From NCBI GenBank assembly GCA_903891415.1, contig CAITEH010000043.1, forward strand, positions 1 through 56,180: DNA of 56,180 nucleotides. The letters run 5' to 3'. Both the position numbers and the translations under genes were made by a program. Shown in pieces: positions 1 through 56,180 of the stretch (positions are counted from its first letter, which is position 1; each line of letters begins with the position of its first letter). The notes beneath the pieces are model-generated. The model did not search any database, was not told the DNA's origin, and worked only from the letters and a program-made list of their open reading frames with translations. Source of the stretch: Candidatus Firestoneibacteriota bacterium (GTDB taxonomy: Bacteria; Oederibacteriota; D2-FULL-39-29).

Positions 1-159
<159 letters not shown>

Positions 160-414
160 TGTTTATATTTTAGAGGTTTTAGCTCGTTTTAAATACAAAT
201 TTACTACACCTCAAAGTTTACTTAAACGTAACCTATTTATCTCTCAAAGAACACAAAAAAAAGAGCGCCGTGATAACGGCGCTCATTCAAAAAAACAGAA
301 ACAACGAACTCTTCAGCTCGTCATGGACTGCCTCTCGATTTTCTTGAATGAGGACCGTGCATAGTTATTATGTTAGCCACCTCTTCTTGCAAAGATTACT
401 GCTACTTAGTGGTA
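160..414 (-). other. rrn operon leader RNA, structured
   Basis: This is the stretch between the predicted start site (about 414) and the 16S gene. It contains a boxA-like antitermination signal at 241-253 (reverse complement TGTTCTTTGAGAG, close to the Bacillus boxA). Upstream of boxA is a strong intrinsic terminator (255-284). Further upstream, a 7-bp stem with one G-U pair and a GAAG loop lies at 304-321. It is enclosed by a 9-bp helix between 344-352 and 282-290, which shares three bases with the terminator stem. Another possible stem is GTTACCAC with GTGG(c)TAAC at 372-417. I did not find motifs of SRP RNA, RNase P RNA, tmRNA or a T-box. Confidence 0.5.
255..284 (-). terminator. Intrinsic terminator inside the rrn leader
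   Basis: An 8-bp perfect stem (263-270 with 277-284, GAGCGCCG/CGGCGCTC) with a 6-base loop is followed on the minus strand by eight uridines (255-262). It lies between the rrn promoter and the boxA, about 100 bases before the 16S gene. Confidence 0.75.
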
Positions 415-420
415 ACTATA

Positions 421-449
421 ATTATATACAATTTATTTGTATTTGTCAA
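421..449 (-). promoter_or_regulatory. Consensus sigma70 promoter of the rRNA operon
   Basis: On the minus strand TTGACA (444-449) and TATAAT (421-426) are separated by exactly 17 bases. Both hexamers match the consensus perfectly, as expected for an rRNA promoter. The predicted start is near 414. Confidence 0.85.
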
Positions 450-622
450 TGGGTAAACGTATTATTTTTTTATCCCATCTTTTAAAACGAGTAAAGGATT
501 ATACACAATGCCCCATAACTTGTCAAGTATTTAAGCAATTAATTTTCCTTGTTCTTTACAGGCAAAGAATACACCTTATGCCGTAAGGTTTTTATTGTGC
601 CTTGAAAATAGCAGGTTCTTTT

Positions 623-1087
623 TCAGTTTCCAAAACTCAGGAGGTTTTCCTCTAAAAAGATATCATCCGCAAGCAGTTCCAGATCAAAGTTATTTATTTC
701 TTTACTGTCCACTTCAAAAGCTCCGGAAAGAAGATATAACTCGTCAATTTCTGTTTCTTTATCCAGCGAAATATTATTATTATAGGAAACAAAGGACAGC
801 AGTACCAGAAGTACCAGGCCTGCCGCAAGCGGGACGCCAAAGAATTTCTTTGCAAGGTTCTGCGAACCCGCGAGTTTTTCTTTAACGGAAAAATAAAAAG
901 AACCGGGAATTCCCGGGCGGCTGACTTTTTGCATTCTCTCAAGGACCAGGGCCAGCGAGCGCAATTCCTCGGTACAAGCAGAACAGGTTTTCAAATGCTG
1001 TTCAAGTTCAATTTTTTCTTCCGCCGGAAGTTCGTTGTAATAATATTCTGTTATTTTTTGTTTAAAACCGCAGTCCGGTATCTTCAT
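623..1087 (-). CDS. Membrane-anchored zinc-finger anti-sigma factor
   Basis: A 154-residue protein with an N-terminal zinc-finger anti-sigma domain (His-x3-Cys-x2-Cys, HLKTCSAC, residues about 31-38) and one transmembrane helix at about residues 83-100 (GVPLAAGLVLLVLLSFVSY). The extracytoplasmic tail is about 50 residues and very acidic. Family knowledge: such proteins bind region 2/4 of their cognate ECF sigma factor and release it on signal. Its start overlaps the stop of the upstream sigma-factor gene (1084-1087, ATGA), so translation is probably coupled. No RsiW-like cleavage motif can be assigned by eye. It closes a three-gene operon with the sigma factor and a secreted repeat protein. 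Confidence 0.85.
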   Translation of the reverse strand: MKIPDCGFKQKITEYYYNELPAEEKIELEQHLKTCSACTEELRSLALVLERMQKVSRPGIPGSFYFSVKEKLAGSQNLAKKFFGVPLAAGLVLLVLLSFVSYNNNISLDKETEIDELYLLSGAFEVDSKEINNFDLELLADDIFLEENLLSFGN

Positions 1088-1749
1088 AACCTGCCATCCT
1101 TAAAATTTTTCTTCAATTTTTGTATCCCGTGGAACAACAGCGCTTTTACCGTTCCTGTTTTTATTTCCATGATCTCCGCGATATCTTTTATTTTAAAGCC
1201 CTGATAGTGCCTGAATTCAAACACCTGCCGTTCTCTTTTTGACAGTAATTCCAGGCTTTTCCAAACTTCGTTTTCAGTTTCTTTCGCGGCCAGTATCCAT
1301 TCCGGACCCTCTTTTTCGTTTACGGCCGGTGCCTTTTCCCTCTCCTGCGCGCCGGTGCCGCTTTTGTCCGTGTAGAAAAAAGAAAAAGTGTCTTTGAGCT
1401 TCTTTTTCCTTTTAAGATCAAGGCAAACATTTACCAGCAGCCGGTAATACCAGGTATAGAACCTGGATTCCCCCCTAAAACCTTTTATTTTCTTAAAGAC
1501 CCGGATAAAGGATTCCTGAACCGCATCTTTGGCCTCTTCCGTATTATGGAGCAGGCCAAAAGCTATAGAAAAAGCTCTGTCCTGATATTCTTCCACCAGA
1601 ACCCTGAACGATTGTTCGTCGCCGGATTTAAGGCCGGCAACCAGCTTAGCATCTTCCGCTTGCGGGGTAATCATAACAGGATTATAACCCGCTTTTTTTG
1701 TGAGTTCAAGGGCTAAACAAATCAATTTTTCCGGCCTTAGCAAGATCAA
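1084..1749 (-). CDS. ECF-family RNA polymerase sigma factor
   Basis: Region 2 is clear: an acidic N-terminus, then AKDAVQESFIRVFKKIKGF and the region 2.4 sequence FYTWYYRLLVNVCLDLKR. Region 4 is LELLSKRERQVFEF followed by an HTH, IKDIAEIMEIKTGTVKALL. The open frame allows a TTG start at 1749 that overlaps the stop of the upstream gene. An ATG at 1674 would give 196 residues, the more usual ECF length. Neither start has a convincing ribosome binding site, so I leave the longer frame. A low-complexity Lys/Glu-rich linker between regions 2 and 4 (about residues 120-155) is longer than usual. The partner anti-sigma gene follows with a 4-base overlap. Confidence 0.9.
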   Translation of the reverse strand: MILLRPEKLICLALELTKKAGYNPVMITPQAEDAKLVAGLKSGDEQSFRVLVEEYQDRAFSIAFGLLHNTEEAKDAVQESFIRVFKKIKGFRGESRFYTWYYRLLVNVCLDLKRKKKLKDTFSFFYTDKSGTGAQEREKAPAVNEKEGPEWILAAKETENEVWKSLELLSKRERQVFEFRHYQGFKIKDIAEIMEIKTGTVKALLFHGIQKLKKNFKDGRL

Positions 1750-2315
1750 GGGGTTTTAGCTTTTGCGGCGTTTAACCACTCTTTTCTTTTTTTTAACATT
1801 TCCCTGAATTTTTCCGGATATTTTTCTTTCAGCGTTTTAAGCCTGGCTTTAATATTTTTCTTTAGTTCCAGCCATTTATCAGGATCATTATTTTTTAAAT
1901 TTTTCAGCCGTTCCCGCATCCTTTTTATGAATCTTGCGAACTCCTCCGGATCATCCTTCCGGAGTTTTTTGAGCCGCTCAAGACGCTTTTCCAGGACTTC
2001 GTTGAACTTCACCGGATCATTCTGCTGCAGCTCCTTAAGCGCTTCGCGCCTGCGCTCCTTAAGCCGGTTAAACCTTTCCGGGTCATTTACTTTAAGAGCT
2101 TCAAGTTTTTCTCTCAGTTTTTTCATAAGTTCAGCAAATTTCTCGGGATTTTTCTCCTTAAGTTCTTTGAGCTTTTCCCTGTCAAATCCCGGTATTCCGC
2201 TGCCTGCTTTGCCTTTTTCCTTGTTATCCGCGCTATTATCAGAGGAAAGTACAAAGGAAACGGCAATAAAGCCGATTAATACTGCTTTTAGGGATATTTT
2301 AATAAGGTTTTTCAT
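1746..2315 (-). CDS. Secreted protein with six exact 22-residue amphipathic repeats
   Basis: Starting at the ATG at 2315, which has GGAGAA six bases upstream, gives 189 residues. An in-frame start at 2381 has no such site and would bury the signal peptide. Residues 1-25 form a signal peptide (MKNLIKISLKAVLIGFIAVS). Residues 45-180 are a highly charged helical region. Six units carry an (N/D)DPEKF-like motif whose prolines fall at residues 57, 79, 101, 123, 145 and 167, an exact 22-residue period. Each unit continues with a pattern like LxKKxRERLxxLK. I do not recognise a family. The geometry resembles proline-punctuated 22-mer amphipathic helices of exchangeable apolipoproteins, but no homology is claimed. 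It is first in an operon with an ECF sigma factor and anti-sigma factor, so it may be the sensor or the main output of that system. Confidence 0.8.
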   Translation of the reverse strand: MKNLIKISLKAVLIGFIAVSFVLSSDNSADNKEKGKAGSGIPGFDREKLKELKEKNPEKFAELMKKLREKLEALKVNDPERFNRLKERRREALKELQQNDPVKFNEVLEKRLERLKKLRKDDPEEFARFIKRMRERLKNLKNNDPDKWLELKKNIKARLKTLKEKYPEKFREMLKKRKEWLNAAKAKTP

Positions 2316-2364
2316 GTTTTCTCCGGCAGCCACTTGCATATCCTTATATTGCTTTACTGTATTT

Positions 2365-2389
2365 GACGCGGAACTGCGCAAAAAAGTTT
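2365..2389 (-). promoter_or_regulatory. Possible ECF-type promoter of the repeat-protein/sigma operon
   Basis: On the minus strand AAAC(T)n at 2386-2389 precedes CGTCAAA, with CGTC at 2365-2368. This resembles ECF promoters of the GGAAC...CGTC type with about 17 bases between the elements. It would give a leader of about 45 bases before the ATG at 2315. The -35 element is imperfect (AAAC rather than GGAAC). Confidence 0.35.
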
Positions 2390-2418
2390 ATGCCAGCCGG
2401 CAGGCCCTGTTCTTTAAT

Positions 2419-2447
2419 TTGAATTTTGTTAGATTTTCTGATATGAT
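2419..2447 (+). promoter_or_regulatory. Sigma70 promoter of the ATP synthase operon
   Basis: TTGAAT (2419-2424) and TATGAT (2442-2447) are separated by 17 bases. The atpZ ATG at 2456 begins eight bases after the -10, so the transcript would be nearly leaderless. Confidence 0.65.
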
Positions 2448-2455
2448 ATGCTTTA

Positions 2456-2659
2456 ATGAGTGATTTTAATTGGAGTAAGCTGGGATTTGCGTCCGGGATG
2501 GGCTTTACCATTGTTTTGTCAACACTTGCCGGCCTGGCCGGCGGGTATTTTCTGGATAAATACCTTGATACTTCACCGCTTTTTACGCTTGTTTTATTTG
2601 TGATCGGAACTATTGCGGGGTTCTACTATATTATCAAGGAAGCTAAAAAGCTTAAATAG
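2456..2659 (+). CDS. atpZ: AtpZ/AtpI-family membrane protein of the ATP synthase operon
   Basis: A 67-residue protein with two transmembrane helices (about residues 11-32 and 41-60) and the glycine-rich GLAGGYFLDKYL motif of the AtpZ / F0F1-ATPase 'subunit 1' family. The family is associated with assembly or with Mg2+/Ca2+ transport next to F-type ATP synthases. It is the first gene of the operon and, given the promoter position, is probably translated from a leaderless mRNA. Assignment rests on the motif, size and position. Confidence 0.8.
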   Translation: MSDFNWSKLGFASGMGFTIVLSTLAGLAGGYFLDKYLDTSPLFTLVLFVIGTIAGFYYIIKEAKKLK

Positions 2660-2697
2660 CGGGCTTAGACCAAAAGCCTGAAAAACGGGAACACTAA

Positions 2698-3009
2698 ATG
2701 ACTAATGATATTTTGCAGGCCGTGGCAGGAGCGATAACCGGATTTTTAACCGGTATGGCAAACGCATTCCTTAGAAAGACACTGGCAAAAACCCTGCTTA
2801 AGACCGAAAAGAAAATTGCGGTCACCTTTGTTTCGCTTTTTTCGCTTATCAGGCTGGCCGTTATAGCTTTTATTTTTTACGCTTTTCTTTTGTACACCAC
2901 CAAAATATTCGCTATCGGAGCAGTTGCAGGGCTGGTAATTAATTCAATCTTCACCACTTTTTATTACGTTGCAAAGAAAAAAGAAATAAAAAAACAAGAA
3001 AAGGCGTAA
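2698..3009 (+). CDS. atpI: AtpI-like small membrane protein
   Basis: A 103-residue protein with hydrophobic segments around residues 8-24, 40-65 and 70-92 and a lysine-rich C-terminus. Its size, topology and position between atpZ and atpB match the poorly conserved ATP synthase protein I, which is thought to help assemble the c ring. Sequence similarity alone would not settle this. It ends one base before the atpB start codon. Confidence 0.6.
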   Translation: MTNDILQAVAGAITGFLTGMANAFLRKTLAKTLLKTEKKIAVTFVSLFSLIRLAVIAFIFYAFLLYTTKIFAIGAVAGLVINSIFTTFYYVAKKKEIKKQEKA

Positions 3010-3010
3010 G

Positions 3011-3751
3011 ATGGCCGCGGAAGCAGAAGGCTTAAAAGAAATAATTTTCATACAGCTGCCGGGTATCCCGGAAGCGGTCACCATGTCCTGGATCGCCATG
3101 GGAATAATTATTGTTACCGGCTTTTTGGGTTCTTTTTCCATAAAAAGAGCCCCGCGGGGCATTCAGAACATGGTCGAATTTGGTATTGACTGGGTTACGG
3201 AGAAAACCCGGGAGTTTATGGGTGAAAACGGCCCAAGATTTCTTCCGCTCTTTTTGACCCTGTTCTTATTTATTTTTGTTTCAAATTTACTGGGTTTGAT
3301 CCCCGGTTTTAAATCTCCGACCAGCAACATCAGCGTAAACCTGGCGCTGGCCCTGATAGTATTCTTTTCCACGCATTATTTTGGTATAAAGGAAAAAGGA
3401 GTCCTGGGCTACTTTAAGCATTTTATGGGGCCGCCCTACTGGCTGGCGCCCCTGTTCTTTGTAATACACACTATAGGTGAGCTGGTAAGGCCGGTATCTC
3501 TTACCCTGAGGCTTTTTTTCAATATACTGGCGAAAGAGGTCTTGCTCACCCTGCTGGCAACTTTATTCTTTGTCTTCCTGATGCTGGAAATGCCGAAAGT
3601 AATTCAGGCCTTATTACTGGCCGGGGATTTTCTGCTCCGCCCGGCGATAATTCTGCTGGGCGCGCTGGTAAGTTTTATTCAGGCGCTTGTATTCACGGTC
3701 TTATCCATGATCTATATTGGCAGCGCGATAACGCACGAAGAAGAACACTAA
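3011..3751 (+). CDS. atpB: F-type ATP synthase subunit a
   Basis: A 246-residue polytopic membrane protein forming the stator half-channels next to the c ring. The essential arginine is Arg167 in the segment ELVRPVSLTLRLFFNILA. The first half has the family sequence FVSNLLGLIPGFKSPTSNISVNL, used to recognise subunit a. The sequence after the arginine (NILAKEVL) differs from the common NMxAGE form. The stop of atpI and this start are one base apart. A tract of heptameric repeats and a hairpin follow before atpE. Confidence 0.96.
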   Translation: MAAEAEGLKEIIFIQLPGIPEAVTMSWIAMGIIIVTGFLGSFSIKRAPRGIQNMVEFGIDWVTEKTREFMGENGPRFLPLFLTLFLFIFVSNLLGLIPGFKSPTSNISVNLALALIVFFSTHYFGIKEKGVLGYFKHFMGPPYWLAPLFFVIHTIGELVRPVSLTLRLFFNILAKEVLLTLLATLFFVFLMLEMPKVIQALLLAGDFLLRPAIILLGALVSFIQALVFTVLSMIYIGSAITHEEEH

Positions 3752-3758
3752 TTTAATA

Positions 3759-3836
3759 AGTACAAAGTACAAAGTGCAAATTACGAATTACGAATTACAA
3801 ATGACGATATAAGGTAAGCGGATAGAAGCTTCCGCT
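3759..3836 (+). repeat. Heptameric repeat tract (7 units) plus hairpin
   Basis: Seven 7-bp units in register from 3759 to 3807 (AGTACAA, AGTACAA, AGTGCAA, ATTACGA, ATTACGA, ATTACAA, ATGACGA) are followed by TATAAGG and a 6-bp hairpin AGCGGA/TCCGCT (3817-3836). It lies between atpB and atpE, starting eight bases after the atpB stop. Related tracts occur at 12922, 13349, 13443, 44320, 44423 and 54090. Confidence 0.85.
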
Positions 3837-3907
3837 GAAATTAGATAGTAAAAATGAATATATTTGTAGTTAATTTCACGGGCTATCGGCCCAAATGGAG
3901 GAAGTAT

Positions 3908-4282
3908 ATGGGAATTCTTGAAGTATCGGTTCTTATCGCAGGTATCGCCATGGCCGCGGGGTCTTTAATGACCGGACTGGCGCAGGGGCTTTCTGTAGCC
4001 AAAGCAATGGAAGGCATCTCCAGGCAGCCGGAAGCCGCAGGCAAGATACAGGGCGCGCTTATCATCGGCCTTGCCTTTATCGAATCGATCGCTATTTACG
4101 TGCTGGCCATCGCGATCATTATACTCTTCGCGAACCCGTTCACGACTCCCACGATGAATGAACAGAAGGCAAAATCCGAGGTTGCGGTCCTTAAACTTGA
4201 AATGGAGAAAATTTCCCTTGAAAAAGAACTTGCGACCCTGAAGGCCGGCGTGGAAAAACCGGCTGTAAAGAAAACAAAATAA
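3908..4282 (+). CDS. atpE: F-type ATP synthase subunit c with C-terminal extension
   Basis: The start at 3908 is chosen because GGAGG lies at 3897-3901; an ATG at 3854 lacks such a site. The hairpin of two transmembrane helices carries the loop RQPEA (residues 39-43). The ion-binding carboxylate is Glu59 in FIESIAIY. Gln26, Glu59, Ser60 and Tyr64 stand at exactly the spacing of Gln32, Glu65, Ser66 and Tyr70 of the Ilyobacter tartaricus Na+ c subunit, although Thr67 is replaced by Ile61. After the usual end (NPFTT, residue 80) there is a charged, probably helical tail of about 44 residues, which is unusual for subunit c. Confidence 0.93.
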
Positions 4283-4315
4283 TTAATTAACTACTAACTT
4301 TTACAAGGCAGACAG

Positions 4316-4807
4316 ATGATAAATCTTAATGTTGATCTCGGAATACTTGCCATACAGGTGATAACCTTTCTTCTGGGGATGATCCTTATCTGGCAGGTAT
4401 TTTTAAAGAAATTTTCAAAAAAACTTGCGGAGCGTTCTGATTATATTAAAAACACGCTTGAAAGCGTGGCCCGGCAGAAAATTGAAGTAGAAGCCCTTAA
4501 GGCGGATTTTCAGAAACAACTGGAAACTATTGATAAAAGATACCAGGAAAAGATACGCGAAGCCACAAAAGAAGCCATGGATATCAAGAATGACATAGTT
4601 TTGCAGGCCCGGGAAGAGTCAAAATCACTGCTTGAAAAGACCGGTGAGAAACTGGAAATTGAAAAAGAAAAAATGCTCAAGGAAATGCGCATCGAGGTCA
4701 CAAACCTGGCTTTAGCAATAGCAGAAAAGGTGTTAAAAGAAAATATAGATAAAAACCGCCAGGAAAAGATAGTTGAGGAACTCTTAAAGGAGTTTGAAAA
4801 GAAATAA
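4316..4807 (+). CDS. atpF: F-type ATP synthase subunit b
   Basis: A 163-residue peripheral-stalk protein. One N-terminal membrane helix (about residues 7-27, LGILAIQVITFLLGMILIW) precedes a long charged coiled coil running to the C-terminus, the standard subunit b layout. It lies between atpE and atpH as in most F-type operons. Its stop codon TAA shares one base with the atpH ATG (4807), indicating coupled translation. Confidence 0.93.
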   Translation: MINLNVDLGILAIQVITFLLGMILIWQVFLKKFSKKLAERSDYIKNTLESVARQKIEVEALKADFQKQLETIDKRYQEKIREATKEAMDIKNDIVLQAREESKSLLEKTGEKLEIEKEKMLKEMRIEVTNLALAIAEKVLKENIDKNRQEKIVEELLKEFEKK

Positions 4808-5337
4808 TGCTTGTTAAAACTATCGGCAAAAAATATGCTTCCGCGCTTTTTGACGTGGCGGAAGGCCTGAAGAAGACCGGCGAAATAAAAAAAACCCTGA
4901 CGGCCTTCATTTCCTGCATGAATGAAGAAGCCTATGCTGCTTTTAAGAACCCGAAGCGCTCCCTCGAAGCCAAACAGGAGGATCTGAGGGAACGGTTTAA
5001 CAGCAAGCTTCCGCCGGAGCTTATTAATTTTTTCTGCCTGCTCATAGAAAAAAAACGGTTTGAGTTCTTACCGGAGATAGGCCGGGAATTCAATATTCTT
5101 TACGATGAAAATAACGGTTTCAGACAGGCAAGGATAATAAGCGCTTTTGCCGTAACCAAAGAACAGCAGGAAAAAGTCAGGAACACACTGGAAAAGAGAT
5201 ATAAAAGCAAATTCCTGGTTGAATATTGCACGGATGCTTCTTTGATAGGCGGTATGATAATTAATATCGGCAATGAAATGATAGACGGAAGTCTAAAAAA
5301 CCAGCTTGCAAAAATAAGAACAAAGCTGTTAAGCTGA
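4807..5337 (+). CDS. atpH: F-type ATP synthase subunit delta
   Basis: A 176-residue OSCP/delta subunit that joins the F1 head to the b stalk. Family features are the N-terminal YASALFDVAE segment, FFCLLIEKKRFEFLPEI in the middle and IGGMIINIGNEMIDGSLKNQLAKI near the C-terminus, which corresponds to the GG-hhhxhGxxxhDxSh motif of delta subunits. It follows atpF with a one-base overlap and precedes atpA by 15 bases. Confidence 0.94.
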   Translation: MLVKTIGKKYASALFDVAEGLKKTGEIKKTLTAFISCMNEEAYAAFKNPKRSLEAKQEDLRERFNSKLPPELINFFCLLIEKKRFEFLPEIGREFNILYDENNGFRQARIISAFAVTKEQQEKVRNTLEKRYKSKFLVEYCTDASLIGGMIINIGNEMIDGSLKNQLAKIRTKLLS

Positions 5338-5352
5338 GAAAAAGGGGTCTTT

Positions 5353-6897
5353 ATGGCAAAAGATATTAAAACAAATCCGGAAGAAATAGCGTCCATACTA
5401 AAAGGCCTGATAGCCGATTTTGAGAGCAAGCTGGACCGCAAAAATACCGGGGTGGTCCTCCAGGTAGGCGACGGCATCTCCCGGGTTTACGGGCTCGACG
5501 AAGTCAGGTACTTTGAGCTTGTTGAATTCAGCGGCGAAATATTCGGGATCGCGTTAAATCTTGAACGGGATAATGTCGGAGTTGTTATTCTGGGCGATGA
5601 TAAGATGATAAAAGAAGGAGATATAGTAAAGTGCACGGGCCGGGTAGTGGAAGTCCCGACAGGCAGGGAACTCTGCGGAAGAGTCATAGACGCGCTGGGT
5701 AATCCTCTGGACGGAAAAGGCCCGATCCCCTCAAAAAAATCAAGGCCCATTGAAATGCGCGCGCCCTCAGTTATTGAAAGAGCCCCGGTCAAAAATCCCC
5801 TGCAAACCGGAATTAAGGCCATAGACTCCATGATACCTATAGGCCGCGGGCAGCGCGAGCTTATAATCGGAGACCGGCAGACCGGCAAGACAGCAATTGC
5901 TATTGACGCAATAATAAACCAGAAAAACAGCGACGTTATCTGTATTTATGTCGCCATCGGCCAGAAAAAATCAACGGTCGCCCAGGTAGTCGATGTGCTT
6001 GAAAAGAACGGGGCCATGGAACATACCATTGTTATTTCCGCGACCGCTTCGGACCCTGCTTCGCTTCAATATATAGCCCCTTATGCCGGCTGTTCTATCG
6101 GCGAGGAATTCAGAGATGCCGGAAAACACGCCCTGATAATATATGATGATCTTTCAAAACATGCTGTTGCGTACAGGGAAATATCTCTTTTGCTCCGCAG
6201 GCCGCCCGGCAGAGAGGCCTACCCCGGGGATATTTTTTATCTCCATTCCCGCCTGCTTGAAAGAGCGGCAAAATTGAACGAACAAAAAGGCGGAGGGACT
6301 TTAACAGCGCTCCCGATCATTGAAACCCAGGCAGGCGACATTTCCGCTTATATACCTACAAATGTTATCTCTATAACCGACGGCCAGATCTACCTTGAAG
6401 GGAACCTTTTCTACTCGGGTATCCGGCCGGCCATTAACGCGGGCCTTTCGGTTTCCCGTGTCGGCGGTTCGGCCCAGACCAAAGCCATGAAGAAGGTCGC
6501 CGGAGGGCTCCGGAATACTTTGAGCCAGTATTGGGAACTGGTTAACTTCGCGCAATTCGGTGCGGAGCTGGACAAAGCCACCCAGTCCCAGCTTTTCCGC
6601 GGGCAGCGCCTTGTGGAAATACTTAAGCAGAACCAGTACGCGCCCGTGGCCATGGAACGGCAGGTTATGATACTTTTTGCGGTTACCAGAGGCCTTTTGG
6701 ATGACCTGCCCGTTGAAAAGATCAAGAATTTTGAGGCCGGGTTCTATAAATTTGCCGATGAAAATTATCACAAACTGGTCGCCGGAATAAAGACTTCTTT
6801 AGACCTTGACGCCGGCGCGGAAGAGGCCCTGAACAAAGCTATAATTCAGTATAAACAAATATTTATTGCCAGCGAAAACGGTGCTCCGGAGGACTAA
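5353..6897 (+). CDS. atpA: F-type ATP synthase subunit alpha
   Basis: A 514-residue alpha subunit. The Walker A motif is GDRQTGKT (about residues 170-177), and the alpha-specific features [12 protein letters not shown] and [15 protein letters not shown] are present; the catalytic beta subunit would read GGAGVGKT. Full length for the family. GGGG lies about eight bases before the ATG. The gene is normally followed by atpG, atpD and atpC, but here the next gene starts directly after the stop codon and encodes a cyclic-nucleotide-binding protein. The F1 genes gamma, beta and epsilon are therefore elsewhere in the genome. Confidence 0.97.
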
Positions 6898-7413
6898 ATG
6901 CCAAAAATATTTGAACGCATAAAAAATATACTGGTCGGAGAGAAAACAGAAATTGTTAAGATCCTCGAAAAGGTACCGATCTTTGAGGGTTTGAATCTGC
7001 TTGAACTTAAAAAGATCGAGATAATAACTCACGAGCGGGATTATATGGATAAAGAAGTTATTTTCCATGAAAAAGAACCCGGCGCCGGCATGTATATAAT
7101 TAAATCCGGAAGCATTAAACTTTCAAAAAAAGCCGACAATAAAGAGATCTTCCTTATGTCCCTGACGGCCGGGGATTTTTTCGGGGAAATCGCGCTGCTG
7201 GATGAATCTCCAAGATCGGCAACAGCGGCTTCCGAGGGCAGGACCAAGCTGCTCGGTTTCTACCGGCCGGACTTTCTTGATCTGCTAAAACGCGAACCAA
7301 AACTGGGTTCCAAGGTGCTGCTCAAACTCGCGCAGATGATCGCCACCAGATTAAGAAATACCACCGACTCCAGGATCAAGGGAACTCCTGATGGAAACGA
7401 AGCAAAATATTAA
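6898..7413 (+). CDS. Cyclic-nucleotide-binding (Crp-fold) domain protein
   Basis: A 171-residue protein with a single cNMP-binding domain at about residues 20-140. The phosphate-binding cassette is FGEIALLDESPRSATA, close to the cAMP/cGMP-binding signature FGE-(A/L)-x6-R-(T/S)-A. There is no C-terminal helix-turn-helix, so it is probably not a DNA-binding Crp/FNR regulator. It starts immediately after the atpA stop and overlaps the next gene by 23 bases, so it appears cotranscribed with ATP synthase. Which ligand it binds, and whether it modulates a partner, cannot be read from the sequence. Confidence 0.85.
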   Translation: MPKIFERIKNILVGEKTEIVKILEKVPIFEGLNLLELKKIEIITHERDYMDKEVIFHEKEPGAGMYIIKSGSIKLSKKADNKEIFLMSLTAGDFFGEIALLDESPRSATAASEGRTKLLGFYRPDFLDLLKREPKLGSKVLLKLAQMIATRLRNTTDSRIKGTPDGNEAKY

Positions 7414-8461
7414 GGTCTGGAACTGGATAAAACTGGCAGGGATCTACGGCCTGCTGCTGTTGGGCCTCTATATCTTTTATCTGGCCCAGGACATTATGAC
7501 CCCCTTCCTTGTGGCTTTTATACTTGTTTATATTCTCAATCCTATCGTGGATAAAATAGAAAGCACCGGCATTCAAAGAGGTTACGCGCTGCTTGTAATA
7601 TTGCTGGGTTTCGTTATTACACTCGGCCTGGTTATTTTCTTTTTCTCCGGCGCCATTAAAGATGAATTTGTTTTACTTTCAAAACAGATCCCGGAATACT
7701 TCAGCAAAATAAAAGCTGGGCTTTTGAATAATGCTTTAACCCTGGAAGAAAAACTGCCTTATCTTAAAAAAGGCTTTTTACAGGGAATGATAAACGAAAA
7801 GATCAGCGACCTGCCTTCAATAATAGGGCCGCGGATACCCGGTTTGCTCCTCTCAGTGATCGGACTGGTAACCAATACCTTGATAGTTATTTTTATTACC
7901 TTCTTTATCCTTAAAGACGGCCGGAAGTTCAGAAAAAATATCATAAAAATTGTTCCGAATAAATACTTCGAAACCGTACTTTGCCTCCTGCACGAGATCA
8001 ATGTTTCCGTTGGCAGTTACGTGCGCGGCCAGATAATTGATTGCGCGATAGTGGCTATCTTATCGGTGCTGGGCCTTTACCTGCTGGGCCTTAAATACGC
8101 GATCATAATAGGTATTATCTGCGGGGTAACCAATATTATCCCCTACCTGGGGCCCGTTATAGGAATGATCCCCGGGATATTTGTAGCCCTGGTTGAACAC
8201 CAGTCCGGCGGTATGGCGGTATCGGTAGTAGCGGTAATGATGGGCGTTCAGCTAATTGACAATGTGCTGATCTCACCCCTTGCTGTCGGCCAATCAGTGG
8301 ACCTTCATCCCGTAGTTGTCATTTTAGCCGTATCCATTGGCGGCGCCATTTTAGGCTTGTGGGGAATGCTGCTTGCCGTGCCTATTTACTGCGCGCTCAA
8401 GGTCACTTTTCAAATCCTGCACAAGGGAATAATTGAATACGGCTCGTGGGATGCAATATAA
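7391..8461 (+). CDS. PerM/AI-2E family membrane transporter
   Basis: A 356-residue integral membrane protein of the UPF0118 family, with two N-terminal helices, a soluble segment (about residues 90-150) and at least five further helices. Typical stretches are PFLVAFILVYILNPIVD and the glycine/proline-rich NIIPYLGPVIGMIPG, then DNVLISPLAVGQSVDLHP. Members have been described as AI-2 exporters or Na+(Li+)/H+ antiporters; substrate cannot be deduced. The 23-base overlap with the cyclic-nucleotide-binding gene makes it likely to be the last gene of the atp transcript. Confidence 0.87.
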   Translation: METKQNIKVWNWIKLAGIYGLLLLGLYIFYLAQDIMTPFLVAFILVYILNPIVDKIESTGIQRGYALLVILLGFVITLGLVIFFFSGAIKDEFVLLSKQIPEYFSKIKAGLLNNALTLEEKLPYLKKGFLQGMINEKISDLPSIIGPRIPGLLLSVIGLVTNTLIVIFITFFILKDGRKFRKNIIKIVPNKYFETVLCLLHEINVSVGSYVRGQIIDCAIVAILSVLGLYLLGLKYAIIIGIICGVTNIIPYLGPVIGMIPGIFVALVEHQSGGMAVSVVAVMMGVQLIDNVLISPLAVGQSVDLHPVVVILAVSIGGAILGLWGMLLAVPIYCALKVTFQILHKGIIEYGSWDAI

Positions 8462-8462
8462 A

Positions 8463-8515
8463 GCAATAGTCAAAAGTCTAAAGGTTCATAATGTCCATAA
8501 GGTAAGAGCAAAAGC
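8463..8515 (+). repeat. Short-period repeat (AAAGTCTA / TAAGGTCCA type)
   Basis: The gap between the PerM gene and the convergent MFS gene contains degenerate 9-10 bp units such as AAAAGTCTAAAGG, TTCATAATG and TCCATAAGG. A clearer copy of the same family lies at 36312-36362. No terminator with a T-run is seen here. Confidence 0.45.
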
Positions 8516-8532
8516 ACAATATAGTATTCCGG

Positions 8533-9921
8533 CTATTTTATTTTCATTTTGAACATTTCTACGAGTTCTATGAAACCCTCGAAAAAGCCCTGATGAATTT
8601 TGGTGCCCACTATTTTTGCGACCTCGCTTACCTTTCCCACTCTCGGTTCTTTTAATTTAAAGAGAAAAACTACCGGAAGGAATCTCATTATAGCGCCCGC
8701 CACAAATAATATCTGAAAAGCTCCCAGGGTAAAAATAAAAAATATATACTCTCGCTTCCCGATAAGGTCCAGGGTATATCCGCCAAGTACCGGGGCAAAG
8801 CAGGTGGCTATCGTTACCACAAAAGTATTAAAACTCAGGTAGGCAAGCCTCTGTTTCTTGGGCGCGAGCTTAAGAATGATATTGAACTGGGCAAGCGATA
8901 ACCCGGCCCAGCAGATACCCGCGACGAACCAGATCAGCGGGAGCACATAATAATAGTTTCTGATCGAAAGGACCGCCCACATTAACGGGGTTGTTGACAG
9001 AATGAGTTCACAGACAATAAGCACCGGCTTGTTGCCATAACGGTCAAGAAGCCGTCCCCAGAAGGTCATTGTAGTCATACCACAAACCGTCGCAATGGCG
9101 TTATACAGCACCATCTCCGTATAGTTAAGTTTGAGCTCGCGAATAAGATAGACATTTCCGAAAGCGCCCGAGTAAAGCATGCCAAAGGACCAGACCGCAT
9201 TGAAACATACCAGGTTCATAAAATTCTTATCTTTGAGGGAGTTTTTAATGCTCCCCAGCACTTCGACAAAGAGCGGGCCGGTTTTTTTCCCCCGGCTAGC
9301 GTCCGGCGGCGGCAATTTCTTCAGATAGGACATACCGAGTACCGCCAGGCAACCGGAAAAGAGGAAAAGAAAGCTAAAAGCGGTGTAAGGGTAATCTTTT
9401 TTCCAGGTATCCATGAACTGGGCAAAAATAAAACCACCCGCGAGAACAATAAGCGAAGCGTAACGGTTCCGCCGACTGAAATAAAATCCTCTTTCCTTCT
9501 CGGGTATTATCTCTGCCATCCAGGCCGGCCAGGAAAGCCCTATTATGACCATAAGAGCGGAATAGACCGCGAATAAAATAAGAAAAAAAGTCATACCGGC
9601 TCTATTGCCCAGGAAATAAGCAATTACGGGAGCAAGGCAGATAACCATCCATAAAATTCTCTGCACAAGCGCGGTATGCACGGTTATTTTTTTCTGATCC
9701 GGAAATTGGCCGATATAATATGAAAATACCGGGGCAAGAAGAGCCATAAAAACCGGAATAGAATTTGCAAAACCTATTTCAACATTTGTAGCTTTAAGAA
9801 AAATGAAAAATGCGGAAAGAAAGACCCCGTCCCTGACAACAGGGAGCCACTGGCTTACCCAGGCTTCTTTTATGAAATCGCCGTAAAAGCTTTGAATTTT
9901 ACTGTTATTCTTCACGCTCAT
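8533..9921 (-). CDS. Major facilitator superfamily transporter
   Basis: A 462-residue protein with about twelve transmembrane segments. The MFS loop motif between helices 2 and 3 is degenerate (YYIGQFPDQKK); the loop 8-9 equivalent is WGRLLDRYGNKP. The ATG at 9921 is preferred to the frame's start at 9963 because a promoter (TTGAAA-18-TATTAT at 9928-9957) overlaps the longer version and places +1 at this ATG. A central cytoplasmic loop of about 25 residues (LKKLPPPDASRGKKTG) separates the two six-helix halves. Substrate is unknown. It stands alone, convergent to the atp operon and divergent from the next small gene. Confidence 0.85.
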   Translation of the reverse strand: MSVKNNSKIQSFYGDFIKEAWVSQWLPVVRDGVFLSAFFIFLKATNVEIGFANSIPVFMALLAPVFSYYIGQFPDQKKITVHTALVQRILWMVICLAPVIAYFLGNRAGMTFFLILFAVYSALMVIIGLSWPAWMAEIIPEKERGFYFSRRNRYASLIVLAGGFIFAQFMDTWKKDYPYTAFSFLFLFSGCLAVLGMSYLKKLPPPDASRGKKTGPLFVEVLGSIKNSLKDKNFMNLVCFNAVWSFGMLYSGAFGNVYLIRELKLNYTEMVLYNAIATVCGMTTMTFWGRLLDRYGNKPVLIVCELILSTTPLMWAVLSIRNYYYVLPLIWFVAGICWAGLSLAQFNIILKLAPKKQRLAYLSFNTFVVTIATCFAPVLGGYTLDLIGKREYIFFIFTLGAFQILFVAGAIMRFLPVVFLFKLKEPRVGKVSEVAKIVGTKIHQGFFEGFIELVEMFKMKIK

Positions 9922-9927
9922 GCGCCT

Positions 9928-9957
9928 ATAATAGCATATATTCGGTTTTATTTTCAA
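9928..9957 (-). promoter_or_regulatory. Promoter of the MFS gene
   Basis: TTGAAA (9952-9957) and TATTAT (9928-9933) on the minus strand, spacer 18. The ATG at 9921 begins seven bases after the -10, so the mRNA would be leaderless. Confidence 0.55.
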
Positions 9958-9977
9958 ATTCAATGCTGTTAATTGTT

Positions 9978-10006
9978 TTGACTTTCTACGGGTATTCTAC
10001 TAAAAT
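9978..10006 (+). promoter_or_regulatory. Promoter of the small membrane protein gene
   Basis: TTGACT (9978-9983) and TAAAAT (10001-10006) with a 17-base spacer, leading into a leader of about 35 bases that carries the ribosome binding site for the ATG at 10046. Confidence 0.6.
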
Positions 10007-10045
10007 ATTTTTATATAACTGACAGCAGAGAAAAAAGGAGACCCC

Positions 10046-10432
10046 ATGGATCCGGTATTGAAAGTTTTTCTTGTCATAAGCATGATCTGTGTAGTTTTGG
10101 TAACAATAGCGATGATTTTTGTCCTGATACAGATAAGAAAAGCGATAAAGAATATAAACACTATTTTTCTTAATCTTAATGACCTTGTAGGAAAAATTAA
10201 AGAAAATGTTACCGAAATTTTTGCGAAAGCAAAAGAAAATATCTCAAAGCTGGGAAGCGTTATTACTGCGGCAGAAGAAACGGTAAAGAGCGTCAAAACT
10301 TCAATAGAAAATATTAAAAACCCGTTCACCACCTTTCTTACTTTTTTGGGGAGCTTGATGGCCCTGCTGGTTGAAAGATTCCGCAAGTCAAAACCGGCCG
10401 CCAAAGAGAAAAGCAAAAAAATAAAAAGGTAA
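10046..10432 (+). CDS. Small membrane protein with coiled-coil (DUF948-like)
   Basis: A 128-residue protein. One N-terminal transmembrane helix (residues 5-28) is followed by a long amphipathic helix (about 30-95), a short hydrophobic patch FTTFLTFLGSLMALLVERF and a very basic tail KSKPAAKEKSKKIKR. The layout resembles DUF948/YtxG-type general stress proteins, which are single-pass membrane proteins with an apolipoprotein-like helix; the assignment is tentative. GGAG lies six bases before the ATG. A palindrome separates it from the convergent helicase gene. Confidence 0.7.
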   Translation: MDPVLKVFLVISMICVVLVTIAMIFVLIQIRKAIKNINTIFLNLNDLVGKIKENVTEIFAKAKENISKLGSVITAAEETVKSVKTSIENIKNPFTTFLTFLGSLMALLVERFRKSKPAAKEKSKKIKR

Positions 10433-10443
10433 TTAATTCTTCA

Positions 10444-10483
10444 CTGATTACTAATAAAATATTAATCAGTTATTAGTAATCAG
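10444..10483. repeat. 13-bp perfect inverted repeat between convergent genes
   Basis: CTGATTACTAATA at 10444-10456 pairs with TATTAGTAATCAG at 10471-10483 across a 14-base loop. It has no GC core and no T-run, so it may be a weak bidirectional terminator or a palindromic intergenic repeat. Confidence 0.7.
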
Positions 10484-10498
10484 AAATCAGCAATTTAG

Positions 10499-12895
10499 TT
10501 ACGCCAGGTATTTCCAAAATCCTTTGTTCTTCTCATCTCTGACGCCGGAAAGCACCAGATAATCTCTTGCCCTTGTTACGGCCACATAAAATATCCTTTT
10601 TTCTTCCTCTTCTTCCTTTAAGGCAAGCTCGATATACTCCGGAACCTGTTCCCGGATCTCTTTATCCGGACAGTAGAGGATGCCGGTTTTTTCCATTTTT
10701 TCATTGATCCTTATAGAATCGCGGTTCTTCCTTACCTCCTCACCCATCCTTACAAAAAATACCACCGGAAATTCAAGGCCCTTGGCGGTGTGTACCGTCA
10801 TTATCTTTACGGCATCGGTATCTTCGGTGCTTAAGTTAGCTTTGGGTTCTTCGTCGGCATCGACTCTTTCTTCGAAATAAGCCCGAATATCCTGCAGTGA
10901 AGATCCTTCAGTTTCAAAATTTTGGACCAGCTCAATGAACTTTTTTATATTGGCCGCGCGCTGGGGTTCAAAGAACGCTTTCCAGCCTTCAGCTTTTTCC
11001 ATAAAACTTTCCAGAATATGGCTCAAGGGCCTTTCGTTCACCTGCAAGACGTGTTCCCGTATTATACTCAATTTCCCGGTTTTGCATATTTTTTCATAAA
11101 GAAAGATCCCTGCTTCCGCAATAAAATTGAAAATTTCATCTTCATTTTGCTTGAGCAAGGGGCTCTTTAACAGGAGATAAACACTAAGATCATCCGAAGG
11201 TTCAATTAGGGTAAATAAAAGAGCCCGGAGAGCTATTACCTCCGGTTGTTGATAAAAGCCAAGGCCGTTTATCACCACATAGTCAATTCCTGCTTTTTCA
11301 AAGGCCTCTTCAAAATCAGCAAGATGTGTCCGCTTTCTTAAAAGAACGGCTATATCCGCTCCTGTTATTTTTTCCGGGAGCTCTTTATTTTCCTTGTTTT
11401 TTATATACTTGACTTTTTTTTCTAAAAGTTCTTTTATGCGCCCGGCCACGCTTTCGGCTTCAGCTGTATTTTCGTTCCCGCCTTTTGGTATTTCAATAAT
11501 TTCTACTTTTCCTGAAATTTCTCTTTTTGGATAAAACCTTTCATACCTGGTCCTCCACTTGGGGCCGTTAATGCCCTGGGCCATGATCCGGGAAAAGACA
11601 CCGTTAACAAAGCCGGTGATATCACTGCCGCATCTGTAATTTTCACTTACCTGTTGAAAAAGAAATGAATTTCCGTACCATTTTTTCATTTCTCTCGCAG
11701 CCGCGTCAAAAACCTCCACATTCGCGTTCCTAAAGCCATAGATAGATTGCTTTTCATCCCCGACTATGAACATCGTAGGATTAATTCCGGAGTCACGCTT
11801 GCTGCCCAGACCGGAATGCCATTCCTCCGTCAACTTGTTGATAATAGACCATTGCAGAAAATTTGTATCCTGAAATTCATCAAGCAGAACATGATCGGTC
11901 TGCTCGTCAAACGCAAATAAAATATTATCCACCTCGGGATTATCATTTAAAAGACAGTAGGTTATATATTCCAGATCATTAAAATCCAGCACGTTAAGCT
12001 CTTTCTTCCTGGTAAAGTACTGTTCATTGCAATAAATGAAGATCTCATAGAACATCACACTTTCCCGGTTGAAGATCAATTTTTTCGCCGCCCGGTATAA
12101 CTCGAGTAGCGCTTCGTTTACTTTGCCGTAAGTTTCCCTGGCAAGCGGTTTCTTTTCTTTTGGAGGTAATTTTCTTGCTGTTTTTGCGGTCGTTAGAAAG
12201 AGCTCTCTTTGCGTATTCAAGAAATAAACAATTTTTTCCGGGTCTTTTTCATTAAGAAGCGGCCCGTAATGCCCGGTAAAATATTCGTGGCCGCTAATGC
12301 CTTCAAGCGCCGTTTTTCTTGCAACAGCGAACCCGGAAACATCAAGAAGTTCAGGTTTTCCGACCAGCGTGGAAGGCCTCAGCATAAATAGTTTTTCAAC
12401 GGTCTTTTTAACCTGGCTCCAGCTGTACTTTGAATTAAGCTCCACAAGGCCCCGGCGCAGGCCGGCCAGACCGCTGTTTTTACCGGCGCCGGCTTCTATG
12501 ATCCCGGTGAAAGAAGCAGCTAGCACAGAATCAATGATGCCGGAATCTTTAGGGTCGACTATTTCGAAATTTGGATCAAGGTTAAGTTCAAAAGCAAATC
12601 TCTTCAGCAGGGAAAGACAAAAGCTATGGATCGTTGAAATACGCATTAGAAATATTTTTTCTTTTATTTTTTTATAAAGCTCCGGGTTTTCGTTTTTTAG
12701 AATACGCAGTATCCTGTCCTTCATTTCTGCCGCGGCCTTTTCCGTAAAAGTTATGGCAAGGATACGTTCCGGCCCTATTCCGGCAGAAAGCAGGGCAATA
12801 TAGCGGCGGGAGAGTTTTTCGGTCTTTCCGGACCCGGCAGGAGCCGCGACAATTACGTTCTTGGTGATATCGTAAATGGCAGAATCAATAGGCAT
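10499..12895 (-). CDS. UvrD/Rep-family helicase, AddA-like, lacking the nuclease domain
   Basis: A 798-residue superfamily 1A helicase. Walker A is APAGSGKT (residues 18-25); motif Ia ITFTEKAAAEMKDRI; motif II LLDEFQDTN; motif III IVGDEKQSIYGFR; motif V VHTAKGLEFPVVFF; motif VI FYVAVTRARDYLVLSG. The spacing and sequences match AddA/RecB-type proteins. AddA is normally over 1000 residues with a C-terminal PD-(D/E)xK nuclease and iron-sulfur site, but this protein ends about 20 residues after motif VI, and only 66 bases remain to the convergent gene. No addB is adjacent. It is either a true stand-alone helicase or a truncated AddA. TATAAT ends five bases before the ATG, implying a leaderless message. 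Confidence 0.88.
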   Translation of the reverse strand: MPIDSAIYDITKNVIVAAPAGSGKTEKLSRRYIALLSAGIGPERILAITFTEKAAAEMKDRILRILKNENPELYKKIKEKIFLMRISTIHSFCLSLLKRFAFELNLDPNFEIVDPKDSGIIDSVLAASFTGIIEAGAGKNSGLAGLRRGLVELNSKYSWSQVKKTVEKLFMLRPSTLVGKPELLDVSGFAVARKTALEGISGHEYFTGHYGPLLNEKDPEKIVYFLNTQRELFLTTAKTARKLPPKEKKPLARETYGKVNEALLELYRAAKKLIFNRESVMFYEIFIYCNEQYFTRKKELNVLDFNDLEYITYCLLNDNPEVDNILFAFDEQTDHVLLDEFQDTNFLQWSIINKLTEEWHSGLGSKRDSGINPTMFIVGDEKQSIYGFRNANVEVFDAAAREMKKWYGNSFLFQQVSENYRCGSDITGFVNGVFSRIMAQGINGPKWRTRYERFYPKREISGKVEIIEIPKGGNENTAEAESVAGRIKELLEKKVKYIKNKENKELPEKITGADIAVLLRKRTHLADFEEAFEKAGIDYVVINGLGFYQQPEVIALRALLFTLIEPSDDLSVYLLLKSPLLKQNEDEIFNFIAEAGIFLYEKICKTGKLSIIREHVLQVNERPLSHILESFMEKAEGWKAFFEPQRAANIKKFIELVQNFETEGSSLQDIRAYFEERVDADEEPKANLSTEDTDAVKIMTVHTAKGLEFPVVFFVRMGEEVRKNRDSIRINEKMEKTGILYCPDKEIREQVPEYIELALKEEEEEKRIFYVAVTRARDYLVLSGVRDEKNKGFWKYLA

Positions 12896-12900
12896 GGTGT

Positions 12901-12928
12901 ATTATACAATAAAAAAATATAATTACAA
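12901..12928 (-). promoter_or_regulatory. Promoter of the helicase gene, partly inside a heptad repeat
   Basis: TTGTAA (12923-12928) and TATAAT (12901-12906) on the minus strand, spacer 16. The -35 lies in the first unit of the adjacent heptameric repeat. The ATG at 12895 is five bases beyond the -10. Confidence 0.5.
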
Positions 12929-12956
12929 AGTACGAATTACGAATGACGATATACGG
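12922..12956 (+). repeat. Heptameric repeat tract (copy 2)
   Basis: Units ATTACAA, AGTACGA, ATTACGA, ATGACGA and TATACGG in exact 7-bp register. The tract lies between the helicase start and the 3' end of the four-helix-bundle pseudogene. Confidence 0.8.
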
Positions 12957-12962
12957 TAGTAT

Positions 12963-13331
12963 TTATTTGTTTTTGTTCAAATTCATCTTAATGGTAACAA
13001 CTGTGGCGGCAAATATTGCTATTAGTTCTTTTGTTTCTTTTATCAGGATTTCAATCTTATCGGTTAATTTAGAATTTGTCTCCTGCAACAACTCTAGCCA
13101 ATACTGGGATTCTACAATCTCTTCTTCAACTATTTTAACCTTATTAAGAAAGTCTATTTTTTATTTTGCGTAACAGGCTGCCAGGTAATTTGCGCCAACA
13201 GACGTAGATGATCTAAGCAATTGATTTACTATTACCTTATTGGAGGCTGTGCTTTGAAAAAGTTGAGTTAAACCAATAACGCTCAAAGCATACAATTTAG
13301 TTCTTTTTTTGAGATCCCTTTCTGCTTTCAT
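12963..13331 (-). pseudogene. Four-helix-bundle (S23 / 23S rRNA intervening-sequence) protein with internal stop
   Basis: Reading the minus strand from an ATG at 13331 (AGGGG just upstream) gives 122 codons ending at 12963. The first 56 residues include MKAERDLKKRTKLYALSVIG and QLLRSSTSVGANYLAACYAK, the hallmark of the four-helix-bundle/IVS family (usual form: QLLRSATSVGANYRAACRAKS). Codon 57 (13161-13163) is TAA. The same frame then continues with KIVEEEIVESQYWLELLQE and a normal C-terminus, so a single nonsense change has split an otherwise intact gene. It could be a pseudogene, a sequencing error or a readthrough product. The family also includes the accessory protein Avd of diversity-generating retroelements. 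Heptameric repeats lie on both sides. Confidence 0.85.
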
Positions 13332-13348
13332 ATTTCACCCCTTAAACA

Positions 13349-13477
13349 ATGACGAATTACAAATGACGAACGACAATATATTGAAGGCAAACAAAAGATT
13401 TTGCCTATTTAAATAATTTTGGCGCAGGTATTATTGCGCTTTCCATATATCGTCCTTCGTCATCCGTAATTTGTAAT
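13349..13477. repeat. 129-bp element with inverted heptameric ends
   Basis: The left end (13349-13383) has units ATGACGA, ATTACAA, ATGACGA, ACGACAA, TATATTG. The right end (13443-13477) has the same kind of units on the opposite strand. Between them are two small hairpins, AGGCAAA/TTTTGCCT near 13385-13407 and GCGCA/TGCGC near 13421-13439. It lies between the four-helix-bundle pseudogene and hydG. The layout resembles a MITE or REP-type palindromic element; no transposase is present. Confidence 0.75.
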
Positions 13478-13489
13478 TAATTATGTTTT

Positions 13490-14857
13490 CTAGTAATAGA
13501 TGTCTCGCTTGCCATTTTTTATTTCTAACAAGCCCGCCCGGGTCTTTTCCAGCATCACCGGGTTTTCTATTTTTTTAATATAGTGTTCTATGACCTTGTA
13601 GCCGTCTTTTTTCAGGCCGGGAGAGGCAAAATCTTCCAGGTATTCCGCGAAAGTTAAAAGGCCGTTGGTCCGGCAGAATTTGTGTATTTCGCCCGGTTTG
13701 GACAGGTACATAAAGTCTTCTCCGGTCCGGCCCAGCCTGTAGCAGGCGGTGCAGAAGGACGGTAAAAAGCCTTCTTTCAAAGCGTCTTTGATGACCTCTT
13801 CCAGGCTCCTGGAGTCATGCCCCTTGAACTGGGAAGCATCGGCGCTTTTGCCATAACCGCCCGTCGCGGTCACTGACGCGGCCGAGGTCTGGGAGATCCC
13901 TATCTTAAATGCTTTTCTTCTTATCTCCGGCGACTCGCGCGTGGAAATTATCATGCCGGTATAAGGAACGGCAAGACGAAGGATCGCGATTATCTTTAAA
14001 AAATCCTCATCCGAAACCGGATACTCCGGTGCGTATTTTACCGTAGGCGCTTCACAGAGGCGGGGCACGGAGATGGTATGCGGACCCACTCCTCCGGCTT
14101 TATCCATATGCTCCGCGTGAGCAATAAGTCCAAGTACTTCAAATTTCCAATCATAGAGTCCAAATAACACGCCCAGGCCGCGATCATCAATACCGGCTTC
14201 AAGCGCCCGGTCATGCGCGGTCAACTGCCGGTCGTAATCCGCCTTGGGCCCTTTGTGAAGTTTCGCGTAAGTAGCCCGGTGATAGGTTTCCTGAAAAAGC
14301 TGGGAAGTCCCGATGTTAGCGGCTTTTATTTTCCTGTAATTCTCAACAGTGGTGGCGGCTATGTTAAAATTGACTCTCCGGATATTCCCTTTTTCTGTTC
14401 TTACCTTATAGATCTCGTTTATTACCTCGACCACATACTCGATGGGATTCTCTTTCTGGTCTTCGCCGAACTCCAGAAGGACCCGCTTGTGCCCCATGTT
14501 GATAAGTATCTTTATCTGCTCTCTGACCTGCTCCATGGTGAGCTTGCTTCGCTTTAGGTTTTTATTTTCGGTATGAAAATTACAGTAAACACAGTTATTA
14601 ACACAATGATCCGATACATATAGAGGAGCAAAGAAAACAAGCCGCTCGCCGTAGATCTCTTCCTTGATCTTTGCTGCCGTATTGAACATCTCTTTCAGCA
14701 GGCGCGGGTCGGAAAGATTGATAAGCACACCGACCTCTTCCATGCTGAGCCCTTTTCTTTCTTTGGCTTTTTTTATTACGGCCTCCGCCGTTTTGGGACC
14801 GGCATTCTTTGTCTCCGCCAGTATCTTGAATATCTTTGCTTCATCTATAATGCTCAT
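13490..14857 (-). CDS. hydG: [FeFe]-hydrogenase H-cluster maturase HydG (radical SAM tyrosine lyase)
   Basis: A 455-residue radical SAM enzyme that cleaves tyrosine to deliver CO and CN- for the diiron subcluster of [FeFe]-hydrogenase. The SAM-cluster motif is CVNNCVYC (Cx3Cx2C). The C-terminal auxiliary-cluster motif is CTAC, then exactly 22 residues, then C, the Cx2Cx22C signature of HydG that separates it from thiamine-synthesis ThiH. I use the ATG at 14857, preceded by AAAGGAAAAAAG and overlapping the stop of the E1-like gene (ATGA); an upstream TTG at 14875 is less likely. HydE and HydF are not in the window. The gene shares a transcript with the ThiF/HesA-family enzyme and lies just downstream of hydrogenase operon 1. 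Confidence 0.96.
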   Translation of the reverse strand: MSIIDEAKIFKILAETKNAGPKTAEAVIKKAKERKGLSMEEVGVLINLSDPRLLKEMFNTAAKIKEEIYGERLVFFAPLYVSDHCVNNCVYCNFHTENKNLKRSKLTMEQVREQIKILINMGHKRVLLEFGEDQKENPIEYVVEVINEIYKVRTEKGNIRRVNFNIAATTVENYRKIKAANIGTSQLFQETYHRATYAKLHKGPKADYDRQLTAHDRALEAGIDDRGLGVLFGLYDWKFEVLGLIAHAEHMDKAGGVGPHTISVPRLCEAPTVKYAPEYPVSDEDFLKIIAILRLAVPYTGMIISTRESPEIRRKAFKIGISQTSAASVTATGGYGKSADASQFKGHDSRSLEEVIKDALKEGFLPSFCTACYRLGRTGEDFMYLSKPGEIHKFCRTNGLLTFAEYLEDFASPGLKKDGYKVIEHYIKKIENPVMLEKTRAGLLEIKNGKRDIYY

Positions 14858-15594
14858 CTTTTTTCCTTTCCGCAAACCACACAGTGTGGATCTCTTTTTA
14901 TTACGATCTTTCGAAATTCCTGGGTTAAACCGTTCCAGGTTAAGAGTTCGCTTTTCAGATTCCCGCCGGTACCGGCCAGATATTTTACTGCCTCCATGGC
15001 CTGAAGAGAACCTATGACTCCCGGGGTTGCTCCGAGAACGGGGAATATTCCCTTAGCCGGAAGCCCTTCAAAAATACAGGCAAGACAAAAGCTCTTTTTG
15101 GGTAAAATAAGCGCCAATTGGCCGAAATAGCCGCTTATGCCGCCGAACAGCAGGGGCTTTTTCTTTTCCACAGCGTAGCTATTCAGAAGAAATCTGGTTT
15201 CAAAATTATCCAAACAGTCAAGAAGCAGGTCTGCTTGCCGCGCGTATTGGTCTATATTTTCCCCGGTTATTCTTTCCGTAACCGCTTCTATTTTAATATT
15301 ATCATTCAAAGCTTCAAGGGTTGTCTTGGCCGAAAGCGCCTTATTCTTTTGAATCCGCTTTTTGCTGTGCAGTACCTGGCGGTTCAGATTTGAAAGTTCC
15401 ACTTTGTCAGAATCTGCAATAATTATCCGTCCAATTCCGGCACCGGCCAGGTAAAGTGCCGCGGAACTTCCAAGGCCTCCGGCACCCACCATAAAAACCG
15501 TTGATTTTTTAAGCCTTTTTTGCCCTTTTTCCCCAAAAAGCATTATTTGTCTTTTATATCTTTCTTTTTCAGCTGCCGATAAAAATATGCTCAT
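14854..15594 (-). CDS. ThiF/MoeB/HesA-family adenylyltransferase (E1-like)
   Basis: A 246-residue E1-like enzyme using the ATG at 15594. The Rossmann ATP site is VFMVGAGGLGSSAALYLAGAG; the family sequence DxVELSNLNRQ is present as DSDKVELSNLNRQVLH; LLLDCLDNFETR follows, and the zinc-binding pairs are CLAC and CVVC. Such enzymes adenylate the C-terminus of ubiquitin-like sulfur carriers (ThiS, MoaD). No carrier gene is adjacent. The four-base overlap with hydG argues for a role linked to hydrogenase maturation or to sulfur/cofactor supply rather than thiamine. The frame could extend to a TTG at 15630, but that codon lies in the -35 of a good promoter. Confidence 0.9.
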   Translation of the reverse strand: MSIFLSAAEKERYKRQIMLFGEKGQKRLKKSTVFMVGAGGLGSSAALYLAGAGIGRIIIADSDKVELSNLNRQVLHSKKRIQKNKALSAKTTLEALNDNIKIEAVTERITGENIDQYARQADLLLDCLDNFETRFLLNSYAVEKKKPLLFGGISGYFGQLALILPKKSFCLACIFEGLPAKGIFPVLGATPGVIGSLQAMEAVKYLAGTGGNLKSELLTWNGLTQEFRKIVIKRDPHCVVCGKEKR

Positions 15595-15600
15595 TACTAT

Positions 15601-15630
15601 ATTATATATATTTGCCTCAGGTTTTTTCAA
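15601..15630 (-). promoter_or_regulatory. Promoter of the E1-like gene and hydG
   Basis: TTGAAA (15625-15630) and TATAAT (15601-15606) on the minus strand with an 18-base spacer. The ATG at 15594 is six bases beyond the -10, so the mRNA would start at or next to the start codon. Confidence 0.7.
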
Positions 15631-15643
15631 TGATAATTGTCAT

Positions 15644-15705
15644 AGACCCGAAACCTAACCCTGAATTCGGGTCTGATATCACAGATAGGTAAATGAGATA
15701 GCACA
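15644..15705. repeat. Hairpin and short-period intergenic repeat
   Basis: AGACCCGAA (15644-15652) pairs with TTCGGGTCT (15666-15674). It is followed by a degenerate direct repeat (ATCACAGATAGG..ATGAGATAGCACAGAT) that resembles the sequence at 53964-54000 (GATCACACGGATGGG..AGATGACACAGATGAG). The two places appear to hold the same dispersed repeat family. Confidence 0.5.
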
Positions 15706-15763
15706 GATAAAACAGGTACGATAAAGTGAATTGTTCTTAAAGTCTGTAACTGTAAATAAAAGA

Positions 15764-15787
15764 AAGGCCGGTGTTTAAACCGGCCTT
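15764..15787 (-). terminator. Terminator of hydrogenase operon 1
   Basis: A 9-bp stem (AAGGCCGGT/ACCGGCCTT) with a 6-base loop is followed on the minus strand by TTCTTTTATTT. It lies 55 bases after the last gene of operon 1. Confidence 0.8.
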
Positions 15788-15841
15788 CTAAAAGTCGCAT
15801 CATTTTTGTAAACTGCCATAGAGCTTTACCCATCTTACTTT

Positions 15842-16372
15842 CTACTTTACTTTTTTTTCCTGTTTTCTGAATTTCTCAAGAATTCCCGGTATTTTCTCCG
15901 GTACCAGCCTTACAAATACTTCTTCATTTATCTGAACAACGGGTGAAAGGCCGCAGCAGCCAAGACATCTTGTAATACTCAGGCCAAAAAGCCCATCAGG
16001 GGTAACATCGCCAAGCTTTATTTTGAGTTCCTCCTGCATCCGCTCAAGGAGCCGGGAGCCGCCGGCCACGTAACAGGCGGTACCTTTGCAAACATAGATC
16101 TGATATTTTGCTTTGGGCTTCAGCGAAAAAAAGTTATAAAACGTGGCCATACCGTAGATATGCGCGGTCGGAACACTGAGTTTCTCGGAAACCACATCCA
16201 TCGCTTCTCTCGGGATATAGCCGAATATTTCCTGGACCTTGTGAAGCACGGTCATAAGAGCGCCCTGATTATCATGCAGGGGTTTGTAGTCCTTGATAAA
16301 TTCTTTCAGCTCTTTCAGTCCATCCTGTTTTTCTTTTTCTTTTAATTCAGGAGCACATGTGCATGTATTCAT
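15842..16372 (-). CDS. hydC: HydC/HndA-like NuoE-type [2Fe-2S] subunit of hydrogenase 1
   Basis: A 176-residue thioredoxin-like ferredoxin subunit. The NuoE fold region reads LHKVQEIFGYIPREAMDVVSEKL and MATFYNFFSLKPKAKYQIYV. The [2Fe-2S] ligands are in CKGTAC and CLGCC, the Cx4C...Cx3C pattern of NuoE (the middle residue of CLGCC is an extra Cys). It would pass electrons between the flavin subunit and the hydrogenase subunit in an electron-bifurcating HydABC/Hnd complex. Good ribosome binding site (GGGGGAGAG), 13 bases after hydA. Last gene of the operon, followed by a terminator. Confidence 0.92.
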   Translation of the reverse strand: MNTCTCAPELKEKEKQDGLKELKEFIKDYKPLHDNQGALMTVLHKVQEIFGYIPREAMDVVSEKLSVPTAHIYGMATFYNFFSLKPKAKYQIYVCKGTACYVAGGSRLLERMQEELKIKLGDVTPDGLFGLSITRCLGCCGLSPVVQINEEVFVRLVPEKIPGILEKFRKQEKKVK

Positions 16373-16385
16373 TTTCTCTCCCCCT

Positions 16386-18173
16386 TTATCCGATATTCAC
16401 GGTATCTCTGACTTCTGACGGCACTCCTTTCGGACATGCGCAGTGATAATGCGTGTGAAGAAGCTTGTGTGAAAGTTCCCCGAGCGGCTTTTGCAGGAAT
16501 TCTTTATAGATAGCCGTGATAAGCGGGTTCTCGTGAGATTTTCTAAGTTTCTTTCTTTCATCGATATCGTAAAGGCCTTCCGAGCGCAGGGAATAGAGCT
16601 CTTTGTCCATCGCTTCAAGATCACCCTGCGGATAGATCTGCCCGCCGCCTCCGATACAGCCCCCGGGACAGGTCATAACTTCCACGAAATGGTATTTCCG
16701 CTTGCCTTCTTTTATTTCTGTGAGGAGTTTATGCACGTTGGCCAGGCCGTTAACCACAGCAACGTTCACCTTGGTTCCGGCAACATCAATTACAGCTTCA
16801 CGGATACCGGAAAGGCCCCGCACATCCTTAAAATCAACCGAAGGCAGTTCCTTTTTGGTTATTACTTCATAGGCGGTCCTGAGAGCCGCTTCCATAACTC
16901 CGCCGGTTACACCAAAGATAGGCGCCGCGCCGGTGGATTCGCCCATGGGCCCGTCAAACTGTCCGGGCTTTAATTCCTGGAATTTAATTCCGGCCTGTTT
17001 TATCATCTTGGCGAGTTCTCTTGTTGTGAGCACAACATCAACATCTCTGAACCCGCTCGAATTCATTTCAGGCCTGGCGCATTCGTATTTTTTTGCGGTG
17101 CAGGGCATTATGGAAACAGAAAAGATCTTTGCCGGATCCAGCCCGGCCTTCTTTGCGTAGAAGGTTTTGATCAGCGCTCCCATCATTTGCTGGGGAGATT
17201 TACAGGTAGACACATTCTCAATAAATTCCGGATGAAAGGTTTCCAGATATTTTATCCAACCCGGAGAACAAGAAGTGAACATAGGGAGTTTGCCGCCTGT
17301 TGTTAACCGCTTAATGAATTCATGGCCTTCTTCAATTATGGTAAGATCGGCCGAGAATTGTGTGTCAAAAACCACTTTAAAACCAAGCATTCTGAGAGCT
17401 GTGACCATTTCATAGGTCTTATCCGTGCCCGGAGCAAAACCAAAAGCTTCTCCAACCGCGACCCTTACCGCCGGCGCGATCTGAACCACACATACTTTTT
17501 CAGGGTTATTTAAATTCTTAAATGTTTCTTTTATCCCATCCTTCTCGGTAAGCGCCGCGGTAGGGCAGACCAGCGTGCACTGGCCGCAGTTAATGCAAAC
17601 GCTTTCCAGCATGTTCATATTGTAAGCAGGCCCTACATTGGTCTTATAACCTCTGGCGGAAATAGAAAGCGCGTTAACACCCTGTATCTCGGCGCAGACT
17701 CTGACGCATTTCCCGCAAAGAATACATTTATCCGGGTCGCGGACAATGGAACAGGAGGAATCATCTATCGGAAAATGTTTTCTTTCCCCGGCGTAAAGGT
17801 ATTCTTCCACTCCCAGGGTCGCGGCCAGCTGCTGCAGCTCGCAGTTATTGTTCCTCTCGCAGATCTGGCATTCTTTCGGATGGTTGTCCAGGATCAATTC
17901 AACAATATCCCTGCGTGCTTCTCTTATAGCCGGTGTGTTGGTCTTTACGTTCATGCCTTCAAAAACTGTAGTAACACAGGAGGCCGGGAAATTCTTTGAA
18001 CCGTCAACCTCTACTACACAGACCCGGCAGGCGCCGACACTTGAAAGCCTGGGGTGATAACAGAGCCGCGGAATGTGGATCCCTATTGAATCCGCTGCCT
18101 GCATGATCGTCGAATCCTCGGCAACTTTTACCGCTATGCCGTCTATTATGAGGTTTATCATTTTCTTTTCCAT
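16386..18173 (-). CDS. hydA: [FeFe]-hydrogenase catalytic subunit 1 (HydA/HndD type)
   Basis: 595 residues from the ATG at 18173, with GGAGG nine bases upstream. N-terminal plant-type [2Fe-2S] domain (CYHPRLSSVGACRVC), the His-Cys3 cluster motif HPKECQICERNNNC, and two [4Fe-4S] ferredoxin motifs CILCGKCVRVC and CINCGQCTLVCP. The H-cluster domain has L1 TSCSPGW, L2 MPCTAKKYE and L3 EVMTCPGGCIGGGGQ, and the C-terminal LLHTHYH typical of multimeric bifurcating enzymes. In L1 the usual second cysteine of TSCCPxW is serine, unlike hydrogenase 2 in this window. The partner subunits flank it: the fused flavoprotein one base upstream and the NuoE-like subunit downstream. Confidence 0.96.
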   Translation of the reverse strand: MEKKMINLIIDGIAVKVAEDSTIMQAADSIGIHIPRLCYHPRLSSVGACRVCVVEVDGSKNFPASCVTTVFEGMNVKTNTPAIREARRDIVELILDNHPKECQICERNNNCELQQLAATLGVEEYLYAGERKHFPIDDSSCSIVRDPDKCILCGKCVRVCAEIQGVNALSISARGYKTNVGPAYNMNMLESVCINCGQCTLVCPTAALTEKDGIKETFKNLNNPEKVCVVQIAPAVRVAVGEAFGFAPGTDKTYEMVTALRMLGFKVVFDTQFSADLTIIEEGHEFIKRLTTGGKLPMFTSCSPGWIKYLETFHPEFIENVSTCKSPQQMMGALIKTFYAKKAGLDPAKIFSVSIMPCTAKKYECARPEMNSSGFRDVDVVLTTRELAKMIKQAGIKFQELKPGQFDGPMGESTGAAPIFGVTGGVMEAALRTAYEVITKKELPSVDFKDVRGLSGIREAVIDVAGTKVNVAVVNGLANVHKLLTEIKEGKRKYHFVEVMTCPGGCIGGGGQIYPQGDLEAMDKELYSLRSEGLYDIDERKKLRKSHENPLITAIYKEFLQKPLGELSHKLLHTHYHCACPKGVPSEVRDTVNIG

Positions 18174-18174
18174 G

Positions 18175-21100
18175 TTATTCAACCTCCTTCTTATCGCAGC
18201 GCAAACAACGATCGCACTCTTCCATCGCCTGGCTCTTTGTATAGCCGAGTTCCACTTCCGTGAACGCCTGTAAACGCTTTTCCATGGTCAGTTTCGCGTG
18301 CTTGATCCTTTTCTTTTCTTTTATTTCTTTGGCGGGATCGATATACGGAACTGCTTTTCTTTCGCCTTTTATTGTATATCTGTCTCTGGAGAGCTCCTCG
18401 CCCCTGGCGCCTTTAAGGTATCTGTCTATTGAGATAGCCGCTTTCTCTCCGTCAGCTATGGATTCAATGACTGTACCGCCGCCCGTGACAACATCCCCGC
18501 CGGCAAATACCCAGGGAATATTGGTAACCAGAGTTCTCTTATCCACCGATACGGTATCCCAGTCGGTCATTATCAATTTATCCTTCGTGAGTTCGGCGCA
18601 ATTCGGCTTACCGCCGATAGCGCTTATTACAATATCCACCGGAAGGATAAATTTTTCGTCGGTAGGAACCGGTTTTCTCCTGCCCGTGGCGTCAAACTCG
18701 CCGGGCTTGGTATGAAGGCATTCCAGTTCCATGATCTTGCCTTGCCTGCCTTTGATATTGTTAGGGATCAGCAGGAAATGCAGTTTGGCGCCTTCCTTTT
18801 CACATTCATCAACTTCCTCGGGAATCGCGGGCATGTCTGACCGGTGCCTTCTATATATTACATGTACCTCGGAAGCTCCAAGCCTGAGACAGGTTCGCGC
18901 GACATCCATGGCGGCGTTTCCGCCCCCGATCACCGCTACCTTTTGGCCCGTTACCGGCATATTGTGCTCTTCGTCAATAACTATCGAATAAACACCTTTG
19001 ATCTTTTTGATCCTTTCAGTATTGTAGTTCTTGAGGAAAGAAAGTGAGCCCATAAAACCAAACAAGTCTGTACCGTGGATCTTAAGCGGTACTTCCTTCC
19101 AGGCGCCAAGGGCAAGATAAACTGCCTCAAATCCTTTATCTTTAAGATCTTTAAGCGACAGATCCTTTCCAAAATGCACGCCTGTCTTGATCTTCACGCC
19201 GACATCCGTAAGGCGTTTAATATCCCGGTCAACTATGTCTTTGGGCAGCCGGTACTCCGGGATGCCCAGGGTCAACATGCCGCCCGCAACTTTCTCCGAT
19301 TCATAGACAGTAACCTGATAACCCCGTTTTACCAGGTGATAGGCCGCAGAGAGGCCGGAAGGACCGCTTCCAATTATCGCGACCGGAGCCTTACGGATCT
19401 TCCCGTTGAATTTGTCTATCTGTATTCCCTTGTCCCCCGAAGTATAGTCGGCCGCAAACCGCTTGAGCATCATTATAGAAATGGGTTCTTCCATCTTCCC
19501 CCTTCTGCAATTGGACTCGCACGGGTGATGACAAACACGGCCGCAAACAGAAGGCAGAGGGTTTCTTTTTAATATCAATTCAATACTGTCCTTAAGCCTG
19601 TCCTCTCTTATATGTCCGATAAAGCCCGGAATATCTATATTTACCGGGCAGGTATGCTGGCAGGGAGAAACAAAGAGCTCGCCGCAAACAGCTGATTTAC
19701 ATTTTCTGTCCCTTATATGCGATTCATATTCATCCCTGAAATACTTGATAGTAGAAAGCACGGGATTCGGCGCGGTCTGGCCCAGGCCGCACAAGGCCGT
19801 TTTCTTTATGCTGTTCCCCAGTTTTTCAAGAGTTTCTATATCCCCTTCTTTTCCCTCGCCGCGGGTGATCCTCTCGAGAATTTCAAGCATTCTTTTGGTT
19901 CCTTCCCTGCAAGGCGTGCACTTACCGCACGATTCATCCTGCGTGAATTCCAGGAAGAATTTAGCCACATCTACCATGCAGTCCTTTTCGTCCATAACAA
20001 TAAGCCCGCCGGAACCCATAATGGAACCCGCGGAGATCAAAGAATCATAATCTATCGGCGTGTTCAGGAATTTTGTCGGAAGGCAGCCGCCGGAAGGGCC
20101 GCCGGTCTGGGCAGCTTTAAATTTCGCGTCGGTTTTCGTTCCGCCGCCGATATCAAAGATAACCTCTCCAAGGGTGGTGCCCATAGGGACCTCAACAAGC
20201 CCCGTATTTTTTATCTTACCGGCCAAAGCGAAGACTTTGGTACCCTTGCTTTTTTCCGTACCGATGGAGGCAAAATACTCCCACCCGTCCAAGATAATCA
20301 CAGGTATATTTGCCCAGGTTTCCACATTGTTTATGAGCGTGGGGCAGCCCCAGAGCCCTTTAACCGCCGGGAAGGGCGGCCTGGTTCTGGGCATACCGCG
20401 CATACCCTGTATAGAATTTATCAGCGCGGTTTCTTCACCGCAAACAAAAGCCCCCGCACCCAGCACCAGATCGAGCTCAAACGAGAAATCACTCCCGAGA
20501 ATATTCTTTCCCAGCAGGTTCTTTTTTTTGGCTATTTCAATGGCTTTTTTTAATCTTTCCACTGCCAGCGGATATTCAGCTCTGATGTAAACAATACCCT
20601 GGGAGGCCCCGACAGCATAACCCCCTATGGTCATAGCTTCTATTACAGAGAAGGGATCGCCTTCAATTACACTCCGGTCCATGAACGCGCCGGGATCGCC
20701 TTCATCCGCATTACATATTACGTATTTAACATCGGTTTTTTGGTTTGCCACAAAACCCCATTTTGTCCCGGTTTTAAACCCGCCTCCCCCCCTGCCTCTG
20801 AGGCCTGATTTTGTAACATCTTCGATCACTGTCTCGGGTTTGTAGGCAGTCAGCACCTTGGCAAGAGCTTCGTAGCCCCGGACGCAAAGATAATCATCCA
20901 GCGAGATAGGATCTATGGCGCCGCAATTACGTAGCGCCATTCTTTTCTGTTTGGAAAACTCTTCCAGATCGCCGAATATATAGGAAGACCGGTCGGTCAG
21001 GAACTCCCGGCCAAAATCCGCGGGTGCGGGAAGTATTTTATTTTTACGCTCCACTTTTTTTCTGGCATATTCGGATAAAAGCTGCTTTACTTTTTTTTCG

Positions 21101-21381
21101 TCCACATTCACGTATTTTGCCGGCTTTCTTCCCGGAATAAACACTTCGAGGGTGGGTTCAACATTGCACCTGCCCGCGCAGCCTTTTTCACTGACATAGA
21201 CCCCTTTAAGTTTTTTCTTTTTTATTTCTTCAAGCAGCGTGTCATATACCTTTTTTGAACCTGCGGCTATTTCACAGGTGGACATACCGACGCTAAAACG
21301 GATGTCCGCGTTCCATTTTGGTATATTGTTCTTTATTGCTTTTTGTTTCATGCTCTTTACTTTTTCAAGCGGGTTACTCAT
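18175..21381 (-). CDS. hydB: Fused HndB-HndC-GltD/NfnB flavoprotein subunit of hydrogenase 1
   Basis: A 1068-residue fusion. Residues 1-110: thioredoxin-like [2Fe-2S] domain like HndB (Cys36, Cys68, Cys72). Residues 135-560: NuoF/HydB-like FMN, NADH and [4Fe-4S] module (GRGGGGFKTGTKW; cysteines 485, 488, 491, 531). Residues 565-1060: a GltD/NfnB-like NAD(P)H:flavin module with N-terminal iron-sulfur cysteines (574, 578, 613, 617, 621, 625), FAD site IIGSGPSGLSAAYHL (about 669), and second dinucleotide site VIGGGNAAMDVARTCLRLG followed by YRRHRSDMP, typical of NADPH-binding GltD proteins. It ends with a CDRCLRC cysteine pair motif. Ordinary HydB has a small ferredoxin domain at this end instead. 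The fusion suggests one complex that exchanges electrons with NADH, NADPH, ferredoxin and H2. GGAG precedes the ATG. Confidence 0.94.
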   Translation of the reverse strand: MSNPLEKVKSMKQKAIKNNIPKWNADIRFSVGMSTCEIAAGSKKVYDTLLEEIKKKKLKGVYVSEKGCAGRCNVEPTLEVFIPGRKPAKYVNVDEKKVKQLLSEYARKKVERKNKILPAPADFGREFLTDRSSYIFGDLEEFSKQKRMALRNCGAIDPISLDDYLCVRGYEALAKVLTAYKPETVIEDVTKSGLRGRGGGGFKTGTKWGFVANQKTDVKYVICNADEGDPGAFMDRSVIEGDPFSVIEAMTIGGYAVGASQGIVYIRAEYPLAVERLKKAIEIAKKKNLLGKNILGSDFSFELDLVLGAGAFVCGEETALINSIQGMRGMPRTRPPFPAVKGLWGCPTLINNVETWANIPVIILDGWEYFASIGTEKSKGTKVFALAGKIKNTGLVEVPMGTTLGEVIFDIGGGTKTDAKFKAAQTGGPSGGCLPTKFLNTPIDYDSLISAGSIMGSGGLIVMDEKDCMVDVAKFFLEFTQDESCGKCTPCREGTKRMLEILERITRGEGKEGDIETLEKLGNSIKKTALCGLGQTAPNPVLSTIKYFRDEYESHIRDRKCKSAVCGELFVSPCQHTCPVNIDIPGFIGHIREDRLKDSIELILKRNPLPSVCGRVCHHPCESNCRRGKMEEPISIMMLKRFAADYTSGDKGIQIDKFNGKIRKAPVAIIGSGPSGLSAAYHLVKRGYQVTVYESEKVAGGMLTLGIPEYRLPKDIVDRDIKRLTDVGVKIKTGVHFGKDLSLKDLKDKGFEAVYLALGAWKEVPLKIHGTDLFGFMGSLSFLKNYNTERIKKIKGVYSIVIDEEHNMPVTGQKVAVIGGGNAAMDVARTCLRLGASEVHVIYRRHRSDMPAIPEEVDECEKEGAKLHFLLIPNNIKGRQGKIMELECLHTKPGEFDATGRRKPVPTDEKFILPVDIVISAIGGKPNCAELTKDKLIMTDWDTVSVDKRTLVTNIPWVFAGGDVVTGGGTVIESIADGEKAAISIDRYLKGARGEELSRDRYTIKGERKAVPYIDPAKEIKEKKRIKHAKLTMEKRLQAFTEVELGYTKSQAMEECDRCLRCDKKEVE

Positions 21382-21506
21382 CTTCTGCTCCTTTTTCCGC
21401 GGGCCTTTCCCGGAAAAGAAAATATACTAAATATAAACCTGTCGGCTTGTGTTTGCTTTTTGAATTTGTACCGGGTTAACCAAAGGATAAGCTAATACTA
21501 ATAACC

Positions 21507-21525
21507 GAAGAGCCGGGCTCTTCAG
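21507..21525. repeat. Short GC-rich palindrome between rex and hydB
   Basis: GAAGAGCC and GGCTCTTC form a tight inverted repeat just after the rex stop codon. There is no T-run on the minus strand, so it may be an mRNA-stabilising or processing stem between rex and the hydrogenase genes rather than a terminator. I see no separate sigma70 promoter in the 145 bases before hydB. Confidence 0.4.
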
Positions 21526-21526
21526 T

Positions 21527-22177
21527 TCATTTTCCGTTTTCGTCTTTCTTTTTTTCGCCGCGTTCTCTTGCATTGACATAGTAGATAACGTTCTCCAGCT
21601 CTATGGCCAAACTGACGTTATTTACAACCATCCTTTCCGGAACTCTTAAAGTAACCGGTGCAAAATTTAAGATCCCTCTTATTCCGGCAGAAACCAGGAT
21701 CTCGCTTACCTCCTGCGCTACTGTTGCGGGAACCGCAAGTATTGCTACCCGGACCTTATTATTTCTTACATATTCAAAAACATCTTTTATGGGATAGATC
21801 TGAATGTTATTTACTTTACCCTGCTTGGCAGGATCGGCATCAAAAGCGGCTACGATGTTTATGTCCTCTTTTTCAAAGCCGCGGTACCTGGCCAGCGCGC
21901 TTCCCAGGTTTCCCGCGCCCACCATAATAACTTTTTGAACTTCATCTTTTCCAAGTATGGAGTTTATCTTCTCTATCAGGTTATCAATAAGATAACCGCC
22001 TTTTTTATTTCCCGAAATACCAAAGAGCGAAAAATCTTTTCTTACCTGGGCGGCTGTCACACCGGTGGCTTCTCCAAGATTGTCCGAGAAGATCTTTACA
22101 TAGCCCAATTCTTTGAGATCTTTTAAGGTCCGTCTGTACCTGCATAACCTTAATATACAATTCTTCGATTCTGACAT
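21527..22177 (-). CDS. rex: Redox-sensing transcriptional repressor Rex
   Basis: A 216-residue Rex protein. The N-terminal winged helix reads CRYRRTLKDLKELGYVKIFS then LGEATGVTAAQVRKDFSLFG, the family's DNA-recognition helix. The NAD(H)-binding Rossmann domain starts KVIMVGAGNLGSALARYRGFE, and the C-terminal swapped helix ends VIYYVNARERG. Rex is released from DNA when NADH/NAD+ rises. It heads hydrogenase operon 1, and Rex-box-like sites lie at the promoters of operon 2, of pckG and, more weakly, of rex. GGTGG lies seven bases before the ATG. Confidence 0.96.
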   Translation of the reverse strand: MSESKNCILRLCRYRRTLKDLKELGYVKIFSDNLGEATGVTAAQVRKDFSLFGISGNKKGGYLIDNLIEKINSILGKDEVQKVIMVGAGNLGSALARYRGFEKEDINIVAAFDADPAKQGKVNNIQIYPIKDVFEYVRNNKVRVAILAVPATVAQEVSEILVSAGIRGILNFAPVTLRVPERMVVNNVSLAIELENVIYYVNARERGEKKKDENGK

Positions 22178-22178
22178 A

Positions 22179-22196
22179 TTGTACCACCTTTCACAT
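22179..22196 (-). promoter_or_regulatory. Weak Rex-box-like site at the rex promoter
   Basis: TTGTACCACCTTTCACAT on the plus strand matches the Rex consensus TTGTGAAATATTTCACAA at 12 of 18 positions, with one good half site. It overlaps the -10 and the start region, the position expected for autoregulation. Confidence 0.3.
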
Positions 22197-22223
22197 TATA
22201 TATAATTCATATAACTGTGTCAA
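22195..22223 (-). promoter_or_regulatory. Consensus promoter of rex and hydrogenase operon 1
   Basis: TTGACA (22218-22223) and TATAAT (22195-22200), 17-base spacer, both perfect. The leader before the rex ATG at 22177 is only about 10 bases. Confidence 0.75.
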
Positions 22224-22348
22224 TAATATTGTGATTTTAGGTATATTATCGGGACCTACCCCGGCTTTGTATGGCATTATAATACAATGCATATTGAGAT
22301 TTTATGTATAATATCTCACAACATATTTGTTGCCAATCCAATAAAATA

Positions 22349-22398
22349 AAAAAAGGCGAATCATGTGCACCTTCTTTCACTTTAAATTCGCCTTTTTT
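22349..22398. terminator. Bidirectional terminator after hydrogenase operon 2
   Basis: AAGGCGAAT (22353-22361) pairs with ATTCGCCTT (22386-22394), flanked by A-runs on the left and T-runs on the right, so it works on either strand. It sits just after the hndD stop codon at 22406. Confidence 0.8.
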
Positions 22399-22405
22399 GT
22401 TCCAA

Positions 22406-24157
22406 CTATCTTATATAGATAGGCCTTGCTTTGTACTCTGTGTGGCATAACTTGTGCGCTTGTTCCCCGAGAGGTTTTCCAAGAAAATCCTTGTAAAGTT
22501 TTTGCACATAGGGATTATTGTGAGAACAGCGTATTGCTTTATCTTTATCATCCTGATAGATAGCCGCGGCTCTCTTTAATCTCAGAGAATCAGTTACATT
22601 ATACGGCTGGCCGCCGCCGCCCACGCAGCCGCCGGGACAGGCCATGACCTCAATAAAATGGTAAGGTATCTCCCGGCCTTCTTTCTTTGCCTGGCGGACC
22701 CGGTCCAGAACTTCTTCTACATGAGAAAGGCCATGCGCCACGGCGATCTTTATCTTGGTCCCATTGATATCTATTTCCGCTTCTTTGATGAATTCAAGTC
22801 CCCGGGTTTTTACAAAATTAACATCTTCAAGTTCTTTTCCGGTAATAAAATTATAGGCGGTTCTAAGGGCTGCTTCCATAACTCCGCCGGTGGCGCCAAA
22901 GATAACGCCCGCGCCGGTATAATCCCCGAGCAGGCTGTCGGCTTCCTCGTCGGGAAGGTTCATAAAATCTATCCCCGCCTGTTTTATCATGCGCGCAAGC
23001 TCCCGGGTAGTGATAGCAACATCAATATCCTGAAAACCGGAGGCGAACATTTCATCGGACCTGGTGATCTCGTATTTCTTTGAAGTACAGGGCATAATGG
23101 AGACCATGTAGATCTTGGCCGGGTCTATGCCATTCTTTTTCGCATAGTAGGTTTTTGAAAGCGTCCCTACAATTTCATGCGGAGATTTGCAGGTCGAAAA
23201 ATGATTGATCATGTCTGAATGGAATTTTTCCATAAAATCTACCCAGGAAGGACAGCAGGAAGTTATCAGGGGTAATTCGCCTTTTTTATGAATAAGCCGT
23301 TCGGCGAACTCACTGGCTTCTTCCATTATCGTAACATCAGCCCCAAAGTTAGTATCAAAGACCGCTTTAAAGCCCAGTCTCCTGAATAAGGCGTAAAGTT
23401 TTTTTGTAAGGTTTTTACCCACAACACCAAAGGCCTCTCCTATTGCAACCCGGACCGCGGGAGCTATTTGAATAACGCAGTATTTATCCTGGTTCTTCAG
23501 CGCATCCCAGACAAGCTGGGTATCATCCTTTTCAAATATTGCTCCGGTAGGACAATGCGCGGAACACTGGCCGCACTTTACGCAGGGAGACTCCGAAAGT
23601 TTAATATCGCCGGCAGGCGAGATCCTGGTATCGAGGCCCCTTTCAAGAAAGGAGAGCGCCCAGACATTCTGCATATTCTGGCAAACCTCTATGCAGCGGC
23701 CGCAAAGGATACATTTTGGGGGTTCAAGAACAATGGTGCCGGTTGTTGAATCAATGGGGATATCCCGGAGAAACTTTCTAAAAACATCTTCGCGTATGCC
23801 AAAATCAGAAGCCATGCTTTGAAGTTCACAATTACCGTTCCGGCCGCACTTCAGACAGTCATTTGGATGATTGGATAATATCAATTCGAGTACTGTTTTT
23901 CTTACCTCAACGATGTCAGGATCGTTCGTTGTTATCTCCATCTTATCTTCAAGCGGAGTACAGCAGGCCCGGAGCATCTTATTGGACCCTTTTACCTTAA
24001 CAATACAAAGCCCGCAGGCCGCCGAAGGAGGCAGGTCAGGATGCTTGCACAAGGTCGGGATTTTAATCTGCACCTTTTTTGCCGCTTCCATCACCGTCGT
24101 TCCTTCTTTGACTTCCACGGTAATGCCGTTAATTTTTGCTTCCACCATTTTATACAT
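22406..24157 (-). CDS. hndD: [FeFe]-hydrogenase catalytic subunit 2 (HndD type)
   Basis: A 583-residue HndD/HydA-type enzyme. N-terminal [2Fe-2S] domain (CKHPDLPPSAACGLC), His-Cys3 motif HPNDCLKCGRNGNC, two [4Fe-4S] motifs CILCGRCIEVC and CVKCGQCSAHCP. H-cluster motifs: L1 TSCCPSW (both cysteines present), L2 MPCTSKKYE, L3 EVMACPGGCVGGGGQP. It is clearly a paralogue of hydrogenase 1 but divergent throughout. GGAG lies eight bases before the ATG at 24157. It is the last gene of an operon in the order hndA-hndB-hndC-hndD, the order known for the NADP-linked bifurcating Hnd hydrogenase of Desulfovibrio. A terminator follows. Confidence 0.96.
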   Translation of the reverse strand: MYKMVEAKINGITVEVKEGTTVMEAAKKVQIKIPTLCKHPDLPPSAACGLCIVKVKGSNKMLRACCTPLEDKMEITTNDPDIVEVRKTVLELILSNHPNDCLKCGRNGNCELQSMASDFGIREDVFRKFLRDIPIDSTTGTIVLEPPKCILCGRCIEVCQNMQNVWALSFLERGLDTRISPAGDIKLSESPCVKCGQCSAHCPTGAIFEKDDTQLVWDALKNQDKYCVIQIAPAVRVAIGEAFGVVGKNLTKKLYALFRRLGFKAVFDTNFGADVTIMEEASEFAERLIHKKGELPLITSCCPSWVDFMEKFHSDMINHFSTCKSPHEIVGTLSKTYYAKKNGIDPAKIYMVSIMPCTSKKYEITRSDEMFASGFQDIDVAITTRELARMIKQAGIDFMNLPDEEADSLLGDYTGAGVIFGATGGVMEAALRTAYNFITGKELEDVNFVKTRGLEFIKEAEIDINGTKIKIAVAHGLSHVEEVLDRVRQAKKEGREIPYHFIEVMACPGGCVGGGGQPYNVTDSLRLKRAAAIYQDDKDKAIRCSHNNPYVQKLYKDFLGKPLGEQAHKLCHTEYKARPIYIR

Positions 24158-24162
24158 TTGTC

Positions 24163-25905
24163 CTACTCCTTCATCACGGCTTTAAACTTGCATACATCAA
24201 AACAAACACCGCATTTTATGCACTTCTGCGGATCGATAACATAGCCGGCTTCACGGCTGCCCAAAATAGCGGAAGAGGGGCAGTTCTTCATACAGAGCCC
24301 GCACTTCTTGCACTTTTGAGGATGAATTTTGAAATAGATCAAGGCTTTACACTTCCCCGCCTGGCACTTTTTTTCAACAATGTGTTTCTTGTACTCGTCC
24401 TCAAAATACCTGATAGTTGAAAACACCGGGTTTGAAGCTGACTGGCCCAGCCCGCAGAGCGAAGCTTTTTGCATGGCATAAGAGATCTTTTTCAATTTAT
24501 TCAGATCTTCCAGTTCCCCGTTGCCTTCGGATATTTTTTCAAGGATACGCAGGAGTTGGTAACCGCCAAGGCGGCAGGGCGCGCACTTTCCGCAAGATTC
24601 GTCAACACAGAACTTAAGATAAAATTTTGCCAGATCGACAAGACAGTCAGTTTCATCTATAGCGATCATGCCGCCGGAGCCCATGATCGAGCCCAGTTTG
24701 CTTAGATTCTCGTAGTCTACCGGGGTATCCAAAAATTCCTGAGGAATGACTCCGCCCGAAGGGCCGCCGGTTTGAACGGCTTTAATAGCGCGGTTATTAA
24801 GAATACCGCCGCCAATGTCAAAAATTATCTCGCGGAGAGTGATCCCCATGGGAACTTCAACCAGGCCCGAATTTTTCACCTTGCCGGTAAGAGCAAAAAC
24901 TTTTGTGCCCTTGCTTTTTTCCGTGCCGACCGAGGCAAATTTGGCGCCGCCGCCCGCAATTAATTTCGGAATATTGGCCAGGGTTTCAACGTTGTTAATG
25001 ATAGTGGGTTTTCCCCAGAGGCCTTTAACGGAAGGATACGGCGGCCGGGGATGGGGAGTGCCCCGCTTGCCTTCTATAGAAGCGATCAACGCGGTTTCTT
25101 CGCCGCAAACAAAAGCTCCGGCTCCCAGCCTTATCTCAAGTTCAAAATTAAAATTACTGCCCAGTATATTATTTCCCAGCAAACCCGCGGAAACCGCCTG
25201 ATCTATGGCTTTCTGAACCCTTTCAACGGCCAGCGGATATTCCGCTCTTATATAGAAATACCCTTTTGAAGAACCGATAGTATAACCGGCTATTATCATT
25301 CCTTCAAGAACGGAATGCGGATCGCCTTCAAGCACGCTCCTGTCCATGTAGGCACCCGGATCACCCTCGTCGCCGTTACAGATAACATATTTTTCCGGAG
25401 AGTTCATGCCCCGGGCAAAATTCCATTTCATCCAGGTGGGATAGCCCGCCCCGCCCCTGCCGCGCAGCCCGCTCTTTTTAAGTTCTTCCACAACATTTTC
25501 CGGCTTCATTTCCAGGAGTACTTTTATAAGAGCTTTGTAACCGCCGGCAGCTATATAATCTTCCAGGCTTTCCGGATCTATATACCCGCAGTTTTTTAGG
25601 ACCGCGCGCATCTGCTTTGATTTTTTCTCGTAGAGCAGCTCTTTGATAATTTTGTTCCCTTTTATTGTTTCTTCGACTATCCTTTTGACATCCGTGTTCT
25701 TGATCCCGCTGTACACTATATTTTCCGGCAGGATCTTGACCGTAATGCCTTTTTCATACAATCCGATATCGGCTATTTTCACAAGCTGGACCGGTTCCTG
25801 AAGATTGGCGTCTCTTAATTCATTGGAGAAGAGAGTGTAGAAATCGTTTATCCGGTCCTGCTGGGCGGAGTCGGTATCCCTTAGATATATTATTTTCTTT
25901 TGCAT
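24163..25905 (-). CDS. hndC: HndC/HydB-type flavoprotein subunit of hydrogenase 2
   Basis: A 580-residue NuoF-like subunit with FMN/NADH sites ([37 protein letters not shown]), the [4Fe-4S] motif SCGKCAPC plus CGLGQ, and a C-terminal double [4Fe-4S] ferredoxin domain ([12 protein letters not shown] and [11 protein letters not shown]). The first 100 residues contain no cysteine at all; in other HydB proteins this position holds a thioredoxin-like [2Fe-2S] domain. Here the iron-sulfur version is encoded by the separate gene just upstream. The ferredoxin tail contrasts with the GltD-like tail of the hydrogenase 1 subunit. Start at 25905 with AAGGACGAGA upstream. Confidence 0.95.
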
Positions 25906-25920
25906 GGCTCTCGTCCTTTT

Positions 25921-26265
25921 TTAATTAATTTCGAAAATATAATCATGGAGGAGTTTTTTATTCCTCACATGACGTTCAAGTATGGTAATGGCAACATCTT
26001 TTGTAACCCGGCCATAGAGAACTTTAGGCAGGCCTTCAACATTCACTTCGACCAGGGGCTCAACCGAGCAGGCGCCCTGACAGCCGCATTTTCTTATATC
26101 AATTTCAATATTTCGCTTTTTGGACTCTTCGATAAGAGTGGAATATACCTCATCGGCGCCGGCTGCGACCCCGCAGGTACTCATCCCGACCTTTATCCAG
26201 CTCTTACCCAGATCTTTTTTGAGAGGATCAACATTCATTATGTCTTCTTTAGTTAATTTTTTCAT
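25921..26265 (-). CDS. hndB: HndB-like thioredoxin-fold [2Fe-2S] ferredoxin
   Basis: A 114-residue stand-alone ferredoxin. VGMSTCGVAAGADEVYSTL and KCGCQGACSVEPLVEVNVEG match the HndB family (STCGIAxGA...GCxGxC-x-EPxVEV). The same sequence pattern is fused at the N-terminus of the hydrogenase 1 flavoprotein (MSTCEIAAGSKKVYDTL). It would be an electron-transfer subunit of hydrogenase 2. It starts three bases after the hndA stop and ends 15 bases before hndC. Confidence 0.92.
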   Translation of the reverse strand: MKKLTKEDIMNVDPLKKDLGKSWIKVGMSTCGVAAGADEVYSTLIEESKKRNIEIDIRKCGCQGACSVEPLVEVNVEGLPKVLYGRVTKDVAITILERHVRNKKLLHDYIFEIN

Positions 26266-26268
26266 AAA

Positions 26269-26748
26269 TTATTCCTCTTCTTTTACGTACTTGGACAAAA
26301 TGTCCACGATCTCATTTTTCTTAACCTTCCCGTAGACTTTTTCGTCTATCATCATTACCGGCGCAAGCCCGCAGCACCCCAGGCATCTGACAACATCAAG
26401 ATGGAACATTTCATCTTTTGTCGTCTGCCCTTCTTTTATATGCAGGATCTTTTCGATCTCCTCAATAAGAGAGTCCGCGTTCCTCAGATAGCAGGCCGTT
26501 CCCATGCAGATCGAAACGTTATGCTTGCCGGGCGGTTCAAGTTTAAAATAATTGTAGAATGTGATCACCTCATAAATTCTTGCCAAAGGCACGTTAAGAA
26601 GCCTGGACAATTTTAAGGAAGTTTCCCTCGGGACATACCCGTAGATGTTCTCTATGCTATGGAGAATCATTATCAGGTTGCCCTTTTTGTCCTTCCACTT
26701 CTTGACAAGCCCTTCCAAATCTGCTTGGAGCTTATCTTTTTTTGTCAT
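26269..26748 (-). CDS. hndA: HndA-like NuoE-type [2Fe-2S] subunit of hydrogenase 2
   Basis: A 159-residue NuoE-like subunit with ligands in CMGTAC and CLGCC, and family sequences HSIENIYGYVPRETSLKLSR and EVITFYNYFKLEPPGKHNV. It is the first gene of operon 2. GAGGGAGAGG precedes the ATG. Its promoter is a perfect sigma70 site with a Rex-type operator directly over the start of transcription. Confidence 0.93.
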   Translation of the reverse strand: MTKKDKLQADLEGLVKKWKDKKGNLIMILHSIENIYGYVPRETSLKLSRLLNVPLARIYEVITFYNYFKLEPPGKHNVSICMGTACYLRNADSLIEEIEKILHIKEGQTTKDEMFHLDVVRCLGCCGLAPVMMIDEKVYGKVKKNEIVDILSKYVKEEE

Positions 26749-26764
26749 AACCTCTCCCTCTATA

Positions 26765-26782
26765 TTGTGATTTGTATCACAA
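26765..26782 (-). promoter_or_regulatory. Rex-box operator of hydrogenase operon 2
   Basis: TTGTGATTTGTATCACAA is a perfect inverted repeat with six central bases, matching the Rex half site TTGTGA / TCACAA exactly. It begins at the last base of the -10 and covers the start site, ending 16 bases before the hndA ATG. Crp sites have a similar half site, but rex lies 4.5 kb away and the genes are redox genes. Confidence 0.75.
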
Positions 26783-26810
26783 TTATATAAAATATATTTT
26801 TCAATGTCAA
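26782..26810 (-). promoter_or_regulatory. Consensus promoter of hydrogenase operon 2
   Basis: TTGACA (26805-26810), 17-base spacer, TATAAT (26782-26787) on the minus strand. Confidence 0.85.
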
Positions 26811-26868
26811 TATAAATCTATTATTCCATATTTGTCTATTGCTTAATAGTGACTCCAAGGAATATTGA

Positions 26869-26898
26869 CGTATTATGTGATATTTTTCACATAATACG
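26869..26898. promoter_or_regulatory. Second Rex/Crp-type palindrome upstream of operon 2
   Basis: CGTATTATGTGA and TCACATAATACG form a perfect 12-bp inverted repeat around TATTTT. The core TGTGA-N6-TCACA fits Rex or Crp/FNR-type sites. It lies about 60 bases upstream of the -35, immediately after the pabBC stop codon, so it could be an upstream operator or an activator site. Confidence 0.6.
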
Positions 26899-26900
26899 CC

Positions 26901-28751
26901 TTAAACGAGCCTAACCGTTCTTGCTTTTATTACTGAATTGGTTACTATTATACTATCAGCCTTTTTAAGATCAAGTAAGGACAGCGGGCGTTCTACCGCC
27001 TTAGTCCTGTTAATATAGTAGGATCTATAGACCCCGGGAAGAAGTCCTGCGGAAACCGGAGGAGTATAATAACGTCCATTTTTCAAGATAAATACGTTTG
27101 ATATTGCGCCTTCCGTTATTTCATTCTTTTCATTTAAGAATATAATATCCAGTATACTGTTTGAAACTATTTTTTTTCTTTCTGCCTCGTAAAGGAACCT
27201 GTTTGTAGTTTTATGATATAAAAACCTGTCCCGGCTGTTCGTCCGCATACCGGAAACAACTATTCTGTCTTTAACCTGTTCCTGTTCCAGCCTGGATGCT
27301 TCCAGATTAAACGTTCCGTTTTCAGAAATTAAAAGCCTGAGCTTATAGCGGCACCCTTTATTAAATTCTTTTTCCTTTCTTTTAAGTTGTTCTTTTATTC
27401 TGCCTGTTTCCAGAGGATAAGAAAAATAAGCGGCGGAAGCTTTCAGCCTTTTTATATGCCCCGGAAGAAGAAAGTAACCGTCCTCCCAGAGAAGAGTTTC
27501 AAGCAAACAGAAACCTGCCGTGTTTTCTGTAAGAAAGTTTGATTTTAGCAAAGCTTCCTGATATTCACTCTTTGCGGCAGAGTCCCAAACTATGCCGCCT
27601 CCCGCCCCCAGCTCCCCTCTTTTATTTTCCAGAAAAACGGTCCTGATAGGAATATTAAAGACCGCCTGCTTTTCTTTTTCTCCCGGGAAAATTATTCCCA
27701 GCGCGCCGCAATAGACCCCTCTTGCCTCCGCTTCAAGTTCACGGATTATTTCCATGGTCCTTATTTTTGGCGCACCCGTTACGGAACCCCCGGGAAAGAT
27801 GCTTTTAAATATATCATAATAAGTGGTGCCGGGTAAAAGTTCGCCCGTCACAGTCGTTATCATTTGAAAGAGCGTATTATATTTTTCGACTTCAAATATT
27901 CCGGAAGTTTTGACCGAGCCGGTCCTGCAGATCTTTCCCAGATCGTTTCTTATCATATCCACTATCATGATATTTTCTGCCCGGCTTTTCAGGCCGGTTT
28001 TCAGCTCCGCGATCATTTTCCGGTCTTCAAGCAGGTTTTTACCGCGCTTAACAGTGCCTTTCATGGGTTTTGCCGTTATAAAATTATTTTTCAGGCAAAA
28101 AAAGAGCTCGGGCGACAGGGATAGTATTTTCCGCCTGCCCAAATTTATATACGCGCCAAAAGAAACCCTTTGATTATTTTTAAGCTCCTTGTAAAAATTA
28201 TAGCTATTGCCGGTAAAACCGAATTTAAGCTTACCGGTAAAATTAACCTGGTAAGTATCGCCGGCTTTGATATGCTCCTTGATCTTCAAAATATGCCTTT
28301 TATAGTGTTCAAAATCCAGCACCATTCTTAGTTTTTTTACTTTATACGGCCTGCTTTTTTTGCCTGTTTTTTTCGCGTAATAAGGAGAAAGGTTCCGGCT
28401 TTTTCCCGTAAAGTGCTCAAAACAGGCGGCTTTATTAAAAACAAGCATTTCAAGAAGGGGAAAATTACTTCTTTTTTTGGGGGTAAAAATGTCGTTTTCA
28501 AAATAATACCCGGCCTCGTAGGAAAGGTACCCGGCAATATAATATTTTTTTGAATAGTTCTCTATCTTTTGAAAGGCTTTTTTGAGCCCGGTATAATCGT
28601 AGGCCCGGATAACCGCGAGAGGCTTTGAAAATAAATATGTTTTGTTGTTTGCCCTGTCAACGTACCCTGTTTCAAACAACATAGTATTTTTCTCACCTGA
28701 CAGCTTTACAGGGTCAAGCACGGGCAATGTCTTTCTATTTTGTATGCTCAT
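26901..28751 (-). CDS. pabBC: Fused aminodeoxychorismate synthase component I / aminodeoxychorismate lyase
   Basis: 616 residues from the ATG at 28751; the frame continues upstream to 28883, but that part overlaps the tRNA terminator and has no homologous look. The N-terminal chorismate-binding domain has the active-site lysine context PMKGTVKRG and the C-terminal signature GSVTGAPKIRTMEIIRELE...YCGALG. The last 190 residues are a PabC-like class IV aminotransferase with the PLP lysine in YHKTTNRFLYE and ITEGAISNVFI. The two steps turn chorismate into 4-aminobenzoate for folate. PabA is not in the window. TACAAT lies seven bases before the ATG, suggesting a leaderless mRNA. Confidence 0.92.
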   Translation of the reverse strand: MSIQNRKTLPVLDPVKLSGEKNTMLFETGYVDRANNKTYLFSKPLAVIRAYDYTGLKKAFQKIENYSKKYYIAGYLSYEAGYYFENDIFTPKKRSNFPLLEMLVFNKAACFEHFTGKSRNLSPYYAKKTGKKSRPYKVKKLRMVLDFEHYKRHILKIKEHIKAGDTYQVNFTGKLKFGFTGNSYNFYKELKNNQRVSFGAYINLGRRKILSLSPELFFCLKNNFITAKPMKGTVKRGKNLLEDRKMIAELKTGLKSRAENIMIVDMIRNDLGKICRTGSVKTSGIFEVEKYNTLFQMITTVTGELLPGTTYYDIFKSIFPGGSVTGAPKIRTMEIIRELEAEARGVYCGALGIIFPGEKEKQAVFNIPIRTVFLENKRGELGAGGGIVWDSAAKSEYQEALLKSNFLTENTAGFCLLETLLWEDGYFLLPGHIKRLKASAAYFSYPLETGRIKEQLKRKEKEFNKGCRYKLRLLISENGTFNLEASRLEQEQVKDRIVVSGMRTNSRDRFLYHKTTNRFLYEAERKKIVSNSILDIIFLNEKNEITEGAISNVFILKNGRYYTPPVSAGLLPGVYRSYYINRTKAVERPLSLLDLKKADSIIVTNSVIKARTVRLV

Positions 28752-28848
28752 TAAAACTATTGTAGTATAAAATAAGGCGTAAAGCCAAGTGTTAAAGGCA
28801 GAAGACGGGGTGCTTTGACCGGCAACAGAAAGCGGCAGGGCCTTTAAT

Positions 28849-28877
28849 GAAAAAGCGCCGAAAAACGATCCGGCGCT
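28849..28877 (-). terminator. Terminator after the initiator tRNA
   Basis: AGCGCCG (28854-28860) pairs with CGGCGCT (28871-28877) across a 10-base loop, followed on the minus strand by TTTTTCATT. It begins about 10 bases after the tRNA CCA end. Confidence 0.8.
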
Positions 28878-28887
28878 TGTCATTTTC

Positions 28888-28963
28888 TGGTTGCGGGGGA
28901 CCGATTCGAACGGTCGACCTTCGGGTTATGAGCCCGACGAGCTTCCAGCTGCTCCACCCCGCG
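28888..28963 (-). tRNA. Initiator tRNA-fMet (CAT)
   Basis: A 76-base tRNA with encoded CCA. The acceptor stem begins CGCGGGG opposite CCCCGCA, giving the C1-A72 mismatch that marks initiators. The anticodon stem TCGGG/CCCGA supplies the three consecutive G-C pairs needed for P-site binding, around the loop CTCATAA. The T loop is TTCGAAT. Confidence 0.97.
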
Positions 28964-28990
28964 AAATTGTTATTTTTTCGATGGTTTATC

Positions 28991-29019
28991 ATTATACAGG
29001 GTATTTTACGGTTTTTCAA
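28991..29019 (-). promoter_or_regulatory. Promoter of the initiator tRNA gene
   Basis: TTGAAA (29014-29019), 17-base spacer and TATAAT (28991-28996) on the minus strand, about 28 bases upstream of the mature 5' end. Confidence 0.7.
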
Positions 29020-29103
29020 TACAAATCTGGGGCACAACGGAACAAAAGATTTACGTTTTGCATATTTGGAGATGTTTCAAGTACTTACAAACCGCAGCAT
29101 ATT

Positions 29104-29703
29104 TTAGAATTTATATTTGACTACCGGCTTTGTCTTTATGCCAAACTCCACCAGCATCTCCGATAACAATTCGGTAGGCAGGCCTACGATATTCGTTCTT
29201 GACCCTTTAAGCACTGTTAAATATTTATCGTCTTCCTGTATCCCGTAGCCTCCGGCTTTATCCAGATTCTTTGCTGCCAGGTATTCTATTTCTGCGGAAG
29301 ACAATATTTTCATTCTTATCTTTGAAATACAGGCTCTAATCAGGCTCCTTCCGGAAGGATTCTCAACAACGGCAACGGCGGTCCATACAGCTTGTGTTGT
29401 CCCGCTTAAGCTCCTTAGCATGCTTCTTGCTTTTTTGAGAACAACAGGTTTTCCATAAATCAGGCCTTTTACCACAACAACAGTATCAGCGGCAATGATC
29501 AGGCAATTGTTTTCTCGTTTCGAAACAGCCAGGGCTTTTTCAAGAGCAACTCTTTTAAGCGCCTTAACCAGGAATCTTTTACCGGGATCTTCGTCAATTT
29601 CCGGAGGAATTACCCTGAAATTTTTCAAACCCATTCTTTTTAACAGCTCTTTTCTTCTTGGCGAAGCGGAAGCAAGTACTATATTTTTTTTCATGGCCTT
29701 CAT
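29104..29703 (-). CDS. maf: Maf-family nucleotide pyrophosphatase
   Basis: A 199-residue Maf/YhdE-type protein that hydrolyses non-canonical or pyrimidine nucleoside triphosphates. Family motifs: ASASPRRKELL near the N-terminus, the catalytic AADTVVVVKG, YGKPVVLKKARSML, and the C-terminal DKAGGYGIQEDD and NIVGLPTELL. Two starts are possible (29703 and 29694); TATAAT at 29712-29717 favours the first, again close to leaderless. Divergent from the capsule-sugar operon. Confidence 0.95.
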   Translation of the reverse strand: MKAMKKNIVLASASPRRKELLKRMGLKNFRVIPPEIDEDPGKRFLVKALKRVALEKALAVSKRENNCLIIAADTVVVVKGLIYGKPVVLKKARSMLRSLSGTTQAVWTAVAVVENPSGRSLIRACISKIRMKILSSAEIEYLAAKNLDKAGGYGIQEDDKYLTVLKGSRTNIVGLPTELLSEMLVEFGIKTKPVVKYKF

Positions 29704-29730
29704 TCTACCATATTATATTGTAAAAAGTAA

Positions 29731-29760
29731 TTGAGAATATAAGACGCATTGTGTTAAAAT
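29731..29760 (+). promoter_or_regulatory. Promoter of the sugar-nucleotide operon
   Basis: TTGAGA (29731-29736) and TAAAAT (29755-29760) with an 18-base spacer, about 50 bases before the first start codon. Confidence 0.55.
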
Positions 29761-29809
29761 CATTATCAAGCTGGATCCGGGAGCTATAAGATAGTGACCA
29801 GGGAAGCCA

Positions 29810-31663
29810 ATGCCAAAAAAGTCAATACTCTACATATTATTGGATCTTGTCTTCATAAATATATCCCTTTTACTCGCATTTTTTATAAGATTTGATACCG
29901 GGATCCCCAAAGAGTACACTCTTCATTTGTCCCAGGTCTTCATTTTTGCCACCCTGGCCCGGTTCGCCGTTCTTTTCGGGTTCCGGGTCTATAATATTAT
30001 CTGGAAATATTCAGGCATGGCCGATATGCTCCATATAACCGGCGCGATATTTTTTGGCTCGGCCATCTTTGTTACCGCTGTGTTCTTTAACCGTAATCTT
30101 TCCTTCCCGCGTGCCGTGATCTTATTAGATTTTTTTCTGTGTGTCTTTTTTCTTCTCGGCTACCGGGTCTTTCCTGCCATCCGCCCTCATTTGAACCCGT
30201 TAAGGCCGTTAAAGAAAGGCAAAAGGACCCTGGTAATCGGCGCGGGCGAGGCCGGCACGCTGGTAGTCCGGGATATGCAAAATAACAGGAGCTCGGGCTA
30301 CGCCCCGGTCGGCTTCATTGATGATGACAGGACAAAAATAGGCAGTAAAATTAACGGCCTGGAAGTGTTTGGCGGCACTTTAGAACTCAAGGAGCTGGCC
30401 AAAGAATTAAAAATTGAGCAGATAGTTATCGCCATACCTTCAGCGCCGCCTTTCGTAATAAAAAACCTGGTTAACCTCTGCTCCTCTCTCGTCCCCTTTG
30501 GCATTCGCTACAAGATAATTCCGGGATTTAAGGAGATAATAGACGGAGACGTTTCCATTAACCATATACGGGAAGTTGAGCTGGAAGACCTTCTCGGGCG
30601 CGAACCGGCGGTCCTGGATGTTGCAAGTATTTCACATTTCATAAAAGACCGGGTTGTACTTATAACAGGCGCGGGCGGTTCAATAGGTTCCGAGCTGACC
30701 CGGCAGACGCTTTTATTCAAGCCAAAAACCGTTGTTCTCGTCGGGCAGGGAGAAAACTCTATCTATTTAATGGAGATGGAACTTAACAAGCTGCATCCCA
30801 ATAAAAAACCGGTCAACATCATCCCGGTAATAGCTGATGTCAAAGAAAAAAATAAAATGGAATATATTTTCAAACTCTATTTGCCCGAGGTGGTTTTCCA
30901 TGCCGCAGCTTACAAACACGTGCCCCTCATGGAGCATAATCCGGAAGAAGCAATAAAAAATAACGTGGCCGGAACAAAAAATATGGCAGAGCTTTCCATA
31001 AAATACGGCATTGATAAATTTGTAATGATCTCCACCGATAAAGCCGTCAATCCCACAAGCATAATGGGCGCGACAAAAAGGATAGCTGAATTACTGATCC
31101 AGGGCTTTTCCTCAAAACAGCAAAAAACAAAATTTCTGACTGTCCGTTTTGGCAACGTGCTCGGGAGCAGGGGCAGCGTGGTGCCTCTTTTCAAAAAACA
31201 GATCATTGCCGGAGGCCCGGTAACAGTCACGCACCCGGAGGTGGTCCGCTTTTTTATGACCCTGGAAGAAGCAGCCCGGCTCGTTATTCAAGCGGGAAGC
31301 ATGGGCACCCAGGGCGAAGTTTTTGTACTGGACATGGGAAAACCGGTAAAGATAATCGATCTCGCCCGGGACCTGATCCAGCTTTCGGGTTACACCCCGG
31401 ACGTTGATATAAAAATTGAGTACGTCGGCCTGCGTCCCGGGGAAAAACTTTACGAAGAAATCATGACCAAAGAAGAAGGTATTACTTCTTCTTCCCATAA
31501 AAAAATATTTATTGCCAAACCGGAGAGTTTTGACGCAAAGACCCTTGAAACAACAATAAATACTCTTATAACGCTGGCGGAATCACAGGATTTCAATAAA
31601 AAAACAGCCGAAAAACTCATAAAAATAATAGTTCCTTCATTTAACAGGGAGGCCGAAAAATGA
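29810..31663 (+). CDS. pglF: Membrane-bound UDP-sugar 4,6-dehydratase (PglF/CapD/WbpM family)
   Basis: A 617-residue protein. Four N-terminal transmembrane helices (residues 1-120) precede a first Rossmann domain (VIGAGEAGTLVVRDMQ) and the catalytic dehydratase domain starting VLITGAGGSIGSELTRQ. The catalytic triad region reads STDKAVNPTSIMGATKR, with Thr-Asp-Lys in place of the soluble enzymes' Tyr, as in PglF. It would convert UDP-GlcNAc into the 4-keto-6-deoxy sugar, the first step to bacillosamine-type sugars. The next gene, an aminotransferase, overlaps by four bases. It starts a four-gene operon for an amino-deoxy sugar. Confidence 0.93.
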   Translation: MPKKSILYILLDLVFINISLLLAFFIRFDTGIPKEYTLHLSQVFIFATLARFAVLFGFRVYNIIWKYSGMADMLHITGAIFFGSAIFVTAVFFNRNLSFPRAVILLDFFLCVFFLLGYRVFPAIRPHLNPLRPLKKGKRTLVIGAGEAGTLVVRDMQNNRSSGYAPVGFIDDDRTKIGSKINGLEVFGGTLELKELAKELKIEQIVIAIPSAPPFVIKNLVNLCSSLVPFGIRYKIIPGFKEIIDGDVSINHIREVELEDLLGREPAVLDVASISHFIKDRVVLITGAGGSIGSELTRQTLLFKPKTVVLVGQGENSIYLMEMELNKLHPNKKPVNIIPVIADVKEKNKMEYIFKLYLPEVVFHAAAYKHVPLMEHNPEEAIKNNVAGTKNMAELSIKYGIDKFVMISTDKAVNPTSIMGATKRIAELLIQGFSSKQQKTKFLTVRFGNVLGSRGSVVPLFKKQIIAGGPVTVTHPEVVRFFMTLEEAARLVIQAGSMGTQGEVFVLDMGKPVKIIDLARDLIQLSGYTPDVDIKIEYVGLRPGEKLYEEIMTKEEGITSSSHKKIFIAKPESFDAKTLETTINTLITLAESQDFNKKTAEKLIKIIVPSFNREAEK

Positions 31664-32841
31664 AGAGCCGGAGCACTTTTTTACCTTTTGCTCTCCCCTA
31701 TATAACCAAGGATGAAATTGACAGTGTTGTTGAAACGCTAAAAAGCGGCTGGCTGACCACCGGGCCCAAGACCCGGCTTTTTGAACAGAAATTTTGCGAG
31801 TATACAGGAAGCCCTTATGCTGCCGCGCTTAATTCGGCAACGGCAGGGCTTTTTCTTTCTCTGGCGGCTTCCGGCGTGAAAAAAGGCGACAATGTCATTA
31901 CCACCCCGTACACCTTCTGCGCTACTTATAATGTTGTCCTTGAAAATAACGCCAATCTTATCCTTGCCGACGTAAAGGAAGATGATTACAATATCGATCC
32001 CGCAGAAATAGAGAAAAGCTCAAAGAATAAGAAGATCAAGGCCGTAATCCCCGTCCATTTTGGCGGCCTGCCTTGCGATATGGAAGAAATTCTGGCTTTC
32101 GCAAAAAGAAAAAAAGCTCTGGTAATTGAAGACGCGGCTCACGCTCTCTCGGCGCGCTATAAAGGCAAACAGATAGGGGATGTTTCCGGTGCCGCAGGAG
32201 ATGCTACCGTCTTCTCTTTTTACGCGACAAAAAATATTACGACCGGTGAAGGCGGAATGGTGACTACAAGATCAAAAAAACTCCGCGAACTAATAACCGT
32301 GCTCTCGCTTCACGGGATCAGCAAGGACGCCTGGAAAAGATATACCGCGGAGGGAAGCTGGCACTACAAAGTGACCCATGCCGGCTATAAATATAACATG
32401 ATGGACCTGCAGGCCGCGCTGGGACTGGAACAACTAAAAAAAGCTGAAAAGTTCCTTAAAATGAGGGAAGCTATTGCTGCCGCCTATTCGAAAGAACTCA
32501 AATATGTTGACGGGATAACTGTTCCTTTTACCTTTAAAGACAAGCAAAGCGCCTGGCACCTTTATGTACTCCGCATAGACGACAGGATCTTGAAGATAAA
32601 CCGCAATGTTTTTATAGAAAAACTTAAAGAAGCGAACATAGGGGCCAGCGTGCACTTTATTCCGGCTCATCTTCATCCTTACTACAGAAAGAAGTTCGGC
32701 TTTAAACCGTCAGATTTTCCGGTAGCGACAAAACTCTATAACCAAAGCCTCTCCTTGCCTATATATCCGAAAATGCAGAGCGCAGATGTCCGTTATGTAG
32801 CGGACAAAATCAAAGAAATCGCGCGAAAATATAAAAGGTAA
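31660..32841 (+). CDS. pglE: DegT/DnrJ/EryC1-family sugar aminotransferase (PglE-like)
   Basis: A 393-residue PLP enzyme. The PLP lysine is in FSFYATKNITTGEGGM, and the cofactor Asp region is VIEDAAHALSARYKGK. The N-terminal segment ITKDEIDSVVETLKSGWLTTGPKT is family-typical. It would add an amino group at C4 of the keto sugar made by the upstream dehydratase. The start overlaps the dehydratase stop (ATGA). No PglD-type acetyltransferase is adjacent. Confidence 0.93.
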   Translation: MKSRSTFLPFALPYITKDEIDSVVETLKSGWLTTGPKTRLFEQKFCEYTGSPYAAALNSATAGLFLSLAASGVKKGDNVITTPYTFCATYNVVLENNANLILADVKEDDYNIDPAEIEKSSKNKKIKAVIPVHFGGLPCDMEEILAFAKRKKALVIEDAAHALSARYKGKQIGDVSGAAGDATVFSFYATKNITTGEGGMVTTRSKKLRELITVLSLHGISKDAWKRYTAEGSWHYKVTHAGYKYNMMDLQAALGLEQLKKAEKFLKMREAIAAAYSKELKYVDGITVPFTFKDKQSAWHLYVLRIDDRILKINRNVFIEKLKEANIGASVHFIPAHLHPYYRKKFGFKPSDFPVATKLYNQSLSLPIYPKMQSADVRYVADKIKEIARKYKR

Positions 32842-32842
32842 A

Positions 32843-33400
32843 ATGTTGAAAAGAGCTTTTGATATTCTATTCTCTTTGCTGGTGCTGATACTTTTTCTGC
32901 CGTTTTTCGTAATGATCGCGTTTGTTGTTAAATTTACTTCTCCGGGCCCCGTAATTTTCCGGCACAAACGGACCGGCAGGTTTGGAAAGGAAATTTATAT
33001 TTATAAATTCAGGACCATGGTGAAAAACGCGGAAAAAATAGGGGCCGGGCTTACGGAAAAAAACGACAGCAGGATAACGCCCGTAGGCGCCTTTTTAAGA
33101 AGGTCCAGCCTGGATGAGTTTCCCCAATTCATAAATATTTTAAAGGGGGAAATGAGCCTTATCGGGCCCAGGCCGGAAATACCGGAAATTGTCAAAAACT
33201 ACACGCGCTTTCAAGAACAGGTACTTCAGGTTCTGCCGGGTTTAACCGGATTTCCCCAGATAAACGGCAGGGCGGAGCTGCCCATACCCAAAAAATTGCG
33301 GCTGGATGTTTATTATGTAAAACACATGAGCTTGTGTTTTGATCTTTATATATTTTACAAGACCATATTTATTATTTTTTCCGGCAGGGGAGCTTATTGA
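32843..33400 (+). CDS. pglC: Initiating phosphoglycosyl transferase (PglC-like)
   Basis: A 185-residue monotopic phosphoglycosyl transferase. One N-terminal re-entrant hydrophobic helix (about residues 5-32) is followed by the family sequences FRHKRTGRFGKEIYIYKFRTM and SSLDEFPQFINILKGEMSLIGPRPE. The Asp-Glu pair in LDEFPQ contains the nucleophile in PglC. It would transfer the phospho-amino sugar to undecaprenyl phosphate and so start an oligosaccharide chain. One base separates it from the aminotransferase gene, and it overlaps the next gene by four bases. Confidence 0.94.
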   Translation: MLKRAFDILFSLLVLILFLPFFVMIAFVVKFTSPGPVIFRHKRTGRFGKEIYIYKFRTMVKNAEKIGAGLTEKNDSRITPVGAFLRRSSLDEFPQFINILKGEMSLIGPRPEIPEIVKNYTRFQEQVLQVLPGLTGFPQINGRAELPIPKKLRLDVYYVKHMSLCFDLYIFYKTIFIIFSGRGAY

Positions 33401-34788
33401 TGCAGATAAAGTTTGGAACAGACGGCTGGCGCGCAAAAATAGCGGAAGAGTTCACTTTTTCAAATTTAAAAGCAGTGGCGCAGGCAACAGCTGATTACTT
33501 CAAAACGGCCCCCAATTTCAATAAAAAAGTTATCGTAGGATATGATCTTAGATTTTTTTCGGAAAAGTACGCGGCAATTACGGCCGACATACTTGCTTCC
33601 AACGGTTTTGCCGTCATTCTCGCCGATAAAGCCGTAACCACTCCGACGGTTTCATATTCTGTGGTCAGCAGGAAAGCCGGTTTTGGAATAATGATAACTT
33701 CCTCCCACAATCCTTATGAATACAACGGGTTTAAAATAAAGACCGCCGACGGTGCTTCTGCCGCCAAAAAAGAGACAACGGGAGTTGAGTCCCTGCTTTT
33801 TAAAAATCCCGTAAAAGAAGGCCTTAAACCCTTTAAAACCTGTGATCTAATCGCACCTTATCTGGATTACATTAAATCCCTGGTCGATATGAAAATAATA
33901 AATAAGGCCCGTTTTAAGGCCGCTATCGAACCCATGTACGGGTCGTCCCAGGGGTACCTGCTGAAAATACTTAAAAGTTCCCGGCTAAAACTTTTCCCTC
34001 TCCATCACTGGCGTGACGCAATGTTTGGCGGCATTAAGCCCGAACCGCTGGAGCCCCTGCTTGCCGAATTAAAATACCATATTAAGAAAGAGCATATAGA
34101 TATCGGGCTGGTTACCGACGGAGACGGGGATAGATTTGCAGTTGTTGATAATAAAGGGCGGTTTTTTTCCTCACAGCATATAATGCCCCTACTCATGGAA
34201 CACCTGCTTTTTAATAAAGGGTTAAGAGGCGCCGTGGTCATAACTACGGCCACTACCTCCTGCGCGGAAGTAATTGCCCGGCGTAACGGGCTGAGAAGGT
34301 TTTATACTCCGATAGGTTTTAAGAACATTGCGGATCTTATTCTTAAAGAGGATATTCTTATCGGCGCCGAGGAAAGCGGCGGTATCGGCGTAAAAGGCTA
34401 TCTTCCCGAACGCGACGGGATCCTTCTCGGGCTCATGTTCCTGGAAATTATGGCAAAAACCGGTAAAACTTCCGGAGAACTTTTTGATGCCATCGAAAAG
34501 AAATACGGCAAGTTCTGTTATGACCGGGTTGATATAAAATATCCCCCGGAACAAAAAGAAACAATATTTAACCGGATCGAAGCTTTTAATCCGGTTAAAT
34601 TTTTAGGTAAAAAAGTTAAGGCCATTAGCAGGGAAGACGGCACAAAATACACGCTGGAAGACCTTTCCTGGCTGGTATTGCGCCAGTCCGGTACCGAACC
34701 AATACTAAGAATATACGCTGAAGCGTCTACCCCGGAAGGAGTAAAGCGTTATTTGGAATTTGGGAAAAGACTCGCCTTAAAAGCCTAG
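33397..34788 (+). CDS. Phosphohexomutase (phosphoglucomutase/phosphomannomutase family)
   Basis: A 463-residue alpha-D-phosphohexomutase. The phosphoserine loop is TSSHNPYEYNGFKI, the metal loop DGDGDRFAVVD, the sugar-binding loop GAEESGGIG, and the phosphate-binding end RQSGTEPILRIYAEA. The short type and domain order fit enzymes acting on glucose-, mannose- or glucosamine-phosphates; exact specificity cannot be read. Its place at the end of the Pgl-like operon suggests it supplies a sugar-phosphate precursor. Confidence 0.93.
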   Translation: MMQIKFGTDGWRAKIAEEFTFSNLKAVAQATADYFKTAPNFNKKVIVGYDLRFFSEKYAAITADILASNGFAVILADKAVTTPTVSYSVVSRKAGFGIMITSSHNPYEYNGFKIKTADGASAAKKETTGVESLLFKNPVKEGLKPFKTCDLIAPYLDYIKSLVDMKIINKARFKAAIEPMYGSSQGYLLKILKSSRLKLFPLHHWRDAMFGGIKPEPLEPLLAELKYHIKKEHIDIGLVTDGDGDRFAVVDNKGRFFSSQHIMPLLMEHLLFNKGLRGAVVITTATTSCAEVIARRNGLRRFYTPIGFKNIADLILKEDILIGAEESGGIGVKGYLPERDGILLGLMFLEIMAKTGKTSGELFDAIEKKYGKFCYDRVDIKYPPEQKETIFNRIEAFNPVKFLGKKVKAISREDGTKYTLEDLSWLVLRQSGTEPILRIYAEASTPEGVKRYLEFGKRLALKA

Positions 34789-35351
34789 ATCTCTTTACTC
34801 CCTTTCTTTTCATAATCTTCGAGAATTATTTTTAAAAGTTCCGCGGTGGCGATCACATCACTGAGCGCCCTATGCTCATCTTTTGCTTCTATACAAAATT
34901 GCCTTCTTAGATGCGTCAGCTTAAAAGAGGGAAAATGCGGATATATTTTTCTTGCCAGGCGAAGAGTATCCAGGGTGGAATTCTCCAGGTCAGGTTTCCC
35001 CATTTTTTTAATTTTTTCTTTGAAAAAACTCATGTCAAAAGAAAGATTGTGCCCGACTATCACCCCGTCATCTATGAAATTTATGAATTCCTGGTAAATT
35101 TGGTCAAATTTCGGGGCATTTTTTACCATTTCATTGGTAATATTGTTGACAGCGGAAGCCCTGGGAGAGATAGGACAACAGGGATTTACCAGAGTGCTAA
35201 AAGTGGCGGTGATCTTGCGGTTTGTCATTTTAACCGCCGCCACCTCGCAGATCTCATCTCCATATTTAGGATTTAAGCCGGTAGTTTCAAAATCGATAAT
35301 AACAAAAGTCGTATTCTCGATATGTACGGGTTTCTTTTCAACTGTTTTGAT
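34785..35351 (-). CDS. DEDDh 3'-5' exonuclease (DNA polymerase III epsilon-like) with abnormal start
   Basis: Motif ExoI is DFETTG, ExoII GHNLSFDMSFF, and ExoIII HRALSDVIATAE, so all DEDDh residues are present. The first standard start codon (GTG at 35243) lies after ExoI and would delete it. Upstream, the frame is open to a TGA at about 35366 but has no ATG, GTG or TTG. A strong AAGGGG (35359-35364) lies seven bases before an ATC codon at 35349-35351, followed by KTVEKKPVHIENTTF and the motif. I therefore draw the gene from 35351, either with an AUC start or as a gene whose ATG has mutated. The last bases overlap the convergent mutase gene. Confidence 0.75.
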   Translation of the reverse strand: MKTVEKKPVHIENTTFVIIDFETTGLNPKYGDEICEVAAVKMTNRKITATFSTLVNPCCPISPRASAVNNITNEMVKNAPKFDQIYQEFINFIDDGVIVGHNLSFDMSFFKEKIKKMGKPDLENSTLDTLRLARKIYPHFPSFKLTHLRRQFCIEAKDEHRALSDVIATAELLKIILEDYEKKGSKEI

Positions 35352-35397
35352 ATTGTTGCCCCTTCATTTTTACCGTTAGCGGGTGCTCTGCCCCGGT

Positions 35398-36306
35398 TTA
35401 TTTTTCTTCTTTAACGTAGTTTTCTTTTGTAACTCCGGCCGCCTCGGTTTCCGCTACAGAAAATTTTTCTTCGACCGTTATTACTTTGCCGGTGCCGATC
35501 TTAGTATCTGAAGAACCCAGAGAGAGTCCCGTGTCCGGATCCACCAGATCTTCGCCTTTCTTGAAGATACCGAAGGTTCTGCCTGTTTTTTCTTCATCAA
35601 CTTTGCCTGAATTTAGCCAGATTTTCTTGCCGTCAACTTTAATTATTCTTGCCGACCAGGGAAAATTTTCAGCCATTTCAATAAGGGGCCTGGATACGCT
35701 TTCAATGGTCTTTCTTACGGCTTTGCCTATGACTGTTTCATCAAAACCATCTTTACCAAAATCCACCGAGGGTGCCACGCTTAGATCAATTGAAACACCC
35801 GTGCTTGATTCTTCACCTTCACCTTTTTCCGCTTTTAAGATCTCACCGGTGGAAGTATCTATCATCCGGATATCACAGGCAACTTTCGCGGTATTTGTCT
35901 TGGTCCCGACTCCTCCCCCTATCCCAAATATGCCTCCCAGATTTCCCACACCCAGCTTGCTGTCTTTGATACCAAATTCCGAAATACTGCCGGTCACTAT
36001 ATACTGTATACCGAGCAGCTGCCCTATTTTCGCGGCTGTCTGGGCTGTTACAACGCCCGAGGCCCCAAGCTGCTGTTCTTTCATGATTTTTTCAAGCTTT
36101 TCCCTCTCGATCACGGAATATTTTCCGGATTTGACAAGTGCAGTAACAAGCATATCCGCCATGCCCCTTCCGGGGTTATGCCAGCCGCTGTGCTGCCCTC
36201 CTGCCTTATCTTCAAAATCCATTACCGCTATCCTTTTTTTACCCCCCGCAAGCGCAGGAGCCGCAATTACGGCTAACGTTATGAGAACCATCACAAGTTT
36301 TTTCAT
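35398..36306 (-). CDS. CsgG-family secreted protein
   Basis: A 302-residue protein with a cleavable signal peptide (MKKLVMVLITLAVIAAPALA) and a CsgG-type domain: KRIAVMDFEDKAGG, GMADMLVTALVKSGKYSVIEREKLEKIMKEQ and LLGIQYIVTGSISEFG. There is no lipobox cysteine, so it is probably periplasmic rather than an outer-membrane lipoprotein. After residue 215 there is a separate small domain (ARIIKVDGKKIWLNSGKVD) of a kind often found in such proteins. CsgG itself is the curli export pore; for this subgroup the role is unknown. No curli genes are nearby. GGAGGGCAA lies upstream of the ATG. Confidence 0.85.
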   Translation of the reverse strand: MKKLVMVLITLAVIAAPALAGGKKRIAVMDFEDKAGGQHSGWHNPGRGMADMLVTALVKSGKYSVIEREKLEKIMKEQQLGASGVVTAQTAAKIGQLLGIQYIVTGSISEFGIKDSKLGVGNLGGIFGIGGGVGTKTNTAKVACDIRMIDTSTGEILKAEKGEGEESSTGVSIDLSVAPSVDFGKDGFDETVIGKAVRKTIESVSRPLIEMAENFPWSARIIKVDGKKIWLNSGKVDEEKTGRTFGIFKKGEDLVDPDTGLSLGSSDTKIGTGKVITVEEKFSVAETEAAGVTKENYVKEEK

Positions 36307-36311
36307 ATTGC

Positions 36312-36362
36312 CCTCCTAAAAACTAAAAGTCTGTAAAATCTATAAGGTCCATAAAAGTCTAA
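36312..36362 (+). repeat. Short-period repeat (TAAGGTCCA / TAAAAGTCTA type)
   Basis: Units AAAAGTCTG, TAAAATCTA, TAAGGTCCA and TAAAAGTCTA follow one another upstream of the CsgG-family gene. This is the same degenerate 9-10 bp family as at 8463-8515. Confidence 0.55.
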
Positions 36363-36368
36363 GGCCTT

Positions 36369-36788
36369 TTATTCCTGAAAACTTATTTTCACGGCTCTAT
36401 TTTGTTTTTTTTCGGAATTAAATTTTTTATCCCTGAGGATATTTTCTTTGGCTCTTCTGTTCCGCCGTTTTTTCTGTTTCCTGATCTTAAAGGCCAGCTT
36501 CGCCTCCGTAGAAAGTTTACCCAGTATTTTTGCTTCGATCTTGCTTACAAGTATTTTCCTGGCTATATATCTGTTTTTTGCCTGCGAACGTTCCTTCTGG
36601 CACTTTACCTCTATGCCGGTAGGCAGGTGTTTCAGGTAGACACAGGTTTCTACCTTGTTGACATTCTGCCCGCCGGGCCCGCCGGAACGCATGAACTTTT
36701 CCTCAATATCGGCGTCCTTAATTCCAAACTTGGCCATCCGGGCTTCCAGGGCATTTCTTTTTTCTATACTTACGCCAAAATCATTCAT
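36369..36788 (-). CDS. Release-factor-like ribosome rescue protein (GGQ domain)
   Basis: A 139-residue protein with a class I release factor catalytic domain: [19 protein letters not shown]. It has no codon-recognition domain and ends in a long basic tail rich in Lys, Arg and Asn, a layout shared with ArfB/YaeJ and the C12orf65 group. Those proteins hydrolyse peptidyl-tRNA on stalled ribosomes, the basic tail sensing the empty mRNA channel. Which subgroup this belongs to cannot be settled by eye. Confidence 0.88.
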
Positions 36789-36971
36789 TTTTCTTTATCT
36801 TATTTAAGCCGCCGTATATTATTATACAAAACCGTTTGATTTTTTACCACAGGAAACACTCTATGAAACCCTCTGAGCTTACGCACGGAGTTTCGACGAT
36901 ATGAAGCTATTTGATTAATCATGCCAAATTCATTCCACGGGCCGGTGCCCGGGTTTTTCTTTGGCATAACG

Positions 36972-37658
36972 TCATAACAGTTTCAGCATATTTGAATAAA
37001 TAATATGCGCCCGTCTTTCGTATTCTATTTTATTTTTATAAGATTCCAGAATGATGTTCTTGTTTTCGGCCAGTCCGGGTTCACCTTTAAGCCAGTCTTC
37101 TATTAGCACCGGAGTTACTTCAATATGAAACTGTAAGGCGTAAGCATTTTCACCATACTTGAAGGCCTGATTAACACCGTTCGCAGAATCAGCAAGTAAG
37201 ACTGCCTTATTGGGAACTTCAAATACATCTTCATGCCACTGAAATACACAGTATTTTTCAGAGATATTCTTGAAAAGCATGTCTTTTTGCCCATTTTCGG
37301 TGAGCTTTACGTCATACCAGCCCAGCTCTCTCTCCGGAGCTTTCTTTATCTTTGCACCAAGAGCCTTGGCCAGAAGCTGTGCCCCCAGACAGATCCCTAA
37401 ATACGGGATCTTTGCCTTAAGTATTTCTTTAATAAAAATATTTTCTTCTTTCAGGAAAGGATACCTGCGCTCTTCGTAGACGCTCATCGGGCCGCCCATT
37501 ACGACTATGAGTTTATACTCTTTGGAATTTTTCGGAAAATGGGCTCCTTCTTCCAATTCAAGAATATCAGGAATAAAACCCCGCCTCTTATAGAAAGCTT
37601 CAAGCGTTCCCGCTCCTTCATTTTCAATATGCTTTACGATAAGTATTTTATTATACAT
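36972..37658 (-). CDS. Class I glutamine amidotransferase (GMP synthase-like domain)
   Basis: 228 residues from the ATG at 37658, which has GGAG five bases upstream; a start at 37703 is less likely. The nucleophile cysteine is in GICLGAQLLAKALGAK, and the catalytic His-Glu pair is in ALQFHIEVTP. QWHEDVFEVP is typical of the GMP-synthase-like stand-alone family (YfeJ-type), whose substrates are mostly unknown. It lies between the rescue factor and the HEAT-repeat anti-sigma gene, two loci with no evident functional link. Confidence 0.88.
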   Translation of the reverse strand: MYNKILIVKHIENEGAGTLEAFYKRRGFIPDILELEEGAHFPKNSKEYKLIVVMGGPMSVYEERRYPFLKEENIFIKEILKAKIPYLGICLGAQLLAKALGAKIKKAPERELGWYDVKLTENGQKDMLFKNISEKYCVFQWHEDVFEVPNKAVLLADSANGVNQAFKYGENAYALQFHIEVTPVLIEDWLKGEPGLAENKNIILESYKNKIEYERRAHIIYSNMLKLL

Positions 37659-37704
37659 TTTACTCCGGCTTAATAAATTATCCGGTTCTATAATGTTCCG
37701 CAAA

Positions 37705-39669
37705 CTATTTTGTGAGCGTTATAAAAGCCTCTTCCGCAGCTTCAGCTACGCGGGGATCCGGGTCTTTCATTCCTTCATAAAGAGCAGGTAAATATTTTTT
37801 GTCATTTAAGCAGCCAAAACTTTCCATTACGGCCCGCCGGGTCAAAGGATCCCGGTCTTTGGCGGCAGAAAGGAGGACGGGTACAACAGTTTTATCTTTA
37901 AGTTTACCCAGGGCGGAAATTTCTATTGAATGCAGCAGGGTTCTAAAATCCTGTTTGTAAAAATTCTTCAATATTTCCGCCGAGGTTTCTTTCATTATTT
38001 TATTGCTATCTTTCACGGAAACCTCATATAGTTTTTGTTTCAGGGCCGGATTTGCTCCCAGCGCCCTGGAATAGGCGGCCAAAGCTGTAACCTTGAACAG
38101 GCGATCAGGGTCATTAATATTTTTCTCCAGAAGGCCGGCTTGTCTCTCTTTGTCCGGGCCATAGTAGCCGGGAAGCAGGTAACCAAGCGCCTGCAGCGCC
38201 GAAAACTTAATTTCTCGCGCTCCCGGCTGCAGAAGAAGAACAGAAATATCCGGAACGGCCTCCGAAAAACGCAGAGCGGACAAAGTCTGAATAACTTTTT
38301 GCTTTATCCCGTCATCCCGGCATTTTAGCAGGGGCAGTAAAGCCGGAAAGGTTTTTGGATCGTTTATCCTTTCAAGAGCGCGGAGCGCGTACCATTTTAC
38401 ATTATTGTCGGGATCTTTAAGTTTTTCCGTAATTTTTTCAGAATAATAGCTGCCGCCTATTCTCCCGGCAATTTTCAAGGCATTAAGCCTTGTATCCTTG
38501 TCCGCGCTGTCCAGTTCTTGAATAAGCTCCGGAATGTTAAAGGCCTTCTCACCGAGGTTTTGCAAAGCCAGCGCAGCGCTTATCCTTACCTGAAGCTCTT
38601 TATCCTCCCCCAATGTTCTAAGCCGTTTTCCGGCTTCCGGGGCTCTTATTTTCCCCAGAGAACCGGCGGCTTCCGCGCGTACAAATTTATCCCTGTCAAG
38701 GAGTAGTTTTAGCAGAGGTTTCACTGCTTCTTTCCCAAAAAAATAAAGGCCTTTTGCCGTTTCGGCCCTTACTTTGGAGTCTGCATCTTCAAGCATTACG
38801 CTAAAGGATTGTATTTCTTGTTTACTTTTGACCTCAACAAGCGTCCTTATTGCCTGGAGCCGAACATCCGGATCCTGATCTTTTAAAGCATCCAGCAGGC
38901 TTACCGGAGTCACAAATTTACTGCCCGGACGGACAACCGCGATATTACCTTTGGTCAAAAGCGCTTTTTCCGCTTTACCTTTTACCGCGGCGCTTCCTTC
39001 AACGATGCTTACAATTGTTTTCATTTTTGTTGCATAAACAAGCAGAGCCGTACCCAGTACTCTTATCTCGCCGTTAACAGTTTTAATAATAAATTCCTGG
39101 CCGGGATACTTTCTGATCTCCGCTTTCATGCTCCCTTCAAACAGGCATATTTTCTCTTTTTGCCTGAACGTTTCCATTCTAAGTTTTGATCCTTTGGAAA
39201 TTGCAAGCAGGCTTCCATCGTTGAGTGCAAGCTCAATTTCTGTCTGCCCTGCGGAAACAAAACTGCCGGACTTTGCAGTTAAGGCCGGGCCTTCTTCACT
39301 GCCAGTTTCTCTGACGGTTCCTATGGTGACCGGCAGGGAAAAAAGATATACGGCTATTGAAAGAATGAGTATTAATAATGCGGAAAACCCTGCCGCCGCA
39401 GGATGCAAAAAAACAGAAATAAACGGCCGGTTTTTTTTCCCTTTGCTTTTTCTCACGGCACTTATTACATTTTCCTCAAATTCCGGCGAGGCCCCGGGAG
39501 CTTCCCATTTTGAGAGGAGCTCATTCATATTTTCATATTCTCTGAAAAACCAGGCGCAGTCCGGACACTCTTTCAGGTGCAGCTCGGTCTTTTGACAGGA
39601 TTGCTGTGAAAGCACTCCCTCAAAATAACTTTGTGCATTCTCTCTTATTTTTTCACAATGTTTTTCCAT
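37705..39669 (-). CDS. Zinc-finger anti-sigma / FecR / HEAT-repeat fusion protein
   Basis: A 654-residue protein with an unusual architecture. Residues 1-45: anti-sigma zinc finger (HLKECPDC). Residues 84-113: one transmembrane helix (HPAAAGFSALLILILSIAVY). Residues about 125-240: a FecR-type domain (AKSGSFVSAGQTEIELALNDG...IKTVNGEIRVLGTALLVY). Residues about 255-654: many HEAT repeats (LKDQDPDVRLQAIRTLVEV, LLLDRDKFVRAEAAGSLGKI, LKDPDNNVKWYALRALERI). By topology the finger would be cytoplasmic, and the FecR and HEAT parts extracytoplasmic. It overlaps the ECF sigma factor gene by 17 bases. I infer that it holds the sigma factor and senses an envelope partner through the HEAT array. Confidence 0.9.
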   Translation of the reverse strand: MEKHCEKIRENAQSYFEGVLSQQSCQKTELHLKECPDCAWFFREYENMNELLSKWEAPGASPEFEENVISAVRKSKGKKNRPFISVFLHPAAAGFSALLILILSIAVYLFSLPVTIGTVRETGSEEGPALTAKSGSFVSAGQTEIELALNDGSLLAISKGSKLRMETFRQKEKICLFEGSMKAEIRKYPGQEFIIKTVNGEIRVLGTALLVYATKMKTIVSIVEGSAAVKGKAEKALLTKGNIAVVRPGSKFVTPVSLLDALKDQDPDVRLQAIRTLVEVKSKQEIQSFSVMLEDADSKVRAETAKGLYFFGKEAVKPLLKLLLDRDKFVRAEAAGSLGKIRAPEAGKRLRTLGEDKELQVRISAALALQNLGEKAFNIPELIQELDSADKDTRLNALKIAGRIGGSYYSEKITEKLKDPDNNVKWYALRALERINDPKTFPALLPLLKCRDDGIKQKVIQTLSALRFSEAVPDISVLLLQPGAREIKFSALQALGYLLPGYYGPDKERQAGLLEKNINDPDRLFKVTALAAYSRALGANPALKQKLYEVSVKDSNKIMKETSAEILKNFYKQDFRTLLHSIEISALGKLKDKTVVPVLLSAAKDRDPLTRRAVMESFGCLNDKKYLPALYEGMKDPDPRVAEAAEEAFITLTK

Positions 39670-40225
39670 GATCCTCTTTAAGATACGGCCAAAGAAGGCC
39701 TTTGAGCTTTACCTTTATCCTGTTGAATTTCATTTTTATAATATTAACCGGCAGGTTCAAACACTCTCCTATCGTCTCGTAAGAAAGCTTTTCGTATTCT
39801 TTTAAAATAATTATCATTCTTTGGTCATCCGGAAGAGTTTCAATGCATTTTTCAAACCGCTGCAAAAGTTCCCCGGCAAGGATCCCGTTTTCAATGTCTT
39901 CGACCCCGCCATAAACGTCAAAGCCGCCTGCGGGCTCTGCCTCAAGCCGCTTTATCCTGAGTTCATTAAAACAATAACTCCTTACTATATTATAAACACA
40001 AGCCGAGAATTTTACTCCTTTGCCGGGTTCATACGACTTTGTAAAACTAAATATTTTGATAAAAATATCTTGCGCCATATTTTCGAGTTCTTCCGAATAT
40101 TTTCCGGCAAGGAAACGGTAAAGTACAGAAAGGACAAAACCCTGATAATGCCGCACTACGGCACGGAAGGCTTCGATATTGCCTTTTTTGACTTTAAGTA
40201 AGACGTCTCTGCTTATTTCTTCCAT
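39653..40225 (-). CDS. ECF-family RNA polymerase sigma factor (second)
   Basis: 190 residues from the ATG at 40225. The longer start at 40273 overlaps the -10 of a promoter (TAGAAT), so it cannot be on that transcript. Region 2: MAQDIFIKIFSFTKSYEPGK and FSACVYNIVRSYCFNELRIKR. Region 4: CIETLPDDQRMIIILKEYEKLSYETIGECLNLPVNIIKMKFNRIKVKL. The HTH has an unusual recognition helix (PVNIIKMKFNR rather than the common xGTVKSRL). Its 3' end overlaps the zinc-finger/FecR/HEAT gene by 17 bases, which identifies that protein as its likely anti-sigma factor. Confidence 0.9.
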   Translation of the reverse strand: MEEISRDVLLKVKKGNIEAFRAVVRHYQGFVLSVLYRFLAGKYSEELENMAQDIFIKIFSFTKSYEPGKGVKFSACVYNIVRSYCFNELRIKRLEAEPAGGFDVYGGVEDIENGILAGELLQRFEKCIETLPDDQRMIIILKEYEKLSYETIGECLNLPVNIIKMKFNRIKVKLKGLLWPYLKEDHGKTL

Positions 40226-40271
40226 TATTTTACGCTTTTGAAATGAATTTTGAATATTTAATGTATAAAAC

Positions 40272-40301
40272 ATTCTACCAGATAAATGAAGGGTTTATCA
40301 A
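40272..40301 (-). promoter_or_regulatory. Promoter of the second ECF sigma operon
   Basis: TTGATA (40296-40301) and TAGAAT (40272-40277) on the minus strand with an 18-base spacer; leader of about 40 bases to the ATG at 40225. It looks like a housekeeping promoter, not an ECF-type one. Confidence 0.5.
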
Positions 40302-40448
40302 CACCACATTTATTGCAGTCAATACAGTTCGTAAAGTTTCTAGCAGAAGAAAAGATATAGTCTTTTAGATTATTCATAATTCTTATGCAACAAAAACTCT
40401 GCAAATGAGAATGCCGGGCTTTTGTGATATTTACGCCGGCAATATATT

Positions 40449-42161
40449 TTACTTTCTTAACATTATTTTCGCGGTATTCTCCCCGCCGTTGATAATATAG
40501 AGAAGCGGCACCGGACGGTCTGCTCCTTCGATAAAGAACGGCCTGGCCGCCCAGGGTGTTCCCGAGATAACATTGTTAAGGTCCATCCAGTACTGCAGCC
40601 GGGCAGGTTTTAAGCCCCAGGTCATATGAAAATGGTTGGCCGGAGCGTACTGTTTGTATTCAACCATGGAAGCATATTTCGGAACTACAAAGGTGTGCGG
40701 CCAGGTGGCATTGGAGGTATTAGCAACTGCGGCCGCGGCTTTTTCCGGTAATTCCGCTGTTATTGCTTCATCCCAGACCAGGGTGAACATATTGGAAAGC
40801 GACGAATAAGCAAGACGTCCCGCTATCCCCTCTATTCCGCCGGGGCTGGTAAAAGTAACGGAATTTCCCATGCCCGGGAAATACCCTTCATCCGCAAGCG
40901 GGAACGTAACCTTCGACATAATTTCTTTGATAGAAGAACCAGGTAAAGCGGCCCAGTCGAAAGAAGCACTGCCTGAGTTATCCCCGTCAACAAATCCTTT
41001 TTTGATCCAGGCTTGATCTTCTTTAAGGCCTTTGAGCTTCATTTTTTTAAGCAGAGCTTTTACTTCCCAGGATTCCCAGACCTTCCTGAAATCCATGAAA
41101 AGCGGCGGGTTACCTCCGGTAAGATGGGTAAAGAAAAGCATGGTAAGCAGCCCTTGCGCGTCAGCTTCGGTCGCGTAAGGAAGAGGCGGTTTTTTCCCGT
41201 TATGATCAAAGCTCGAGTTAAATAGAGATTCCATTATATCCGCAACAGGCAGAGGAATTCCCCGCTTGTCCGAACCCCATTCAAGCTGGCTCATAAATCC
41301 GCCGCCGACCGCATTCAGGTCCTTTAATATATCCCTGGTAATAAGATACATGGCCAGGGACCTTTCAAACCGCTCTTCATCCAGCCTGCCTTTTGCTTCA
41401 ATTTTTTTCCCGCAAAGCCCGAAGAGCCAGCTTTTCAGGTCCTTCAATTCTTTTTTGTTATAGGCTTCCTTATTTAGCATATCAGCGAGAAGCTTCATAT
41501 CGAGACGCGTAAGTTCCAGGCCAAAAACATTTCTTACGGGGAGAATGTGCGCAAGCGCTGTCTCCATCCCCATAGAATCATGGCCAAAAAGTACCGCGCG
41601 TTTTCCTTTTAAAAATTGGGTCGTGACCGCGGCATAACACCAATCTACCAGGTCTTCAGCTGTTTTACCGGTCATTTCCGGGGTAAGCCCCGTATCCGGC
41701 CAGGTCCCGACGACAAGATGCACCAGCCTTCCATACTGGGAAATGGCTCCGGAAGCGGCATGCGCGAAAACAACACCGGGTTTAGGGCCGGAATTTCCGC
41801 ACACCAGGAGCAGGGGTGTATCTTTCGGAAATTGCTGAAGAAGAGAGATAAGAGACAACTGCGGAAATGCCCAGGTATCGGGAGCGCAGACAAGTATGTT
41901 TACACCCTTTGCTCTTAATTCTCTCGCCACCAGATCTGCCTGCTTTTCTCCGTCTACAAGAGTATCAGAGAAAACAACATCCACCTGCTCATTATTTACG
42001 AGTTTGACGCCTCCGGAGATCTTTTCTGCGACCATGCTTATTATATTCCTGGCTCTGGCCCTTGAATCAGCATCAATTCTCGGATCCCCGGTAGCAAAAA
42101 CTCCGACTACGGGATTTACAGGGCAAAGGCTTTCAGAGCTTAACCTTATCGGCTTTTTCAT
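40449..42161 (-). CDS. L-fucose/D-arabinose isomerase family protein
   Basis: A 570-residue protein close to the length of E. coli FucI (591). The three regions that hold the metal ligands of FucI can be matched: TEADAQGLLTM (Glu), FMDFRKVW (Asp) and NHFHMTWG (His). GHDSMGMETALA in the first half is also family-typical. It would interconvert an aldose and its ketose in the cytoplasm. No fuculokinase, aldolase or transporter is adjacent, so the substrate is uncertain. GGAG lies close before the ATG. Confidence 0.85.
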   Translation of the reverse strand: MKKPIRLSSESLCPVNPVVGVFATGDPRIDADSRARARNIISMVAEKISGGVKLVNNEQVDVVFSDTLVDGEKQADLVARELRAKGVNILVCAPDTWAFPQLSLISLLQQFPKDTPLLLVCGNSGPKPGVVFAHAASGAISQYGRLVHLVVGTWPDTGLTPEMTGKTAEDLVDWCYAAVTTQFLKGKRAVLFGHDSMGMETALAHILPVRNVFGLELTRLDMKLLADMLNKEAYNKKELKDLKSWLFGLCGKKIEAKGRLDEERFERSLAMYLITRDILKDLNAVGGGFMSQLEWGSDKRGIPLPVADIMESLFNSSFDHNGKKPPLPYATEADAQGLLTMLFFTHLTGGNPPLFMDFRKVWESWEVKALLKKMKLKGLKEDQAWIKKGFVDGDNSGSASFDWAALPGSSIKEIMSKVTFPLADEGYFPGMGNSVTFTSPGGIEGIAGRLAYSSLSNMFTLVWDEAITAELPEKAAAAVANTSNATWPHTFVVPKYASMVEYKQYAPANHFHMTWGLKPARLQYWMDLNNVISGTPWAARPFFIEGADRPVPLLYIINGGENTAKIMLRK

Positions 42162-42331
42162 GGTCTTTCTCCTTAAAAAATAGTATCAGTAATATATTTT
42201 ATAATTATTTAAAGAATATGTCATTACTTTTTTTCTTTCTGCCGGTGCTTTTACATAATTTCAATTAACGCAGGTTCATTTTGCGTCCTATTTTAGGGCT
42301 TTTGGCGGCCTTAAATTCGTCCCGCGCGAAC

Positions 42332-42356
42332 ATTTTCATGCATAAAGCATGAAAAT
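42332..42356. promoter_or_regulatory. 10-bp perfect palindrome upstream of the dGTPase gene
   Basis: ATTTTCATGC (42332-42341) and GCATGAAAAT (42347-42356) around ATAAA. It lies about 57 bases before the ATG at 42413, in the position of an operator. There is no T-run. Confidence 0.5.
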
Positions 42357-42412
42357 ATATGGTAAAATGTTCCTGTTCTATCCTAAAAAGTTATTGCTCT
42401 TACGGAGAAAAT

Positions 42413-43585
42413 ATGAAAGGAAAATTTCTAGGAAGAATAGAGTTTGAAAAAGAAGAAGCCGGGTTCCTTGCGGACTATGCGATGAAAAGCAGGGACTCTG
42501 CCGGAAGAGAGCATCCGGAAGCGGAACACGACTTGAGATCCTGCTTTCAAAGAGACCGGGACAGGATCGTGCATTGCAATGCTTTCCGCCGGCTGGAATA
42601 CAAAACACAGGTATTTGTAATTCATGAAGGCGATTACTACCGAACCCGGCTTACCCATACAATGGAAGTTGCCCAAATTGCCAGGTCACTTGCAAGAAAT
42701 CTGAGGCTGAACGAAGACCTGACGGAAGCAATTGCGCTTGCGCATGACCTGGGCCACACCCCATTCGGCCATTCCGGGGAAGAAGTGCTAAATAGGTTGA
42801 TGAAAACCCATGGCGGATTTGAGCACAATAAACAAAGCCTGCGTATCGTAACCAAGCTTGAAAAACGTTATCCGGATTTTGACGGCCTTAACCTTACTCA
42901 CGAAGTTCTGGAAGGCCTGGACAAACACAGGACTGAATACGATAAACCCGTCTTTACCGGCTCCTTCGGGACGCTCGAGGCCCAGATAGTAAATCTTTCC
43001 GATGAAATTGCCTATCATACTCACGATCTTGATGATGGAATAAAATCAAAATTGATCAGCCTTGAGGATCTAAACGACATAGAACTCTGCCGCGAGCTGT
43101 TAAATAAGATCGGCAACAAAGAAGATGTTGATGTGAAAAGATATCAAATGGTAAAATTTCTTATTAATGGCTTTTGTAAAGATCTTATTGAACAGGCTCT
43201 TATAAATATAGACAGATACAATATTGCAAGCGTGGCTGACGTAAGAAAAGCTGCTTCAAAAATAATTACATTTTCAGCAAAAATGGAAGCAAAAAAGAAG
43301 CTATTAAAAGAATTTTTATATACCCGCCTTTACAAACACTTTAGGGTTGTCAGAATGGAAGTTAAATACCAGACCATTCTTACACAGTTGTTCGATAAAT
43401 ACACCCGGTACTTTGAACATGCTCCTAAAAAGAAAAAATACAGCATGCTGCCGCCTGAAATAAGAGCCAAAGCAGGCAAAGGCAACGATAAATACAGGGT
43501 TATCTGTGACCACATAGCCAGCATGACAGACAGTTATGCGCTGGAAGAATACAAAAAATTATTTGACTCGGATGAAAAAGTTTAA
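42413..43585 (+). CDS. dgt: Deoxyguanosinetriphosphate triphosphohydrolase-like protein
   Basis: 390 residues from the ATG at 42413, with GGAG five bases upstream; an ATG at 42359 is less likely. HD-domain enzyme: the metal-binding residues are in YYRTRLTHTMEV (His), AIALAHDLGHTPFGHSGE (His-Asp) and ITLSDEIAYHTHDLDD-like sequence NLSDEIAYHTHDLDDG (Asp). NAFRRLEYKTQVF is a family signature. It hydrolyses dNTPs to nucleosides and triphosphate. Starts a short plus-strand run before dedA and gltX. Confidence 0.92.
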   Translation: MKGKFLGRIEFEKEEAGFLADYAMKSRDSAGREHPEAEHDLRSCFQRDRDRIVHCNAFRRLEYKTQVFVIHEGDYYRTRLTHTMEVAQIARSLARNLRLNEDLTEAIALAHDLGHTPFGHSGEEVLNRLMKTHGGFEHNKQSLRIVTKLEKRYPDFDGLNLTHEVLEGLDKHRTEYDKPVFTGSFGTLEAQIVNLSDEIAYHTHDLDDGIKSKLISLEDLNDIELCRELLNKIGNKEDVDVKRYQMVKFLINGFCKDLIEQALINIDRYNIASVADVRKAASKIITFSAKMEAKKKLLKEFLYTRLYKHFRVVRMEVKYQTILTQLFDKYTRYFEHAPKKKKYSMLPPEIRAKAGKGNDKYRVICDHIASMTDSYALEEYKKLFDSDEKV

Positions 43586-43654
43586 AAAAACAGGTTCAAG
43601 GTCACCGGTTTTTTTTGAAGCTTATTTTATCAGTAAGGCCCTCAGGGAGAACGC

Positions 43655-44320
43655 ATGTTAACAGAAACGACGTTAGAAGTAACAGCGGAAGCCGCAACAA
43701 ATACCGGATTGATAGGAACAATAATAGGCTGGCTGGCTATTTTTATAAAAGCGTCCATATTTAAGATGGGCTACGCCGGGATAGCTCTTATGATGGCTGT
43801 TGAATCCGCCTGTATCCCCCTTCCAAGCGAGATAATAATGCCTTTTTCCGGATTTCTGGTATTTGAGCGGCATTTTTCAATGCTAGGGATATCGTTTGCA
43901 GGCGCATTAGGCTGCCTGCTGGGCTCGGTACCGACTTATCTTGTGGGACTTTACGGCGGCAGGCCCTTGCTTGAAAAATACGGCAAGTATATACTTGTAT
44001 CGCATCATGATATGCGCATCGCGGACAAATTCTTCGCAAAATACGGAGATATGGCTATTTTTATCTCCAGATTACTGCCGGTTGTTAGAACTTTCATCTC
44101 GCTTCCCGCGGGGATCGCAAAAACTAATTTTCCCAAATTTTGCTTATATACATTTGTGGGTTCTTTTCTTTGGTGCTGGTTTTTAGGCTGGATAGGATTT
44201 AAACTTGGACAGAATTGGAACACTCTCGGAAGCTATTTTCACAAATTTGACGCAATTATCGGCATAATAATTCTGGCCGGGGCGGTCTGGTATGTGAGAA
44301 GACACCTTAAGCAGAAATAA
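43655..44320 (+). CDS. DedA-family membrane protein
   Basis: A 221-residue integral membrane protein. Family features: ALMMAVESACIPLPSEIIMPFSG near the N-terminus, GSVPTYLVGLYGGRPLLEKYGKY, and the conserved FISRLLPVVRTFISLPAGIAK with the key arginines. DedA proteins are implicated in lipid-carrier flipping (undecaprenyl phosphate or phosphatidylethanolamine) and proton-motive-force homeostasis. GGGAG lies upstream of the ATG. The stop codon TAA is part of the first unit of a heptameric repeat. Confidence 0.92.
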   Translation: MLTETTLEVTAEAATNTGLIGTIIGWLAIFIKASIFKMGYAGIALMMAVESACIPLPSEIIMPFSGFLVFERHFSMLGISFAGALGCLLGSVPTYLVGLYGGRPLLEKYGKYILVSHHDMRIADKFFAKYGDMAIFISRLLPVVRTFISLPAGIAKTNFPKFCLYTFVGSFLWCWFLGWIGFKLGQNWNTLGSYFHKFDAIIGIIILAGAVWYVRRHLKQK

Positions 44321-44457
44321 TGACGAAGTACAAATTACTAATGACGATATGTTGTTGGCGAAAAGAAGACTCCGCCTTCCAAAAACACATTTATAAATAT
44401 TAGCGGGGGGTTTTCCCGCTTACCTTATATTGTCCTTCGTCATTCGTACTTTGTACT
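44320..44457. repeat. 138-bp element with inverted heptameric ends
   Basis: The left end (44320-44354) has ATGACGA, AGTACAA, ATTACTA, ATGACGA, TATGTTG; the right end (44423-44457) has five units on the other strand ending TATAAGG. Between them are hairpins, including AGCGGG/CCCGCT (44402-44420). The same design and nearly the same size as the element at 13349-13477. It fills the whole dedA-gltX interval. Confidence 0.8.
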
Positions 44458-44477
44458 TATCTTTTCAGGAGGTTTTT

Positions 44478-45878
44478 GTGGTTACAGTAAGATTCGCGCC
44501 TTCCCCTACCGGTAATCTTCACATCGGCGGGGCAAGAACCGCTCTTTTTAATTATCTTTTCGCAAAAAATCAAAAAGGCAAGCTGCTGCTCAGGATAGAA
44601 GATACGGACAAAGAACGATCGAAAAAAGTATACGAAGATAATATTTTTGCCTCTTTAAAATGGCTGGGCCTGGAATGGGACGAGTTATACAGGCAGTCAG
44701 AACGCATGGAGACCTATAAAGAATACGCAAAAAAACTGGAAACTTCCGGGCACACCTACAGATGTTACTGCACAAAAGAAGAACTGGACCAGAAAAGAAA
44801 ACTCTATGAAAAACTAAAAAAACCCTATAAATATGACGGGACCTGCCGAAAACTTTCCCCAGAAGAGGCCCAGGACAAAGAAAAAAAGGGCAGCCCTTTT
44901 GTCGTGCGCTTTAAGATGCCTTCTTCCGGCCAGACGGTTATAAATGACCTGGTGCGGGGAAAAATAAGCTTTGAAAATTCCGAACTCGACGATATTATTA
45001 TCTCGCGCACCGACGGTATTCCCACTTATAATTTTTGTGTTGTAGTTGATGATGCGTTAATGCAGGTGACCCATATCCTGCGCGGCGAGGATCATATAAG
45101 CAACACTCCCAGACAGATACAGCTTTACGCGGCTTTGGGCTTCAAGCTTCCGGAATTCGCACATATCCCCCTTATCCTGGCAAGCGATAAATCCAGGCTT
45201 TCAAAACGGGCAGGAGCGGCGGCGGTAACAGAGTACCAGGAAGAAGGTTATTTGCCGGAAGCGCTGATCAACTTTCTATCTTTACTGGGCTGCTCTTACA
45301 GTGCTTCCGAAGAAATTTTCCCTTTAAGTGAAATTATTAACCGCTTTTCCCTGAAAAATGTCAATAAGAGCGCGGCTATTTTTGATTTTACTAAACTTGA
45401 CTATCTGAATGGATATTATATAAGACAAAAATCTGAAACTGAAATAGCCGGTCTGGTAAAACCTTTTCTCCTTAAAGCGGGCATTACCCCCGGGGAACAG
45501 ACGCTTCTTAAGGTAGTTAAACTTGAAAAAGAGCGGCTGAAAAAACTCGCGGATATAGTTGATTCAAAGTACTTCTTTACGGAAGTTACGGAATACGACC
45601 CGGCCGGCATGGAAAAGCATTTCAAAGACCCCTTAAAGATCGAACTCTTTAAAAAATTCCGCGAAGAAATTGCAGGGATAGATTTTAAAACGGCAGAACT
45701 GGAAACCTTTACCAGGAGTTTTGCCGAAAAGAACGGAAAAAAACTTGGAGAACTCGTGCATCCGGTGCGGCTTGCGCTTACCGGAAAACTTATCTCACCG
45801 GGACTTTTTGAAGTAATGGAAGTACTCGGGAAGGATACTTGCTTAAAAAGGTTTGATAAGATCTTGCAGGTGATATAG
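44478..45878 (+). CDS. gltX: Glutamyl-tRNA synthetase
   Basis: 466 residues from the GTG at 44478, five bases after AGGAGG; the frame's ATG at 44430 would read through the repeat element. Class I synthetase: the HIGH-type motif is in RFAPSPTGNLHIGGARTALFN, and the KMSKS-type motif is DKSRLSKRAGA. LLLRIEDTDKERS and GRLRGEDH-like LRGEDHISNTPRQ are also diagnostic. It charges tRNA-Glu (and possibly tRNA-Gln where the amidotransferase route is used). A 31-bp tandem repeat and a terminator follow. Confidence 0.95.
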   Translation: MVTVRFAPSPTGNLHIGGARTALFNYLFAKNQKGKLLLRIEDTDKERSKKVYEDNIFASLKWLGLEWDELYRQSERMETYKEYAKKLETSGHTYRCYCTKEELDQKRKLYEKLKKPYKYDGTCRKLSPEEAQDKEKKGSPFVVRFKMPSSGQTVINDLVRGKISFENSELDDIIISRTDGIPTYNFCVVVDDALMQVTHILRGEDHISNTPRQIQLYAALGFKLPEFAHIPLILASDKSRLSKRAGAAAVTEYQEEGYLPEALINFLSLLGCSYSASEEIFPLSEIINRFSLKNVNKSAAIFDFTKLDYLNGYYIRQKSETEIAGLVKPFLLKAGITPGEQTLLKVVKLEKERLKKLADIVDSKYFFTEVTEYDPAGMEKHFKDPLKIELFKKFREEIAGIDFKTAELETFTRSFAEKNGKKLGELVHPVRLALTGKLISPGLFEVMEVLGKDTCLKRFDKILQVI

Positions 45879-45884
45879 AGCATT

Positions 45885-46018
45885 TCATTTTGGTCGTCTT
45901 CACCCGACTCCGTCGCTAACATTATTAGAGTTTACATTAAGGTCGTTAGACATTATTAGAGTTTACATTAAGGTCGTTAGACATTATTAGAGTTTACATT
46001 AAGGTCGTTAGAAAAAGA
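45885..46018. repeat. Three 31-bp tandem repeats with a unique 5' flank
   Basis: Three identical 31-bp units occupy 45919-45949, 45950-45980 and 45981-46011, each starting ACATTATTAGAGTTT and ending AAGGTCGTTAG. Before them is a GGTCGTCTTCACCCG segment. A single diverged copy with the same flank is at 50047-50119. There are no spacers and no cas genes, so this is not CRISPR. Confidence 0.9.
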
Positions 46019-46051
46019 AAAGCCCGGCTGGAATTAACCAACCGGGCTTTT
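46018..46051. terminator. Bidirectional terminator between gltX and the cold-shock gene
   Basis: AAAAGCCCGG (46018-46027) pairs with CCGGGCTTTT (46042-46051), with an extra TGG/CCA pairing inside. T-runs form on either strand, suiting the convergent genes. Confidence 0.85.
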
Positions 46052-46063
46052 AGTTTTTGAAGT

Positions 46064-46264
46064 TTAGAGTTTCACTACTTTGGTAGCTTGCTCGCCCTTG
46101 GGGCCGTTTTCGATCTCGAATTCGACTTCCTGGCCTTCACTTAAGGTTTTGAAACCATCGCCCTGGATCGCGGTGTGATGTACAAATACATCTTTGCCGG
46201 ATTCCGGGGTAATGAAACCATAACCTTTTTGGTCGTTAAACCATTTCACTTTTCCCTTCGCCAT
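46064..46264 (-). CDS. csp: Cold-shock protein (CspA family)
   Basis: A 66-residue single cold-shock domain. RNP1 is KGYGFI and RNP2 is DVFVHH; the N-terminus [15 protein letters not shown] is nearly invariant in the family. It binds single-stranded RNA and DNA, melts mRNA structure and in E. coli homologues acts as a transcription antiterminator. The transcript has a leader of about 95 bases with a terminator-like hairpin, so expression is probably controlled in the leader. Confidence 0.97.
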
Positions 46265-46302
46265 TTACTATATCACTTCCTTTTGTGTTAGATTGTACAA
46301 AC

Positions 46303-46338
46303 AAAAAAACCGCCCGGAGAAAATTTTCTCCTTGCGGT
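46303..46338 (-). terminator. Attenuator-like terminator in the csp leader
   Basis: On the minus strand CCG...CGG encloses the perfect palindrome GGAGAAAATTTTCTCC (46316-46331) and is followed by seven uridines (46303-46309). It lies between the csp promoter and its start codon, with nothing else in between, so it can only act on the csp transcript. Confidence 0.7.
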
Positions 46339-46366
46339 CGAAAATTGTTCTTTGCTGTACTAATAG

Positions 46367-46395
46367 ATTATACACTATATATTTACTTTTTGCAA
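46367..46395 (-). promoter_or_regulatory. Promoter of the cold-shock gene
   Basis: TTGCAA (46390-46395) and TATAAT (46367-46372) on the minus strand with a 17-base spacer. Confidence 0.7.
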
Positions 46396-46555
46396 CCCCA
46401 TTAGTTATCTTTTCTTCTTGTAAACGCCCATTTTTCATAAAAACTACCATTAGTAGTGCTTTTTAAATGCATAATATCAACCGGTAGTATGACGATTTTT
46501 CTCGATTATTTTTCAATATAATGCTTTTCAACCCGCCAGCCCAAAAAAAGTCAAA

Positions 46556-46579
46556 GGCGCGGGATCTAATTCCCGCGCC
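46556..46579 (-). terminator. Terminator after the stomatin-like gene
   Basis: GGCGCGGGA (46556-46564) pairs with TCCCGCGCC (46571-46579), loop of six. On the minus strand it is followed by TTTGACTTTTTTT. The rest of 46396-46611 shows no gene that I can support. Confidence 0.75.
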
Positions 46580-46611
46580 AAAAATTGACTTGCAGGCAAG
46601 CTCCTGCTCTG

Positions 46612-47490
46612 CTATTGCTTTTTAGTTAAGGCTTCCTGTATGTTGCTTACAAACGGTTTAAGCAGCGAAGTAAACTCCATCGGGAATATATACTTCGTTG
46701 AAGGAGAGGCCCCGAGTGCCTTAAGTGCTTCAAGATACTGCAGGCCCATGGTTTTTTCATCAATATGTTTGGCGGCGCTAAAAATACTTTCAAGCGCCTT
46801 GGCATAACCTTCGGCTTTAAGTATCTGTGACTGTCTTTCACCTTCCGCGCGAAGTATCGCAGACTGCTTTTCACCCTCGGCTATCGTAATAGCGGCCTGT
46901 TTTGTGCCGTCGGATTCTGTTACTACGGCTCTTCTGTGCCTTTCCGCGGCCATCTGCTTGGTCATTGCGGCTTGAACTTCCGTAGGCGGCTGAATTTCAC
47001 GGATCTCCACCGAGGTCACTTTAACACCCCACCTGCCGGTAACTTCATCAAGTTTGGTCCTAAGAATGGTATTTATCTGCTCTCTCTTGGAAAGCACTTC
47101 GTCAAGGGCTATATCGCCTACTACCGCTCTTAAAGTTGTCGTCGCAATGCCTTGCGCGGCTCCTGCAAAATTGCGGACCTGAATAACAGAGGCAGCCGGG
47201 TCTGTGACCTTCCAGTAAATAAGGAAATCCACGGAAATTGGGGCATTATCTTTGGTAATACAGGTTTGCTCCGGGATCTCAAGATAGGACTCTCTGAGGT
47301 CGACCCAAACAACCTGGTCAATAATCGGCCAAACAAAAGTTATGCCGGGGCCAAGTACACCATCGTGTATATTATGTTTCCCGAGCCGGAAGCGCACTAA
47401 TCTTTGATACTCCCGGACTATCTTTATCGCGTTAAATATTACTATCGCGATAAAACAGAAAACGCCAAAAACCAGATAACCTACTCCCAT
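46612..47490 (-). CDS. SPFH/stomatin-like membrane protein (slipin)
   Basis: A 292-residue protein with one N-terminal membrane helix (residues 3-24), a prohibitin/stomatin domain (EYQRLVRFRLGKHN, GPGITFVWPIIDQVVWVDLRE, GVKVTSVEIREIQPP) and a C-terminal coiled coil rich in Ala-Glu repeats (AEGEKQSAILRAEGERQSQILKAEG). Slipins form membrane microdomain scaffolds and are usually encoded with NfeD proteins, as here. AAGGAGG precedes the ATG. Confidence 0.94.
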   Translation of the reverse strand: MGVGYLVFGVFCFIAIVIFNAIKIVREYQRLVRFRLGKHNIHDGVLGPGITFVWPIIDQVVWVDLRESYLEIPEQTCITKDNAPISVDFLIYWKVTDPAASVIQVRNFAGAAQGIATTTLRAVVGDIALDEVLSKREQINTILRTKLDEVTGRWGVKVTSVEIREIQPPTEVQAAMTKQMAAERHRRAVVTESDGTKQAAITIAEGEKQSAILRAEGERQSQILKAEGYAKALESIFSAAKHIDEKTMGLQYLEALKALGASPSTKYIFPMEFTSLLKPFVSNIQEALTKKQ

Positions 47491-47530
47491 ATGTTCCCTC
47501 CTTGTTCCTATTATTTCAATGTTGCTGCTC

Positions 47531-47815
47531 TTATGCTATTTTTTCTACAACCAGCTTTGTGCCGTCAACAGCCAGTACTCTGACCTTTGCGCCGGGCTCT
47601 ATGCTCGTTTCATCTTTACTTTTCGCGGTATAATCTTCACGGTTCACATAAACTATACCTTCAGGTTCAAGCTTGGTCTTTACTTTTCCCGTCAATCCGA
47701 TAAGGCCTTCGGGCCCGCTGGTAACTCTATCCCTCATGGACCTGATCCCGAGTATTGAAAGAAAAACAGCGACAATAAAGCCGCCTAAAACGCCTATGGC
47801 CACAAAAAGTCTCAT
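47531..47815 (-). CDS. Short NfeD-like protein
   Basis: A 94-residue protein: one N-terminal transmembrane helix (residues 4-26) and a C-terminal OB-fold domain of the NfeD type (LIGLTGKVKTKLEPEGIVYVN...GAKVRVLAVDGTKLVVEK). It lacks the ClpP-like protease domain and the multi-pass membrane part of long NfeD, and is even shorter than common NfeD1b proteins. It lies 40 bases upstream of the stomatin-like gene and is its likely partner. Confidence 0.85.
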   Translation of the reverse strand: MRLFVAIGVLGGFIVAVFLSILGIRSMRDRVTSGPEGLIGLTGKVKTKLEPEGIVYVNREDYTAKSKDETSIEPGAKVRVLAVDGTKLVVEKIA

Positions 47816-47881
47816 TTTAGCTCACCTCATTACGTCTGCCGGTTTATGCTATGATTTTAACACATTCTCTAAGAAATTCCA

Positions 47882-48547
47882 TTATATTTTATTATCTATT
47901 AAAGAATTTTCTTTAAATCCCTTATTTCTAAGCAGGCAGGATTCGCACGTTCCGCAAGGCAGCTTTTCTCCCCGATAGCAGGACCAGGTAAGCTGATAAG
48001 GAACTCCAAGTTTTCTACCCAGTTTTATTATCTCTGCTTTGGTCAGAGCAATGAGCGGGGTTTCTATGCGGATTTTTTTCCCTGTTACGCCGCTTTTAGT
48101 CCCGAGGTTAACAGCTTTTTCATAGGCTTTTATATATTTTGGCCGGCAATCGGGATAACCGCTGTAATCCAGGGCATTTGCGCCGATAAAGATCCTTTTT
48201 GCCCCAATGGATTCCGCGTAGGAAGCGGCAAAGCTGAAAAATATGGTATTTCTCGCGGGAACATAGGTAACAGGAATATTTTTTCCTATTTTTCCGGTAT
48301 TTTTTGGTATCTTGACCGCAAGATCCGTTAGCGCGCTCTTTGACCAGGGTAAGGCGATCTTTACGATGGTATAACGGCATTTATTCAGTTTTGCAAGTTT
48401 AACCGCGGCTCTTAATTCTTTTTTGTGCCTCTGTCCGTAATCAAACATAAGACAAAAACAGTCATACCCCTTTGCTTTTGCGTAATACAGGGTCGTTGTT
48501 GAATCCAGGCCGCCGGACAGCAATATTACCGCTTTTTTACGCGCCAT
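47882..48547 (-). CDS. queC: 7-cyano-7-deazaguanine synthase QueC
   Basis: A 221-residue PP-loop ATPase. The ATP site is LLSGGLDSTTTLYYAKAKGYD, the family sequence FDYGQRHKKEL follows, and the zinc site is CYRGEKLPCGTCESC. It converts carboxy-deazaguanine to preQ0 for queuosine or archaeosine-type modifications. Its start lies inside the end of recO (11-base overlap). Other queuosine genes are not in the window. Confidence 0.95.
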   Translation of the reverse strand: MARKKAVILLSGGLDSTTTLYYAKAKGYDCFCLMFDYGQRHKKELRAAVKLAKLNKCRYTIVKIALPWSKSALTDLAVKIPKNTGKIGKNIPVTYVPARNTIFFSFAASYAESIGAKRIFIGANALDYSGYPDCRPKYIKAYEKAVNLGTKSGVTGKKIRIETPLIALTKAEIIKLGRKLGVPYQLTWSCYRGEKLPCGTCESCLLRNKGFKENSLIDNKI

Positions 48548-49301
48548 AATTTCTGATACTCTCCATAACTTTCAGGCTTTTTAGTTTAAGCTCAAAGTTG
48601 TACTCTAAAAAATGCTCGACTACCTTTTCTATTTCCATATGCGACTTATCCTCAATTCTTAAATTGGCCAGCGCGTCAAAACTCTTTCGCTGCATCAGCT
48701 CCATCAGTTTCAGGGTATTGTTATAAACTTCCACGGTTGAAATACCGTTTGAGCAGGCTTCGCAGACCACCCCGCCGTGTTTGGGGCTCACCGCCATCCG
48801 TATATTCCGGGACAAACCCGAACCGCAGGCGGAACATAAGTTGAGCGCTATTTTAAAACCTGTCTGGGTAAGGAACTTTACCATGAACATCGAGAAGATC
48901 CTGTCCTCATGGCCTTCCGTGTTAATTTTTTGCAGGGTATTATAATATAATTCATAGAGCGAGCGGCTTTTTTCTCCGAACGGAACAAAGGTATTGATAA
49001 AATCCGTGACCGCGGAAGCATAGGTATATTTTCTCACGTTTTTCGAAATGTTCTTAAAATGGGTCTCTATATCCGCCTGGGTAAGAAGGTAAAGGTCCCT
49101 GTTCTGCTGTTTATAGAGAAATAGTTTTGTTTCCGTAAAAAGTTCTATCGTGGACCCGAACCGGCTCTTGATCTTGCCGGCGCCTTTTGCCACCGCGTGA
49201 ATCTTTCCATAGGCCCGGGTATAAACAGTAAGATGCTTGTTGGCCTCACCGTAAGGCCTGACTTTAATAATTATACCGGTCGTTTTGTGATAGGGTATCA
49301 T
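48537..49301 (-). CDS. recO: DNA repair protein RecO
   Basis: A 254-residue protein with the N-terminal OB fold (TTGIIIKVRPYGEANKHLTVYTRAYGKIHAVAKGAGKIKSR reads as the RecO signature) and a C-terminal zinc finger with Cys-x2-Cys...Cys-x2-Cys (CSACG and CEACS). RecO loads RecA on SSB-coated DNA in the RecFOR pathway. It overlaps queC. TATAAT lies 13 bases upstream of its ATG, with no good -35. Confidence 0.93.
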   Translation of the reverse strand: MIPYHKTTGIIIKVRPYGEANKHLTVYTRAYGKIHAVAKGAGKIKSRFGSTIELFTETKLFLYKQQNRDLYLLTQADIETHFKNISKNVRKYTYASAVTDFINTFVPFGEKSRSLYELYYNTLQKINTEGHEDRIFSMFMVKFLTQTGFKIALNLCSACGSGLSRNIRMAVSPKHGGVVCEACSNGISTVEVYNNTLKLMELMQRKSFDALANLRIEDKSHMEIEKVVEHFLEYNFELKLKSLKVMESIRNYGA

Positions 49302-49343
49302 AGAGTTAGTGTCTATTATACAGCATCTATTATTGATTCTGTA

Positions 49344-50006
49344 TTATTTTATTGGATCAAGAGGCTGCGGCCCGTCTTCAAGGGGCCTTTTCCCGGGTTT
49401 CAGCTCCGTAACCGGGGCTTTAGGATCTATGCTGAAATTATAACAAAGAGAAATAACAATATACGGGGAAAAAGCCGTGGGGAACCTGTAATAGAAATAG
49501 TCCGTATTGGCGAAGTCATAGAAAATATAGTTTTTATAAGGATAGGTTGTAAGCCCTGCCCCGATATCCAGCCACCAGCCCTTTGCAATACTGCTCCTTA
49601 TACCCGCGGCAACACCATTATGGAGCTCGCCGAGGAAATTAATACTCTCAGACAATTTTGTTTCAATACTGCCAAAGATAAAGTAGGGAAAAGGGTTCAC
49701 GCCGAGGGAGAGCTCTCCAAAATCCATTTTCCTGGTCCATACCGCGTAGGGATAAAGCCCAAAAACAAAGGAAGCACCAAGAGCCAGTTTTCCGCCCTGA
49801 AAATCTTTTGAGAACTGGTATTTGATACCGTGGACACCTATTTCAAGGTCATCTGCAATACCCAGATCAAGATAGATTATCCCGGCAGAAACGGTATTTT
49901 TAGGAAGGACATTTGCGGTAGGCACCGAAAGAAGCCAGGTCGGCTCATTACCTTCCGCAAACAGCACTCCTGTTAAGAGCAGACAAAATAGGATAGCTTT
50001 TCTCAT
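49344..50006 (-). CDS. Putative outer-membrane beta-barrel protein
   Basis: A 220-residue protein with a signal peptide (MRKAILFCLLLTGVLFAEG) and alternating aromatic strand-like segments such as GFGLYPYAVWTRKMDFGELSLGVNPFPYFIFGSIETKL (quoted in parts: LYPYAVW, FPYFIFG, YFYYRFP). It ends in a proline-rich tail instead of a barrel-terminal aromatic residue. I do not recognise a family. The pattern suits a small outer-membrane barrel. It lies downstream of ppdK on the same strand but is separated from it by a terminator and a repeat. Confidence 0.65.
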   Translation of the reverse strand: MRKAILFCLLLTGVLFAEGNEPTWLLSVPTANVLPKNTVSAGIIYLDLGIADDLEIGVHGIKYQFSKDFQGGKLALGASFVFGLYPYAVWTRKMDFGELSLGVNPFPYFIFGSIETKLSESINFLGELHNGVAAGIRSSIAKGWWLDIGAGLTTYPYKNYIFYDFANTDYFYYRFPTAFSPYIVISLCYNFSIDPKAPVTELKPGKRPLEDGPQPLDPIK

Positions 50007-50046
50007 TTATATACCTAGTTTTTTTCACCGTATCACAATAATCTTG

Positions 50047-50119
50047 CATTAAGGTCATTTTCACCCGGCGGCGCCGGTGCTAACATTATTAGAGTTTTAC
50101 ACTAAGGTTGTTAGAAAAA
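50047..50119. repeat. Single diverged copy of the 31-bp repeat with its flank
   Basis: GCATTAAGGTCATTTTCACCCG, then GCTAACATTATTAGAGTTTT and ACACTAAGGTTGTTAGAAAAAG: the same order of segments as at 45885-46018, but with one unit instead of three. Both copies abut a terminator hairpin. Confidence 0.8.
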
Positions 50120-50146
50120 GGGCGCCCGCTTTTTCAGCGGACGCCC
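50115..50146 (-). terminator. Terminator of ppdK
   Basis: GGGCGCCCGCT (50120-50130) pairs with AGCGGACGCCC (50136-50146) with one G-U pair on the RNA, followed on the minus strand by five uridines. Confidence 0.8.
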
Positions 50147-50158
50147 CGGTTATTCAAC

Positions 50159-52891
50159 CTATTTTTTCCTTGTCTCGACCACTACCCGGGCAGAGGCAAG
50201 CCTCGCGATAGGTACTCTGAAAGGAGAACAAGAAACATAGTTCATGCCTTTCTTATAGCAGAACGCGATGGAATCAGGATCTCCGCCATGCTCTCCGCAA
50301 ATACCGATCTTGAGCTTCTTATTGGTCTTTCTTCCTCTCTCTATACCAAGAGAGATCAGCTCTCCGACACCTTCCTCGTCTATAGATTGGAACGGGTCGC
50401 ACGGAAGTATCTTCTTTTCAAGATAATCGGGAAGGAAACCGCCGATATCATCCCTTGAAAAACCAAAGCTCATCTGAGTAAGGTCATTAGTTCCAAAAGA
50501 GAAGAATTCCGCTGATTCTGCGATCTTACCGGCAACCAGAGCCGCTCTCGGGATCTCTATCATGGTCCCGATCAAAAGCGGGACTTTCTTACCGAATTTT
50601 TTGTTAATTTCTTCATGTACTTTTTTAATAATAACTATCTGGTCATTTATCTCGGCAACCGTGCACACTACCGGGATCATTATCTCCGGAGTGGCTTTTT
50701 TCCCTTCTTTGATCAACTCCGCGGCAGCTTCAATTATGGCCCGGGCCTGCATTTCCGTAACTTCGGGATAAGTAACGCCCAGACGGACACCCCTGTGCCC
50801 CATCATCGGGTTGCTCTCCCGGAGCGCGCTTGCGCGTTTCGCAAGGTTATTCATATCTATCTTGAGCGAGTCCGCGAGCTCTTTAAGTTTGCCCTCTTCA
50901 TGCGGAACGAATTCATGAAGCGGCGGATCAATAAGCCTGATAGTCACAGGCAGGCCGTCCATGGCATTCAAAGTAGCTTTAATATCGGCTTTCATATAGG
51001 GGAAAAGCTCGCTTAAAGCGTTTTTTCTTTCCTCAAGAGTATTGGACATGATCATCTTGCGGAGCAGGAAAAGTGACTGGTCTGAACCTTCACCATAGAA
51101 CATGTGTTCTATCCTGAATAAACCTATGCCTTCAGCTCCAAAGAAACGGGCCTTGGCAGCGTCTTTTGGCGTGTCAGCGTTGGTCCTGATACCCATTTTT
51201 TTTACTTTGTCACAGATCTTTAAAAAGTCTTCCAGCACGGTACCTTCTTCACTGGCATCCACCATTGCAAGCTTGCCTTCATAGACCGCACCCTTTGTAC
51301 CGTTAAGAGTGATCCAGTCGCCTTCCTTGAGTTCTTTACCGCCTACCACGACGGTCTTCCTGGAAAGCTCGATATGCACGTCAGCACAGCCGACTATGCA
51401 GCATTTGCCCCAGCCCCTGGCTACCAGCGCGGCATGTGAAGTCATTCCGCCTCTGGCTGTGAGTATGGCTTCCGCCGCTCTCATACCTTCAATATCTTCA
51501 GGGTTGGTTTCTTCCCTGACGAGAATAACTTTTTTGCCTTTATTGAACCATTCCACCGCGTCGTTTGCCGTAAACACGATCTGACCGGCCGCACCGCCCG
51601 GGCCGGCAGGAAGGCCTTTAGCCAGCGGCTTGGTTATTTTTTCCGCCTTGGGATCAACTATAGGATGAAGAAGTTCATCCAGCTGTGCCGGCGTCACTCT
51701 CGTAACCGCTTCATCAGCCGTAATAAGTTTTTCCTTGAACATATCCGTTGCCATTTTTACTGCGGCAGGGCCGTTCCTTTTTCCGATACGGCACTGAAGC
51801 ATAAAGAGCTTGCCTTTTTCAATGGTAAATTCAATGTCCTGCATATCTCTGTAGTGTTTTTCGAGACGCGCCTGGAAGGAGAAGAGTTCTTTGTAAATTT
51901 TTGGCATGCACTTTTCGAGCGTTACCAGCTCCATATTATGTTCCGACTGTGAAGCCGCGCTAATGGGCGCCGGAGTTCTGGTTCCCGCAACAACATCTTC
52001 ACCCTGTGCATTTACAAGATATTCGCCGTAAAAACGGGGATCGCCATTCCCCGGGTTCCTGGTGAAAGCAACGCCGGTAGCGGAATCATCGCCCATATTA
52101 CCAAATACCATGGTTTGTACATTAACTGCCGTACCCCATTCATCCGGGATCTTTTCAATTCTTCTGTAAGAAATGGCGCGCTTCCCATTCCAGGAAGAAA
52201 ACACGGCGCTGATACCGCCCCACATCTGTTCCATATGTTCATCCGGGAAAGGTTTGCCAAGAACTTCTTTTACCTTGGCCTTGAATGTTTCGCAAAGTTC
52301 TTTTAGATCCGCCGCGTCAAGCTCAGTGTCAAGTTTAACGCCGTTCTTTTTCTTCATAGCCGCCATGATATGTTCAAGCTGCTTTCTTATACCCTGGTCT
52401 TCTTCCGGCTCTATGCCCGCCGCTTTTTCCATTACCACATCTGAATACATCATAATAAGGCGCCTGTAAGCGTCATAAACAAACCTTTCGTTTCCGCCGG
52501 TCTGTTTTATCATTCCCGGAATGGTCTTGCTTGTGAGGCCGACATTCAGGACGGTCTCCATCATGCCGGGCATGGATTTTCTGGCTCCGGACCTTACCGA
52601 GAAGAGCAGGGGATCTTTCGGGTCCCCAAATTTTTTGCCCATGATCTTTTCTACTTTTTTAATTGCCGCAGCTACCTGCACGCCGACTTCTTTCGGGTAT
52701 TTCTTTTTATTTTCATAGTAGATAGTGCAGACTTCTGTAGTGAGAGTGAAACCCGGGGGAACAGGCAGCTTTAACTTGGGATGCCCCGCCATTTCGGCAA
52801 GATTCGCACCTTTGCCGCCGAGAAGATTCTTCATCTTCTCATTTCCGTCAGCTTTTCCGCCGCCGAATGAATACACAAACTTCTTTGCCAT
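50159..52891 (-). CDS. ppdK: Pyruvate, phosphate dikinase
   Basis: A 910-residue PPDK. The N-terminal nucleotide-binding domain opens VYSFGGGKADGNEKMKNLLGGKGANLAEM. The phosphohistidine domain has GGMTSHAALVARGWGKCCIVG with the swinging histidine. The C-terminal PEP/pyruvate domain has the catalytic CGEHGGDPDSI and ends VSCSPFRVPIARLASA. It interconverts pyruvate + ATP + Pi and PEP + AMP + PPi, a reversible step common in anaerobes. With pckG about 1.2 kb away it forms a PEP-pyruvate-oxaloacetate node. AAGGAGGAG precedes the ATG. Confidence 0.97.
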   Translation of the reverse strand: MAKKFVYSFGGGKADGNEKMKNLLGGKGANLAEMAGHPKLKLPVPPGFTLTTEVCTIYYENKKKYPKEVGVQVAAAIKKVEKIMGKKFGDPKDPLLFSVRSGARKSMPGMMETVLNVGLTSKTIPGMIKQTGGNERFVYDAYRRLIMMYSDVVMEKAAGIEPEEDQGIRKQLEHIMAAMKKKNGVKLDTELDAADLKELCETFKAKVKEVLGKPFPDEHMEQMWGGISAVFSSWNGKRAISYRRIEKIPDEWGTAVNVQTMVFGNMGDDSATGVAFTRNPGNGDPRFYGEYLVNAQGEDVVAGTRTPAPISAASQSEHNMELVTLEKCMPKIYKELFSFQARLEKHYRDMQDIEFTIEKGKLFMLQCRIGKRNGPAAVKMATDMFKEKLITADEAVTRVTPAQLDELLHPIVDPKAEKITKPLAKGLPAGPGGAAGQIVFTANDAVEWFNKGKKVILVREETNPEDIEGMRAAEAILTARGGMTSHAALVARGWGKCCIVGCADVHIELSRKTVVVGGKELKEGDWITLNGTKGAVYEGKLAMVDASEEGTVLEDFLKICDKVKKMGIRTNADTPKDAAKARFFGAEGIGLFRIEHMFYGEGSDQSLFLLRKMIMSNTLEERKNALSELFPYMKADIKATLNAMDGLPVTIRLIDPPLHEFVPHEEGKLKELADSLKIDMNNLAKRASALRESNPMMGHRGVRLGVTYPEVTEMQARAIIEAAAELIKEGKKATPEIMIPVVCTVAEINDQIVIIKKVHEEINKKFGKKVPLLIGTMIEIPRAALVAGKIAESAEFFSFGTNDLTQMSFGFSRDDIGGFLPDYLEKKILPCDPFQSIDEEGVGELISLGIERGRKTNKKLKIGICGEHGGDPDSIAFCYKKGMNYVSCSPFRVPIARLASARVVVETRKK

Positions 52892-52938
52892 AATAACTCC
52901 TCCTTAAGAAATAATTGTTTTTTTATATTTTTACCACG

Positions 52939-52956
52939 GATTTTCAAAAGAAAATC
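52939..52956 (-). promoter_or_regulatory. Small hairpin in the ppdK leader
   Basis: GATTTTC and GAAAATC pair around four bases within the 5' untranslated region of ppdK, between promoter and ribosome binding site. No T-run follows directly. Confidence 0.4.
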
Positions 52957-52965
52957 AACAGGGCT

Positions 52966-52994
52966 AATATAACACAAAAAGGCCGGATTTTCAA
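52966..52994 (-). promoter_or_regulatory. Promoter of ppdK
   Basis: TTGAAA (52989-52994) and TATATT (52966-52971) on the minus strand, 17-base spacer; leader of about 65-70 bases. Confidence 0.6.
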
Positions 52995-53103
52995 TTTAAA
53001 AAGATTTAGCACGATTCCACTGATTGCAGAGCTGTTGGATTTCACTGATAAAATATTGCCTTTTTAAGATCGCTAATATTTTTCGCGGAATTCAGGCGTT
53101 TCT

Positions 53104-53865
53104 TTACAGATTTTCCGGTGTTTTTGGCTCTTCTGTTTTTACCGGATTTTCGGGATTTTGAGCCACTGATTCCAAAGAAGGAATAGAATCGCAGGCAGGC
53201 CCGTTTTCACTTACAGGATTTCCGGTGTTAAACTTATTTTGCTCCTCATAATCCGCTAGCAGTTTTCTATATATATGAATATAGGCAAAGAAAACAACTA
53301 TCCCGGCAGGTATAAGCCCGACACAGCAGCACAGAAACCCTATAATAGTGATACCTAAAGCTACAAAAACAAAAAGAAATAGATTCATTTTGTGTCCATA
53401 GGTTAACCGGGCGCTTTTCTTTATGGCTTCAAGGGGTTTCATCTTCTTGTCAATGACAAGATAAGTGGCAAATTGATATTTAAGAGCCCAGATTATTCCC
53501 GGGACTATGAATAGTATTAACCCGCCAAGGACTATTAAGGCTACCAGAAGATAACAGGCAAGATAATTAAAATATTGGTCAAAATTTGTAAAAAGTTCAA
53601 TGATCTCAACTTTTTTCCCGTCATAAAGGTTGAGAAATATTTTTATCATACCTACTATCAGAAGAAAAGATAAAAGGTAACTAACGATCATAATATTATA
53701 GCTTAATAAACCTTTGCCCAGCATATGTTCAACCCCGGCCTGGAGCAGGCTTATCGCCATGAGGACACCCAAATATATGGCATACAAAATGACGGCAATA
53801 CCAAGGTTTGTTTTCATCAGACTCCAGCCGGTTTTTACGGCTTCATTCTTGGAAAATATCTGCAT
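53104..53865 (-). CDS. Polytopic membrane protein of unknown function
   Basis: 253 residues from the ATG at 53865, eight bases after GGAGG. About five or six transmembrane segments, with hydrophobic blocks near residues 20-42, 60-83, 105-130 and 165-210. The central sequence FIVPGIIWALKYQFATYLVIDKKMKPLEAIKKSARLTYGHK resembles DUF975-like and related 'membrane domain' proteins, where a helix-loop with (S/A)xxLxxGxK follows (cited in parts). The C-terminal 45 residues are Pro/Glu/Asn-rich and probably disordered. I cannot assign a role. Confidence 0.7.
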   Translation of the reverse strand: MQIFSKNEAVKTGWSLMKTNLGIAVILYAIYLGVLMAISLLQAGVEHMLGKGLLSYNIMIVSYLLSFLLIVGMIKIFLNLYDGKKVEIIELFTNFDQYFNYLACYLLVALIVLGGLILFIVPGIIWALKYQFATYLVIDKKMKPLEAIKKSARLTYGHKMNLFLFVFVALGITIIGFLCCCVGLIPAGIVVFFAYIHIYRKLLADYEEQNKFNTGNPVSENGPACDSIPSLESVAQNPENPVKTEEPKTPENL

Positions 53866-53963
53866 AACCAATTCCTCCCCGGAACCTAATTTAAGAGAAT
53901 TCTAACACAACCTTTGTCAAATAACAAGCCATCAAACGCACGGTGTCAACGCACGGCTGATCA

Positions 53964-54000
53964 CACGGATGGGTAAAGAGATGACACAGATGAGAGGTTA
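53964..54000 (+). repeat. Short-period intergenic repeat (second copy)
   Basis: GATCACACGGATGGGTAAAG followed by AGATGACACAGATGAG resembles the copy at 15674-15705. The surrounding gap 53866-54120 holds no gene that I can support. Confidence 0.4.
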
Positions 54001-54089
54001 TCCTCGTATTTGTTGCCGGCTAACAAATATTTTTCATTATCGTTATTTTGCTATGCCAAATTAAAGAGGCGGATCCTATTTTCAGCCTT

Positions 54090-54124
54090 CCCAATATTGT
54101 AAATTGTCATTTGTAAATCGTCAA
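54090..54124 (-). repeat. Heptameric repeat tract (diverged copy) over the pckG stop codon
   Basis: On the minus strand the units are TTGACGA, TTTACAA, ATGACAA, TTTACAA and TATTGGG in 7-bp register. The first unit contains the TGA stop of pckG. Confidence 0.65.
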
Positions 54125-55893
54125 TTACTTTTGTTATATTCTTTCAGCAGTTTTTCGTATTCCTGTTTTAGTTCGGCTGGCATACGGTTTCCAAAGTTCC
54201 TGTAAAGTTCTCCGATACTCTTTAATTCTTCGCCCCATTCTTTGATATTAACTCCAAAGAGTTTTTCCAGATCAGAAGGAGGAACATTTTTTAGGCCGGT
54301 TGTGTCAAAACCTTTTACGGTCGGTACATTTCCTATGGGAGTTTCTTTTGCTTCGCCCTTGCCGTCCACTCTTTCCATTATCCATTTCATCACGCGGATA
54401 TTCTCGCCAAAACCCGGCCACATGAATTTGCCCTGCTCGTTGACCCGGAACCAGTTTACAAAAAAGATCTTGGGGGCATTTTTCATTTTTTTACCGGTAG
54501 CAAGCCAGTGCCTGAAATAATCAGCCATATTGTAACCGCAAAAAGGAAGCATCGCCATAGGATCGCGCCTCAGCACCCCCGAGGCATGGATGGCAGCGGC
54601 TGTGGTTTCCGAACCCATAATTGAACCGGAAAAAACCCCGTGCTGCCAGGATTTACTTTCATAGACCAGGGGCAGCAGCGAGCTTCTCCTGCCGCCAAAA
54701 ATAATAGCCGAGATCGGCACGCCTTTCGGGTCATCAAATTCTTTTGAGAGGGTTTCACAATTATTAATGGAGACCGTAAATCTGGAATTAGCATGCGCGG
54801 CTTTTTCTTTGCCGTCATATTTTTTGCCCTGCCAGTCTGTCATATTCTTTGGCGGGTCCCCCATGCCTTCCCACCAGGGTTCGTTCTTAGCGGTATCAAG
54901 CCCGACATTGGTATAAAGAGTCGGGTAGAACTTGTTGGCTTTTAAAGTTTTCATCATATTAGGGTTGGTCTTCATTGAAGTTCCGGAGGCCACACCAAAG
55001 AAGCCAAACTCCGGATTTATGGCATAGAGCCGGCCGTCTTTTCCGATATTCATCCAGGCAATATCATCACCCAGGGTCCAGATCTTATAGCCGGGGAGAG
55101 TGGGCTGCATCATTGCCAGATTGGTTTTGCCGCAAGCCGAAGGGAGCGCCGCAGCCACATAGGTAACCTGTCCCTTGGGGTCTTCAATACCCATAATTAT
55201 CATATGCTCCGCAAGCCAGCCTTCTTTAAGCCCGAGACAGGAAGCTATCCTCAAGGAAAAGCATTTCTTACCCAGCAAAGCGTTGCCGCCGTAACCGGAG
55301 CCGAAAGACATAACCAGTCCCTCATCGGGAAAATGCATTACAAATCTTCTGCCGGGATCGAGTTCTCCTACAGAGTGGATGCCTTTAACGAATTTATCAG
55401 TATTACCTATTTTCTTAATAACAATATTTGAAAGCCGCGTCATAATTCTCATACTCACCGCGACATAGGCGGAATCAGTTATCTGAACACAAGCTTTTGC
55501 GTAGGGAGAATCCGGATGCCCCATCATATAGGGCAGCACATACATAGTCCGGCCTTTCATGCAGCCGGCAAACAAAGCATTCATCTTTTTTTTCGCTTCT
55601 TTAGGATCCATCCAGTTGTTATTCGGCCCGGCCATATCTTTATCCGGATGGCAGACAAATGTAAGGTTCTCGGAGCGGGCAACATCATTAGGATGGCTTC
55701 TGTGCAGGTAGCTGTCGGGATAGGTCTTGTTATTTAATTCATAAAAAACCGGATTACCGTTGAGTTTTTCTTTCTCTATGCCGATCTTAATAAGTTCTCT
55801 GGCCTCTTTTTCTGAACCATCGCACCAGTGAATTTTGTCGGGTTTTGTCAACAGCGCTACCTCTTCAACCCATTTTTCGAGCAGTGTTGCCAA
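54121..55893 (-). CDS. pckG: Phosphoenolpyruvate carboxykinase (GTP)
   Basis: A 590-residue GTP-type PEPCK. The kinase-1a P-loop region is LPSACGKTNLAMM, with the cysteine typical of the GTP family; the metal site is in WTLGDDIAWM; the substrate-binding N-terminal part includes NLTFVCHPDKDMAGPNNNWMDP. It interconverts oxaloacetate + GTP and PEP + CO2 + GDP. The frame opens at 55893 with a TTG (AGGAGGAAAAGACC-type site, GGAGG close upstream). Its promoter carries a Rex-box-like sequence over the -10. Confidence 0.96.
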   Translation of the reverse strand: MATLLEKWVEEVALLTKPDKIHWCDGSEKEARELIKIGIEKEKLNGNPVFYELNNKTYPDSYLHRSHPNDVARSENLTFVCHPDKDMAGPNNNWMDPKEAKKKMNALFAGCMKGRTMYVLPYMMGHPDSPYAKACVQITDSAYVAVSMRIMTRLSNIVIKKIGNTDKFVKGIHSVGELDPGRRFVMHFPDEGLVMSFGSGYGGNALLGKKCFSLRIASCLGLKEGWLAEHMIIMGIEDPKGQVTYVAAALPSACGKTNLAMMQPTLPGYKIWTLGDDIAWMNIGKDGRLYAINPEFGFFGVASGTSMKTNPNMMKTLKANKFYPTLYTNVGLDTAKNEPWWEGMGDPPKNMTDWQGKKYDGKEKAAHANSRFTVSINNCETLSKEFDDPKGVPISAIIFGGRRSSLLPLVYESKSWQHGVFSGSIMGSETTAAAIHASGVLRRDPMAMLPFCGYNMADYFRHWLATGKKMKNAPKIFFVNWFRVNEQGKFMWPGFGENIRVMKWIMERVDGKGEAKETPIGNVPTVKGFDTTGLKNVPPSDLEKLFGVNIKEWGEELKSIGELYRNFGNRMPAELKQEYEKLLKEYNKSN

Positions 55894-55930
55894 GGTCTTT
55901 TCCTCCGTAATTTACGTATTTTTTGCGTAT

Positions 55931-55948
55931 CGGTGAAATATTTTACAA
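55931..55948 (-). promoter_or_regulatory. Rex-box-like operator at the pckG promoter
   Basis: On the minus strand TTGTAAAATATTTCACCG matches the Rex consensus TTGTGAAATATTTCACAA at 15 of 18 positions. It covers the -10 hexamer. Confidence 0.5.
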
Positions 55949-55968
55949 GCATTTTCATTATATGTCAA
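55940..55968 (-). promoter_or_regulatory. Promoter of pckG
   Basis: TTGACA (55963-55968) and TAAAAT (55940-55945) on the minus strand with a 17-base spacer; leader of about 40 bases. Confidence 0.7.
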
Positions 55969-56045
55969 TTGATATTATTAGGGGACTATACCTGCCTGAT
56001 TATTTTTAGTTCTTGACTTTCCCCGGGAAAAACATCCGTCTCCGG

Positions 56046-56180
56046 TTAATACTTAATATTGATAAGGCACAGGCCTTTTGCGGGAGCTACAACCGGGCTT
56101 ATGCCGGTGGTGCCTTTGAATATCTCTTGGGCAATTTTGGGCTCCAGGCGGCCGCCGCCTATGCGGATAAGAAAGCCGGA
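56046..56180 (-). CDS. truA: tRNA pseudouridine synthase A, C-terminal end (partial)
   Basis: Only the last 44 codons lie in the window; the gene runs off the right edge. The translated end contains FLIRIGGGRLEPKIAQEIF and APAKGLCLINIKY, which resembles the TruA C-terminus (VRIGxGKLxPExIxEIL...TAPAKGLxLVxVxY). TruA modifies U38-40 in the tRNA anticodon arm. The assignment is based on this short segment alone. Confidence 0.75.
   Translation of the reverse strand, partial: SGFLIRIGGGRLEPKIAQEIFKGTTGISPVVAPAKGLCLINIKY

Follow-up and report, generated by a model that had tools for sequence, protein, structure and literature searches.

Among the described systems closest to the locus reported here are CpxP, which acts on CpxA in the E. 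coli Cpx system, and Spy and ZraP of the LTXXQ family (PF07813), all of which are exported, helical and cationic. CpxP is induced by the stress regulator that it damps; its concave surface carries positive charge and binds the negatively charged CpxA (PMC4160245). A third, extracytoplasmic partner is also found in CnrYXH of Cupriavidus, a three-gene ECF module composed of the sigma factor CnrH, the anti-sigma factor CnrY and the sensor CnrX (PMC4598750). Likewise, the RpoE-RseA-RseB system joins an ECF sigma factor and a single-pass anti-sigma factor to a periplasmic accessory protein whose gene lies with theirs (PMC4598750, PMC8103513); this protein, RseB, is a binder of LPS and protects the anti-sigma factor against DegS. 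Self-regulated ECF factors have a promoter with AAC in the –35 and CGT in the –10 element (PMC8103513). Outside these regulatory systems, exchangeable apolipoproteins (PF01442) are made of charged, proline-punctuated helices of 22 residues.

We analysed a stretch of 56,180 nucleotides (the window) from a Candidatus Firestoneibacteriota bacterium. On its minus strand lies an operon in which a gene for a repeat protein is followed by the gene for a sigma factor and then by that for an anti-sigma factor. The repeat protein (1746..2315, minus strand) is strongly basic and 189 aa long; its reading frame is backed by orthologues at 46–58% identity and by AF2 helices that are broken at prolines. Residues 1–25 (2241..2315) look like a signal peptide from the sequence itself, and relatives also start with a hydrophobic stretch. 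The preliminary description of this DNA had pointed to an exact 22-residue proline period with no indel, and this held: prolines occur at residues 57, 79, 101, 123, 145, 167 and also 189, with one further proline at 42. When the mature sequence was shuffled 200,000 times, at most four prolines were ever chained at this spacing, compared with the seven observed. Six units of 22 residues occupy residues 55–186 (1758..2153), and each step carries the motif (N/K/D)(N/D/Y)P(E/D/V)(K/R/E)(F/W).

At 98.2 degrees, none of 1000 shuffles attained the mean hydrophobic moment of the repeat core, so the core has a hydrophobic face, as the preliminary description required, though a narrow one. Structure prediction, which had been proposed as a check, gave helices that are interrupted by a single residue at each proline in the window protein, with modest confidence (pLDDT 62, from an alignment of three sequences). 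A model of a relative with 26-residue units (L014) had blocks with values of about 76–94 within the repeats and a pTM of 0.41. With good local confidence in the L014 repeats but this low pTM and the pLDDT of the window protein, we trust the helices and not their packing.

The sigma gene (1084..1674, minus strand) encodes 196 aa with Pfam matches to Sigma70_r2 (1e-15) and Sigma70_r4_2 (5e-13), scores 99 bits versus 42.9 with the NCBIfam model sigma70-ECF, and has its ATG at the same point in all four orthologues. The protein has sigma2 and sigma4 domains only and its gene adjoins that of an anti-sigma factor, which identifies it as an ECF sigma factor. The anti-sigma factor (623..1087, minus strand; 154 aa) combines a cytoplasmic N-terminal zf-HC2 domain (9e-8) with one TM segment (residues 82–100), as in Class I membrane anti-sigma factors, and ends in an acidic extracytoplasmic tail of 54 aa with a net charge of –12 (626..787). 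The ECF sigma/anti-sigma pair of the preliminary description is thereby confirmed.

Relatives of the repeat protein were sought in the window's own group (45 genomes) and in a different, larger sample of Omnitrophota. Three genomes of the window's family have orthologues that keep the 22-residue step and lie between ATP synthase genes and the sigma gene. Within the window's order, a close sigma orthologue (55–72% identity) and the repeat gene were both present in four genomes and both absent in five. Among Omnitrophota, 48 of 384 genomes encode a repeat protein (E ≤ 1e-8). A sigma gene lies directly 3' of the repeat gene on the same strand in 33 of the 34 loci with downstream sequence, and in 7/7 further repeat loci that we examined. 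The search for such repeats beside ECF sigma genes, suggested in the preliminary description, thus returned 40 of 41 loci, an almost absolute linkage that fits both the secreted helical protein encoded with an ECF pair and the envelope-stress type of circuit proposed there. The one exception (L013 5524-6735, CP070807.1) encodes a 404-aa relative with mixed spacing of 26, 44 and 52 and has no sigma gene within about 6 kb.

The 31 repeat-linked sigma factors that we placed in a maximum-likelihood tree, taken from both the window's family and Omnitrophota, all formed one clade (support 99/97), and 12 other ECF-type factors from the same or related genomes fell outside it. The three-gene module is inherited as a unit. 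Candidates rejected as relatives were RmuC-like coiled coils (L007–L009), a sequence with internal stops (L010) and a kinase-like protein with one chance NPEKF (L015).

Like the linkage, the unit lengths in relatives do not contradict the preliminary description: they are not random, and 22 or 26 residues dominate. In the Omnitrophota sister form the step is 26 in most units, and the last unit is often 22 or 24. Consensus sequences were built from 31 units of 22 residues and 97 of 26 residues. In both, the proline stands in (N/D)PE(K)(F/Y)xE, behind which come two mostly hydrophobic positions, and is preceded by L-x-x-L-(K/R)-E. The 26-mers have four extra residues, about one helical turn, inserted in the charged middle. 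Because both ends of the unit are alike and length is added in between, the elbow around the proline is the conserved part and the arm is variable. Repeat number and C-terminal additions also differ widely among members; many in Omnitrophota, L045, L053 and L064 among them, have long DRREDVR heptad-like arrays behind the repeats.

These comparisons bear on the analogy with apolipoproteins drawn in the preliminary description, which did not imply homology. In an apolipoprotein-like protein, an unbroken amphipathic 11/3 helix with kinks at its prolines would wrap lipid. The exact 22-residue period, the strong moment at 98.2 degrees and weak matches to the Pfam Apolipoprotein family (E 0.05 for the window protein, 1e-7 for L005) are in keeping with such a protein. 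However, these matches reach 13.7 bits for the window protein and at most 31.9 bits in an orthologue, compared with a curated cut-off of 90. Hydrophobic residues recur reliably at only about 5 of 22 positions; they are confined to the elbows, and the middle of the unit is charged. The continuous 11-residue amphipathic phase holds for 22-mers and fails for the 26-mers of the sister form, the commonest form, since 26 is no multiple of 11. We consider lipid wrapping of this kind very improbable.

No relative of the repeat protein was found in Pfam, NCBIfam or the PDB. The PDB sequence search returned designed helical proteins only (E near 0.09), and Foldseek with both AF2 models gave nothing below E 1.9, with a TM on the query of at most 0.22; neither Pfam nor Foldseek on these two models revealed a relative of Spy or CpxP in fold or family. 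The LTXXQ family (PF07813), Metal_resist (PF13801) and DUF3106 (PF11304) were absent among the best 25 Pfam matches listed for the window protein, and PF07813 had no match in L005, L012, L014 and L047 at E ≤ 0.01. DUF3106 proteins, a possible lead, are secreted proteins with short helical Pro-containing repeats encoded near ECF sigma genes in Proteobacteria, with a repeat motif and spacing that presumably differ from those seen here. Our literature search, in which coverage of subscription journals was thin, found no paper on the three-gene module and no mention of DUF3106. The repeat protein defines a new protein family within a known kind of circuit, conserved in at least two phyla. The observation in the preliminary description is therefore real, and larger than was stated there.

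The operon is preceded by an ECF-type promoter, TAAACTTTTTTGCGCAGTTCCGCGTC (2365..2390, minus strand), with TAAAC as –35 and CGTC as –10, and this dyad is kept in relatives. When we looked for dyads with no motif given in advance, AAAC-N14-18-CGTC emerged before the repeat gene in 32/36 loci, compared with 0.7 expected in shuffles. The full element, TAAACyTTTt-N-CGTCtAA (with spacing, TAAACyTTT-N12-14-CGTCtAA), occurs in both the window's family and Omnitrophota. In the window the conserved arrangement AAC-N16/17-CGT in front of the operon is that expected of a self-regulated ECF promoter. The presence of this promoter before the repeat gene in both groups makes self-induction of the module almost certain, as far as can be judged from promoter sequence. 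A second, internal promoter of the housekeeping type (TTGAAC-17-TATAAT; 1681..1709, minus strand) ends 6 nt before the sigma ATG, and its TATAAT is at the same distance from that ATG in all four orthologues. From this conserved position we consider a basal, leaderless transcript for sigma and anti-sigma factor probable. In the window's family the housekeeping promoter lies downstream of the repeat gene and precedes only the sigma and anti-sigma genes. The repeat protein is thus probably made only while the sigma factor is active, with the pair present at a basal level, and would be a stress-induced output or feedback part rather than a constitutive sensor.

The preliminary description had proposed an envelope-surface or lipid/metal-binding protein whose state the anti-sigma factor reads. 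Taken as a constitutive sensor, this protein would always be present and would work in the manner of CnrX or RseB. The operon linkage and the opposite charges described below agree with such a sensor, and RseB and CnrX are precedents for it (PMC4598750). The type of circuit and the tie to sigma and anti-sigma factor stand. Constitutive sensing does not fit the inducible promoter before the repeat gene and the housekeeping promoter behind it. Residues 31–189 contain neither His nor Cys, so we rejected metal binding through these ligands. Compared with CnrX, then, the protein has an inducible promoter, a repeat architecture and no His or Cys; we found no sequence similarity to RseB. A constitutive sensor is accordingly improbable in our estimation.

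We observed a consistent charge pattern. At 35 of 36 loci the repeat core carries a net positive charge; at the remaining one it is neutral. The anti-sigma factors of the 21 complete linked loci all have an acidic extracytoplasmic portion (–5 to –33, median –12). By contrast, the outer part ranged from –2 to +9 at ten other ECF loci in the same genomes, none of which has an acidic tail (Fisher 2e-8 if the loci were independent, which they are not, as they share descent). With its basic repeat core and acidic anti-sigma tail, the pair resembles CpxP and CpxA, the latter also having negative charge outside (PMC4160245). The repeat protein probably also shares with CpxP induction by the regulator that it damps. 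It differs from CpxP, Spy and ZraP in being a chain of proline-elbow repeats, and its partner would be an ECF anti-sigma factor, not a histidine kinase.

From these data we infer, for the repeat protein, a protective role, binding to the acidic tail and a negative sign of feedback. The constitutive leaderless promoter would supply sigma factor and membrane anti-sigma factor. An envelope signal would release the sigma factor, which would fire the ECF promoter before the repeat gene, raising repeat protein, sigma and anti-sigma factor together and switching on other secreted proteins. The exported repeat protein, pictured as short cationic helices chained at hydrophobic N/D-P-E-K-F/Y elbows, would act outside the inner membrane in a protective, chaperone- or scaffold-like way, binding envelope material that is anionic or unfolded. 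When unoccupied, it would dock on the acidic anti-sigma tail and damp the response, as CpxP does on CpxA. We hold the chances to be even that the locus is a self-amplifying ECF envelope-stress module of this sort, with a CpxP-like protective repeat protein that also damps the response through the anti-sigma tail.

In the strongest competing reading, the repeat protein is a pure effector and gives no feedback. It would be an envelope coat or scaffold with a structural or protective function, simply the main product of the sigma factor, and would make no contact with the anti-sigma factor; the acidic tail would then sense, for example, polycations or the loss of divalent ions. The repeat gene is the first behind the ECF promoter, and the other regulon candidates described below are likewise secreted, low in complexity and charged. 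The wide variation in repeat number and C-terminal tails would also be easier to reconcile with a structural effector than with a precise regulator. Charges of repeat core and tail did not co-vary (Spearman 0.18, p 0.45), which, like the lack of a Spy/CpxP relative and the absence of a sigma gene near L013, counts against feedback. On the other hand, the repeat gene is nearly always within the sigma/anti-sigma operon, beyond merely carrying the promoter; it is missing together with the sigma orthologue; and repeat core and tail are oppositely charged. We regard a pure effector as a serious possibility, though short of an even one. For the feedback model, we suggest, with somewhat less than even confidence, an undescribed class of ECF signalling in at least two uncultured phyla, in which a modular cationic chain of proline-elbow helices, with arms that vary by whole helical turns (22 or 26 residues), serves as a self-induced ligand for the acidic outer tail of the anti-sigma factor and so exerts feedback. 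If charge docking is true, it offers a simple and testable means by which a secreted, protective protein can be wired back to the anti-sigma factor encoded with it.

The strict ECF element also occurs away from repeat genes. It had 40 matches in the 48 Omnitrophota genomes, compared with none for a reversed control, and most of these precede repeat genes. The ten non-repeat matches with a readable gene 0–156 nt away all precede products with signal-peptide-like starts. These include EF-hand-like and PPG-repeat proteins, a DRRED-repeat protein, an LTEAQK/LTPAQK protein and a YPHGYYYWPP family present in three genomes. Two secreted EF-hand-like proteins of Omnitrophota (L130, L138) have PPGxxGG repeats and the same promoter element, and L135, which lacks the repeats, has a DRREDVR array with an ECF promoter element of its own.

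In the window's family the strict pattern gave nine matches versus three in the control. They lie before four repeat genes, L086 and L097 (small secreted helical proteins with an LTxEQ motif and a KNPELY elbow), L083 (Metal_resist-like, E 9e-5, under that family's cut-off) and L092 (a secreted protein); the ninth, L082, has no convincing gene. A looser pattern was no commoner than its reversed control (24 versus 24), so lone sites in the window's own genome that lack support in a relative are candidates only. A regulon of secreted proteins under the repeat-linked sigma factor is strongly suggested by these sites. This gives an unannotated family a regulatory address: an inducer, a promoter and co-regulated secreted genes. 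The six Omnitrophota genomes that we checked have only four to six sigma-like genes each, the repeat-linked one among them, so the module may be a main envelope response of these uncultivated bacteria. Small secreted proteins that join an LTxEQK motif with a KNPELY elbow (L086, L076, L097 and L031) perhaps connect the repeat family with LTXXQ proteins.

On the module's strand, directly behind the anti-sigma gene, lies a 16S rRNA gene that starts at 159 (window 1-159). Two perfect TTGACA-17-TATAAT promoters precede it (421-526, minus strand), with a terminator-like hairpin and T run between them and the gene (263..284, minus strand). Judged from ORF debris, rRNA-like sequence also appears behind the module in G002 and G004. 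ATP synthase genes run opposite to the module from 2456, and the cluster (window 5353-7413) proceeds from atpI to atpA and then to a cyclic-nucleotide-binding protein, not to atpG/D/C, an order also present in G001, G002 and G004. The window's genome has two more ECF loci with a gene for a Spy/CpxP-type lipoprotein just before the sigma gene, one matching PF07813 at 9e-11 (L016 4948-6969, G000:C78) and one judged by eye (L074, G000:C27). Downstream at the former are a CPDC/NPEMY protein and efflux genes of the TolC-HlyD-MacB type. In a sister family, f2 (L020 4093-4695, L024 1497-2123), a secreted helical CPxC/NPExY protein adjoins a two-component system and a P-type cation ATPase.

Follow-up and report, generated by a model that had tools for sequence, protein, structure and literature searches.

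A HydB-GltD fusion beside an [FeFe]-hydrogenase gene of a Candidatus Firestoneibacteriota bacterium and a possible replacement of ferredoxin by NADP(H)

Ferredoxin is generally taken as the obligatory low-potential partner in HydABC-type bifurcation. In HydABC, or FeFe-Bfu (T. maritima, A. woodii, T. kivui and M. thermoacetica), HydB ends in a ferredoxin tail with two [4Fe-4S] clusters (B3/B4). StnABC and NfnABC (S. ovata 8oh5, C. saccharolyticus 9bov and T. sibiricus 9n5u) combine a HydBC-type bifurcating core with a GltD module, which in StnABC belongs to an A-type NuoG-like subunit (StnC) and supplies FMN by way of B1. A GltD fold with FAD and NADP(H) sites is also present in NfnAB (5jca, 4ylf), and in the 'glutamate synthase-linked' [FeFe]-hydrogenases of HydDB group A2 HydA is associated with GltD, under a rule that excludes NuoF (PMC5037454). 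Finally, Zheng & Huang (2024, PMC11406978) described a 'sub-type I BfuB' of Hydrogenedentota, in which B3/B4 are replaced by a DPD_II domain and a C-terminal FAD/NAD(P) domain in company with a group A3 [FeFe]-hydrogenase. Its FAD was guessed there to bifurcate, as a possible second centre, and a word search of the available text of that paper found no mention of NADPH.

In this study, we analyzed a gene of this architecture in a stretch of 56,180 nucleotides (the window) from a Candidatus Firestoneibacteriota bacterium (Table 1); the architecture is real and widespread and, having already been described once, is not new. As a sequence-only reading had proposed, a single chain with an ATG start and no internal stop joins a thioredoxin-like domain, a NuoF-like part and a GltD module ahead of hydA and a NuoE-like gene, with which Pfam, PDB matches and orthologues agreed. 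HydB/StnB chains of the PDB matched residues ~28-571 and the GltD parts of StnC, NfnABC-A and NfnL matched residues 571-1063. Identity with HydB of A. woodii was 56% across the part that aligned, Pfam placed an SLBB domain at residues 384-432, and an AF2 model of the fusion had a pLDDT of 86.9 and a pTM of 0.85. The same reading had called the protein an HndB-HndC-GltD fusion. However, StnB aligns from residue 29, so that the 'HndB' domain is an ordinary part of HydB/StnB and the GltD tail is the only unusual join. Its interpretation was supported in one part: a complete NADPH-type GltD is covalently joined to a HydB of the bifurcating type, next to a catalytic HydA.

Table 1. Features of the fusion gene, its operon and the second hydrogenase in the window
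Feature	Position	Strand	Basis or remark
HydB::GltD fusion gene	18175..21381	-	1068 aa; Pfam and PDB matches; full-length orthologues in 15 phylum genomes
N-terminal thioredoxin-like [2Fe-2S] domain, residues 1-120	21022..21381	-	alignment
Complex1_51K FMN/NAD(H) domain, residues 189-360	20302..20817	-	Pfam
NADH_4Fe-4S domain, residues 471-555	19717..19971	-	Pfam and alignment
NuoF/GltD junction: B2 ligands H555, C561, C566, then C574, C578 of first GltD cluster	19628..19719	-	junction pattern
Fer4_20/DPD_II two-cluster domain of GltD, residues 566-647	19441..19686	-	Pfam and alignment
Pyr_redox_2, residues 667-975	18457..19383	-	Pfam and alignment
C-terminal RCLRCD motif, two further cluster cysteines C1059, C1062	18193..18210	-	sequence
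hydA1, group A6-type [FeFe]-hydrogenase catalytic subunit (FeFe_hydrog_A6), likely start ATG at 18173	16386..18182	-	profile and motifs
hydC1, NuoE-like [2Fe-2S] subunit, C95, C100, C136, C140	15842..16372	-	Pfam and motifs
Terminator-like hairpin 3' of hydC1	15763..15788	-	
rex, NADH-sensing repressor, directly upstream of fusion gene	21527..22177	-	
Sigma-70-like promoter, 12/12, ahead of rex	22195..22223	-	consensus match only
hydB2, second hydrogenase, with ordinary 2x[4Fe-4S] ferredoxin tail	24163..25905	-	
hydA2, second hydrogenase (comparison)	22406..24157	-	

The likely start of hydA1 lies 1-2 bases past the fusion stop, with a AAGGAGGT site within the end of the fusion gene, and HydA carries the H-cluster motifs TSCSPGW, MPCTAK and EVMTCPGGCIGGGGQ. 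The locus thus resembles HydABC in HydA, HydC, the FMN core, B1, B2 (His/Cys/Thr) and the N-terminal thioredoxin-like domain, and differs from it in the GltD module at the place of the ferredoxin tail. HydB2 retains that tail, so the window's two hydrogenases differ at this port, as had been noticed from the sequence. Among the features by which Schut et al. (2022) define the Bfu family, we found the A-subunit H-cluster motifs, a NuoE-like BfuC, and a BfuB with FMN/NAD site, B1, and B2 with the diagnostic His, but GltD instead of the B3/B4 tail; the fusion is related to this family and lies outside its stated definition. The HydDB group A2 label was rejected by its own rule, since hydC follows downstream of hydA and NuoF and GltD share one chain. 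The fusion shares with StnABC and NfnABC a GltD module that has the StnC-type Lys and the C-terminal CLxC cysteines, as well as the HydBC-type bifurcating core; in contrast with StnABC, its GltD is attached to a NuoF-type HydB where the ferredoxin tail would be, and its A subunit is a true hydrogenase.

Conservation was counted in 42 diverse fusions. The B2 ligand set was taken from 7t2r_B, a structurally defined bifurcating HydB (PMC9304861), whose C438, C476/Thr, H525, C531 and C536 aligned with C468 (just ahead of the NADH_4Fe-4S domain), T506 (within it), H555 (at its end), C561 and C566; cluster B1 corresponds to C485/C488/C491/C531. All fusions kept C468, H555, C561 and C566 as well as A232, M234 and the GGPSG glycines, residues that mark the bifurcating type (PMC7311640). 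However, the F370 column held Tyr in 15 of the 42, which, provided that this column is rightly matched, is the non-bifurcating state (PMC7311640). In the N-terminal domain, the site of the B5 [2Fe-2S] cluster in the Bfu family, C68 and C72 were invariant, whereas C36 was found in 15 fusions and replaced by Gly in 22. The HydB part joins the GltD module at ~19,690; the GltD start lies 8 residues past the last B2 cysteine, and there is no ferredoxin tail (B3/B4). The cluster cysteines of the Fer4_20/DPD_II domain are C574, C578, C617, C621 and C625, and the Pyr_redox_2 domain carries the FAD motif GxGxxG (671-676) and the NADP(H) residues G819/G821/A824 and Y843-R844-R845. Seven cluster cysteines and the FAD and NADPH motifs (GxGxxA, YRR) were near-invariant (the motifs in 40-42 of 42), and the complete main-class fusions terminate in RCLRCD.

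An assembly error at the NuoF/GltD junction, which the sequence-only reading had placed at about 19,680 as a way in which it could fail, was ruled out by orthologues in the phylum and in other genomes. The junction pattern matched once in the window and not at all in 100 shuffles. Of 45 genomes examined from the phylum (Ca. Firestonebacteria), 15 encoded full-length orthologues. Outside, 97 of the 118 junction-pattern matches were NuoF-GltD fusions at independent loci, distributed over more than 20 phyla. The join spacing was fixed across these loci, including a chromosome-scale Moorella contig. Neither the phylum genomes nor the junction-pattern search gave any support for an assembly or annotation artefact, whose probability is negligible.

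The wider search and tree that had been suggested also showed that the fusions are not one clade. In the first sample, without Moorella, a single origin of the fusion was not rejected (AU p 0.07), but once Moorella joined the sample it was ruled out (AU p 0.0001). HydB of M. thermoacetica DSM 521T is ferredoxin-tailed and that of ten sister genomes is GltD-tailed; at the one syntenic locus compared, the flanks were 87-95% identical, HydA 93% and the HydB core 90%, compared with 29% for the tails. In addition, one Aminicenantes operon carries a core with each type of tail, and these two cores are sisters in the tree (SH-aLRT 99). Thus, the two tails have been exchanged naturally and repeatedly. 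Such close relatives with one or the other tail make its role in bifurcation directly and easily testable by experiment, and the ferredoxin-tailed Moorella version is reported to have been characterized biochemically (Wang 2013, cited in PMC11328732). That the fusions form a widespread class of FMN/Fe-S bifurcating hydrogenases (and formate dehydrogenases, FDHs) which use NADP(H) instead of ferredoxin at the low-potential port, thereby couple H2 to both NADH and NADPH, and arose repeatedly by HydB tail exchange is a possibility that we rate somewhat below even.

Is the GltD flavin itself a bifurcating centre? The homology of GltD with NfnB and the presence of R711 (equivalent to NfnB R201) in 42 of 42 fusions could suggest two bifurcation centres that would do the work of HydABC plus Nfn over four partners, but the same Arg also occurs in the non-bifurcating StnC. 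The position of StnC K170, the fourth-ligand position of the cluster adjoining FAD, is Lys in StnC and Glu in NfnB (PMC10482914). At the corresponding K640 the 42 fusions had Lys (33), His (8) or Arg (1) and never Glu, which was present in NfnB of the same genome and in the PDB NfnB chains; His occurred in one sub-group, to which some fusions from this phylum also belong. Lys/His at this position argues that the GltD FAD is non-bifurcating, contrary to the proposal for sub-type I BfuB. The NfnB PQEEQ loop residues were also missing from the fusion GltD in the alignment with NfnB chains; we demoted this difference to a secondary one because PMC10482914 names the Glu/Lys position as the diagnostic residue. 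Furthermore, no NfnA-like partner was present among the operon genes, and a genuine, separate NfnAB is encoded elsewhere in the genome. Two centres are therefore improbable. With the ferredoxin port lost, the four-way enzyme of H2, ferredoxin, NADH and NADPH that the sequence-only reading proposed is also less likely and was not supported; an enzyme with three partners, H2, NAD(H) and NADP(H), fits better.

From the observed domain content, ligand conservation, operon and repeated tail exchange, we infer an electron route, NADP specificity and coupling. Slightly better than even, in our judgement, is the chance that the fusion is an electron-splitting [FeFe]-hydrogenase subunit whose low-potential port has changed from ferredoxin to NADP(H), with a non-bifurcating GltD FAD. 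The retained bifurcating B2 ligands, the lost B3/B4 tail, the missing NfnB Glu and the Moorella tail swap suggest that the low-potential partner is most likely NADP(H) in place of ferredoxin (H2 <-> NADH + NADPH). H2 electrons would leave HydA by way of its Fe-S chain and reach, through cluster B1, the FMN in the HydB core, where the first pair would leave as NADH. The second pair would travel via the mobile HydC cluster, B2 and the two GltD [4Fe-4S] clusters, standing in for B3/B4, to the GltD FAD and NADPH. Splitting would occur at the FMN/B2/HydC site, the GltD FAD acting as an ordinary two-electron transfer flavin; in reverse, NADH and NADPH would be combined to form H2. Taking potentials from the literature, we calculated that NADH and NADPH used 1:1 are in balance with H2 at around 150 Pa. 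The preference for NADP over NAD at the GltD site is suggested by its motifs only.

Loss of the tail may, however, mean that splitting was lost, since the Syntrophomonas (S. wolfei) HydB, which also lacks B3/B4, does not bifurcate (cited in PMC11406978). In that case the FMN would pass H2 electrons to NAD+, or the GltD FAD would pass them to NADP+, each independently of the other and energetically uncoupled. A Moorella hexameric [FeFe]-hydrogenase that reduces NADP with H2 (cited in PMC11328732) is in line with such a two-outlet enzyme, although a different gene cluster probably encodes it. We consider this reading unlikely: the complex has kept HydC as well as two B5 cysteines and the His and Cys ligands of B2, whereas non-bifurcating homologues lose B2-B5 (PMC9304861). 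Like the fusion enzyme as proposed here, this hexamer (HydABCDEF) links H2 and NADP. Identity of the two, at first thought likely, was rejected after the M. thermoacetica DSM 521T loci had been read: in the likely cluster there, the H-cluster is on a separate protein and HydB is tailed, with no GltD. Alternatively, ferredoxin might still be the partner, docked on the GltD clusters, with a secondary or vestigial NADP(H) site; the [4Fe-4S] clusters of NfnB itself reduce ferredoxin, which means that a cluster pair in GltD can be an outlet to ferredoxin (PMC10482914). This is quite improbable, as tails were swapped as whole units and the FAD and NADPH motifs are kept across many phyla, which makes a vestigial site unlikely.

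If NADP(H) can replace ferredoxin in this way, the bifurcating core would be a general module to which different low-potential ports can be fitted, and in many anaerobes there would be a direct H2/NADPH link where metabolic models now assign ferredoxin plus Nfn. With regard to locus organization, most fusions elsewhere had the gene order C-(D)-B-A, and sub-type I BfuB has C-D-B-A (PMC11406978), in contrast with hydB::gltD, hydA, hydC (B-A-C) in the window. At some loci, the fusion HydB was also paired with Mo-pterin FDH-like A subunits.

The HydB::GltD fusion, a HydB-type flavoprotein with a GltD module replacing its ferredoxin tail, is encoded by a single frame (see the table). Residues ~28-571 match HydB and StnB structures (4e-204 for A. 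woodii HydB), and residues 571-1063 match StnC/NfnABC and NfnL structures in their GltD part. AlphaFold2 modelled the full-length chain with confidence (pLDDT 86.9, pTM 0.85); the halves of the model matched HydB and GltD structures, respectively, and none of the PDB chains listed in this comparison spanned both. The thioredoxin-like N-terminal domain that the sequence-only reading had labelled HndB is indeed there, but it is nothing unusual, since HydB and StnB regularly carry it. The fusion gene, with rex upstream, is followed by hydA1, whose Shine-Dalgarno sequence lies within the 3' end of the fusion gene, then by hydC1 and a terminator-like hairpin. HydA1 has a complete set of H-cluster motifs, and the cluster cysteines of HydC1 are present. 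The operon is closely followed downstream by a gene for a ThiF/MoeB-like adenylyltransferase, which overlaps the start of the H-cluster maturase gene hydG.

Features of the HydB::GltD fusion, its surroundings and compared loci
Feature	Position	Located in	Remark
HydB::GltD fusion ORF	18175-21381	window	minus strand; 1068 residues
FMN/NAD domain	residues 189-360	fusion	Pfam
SLBB domain	between FMN/NAD and NuoF iron-sulfur domains	fusion	Pfam
NuoF iron-sulfur domain	residues 471-555	fusion	Pfam
DPD_II/Fer4_20 two-cluster domain	residues 566-647	fusion	Pfam
Two-Rossmann pyridine-nucleotide oxidoreductase	residues 667-975	fusion	Pfam
hydG	13490-14875	window	
ThiF/MoeB-like adenylyltransferase gene	14854-15630	window	
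HydB2	24163-25905	window	
HydD	25921-26265	window	
Predicted Rex operator	26765-26782	window	perfect; TTGTGATTTGTATCACAA
Sigma-70-like promoter	26782-26810	window	12/12
Second predicted Rex site	26875-26892	window	2 mismatches
HydB::GltD fusion	4035-7253	L142	
GltD-containing frame	1803-5228	L087	
GltD-containing frame	2465-5479	L110	
787-aa and 535-aa proteins	3535-7513	L174	own genome, contig C12

The fusion is real and old, and the joining of NuoF and GltD in one frame, claimed from the sequence alone, was confirmed. Full-length fusions occurred in one third (15/45) of the phylum genomes examined, with 72-89% identity within the same order and 47-49% outside it; L160 places the lineage in Candidatus Firestonebacteria. 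A junction pattern (HI-x4-C-x4-C-x7-C-x3-CP-x4-[IV]P) recovered all 15, including locus L041, which had been left out of its design, and matched no other locus among those examined. With one genome per GTDB species, at least 118 stretches matched; 97 among the matches listed joined NuoF to GltD within a single frame, and these came from Bacillota, Chloroflexota, Myxococcota, Spirochaetota, Acidobacteriota, Planctomycetota and many further groups. The search beside hydA that had been suggested showed at least 30 fusions directly adjoining an H-cluster HydA. Because others adjoin Mo-pterin formate-dehydrogenase-like or HoxU-like A subunits, the fusion is a portable core like that of the Bfu family of bifurcating enzymes, which is defined by an invariant BfuBC core and clusters B1-B5, of which B3/B4 serve ferredoxin (Schut et al. 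2022; PMC9304861). One fusion (L142) lies on a contig of a MAG classed as archaeal (Ca. Halarchaeoplasma, Thermoplasmatota) and could be a true archaeal case or a product of mis-binning. The frames of L087 and L110 are built differently, with ~200 additional residues at the C-terminus; in L087 the NuoF-like part is very divergent, with no Complex1_51K match, and an extra [4Fe-4S] dicluster lies at the end.

This architecture has already been reported, as sub-type I BfuB of Hydrogenedentota, with DPD_II and a C-terminal FAD/NAD(P) domain in place of the B3/B4 domain, for which a possible second, FAD-based bifurcation centre was proposed (Zheng & Huang 2024; PMC11406978). The "glutamate synthase-linked" HydDB group A2 differs in that its rule excludes NuoF-containing proteins (PMC5037454). 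What is new here is the Lys/Glu diagnostic and the exchange of tails in Moorella.

Judged by its residues, the FMN core is of bifurcating type. Residues C468, T506, H555, C561 and C566 are the counterparts of the B2 ligands in the NiFe-Bfu structure (C438, C476 or Thr, H525, C531, C536; PMC9304861); among 42 diverse fusions, Thr, Cys or Ser occupies position 506 in 40 and the other four are invariant. By the criteria of PMC7311640, the bifurcating-type markers A232 and M234 are kept among the 42, and GGPSG in 38; against this, position 370 is Tyr in 15/42, if it is indeed the Phe/Tyr marker. GltD starts 8 residues past the last B2 cysteine, and no ferredoxin tail is present. The seven cysteines of the GltD cluster set are invariant among the 42, two of them supplied by the C-terminal RCLRCD, whereas NfnB carries its CLxC pair at the N-terminus. 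Bifurcating NfnB has a Glu ligand on the FAD-adjacent cluster, whereas the FAD of StnC is non-bifurcating and a Lys (K170) is strictly conserved there (Kumar et al. 2023; PMC10482914). The fusion has K640 at this position, in contrast with the Glu of PDB NfnB chains and of the NfnB of its own genome (L175); the 42 fusions have Lys (33), His (8) or Arg (1), and never Glu, which argues against FAD bifurcation. The proposed "HydABC plus Nfn" enzyme balancing H2, ferredoxin, NADH and NADPH is partly supported: the GltD module with conserved NADP(H) motifs on a HydB core stands, but four-way balancing is less likely, given the loss of the ferredoxin port. FAD and NADP(H) motifs are kept in 40-42 of the 42. 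Most likely, NADP(H) would substitute for ferredoxin in a coupled reaction, 2 H2 + NAD+ + NADP+ <-> NADH + NADPH + 2 H+; the chief competing reading is that NAD and NADP are reduced without coupling.

The HydB tail acts as a low-potential port that can be exchanged. Ten of 11 Moorella species genomes have HydB::GltD (one copy interrupted by a contig end), the exception being the M. thermoacetica type strain, with a ferredoxin-tailed HydB at the syntenic locus. Between this strain and DSM 21394 (now M. caeni), identity was 87-95% for flanking genes, 93% for HydA, 90% for the HydB core and 71% for HydC, but 29% for the HydB N-terminal domain and tail. PMC11328732 cites Wang et al. 2013 for M. 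thermoacetica HydABC as an NAD/ferredoxin bifurcating hydrogenase, which the syntenic locus, from its gene make-up, probably encodes. This exchange renders the question of the fusion's function testable. In an Aminicenantes operon, both tail types sit on sister cores (SH-aLRT 99). Besides its two HydB, one GltD-tailed and one ferredoxin-tailed, that operon (L134/L221, Ca. Aminicenantes) encodes two HydC and a pair of short NuoG-N-like subunits, with no H-cluster protein in view. The tree that had been suggested, built from 113 cores, needed 8 tail changes, only a guide as the sample was enriched for fusions; a single clade of all fusions was rejected (AU p 0.000135).

From the potentials quoted in PMC9304861 (NADH -280, NADPH -380, Fd -500 mV), we computed equilibrium H2 of ~3 Pa with NADH as the sole partner, ~150 Pa with NADH + NADPH and ~16 kPa with NADH + Fd. 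The window's two hydrogenases would span two different H2 ranges if NADP(H) replaces ferredoxin. Rnf, pyruvate oxidoreductase and NfnAB are encoded in the genome as well. The second hydrogenase operon (hydC2-D-B2-A2) is preceded by a predicted Rex operator that abuts a promoter. The N-terminal Trx domain of HydB2 is degenerate and lacks cluster cysteines, which the separate HydD retains; the fused HydB retains its own. Elsewhere in the genome (L174), a 787-aa NuoE::NuoF::ferredoxin-tail fusion lies beside a 535-aa [2Fe-2S] + half-GltD protein, whose family match ends at residue 304, and most of the order's genomes contain pairs resembling this Bfu-like complex.
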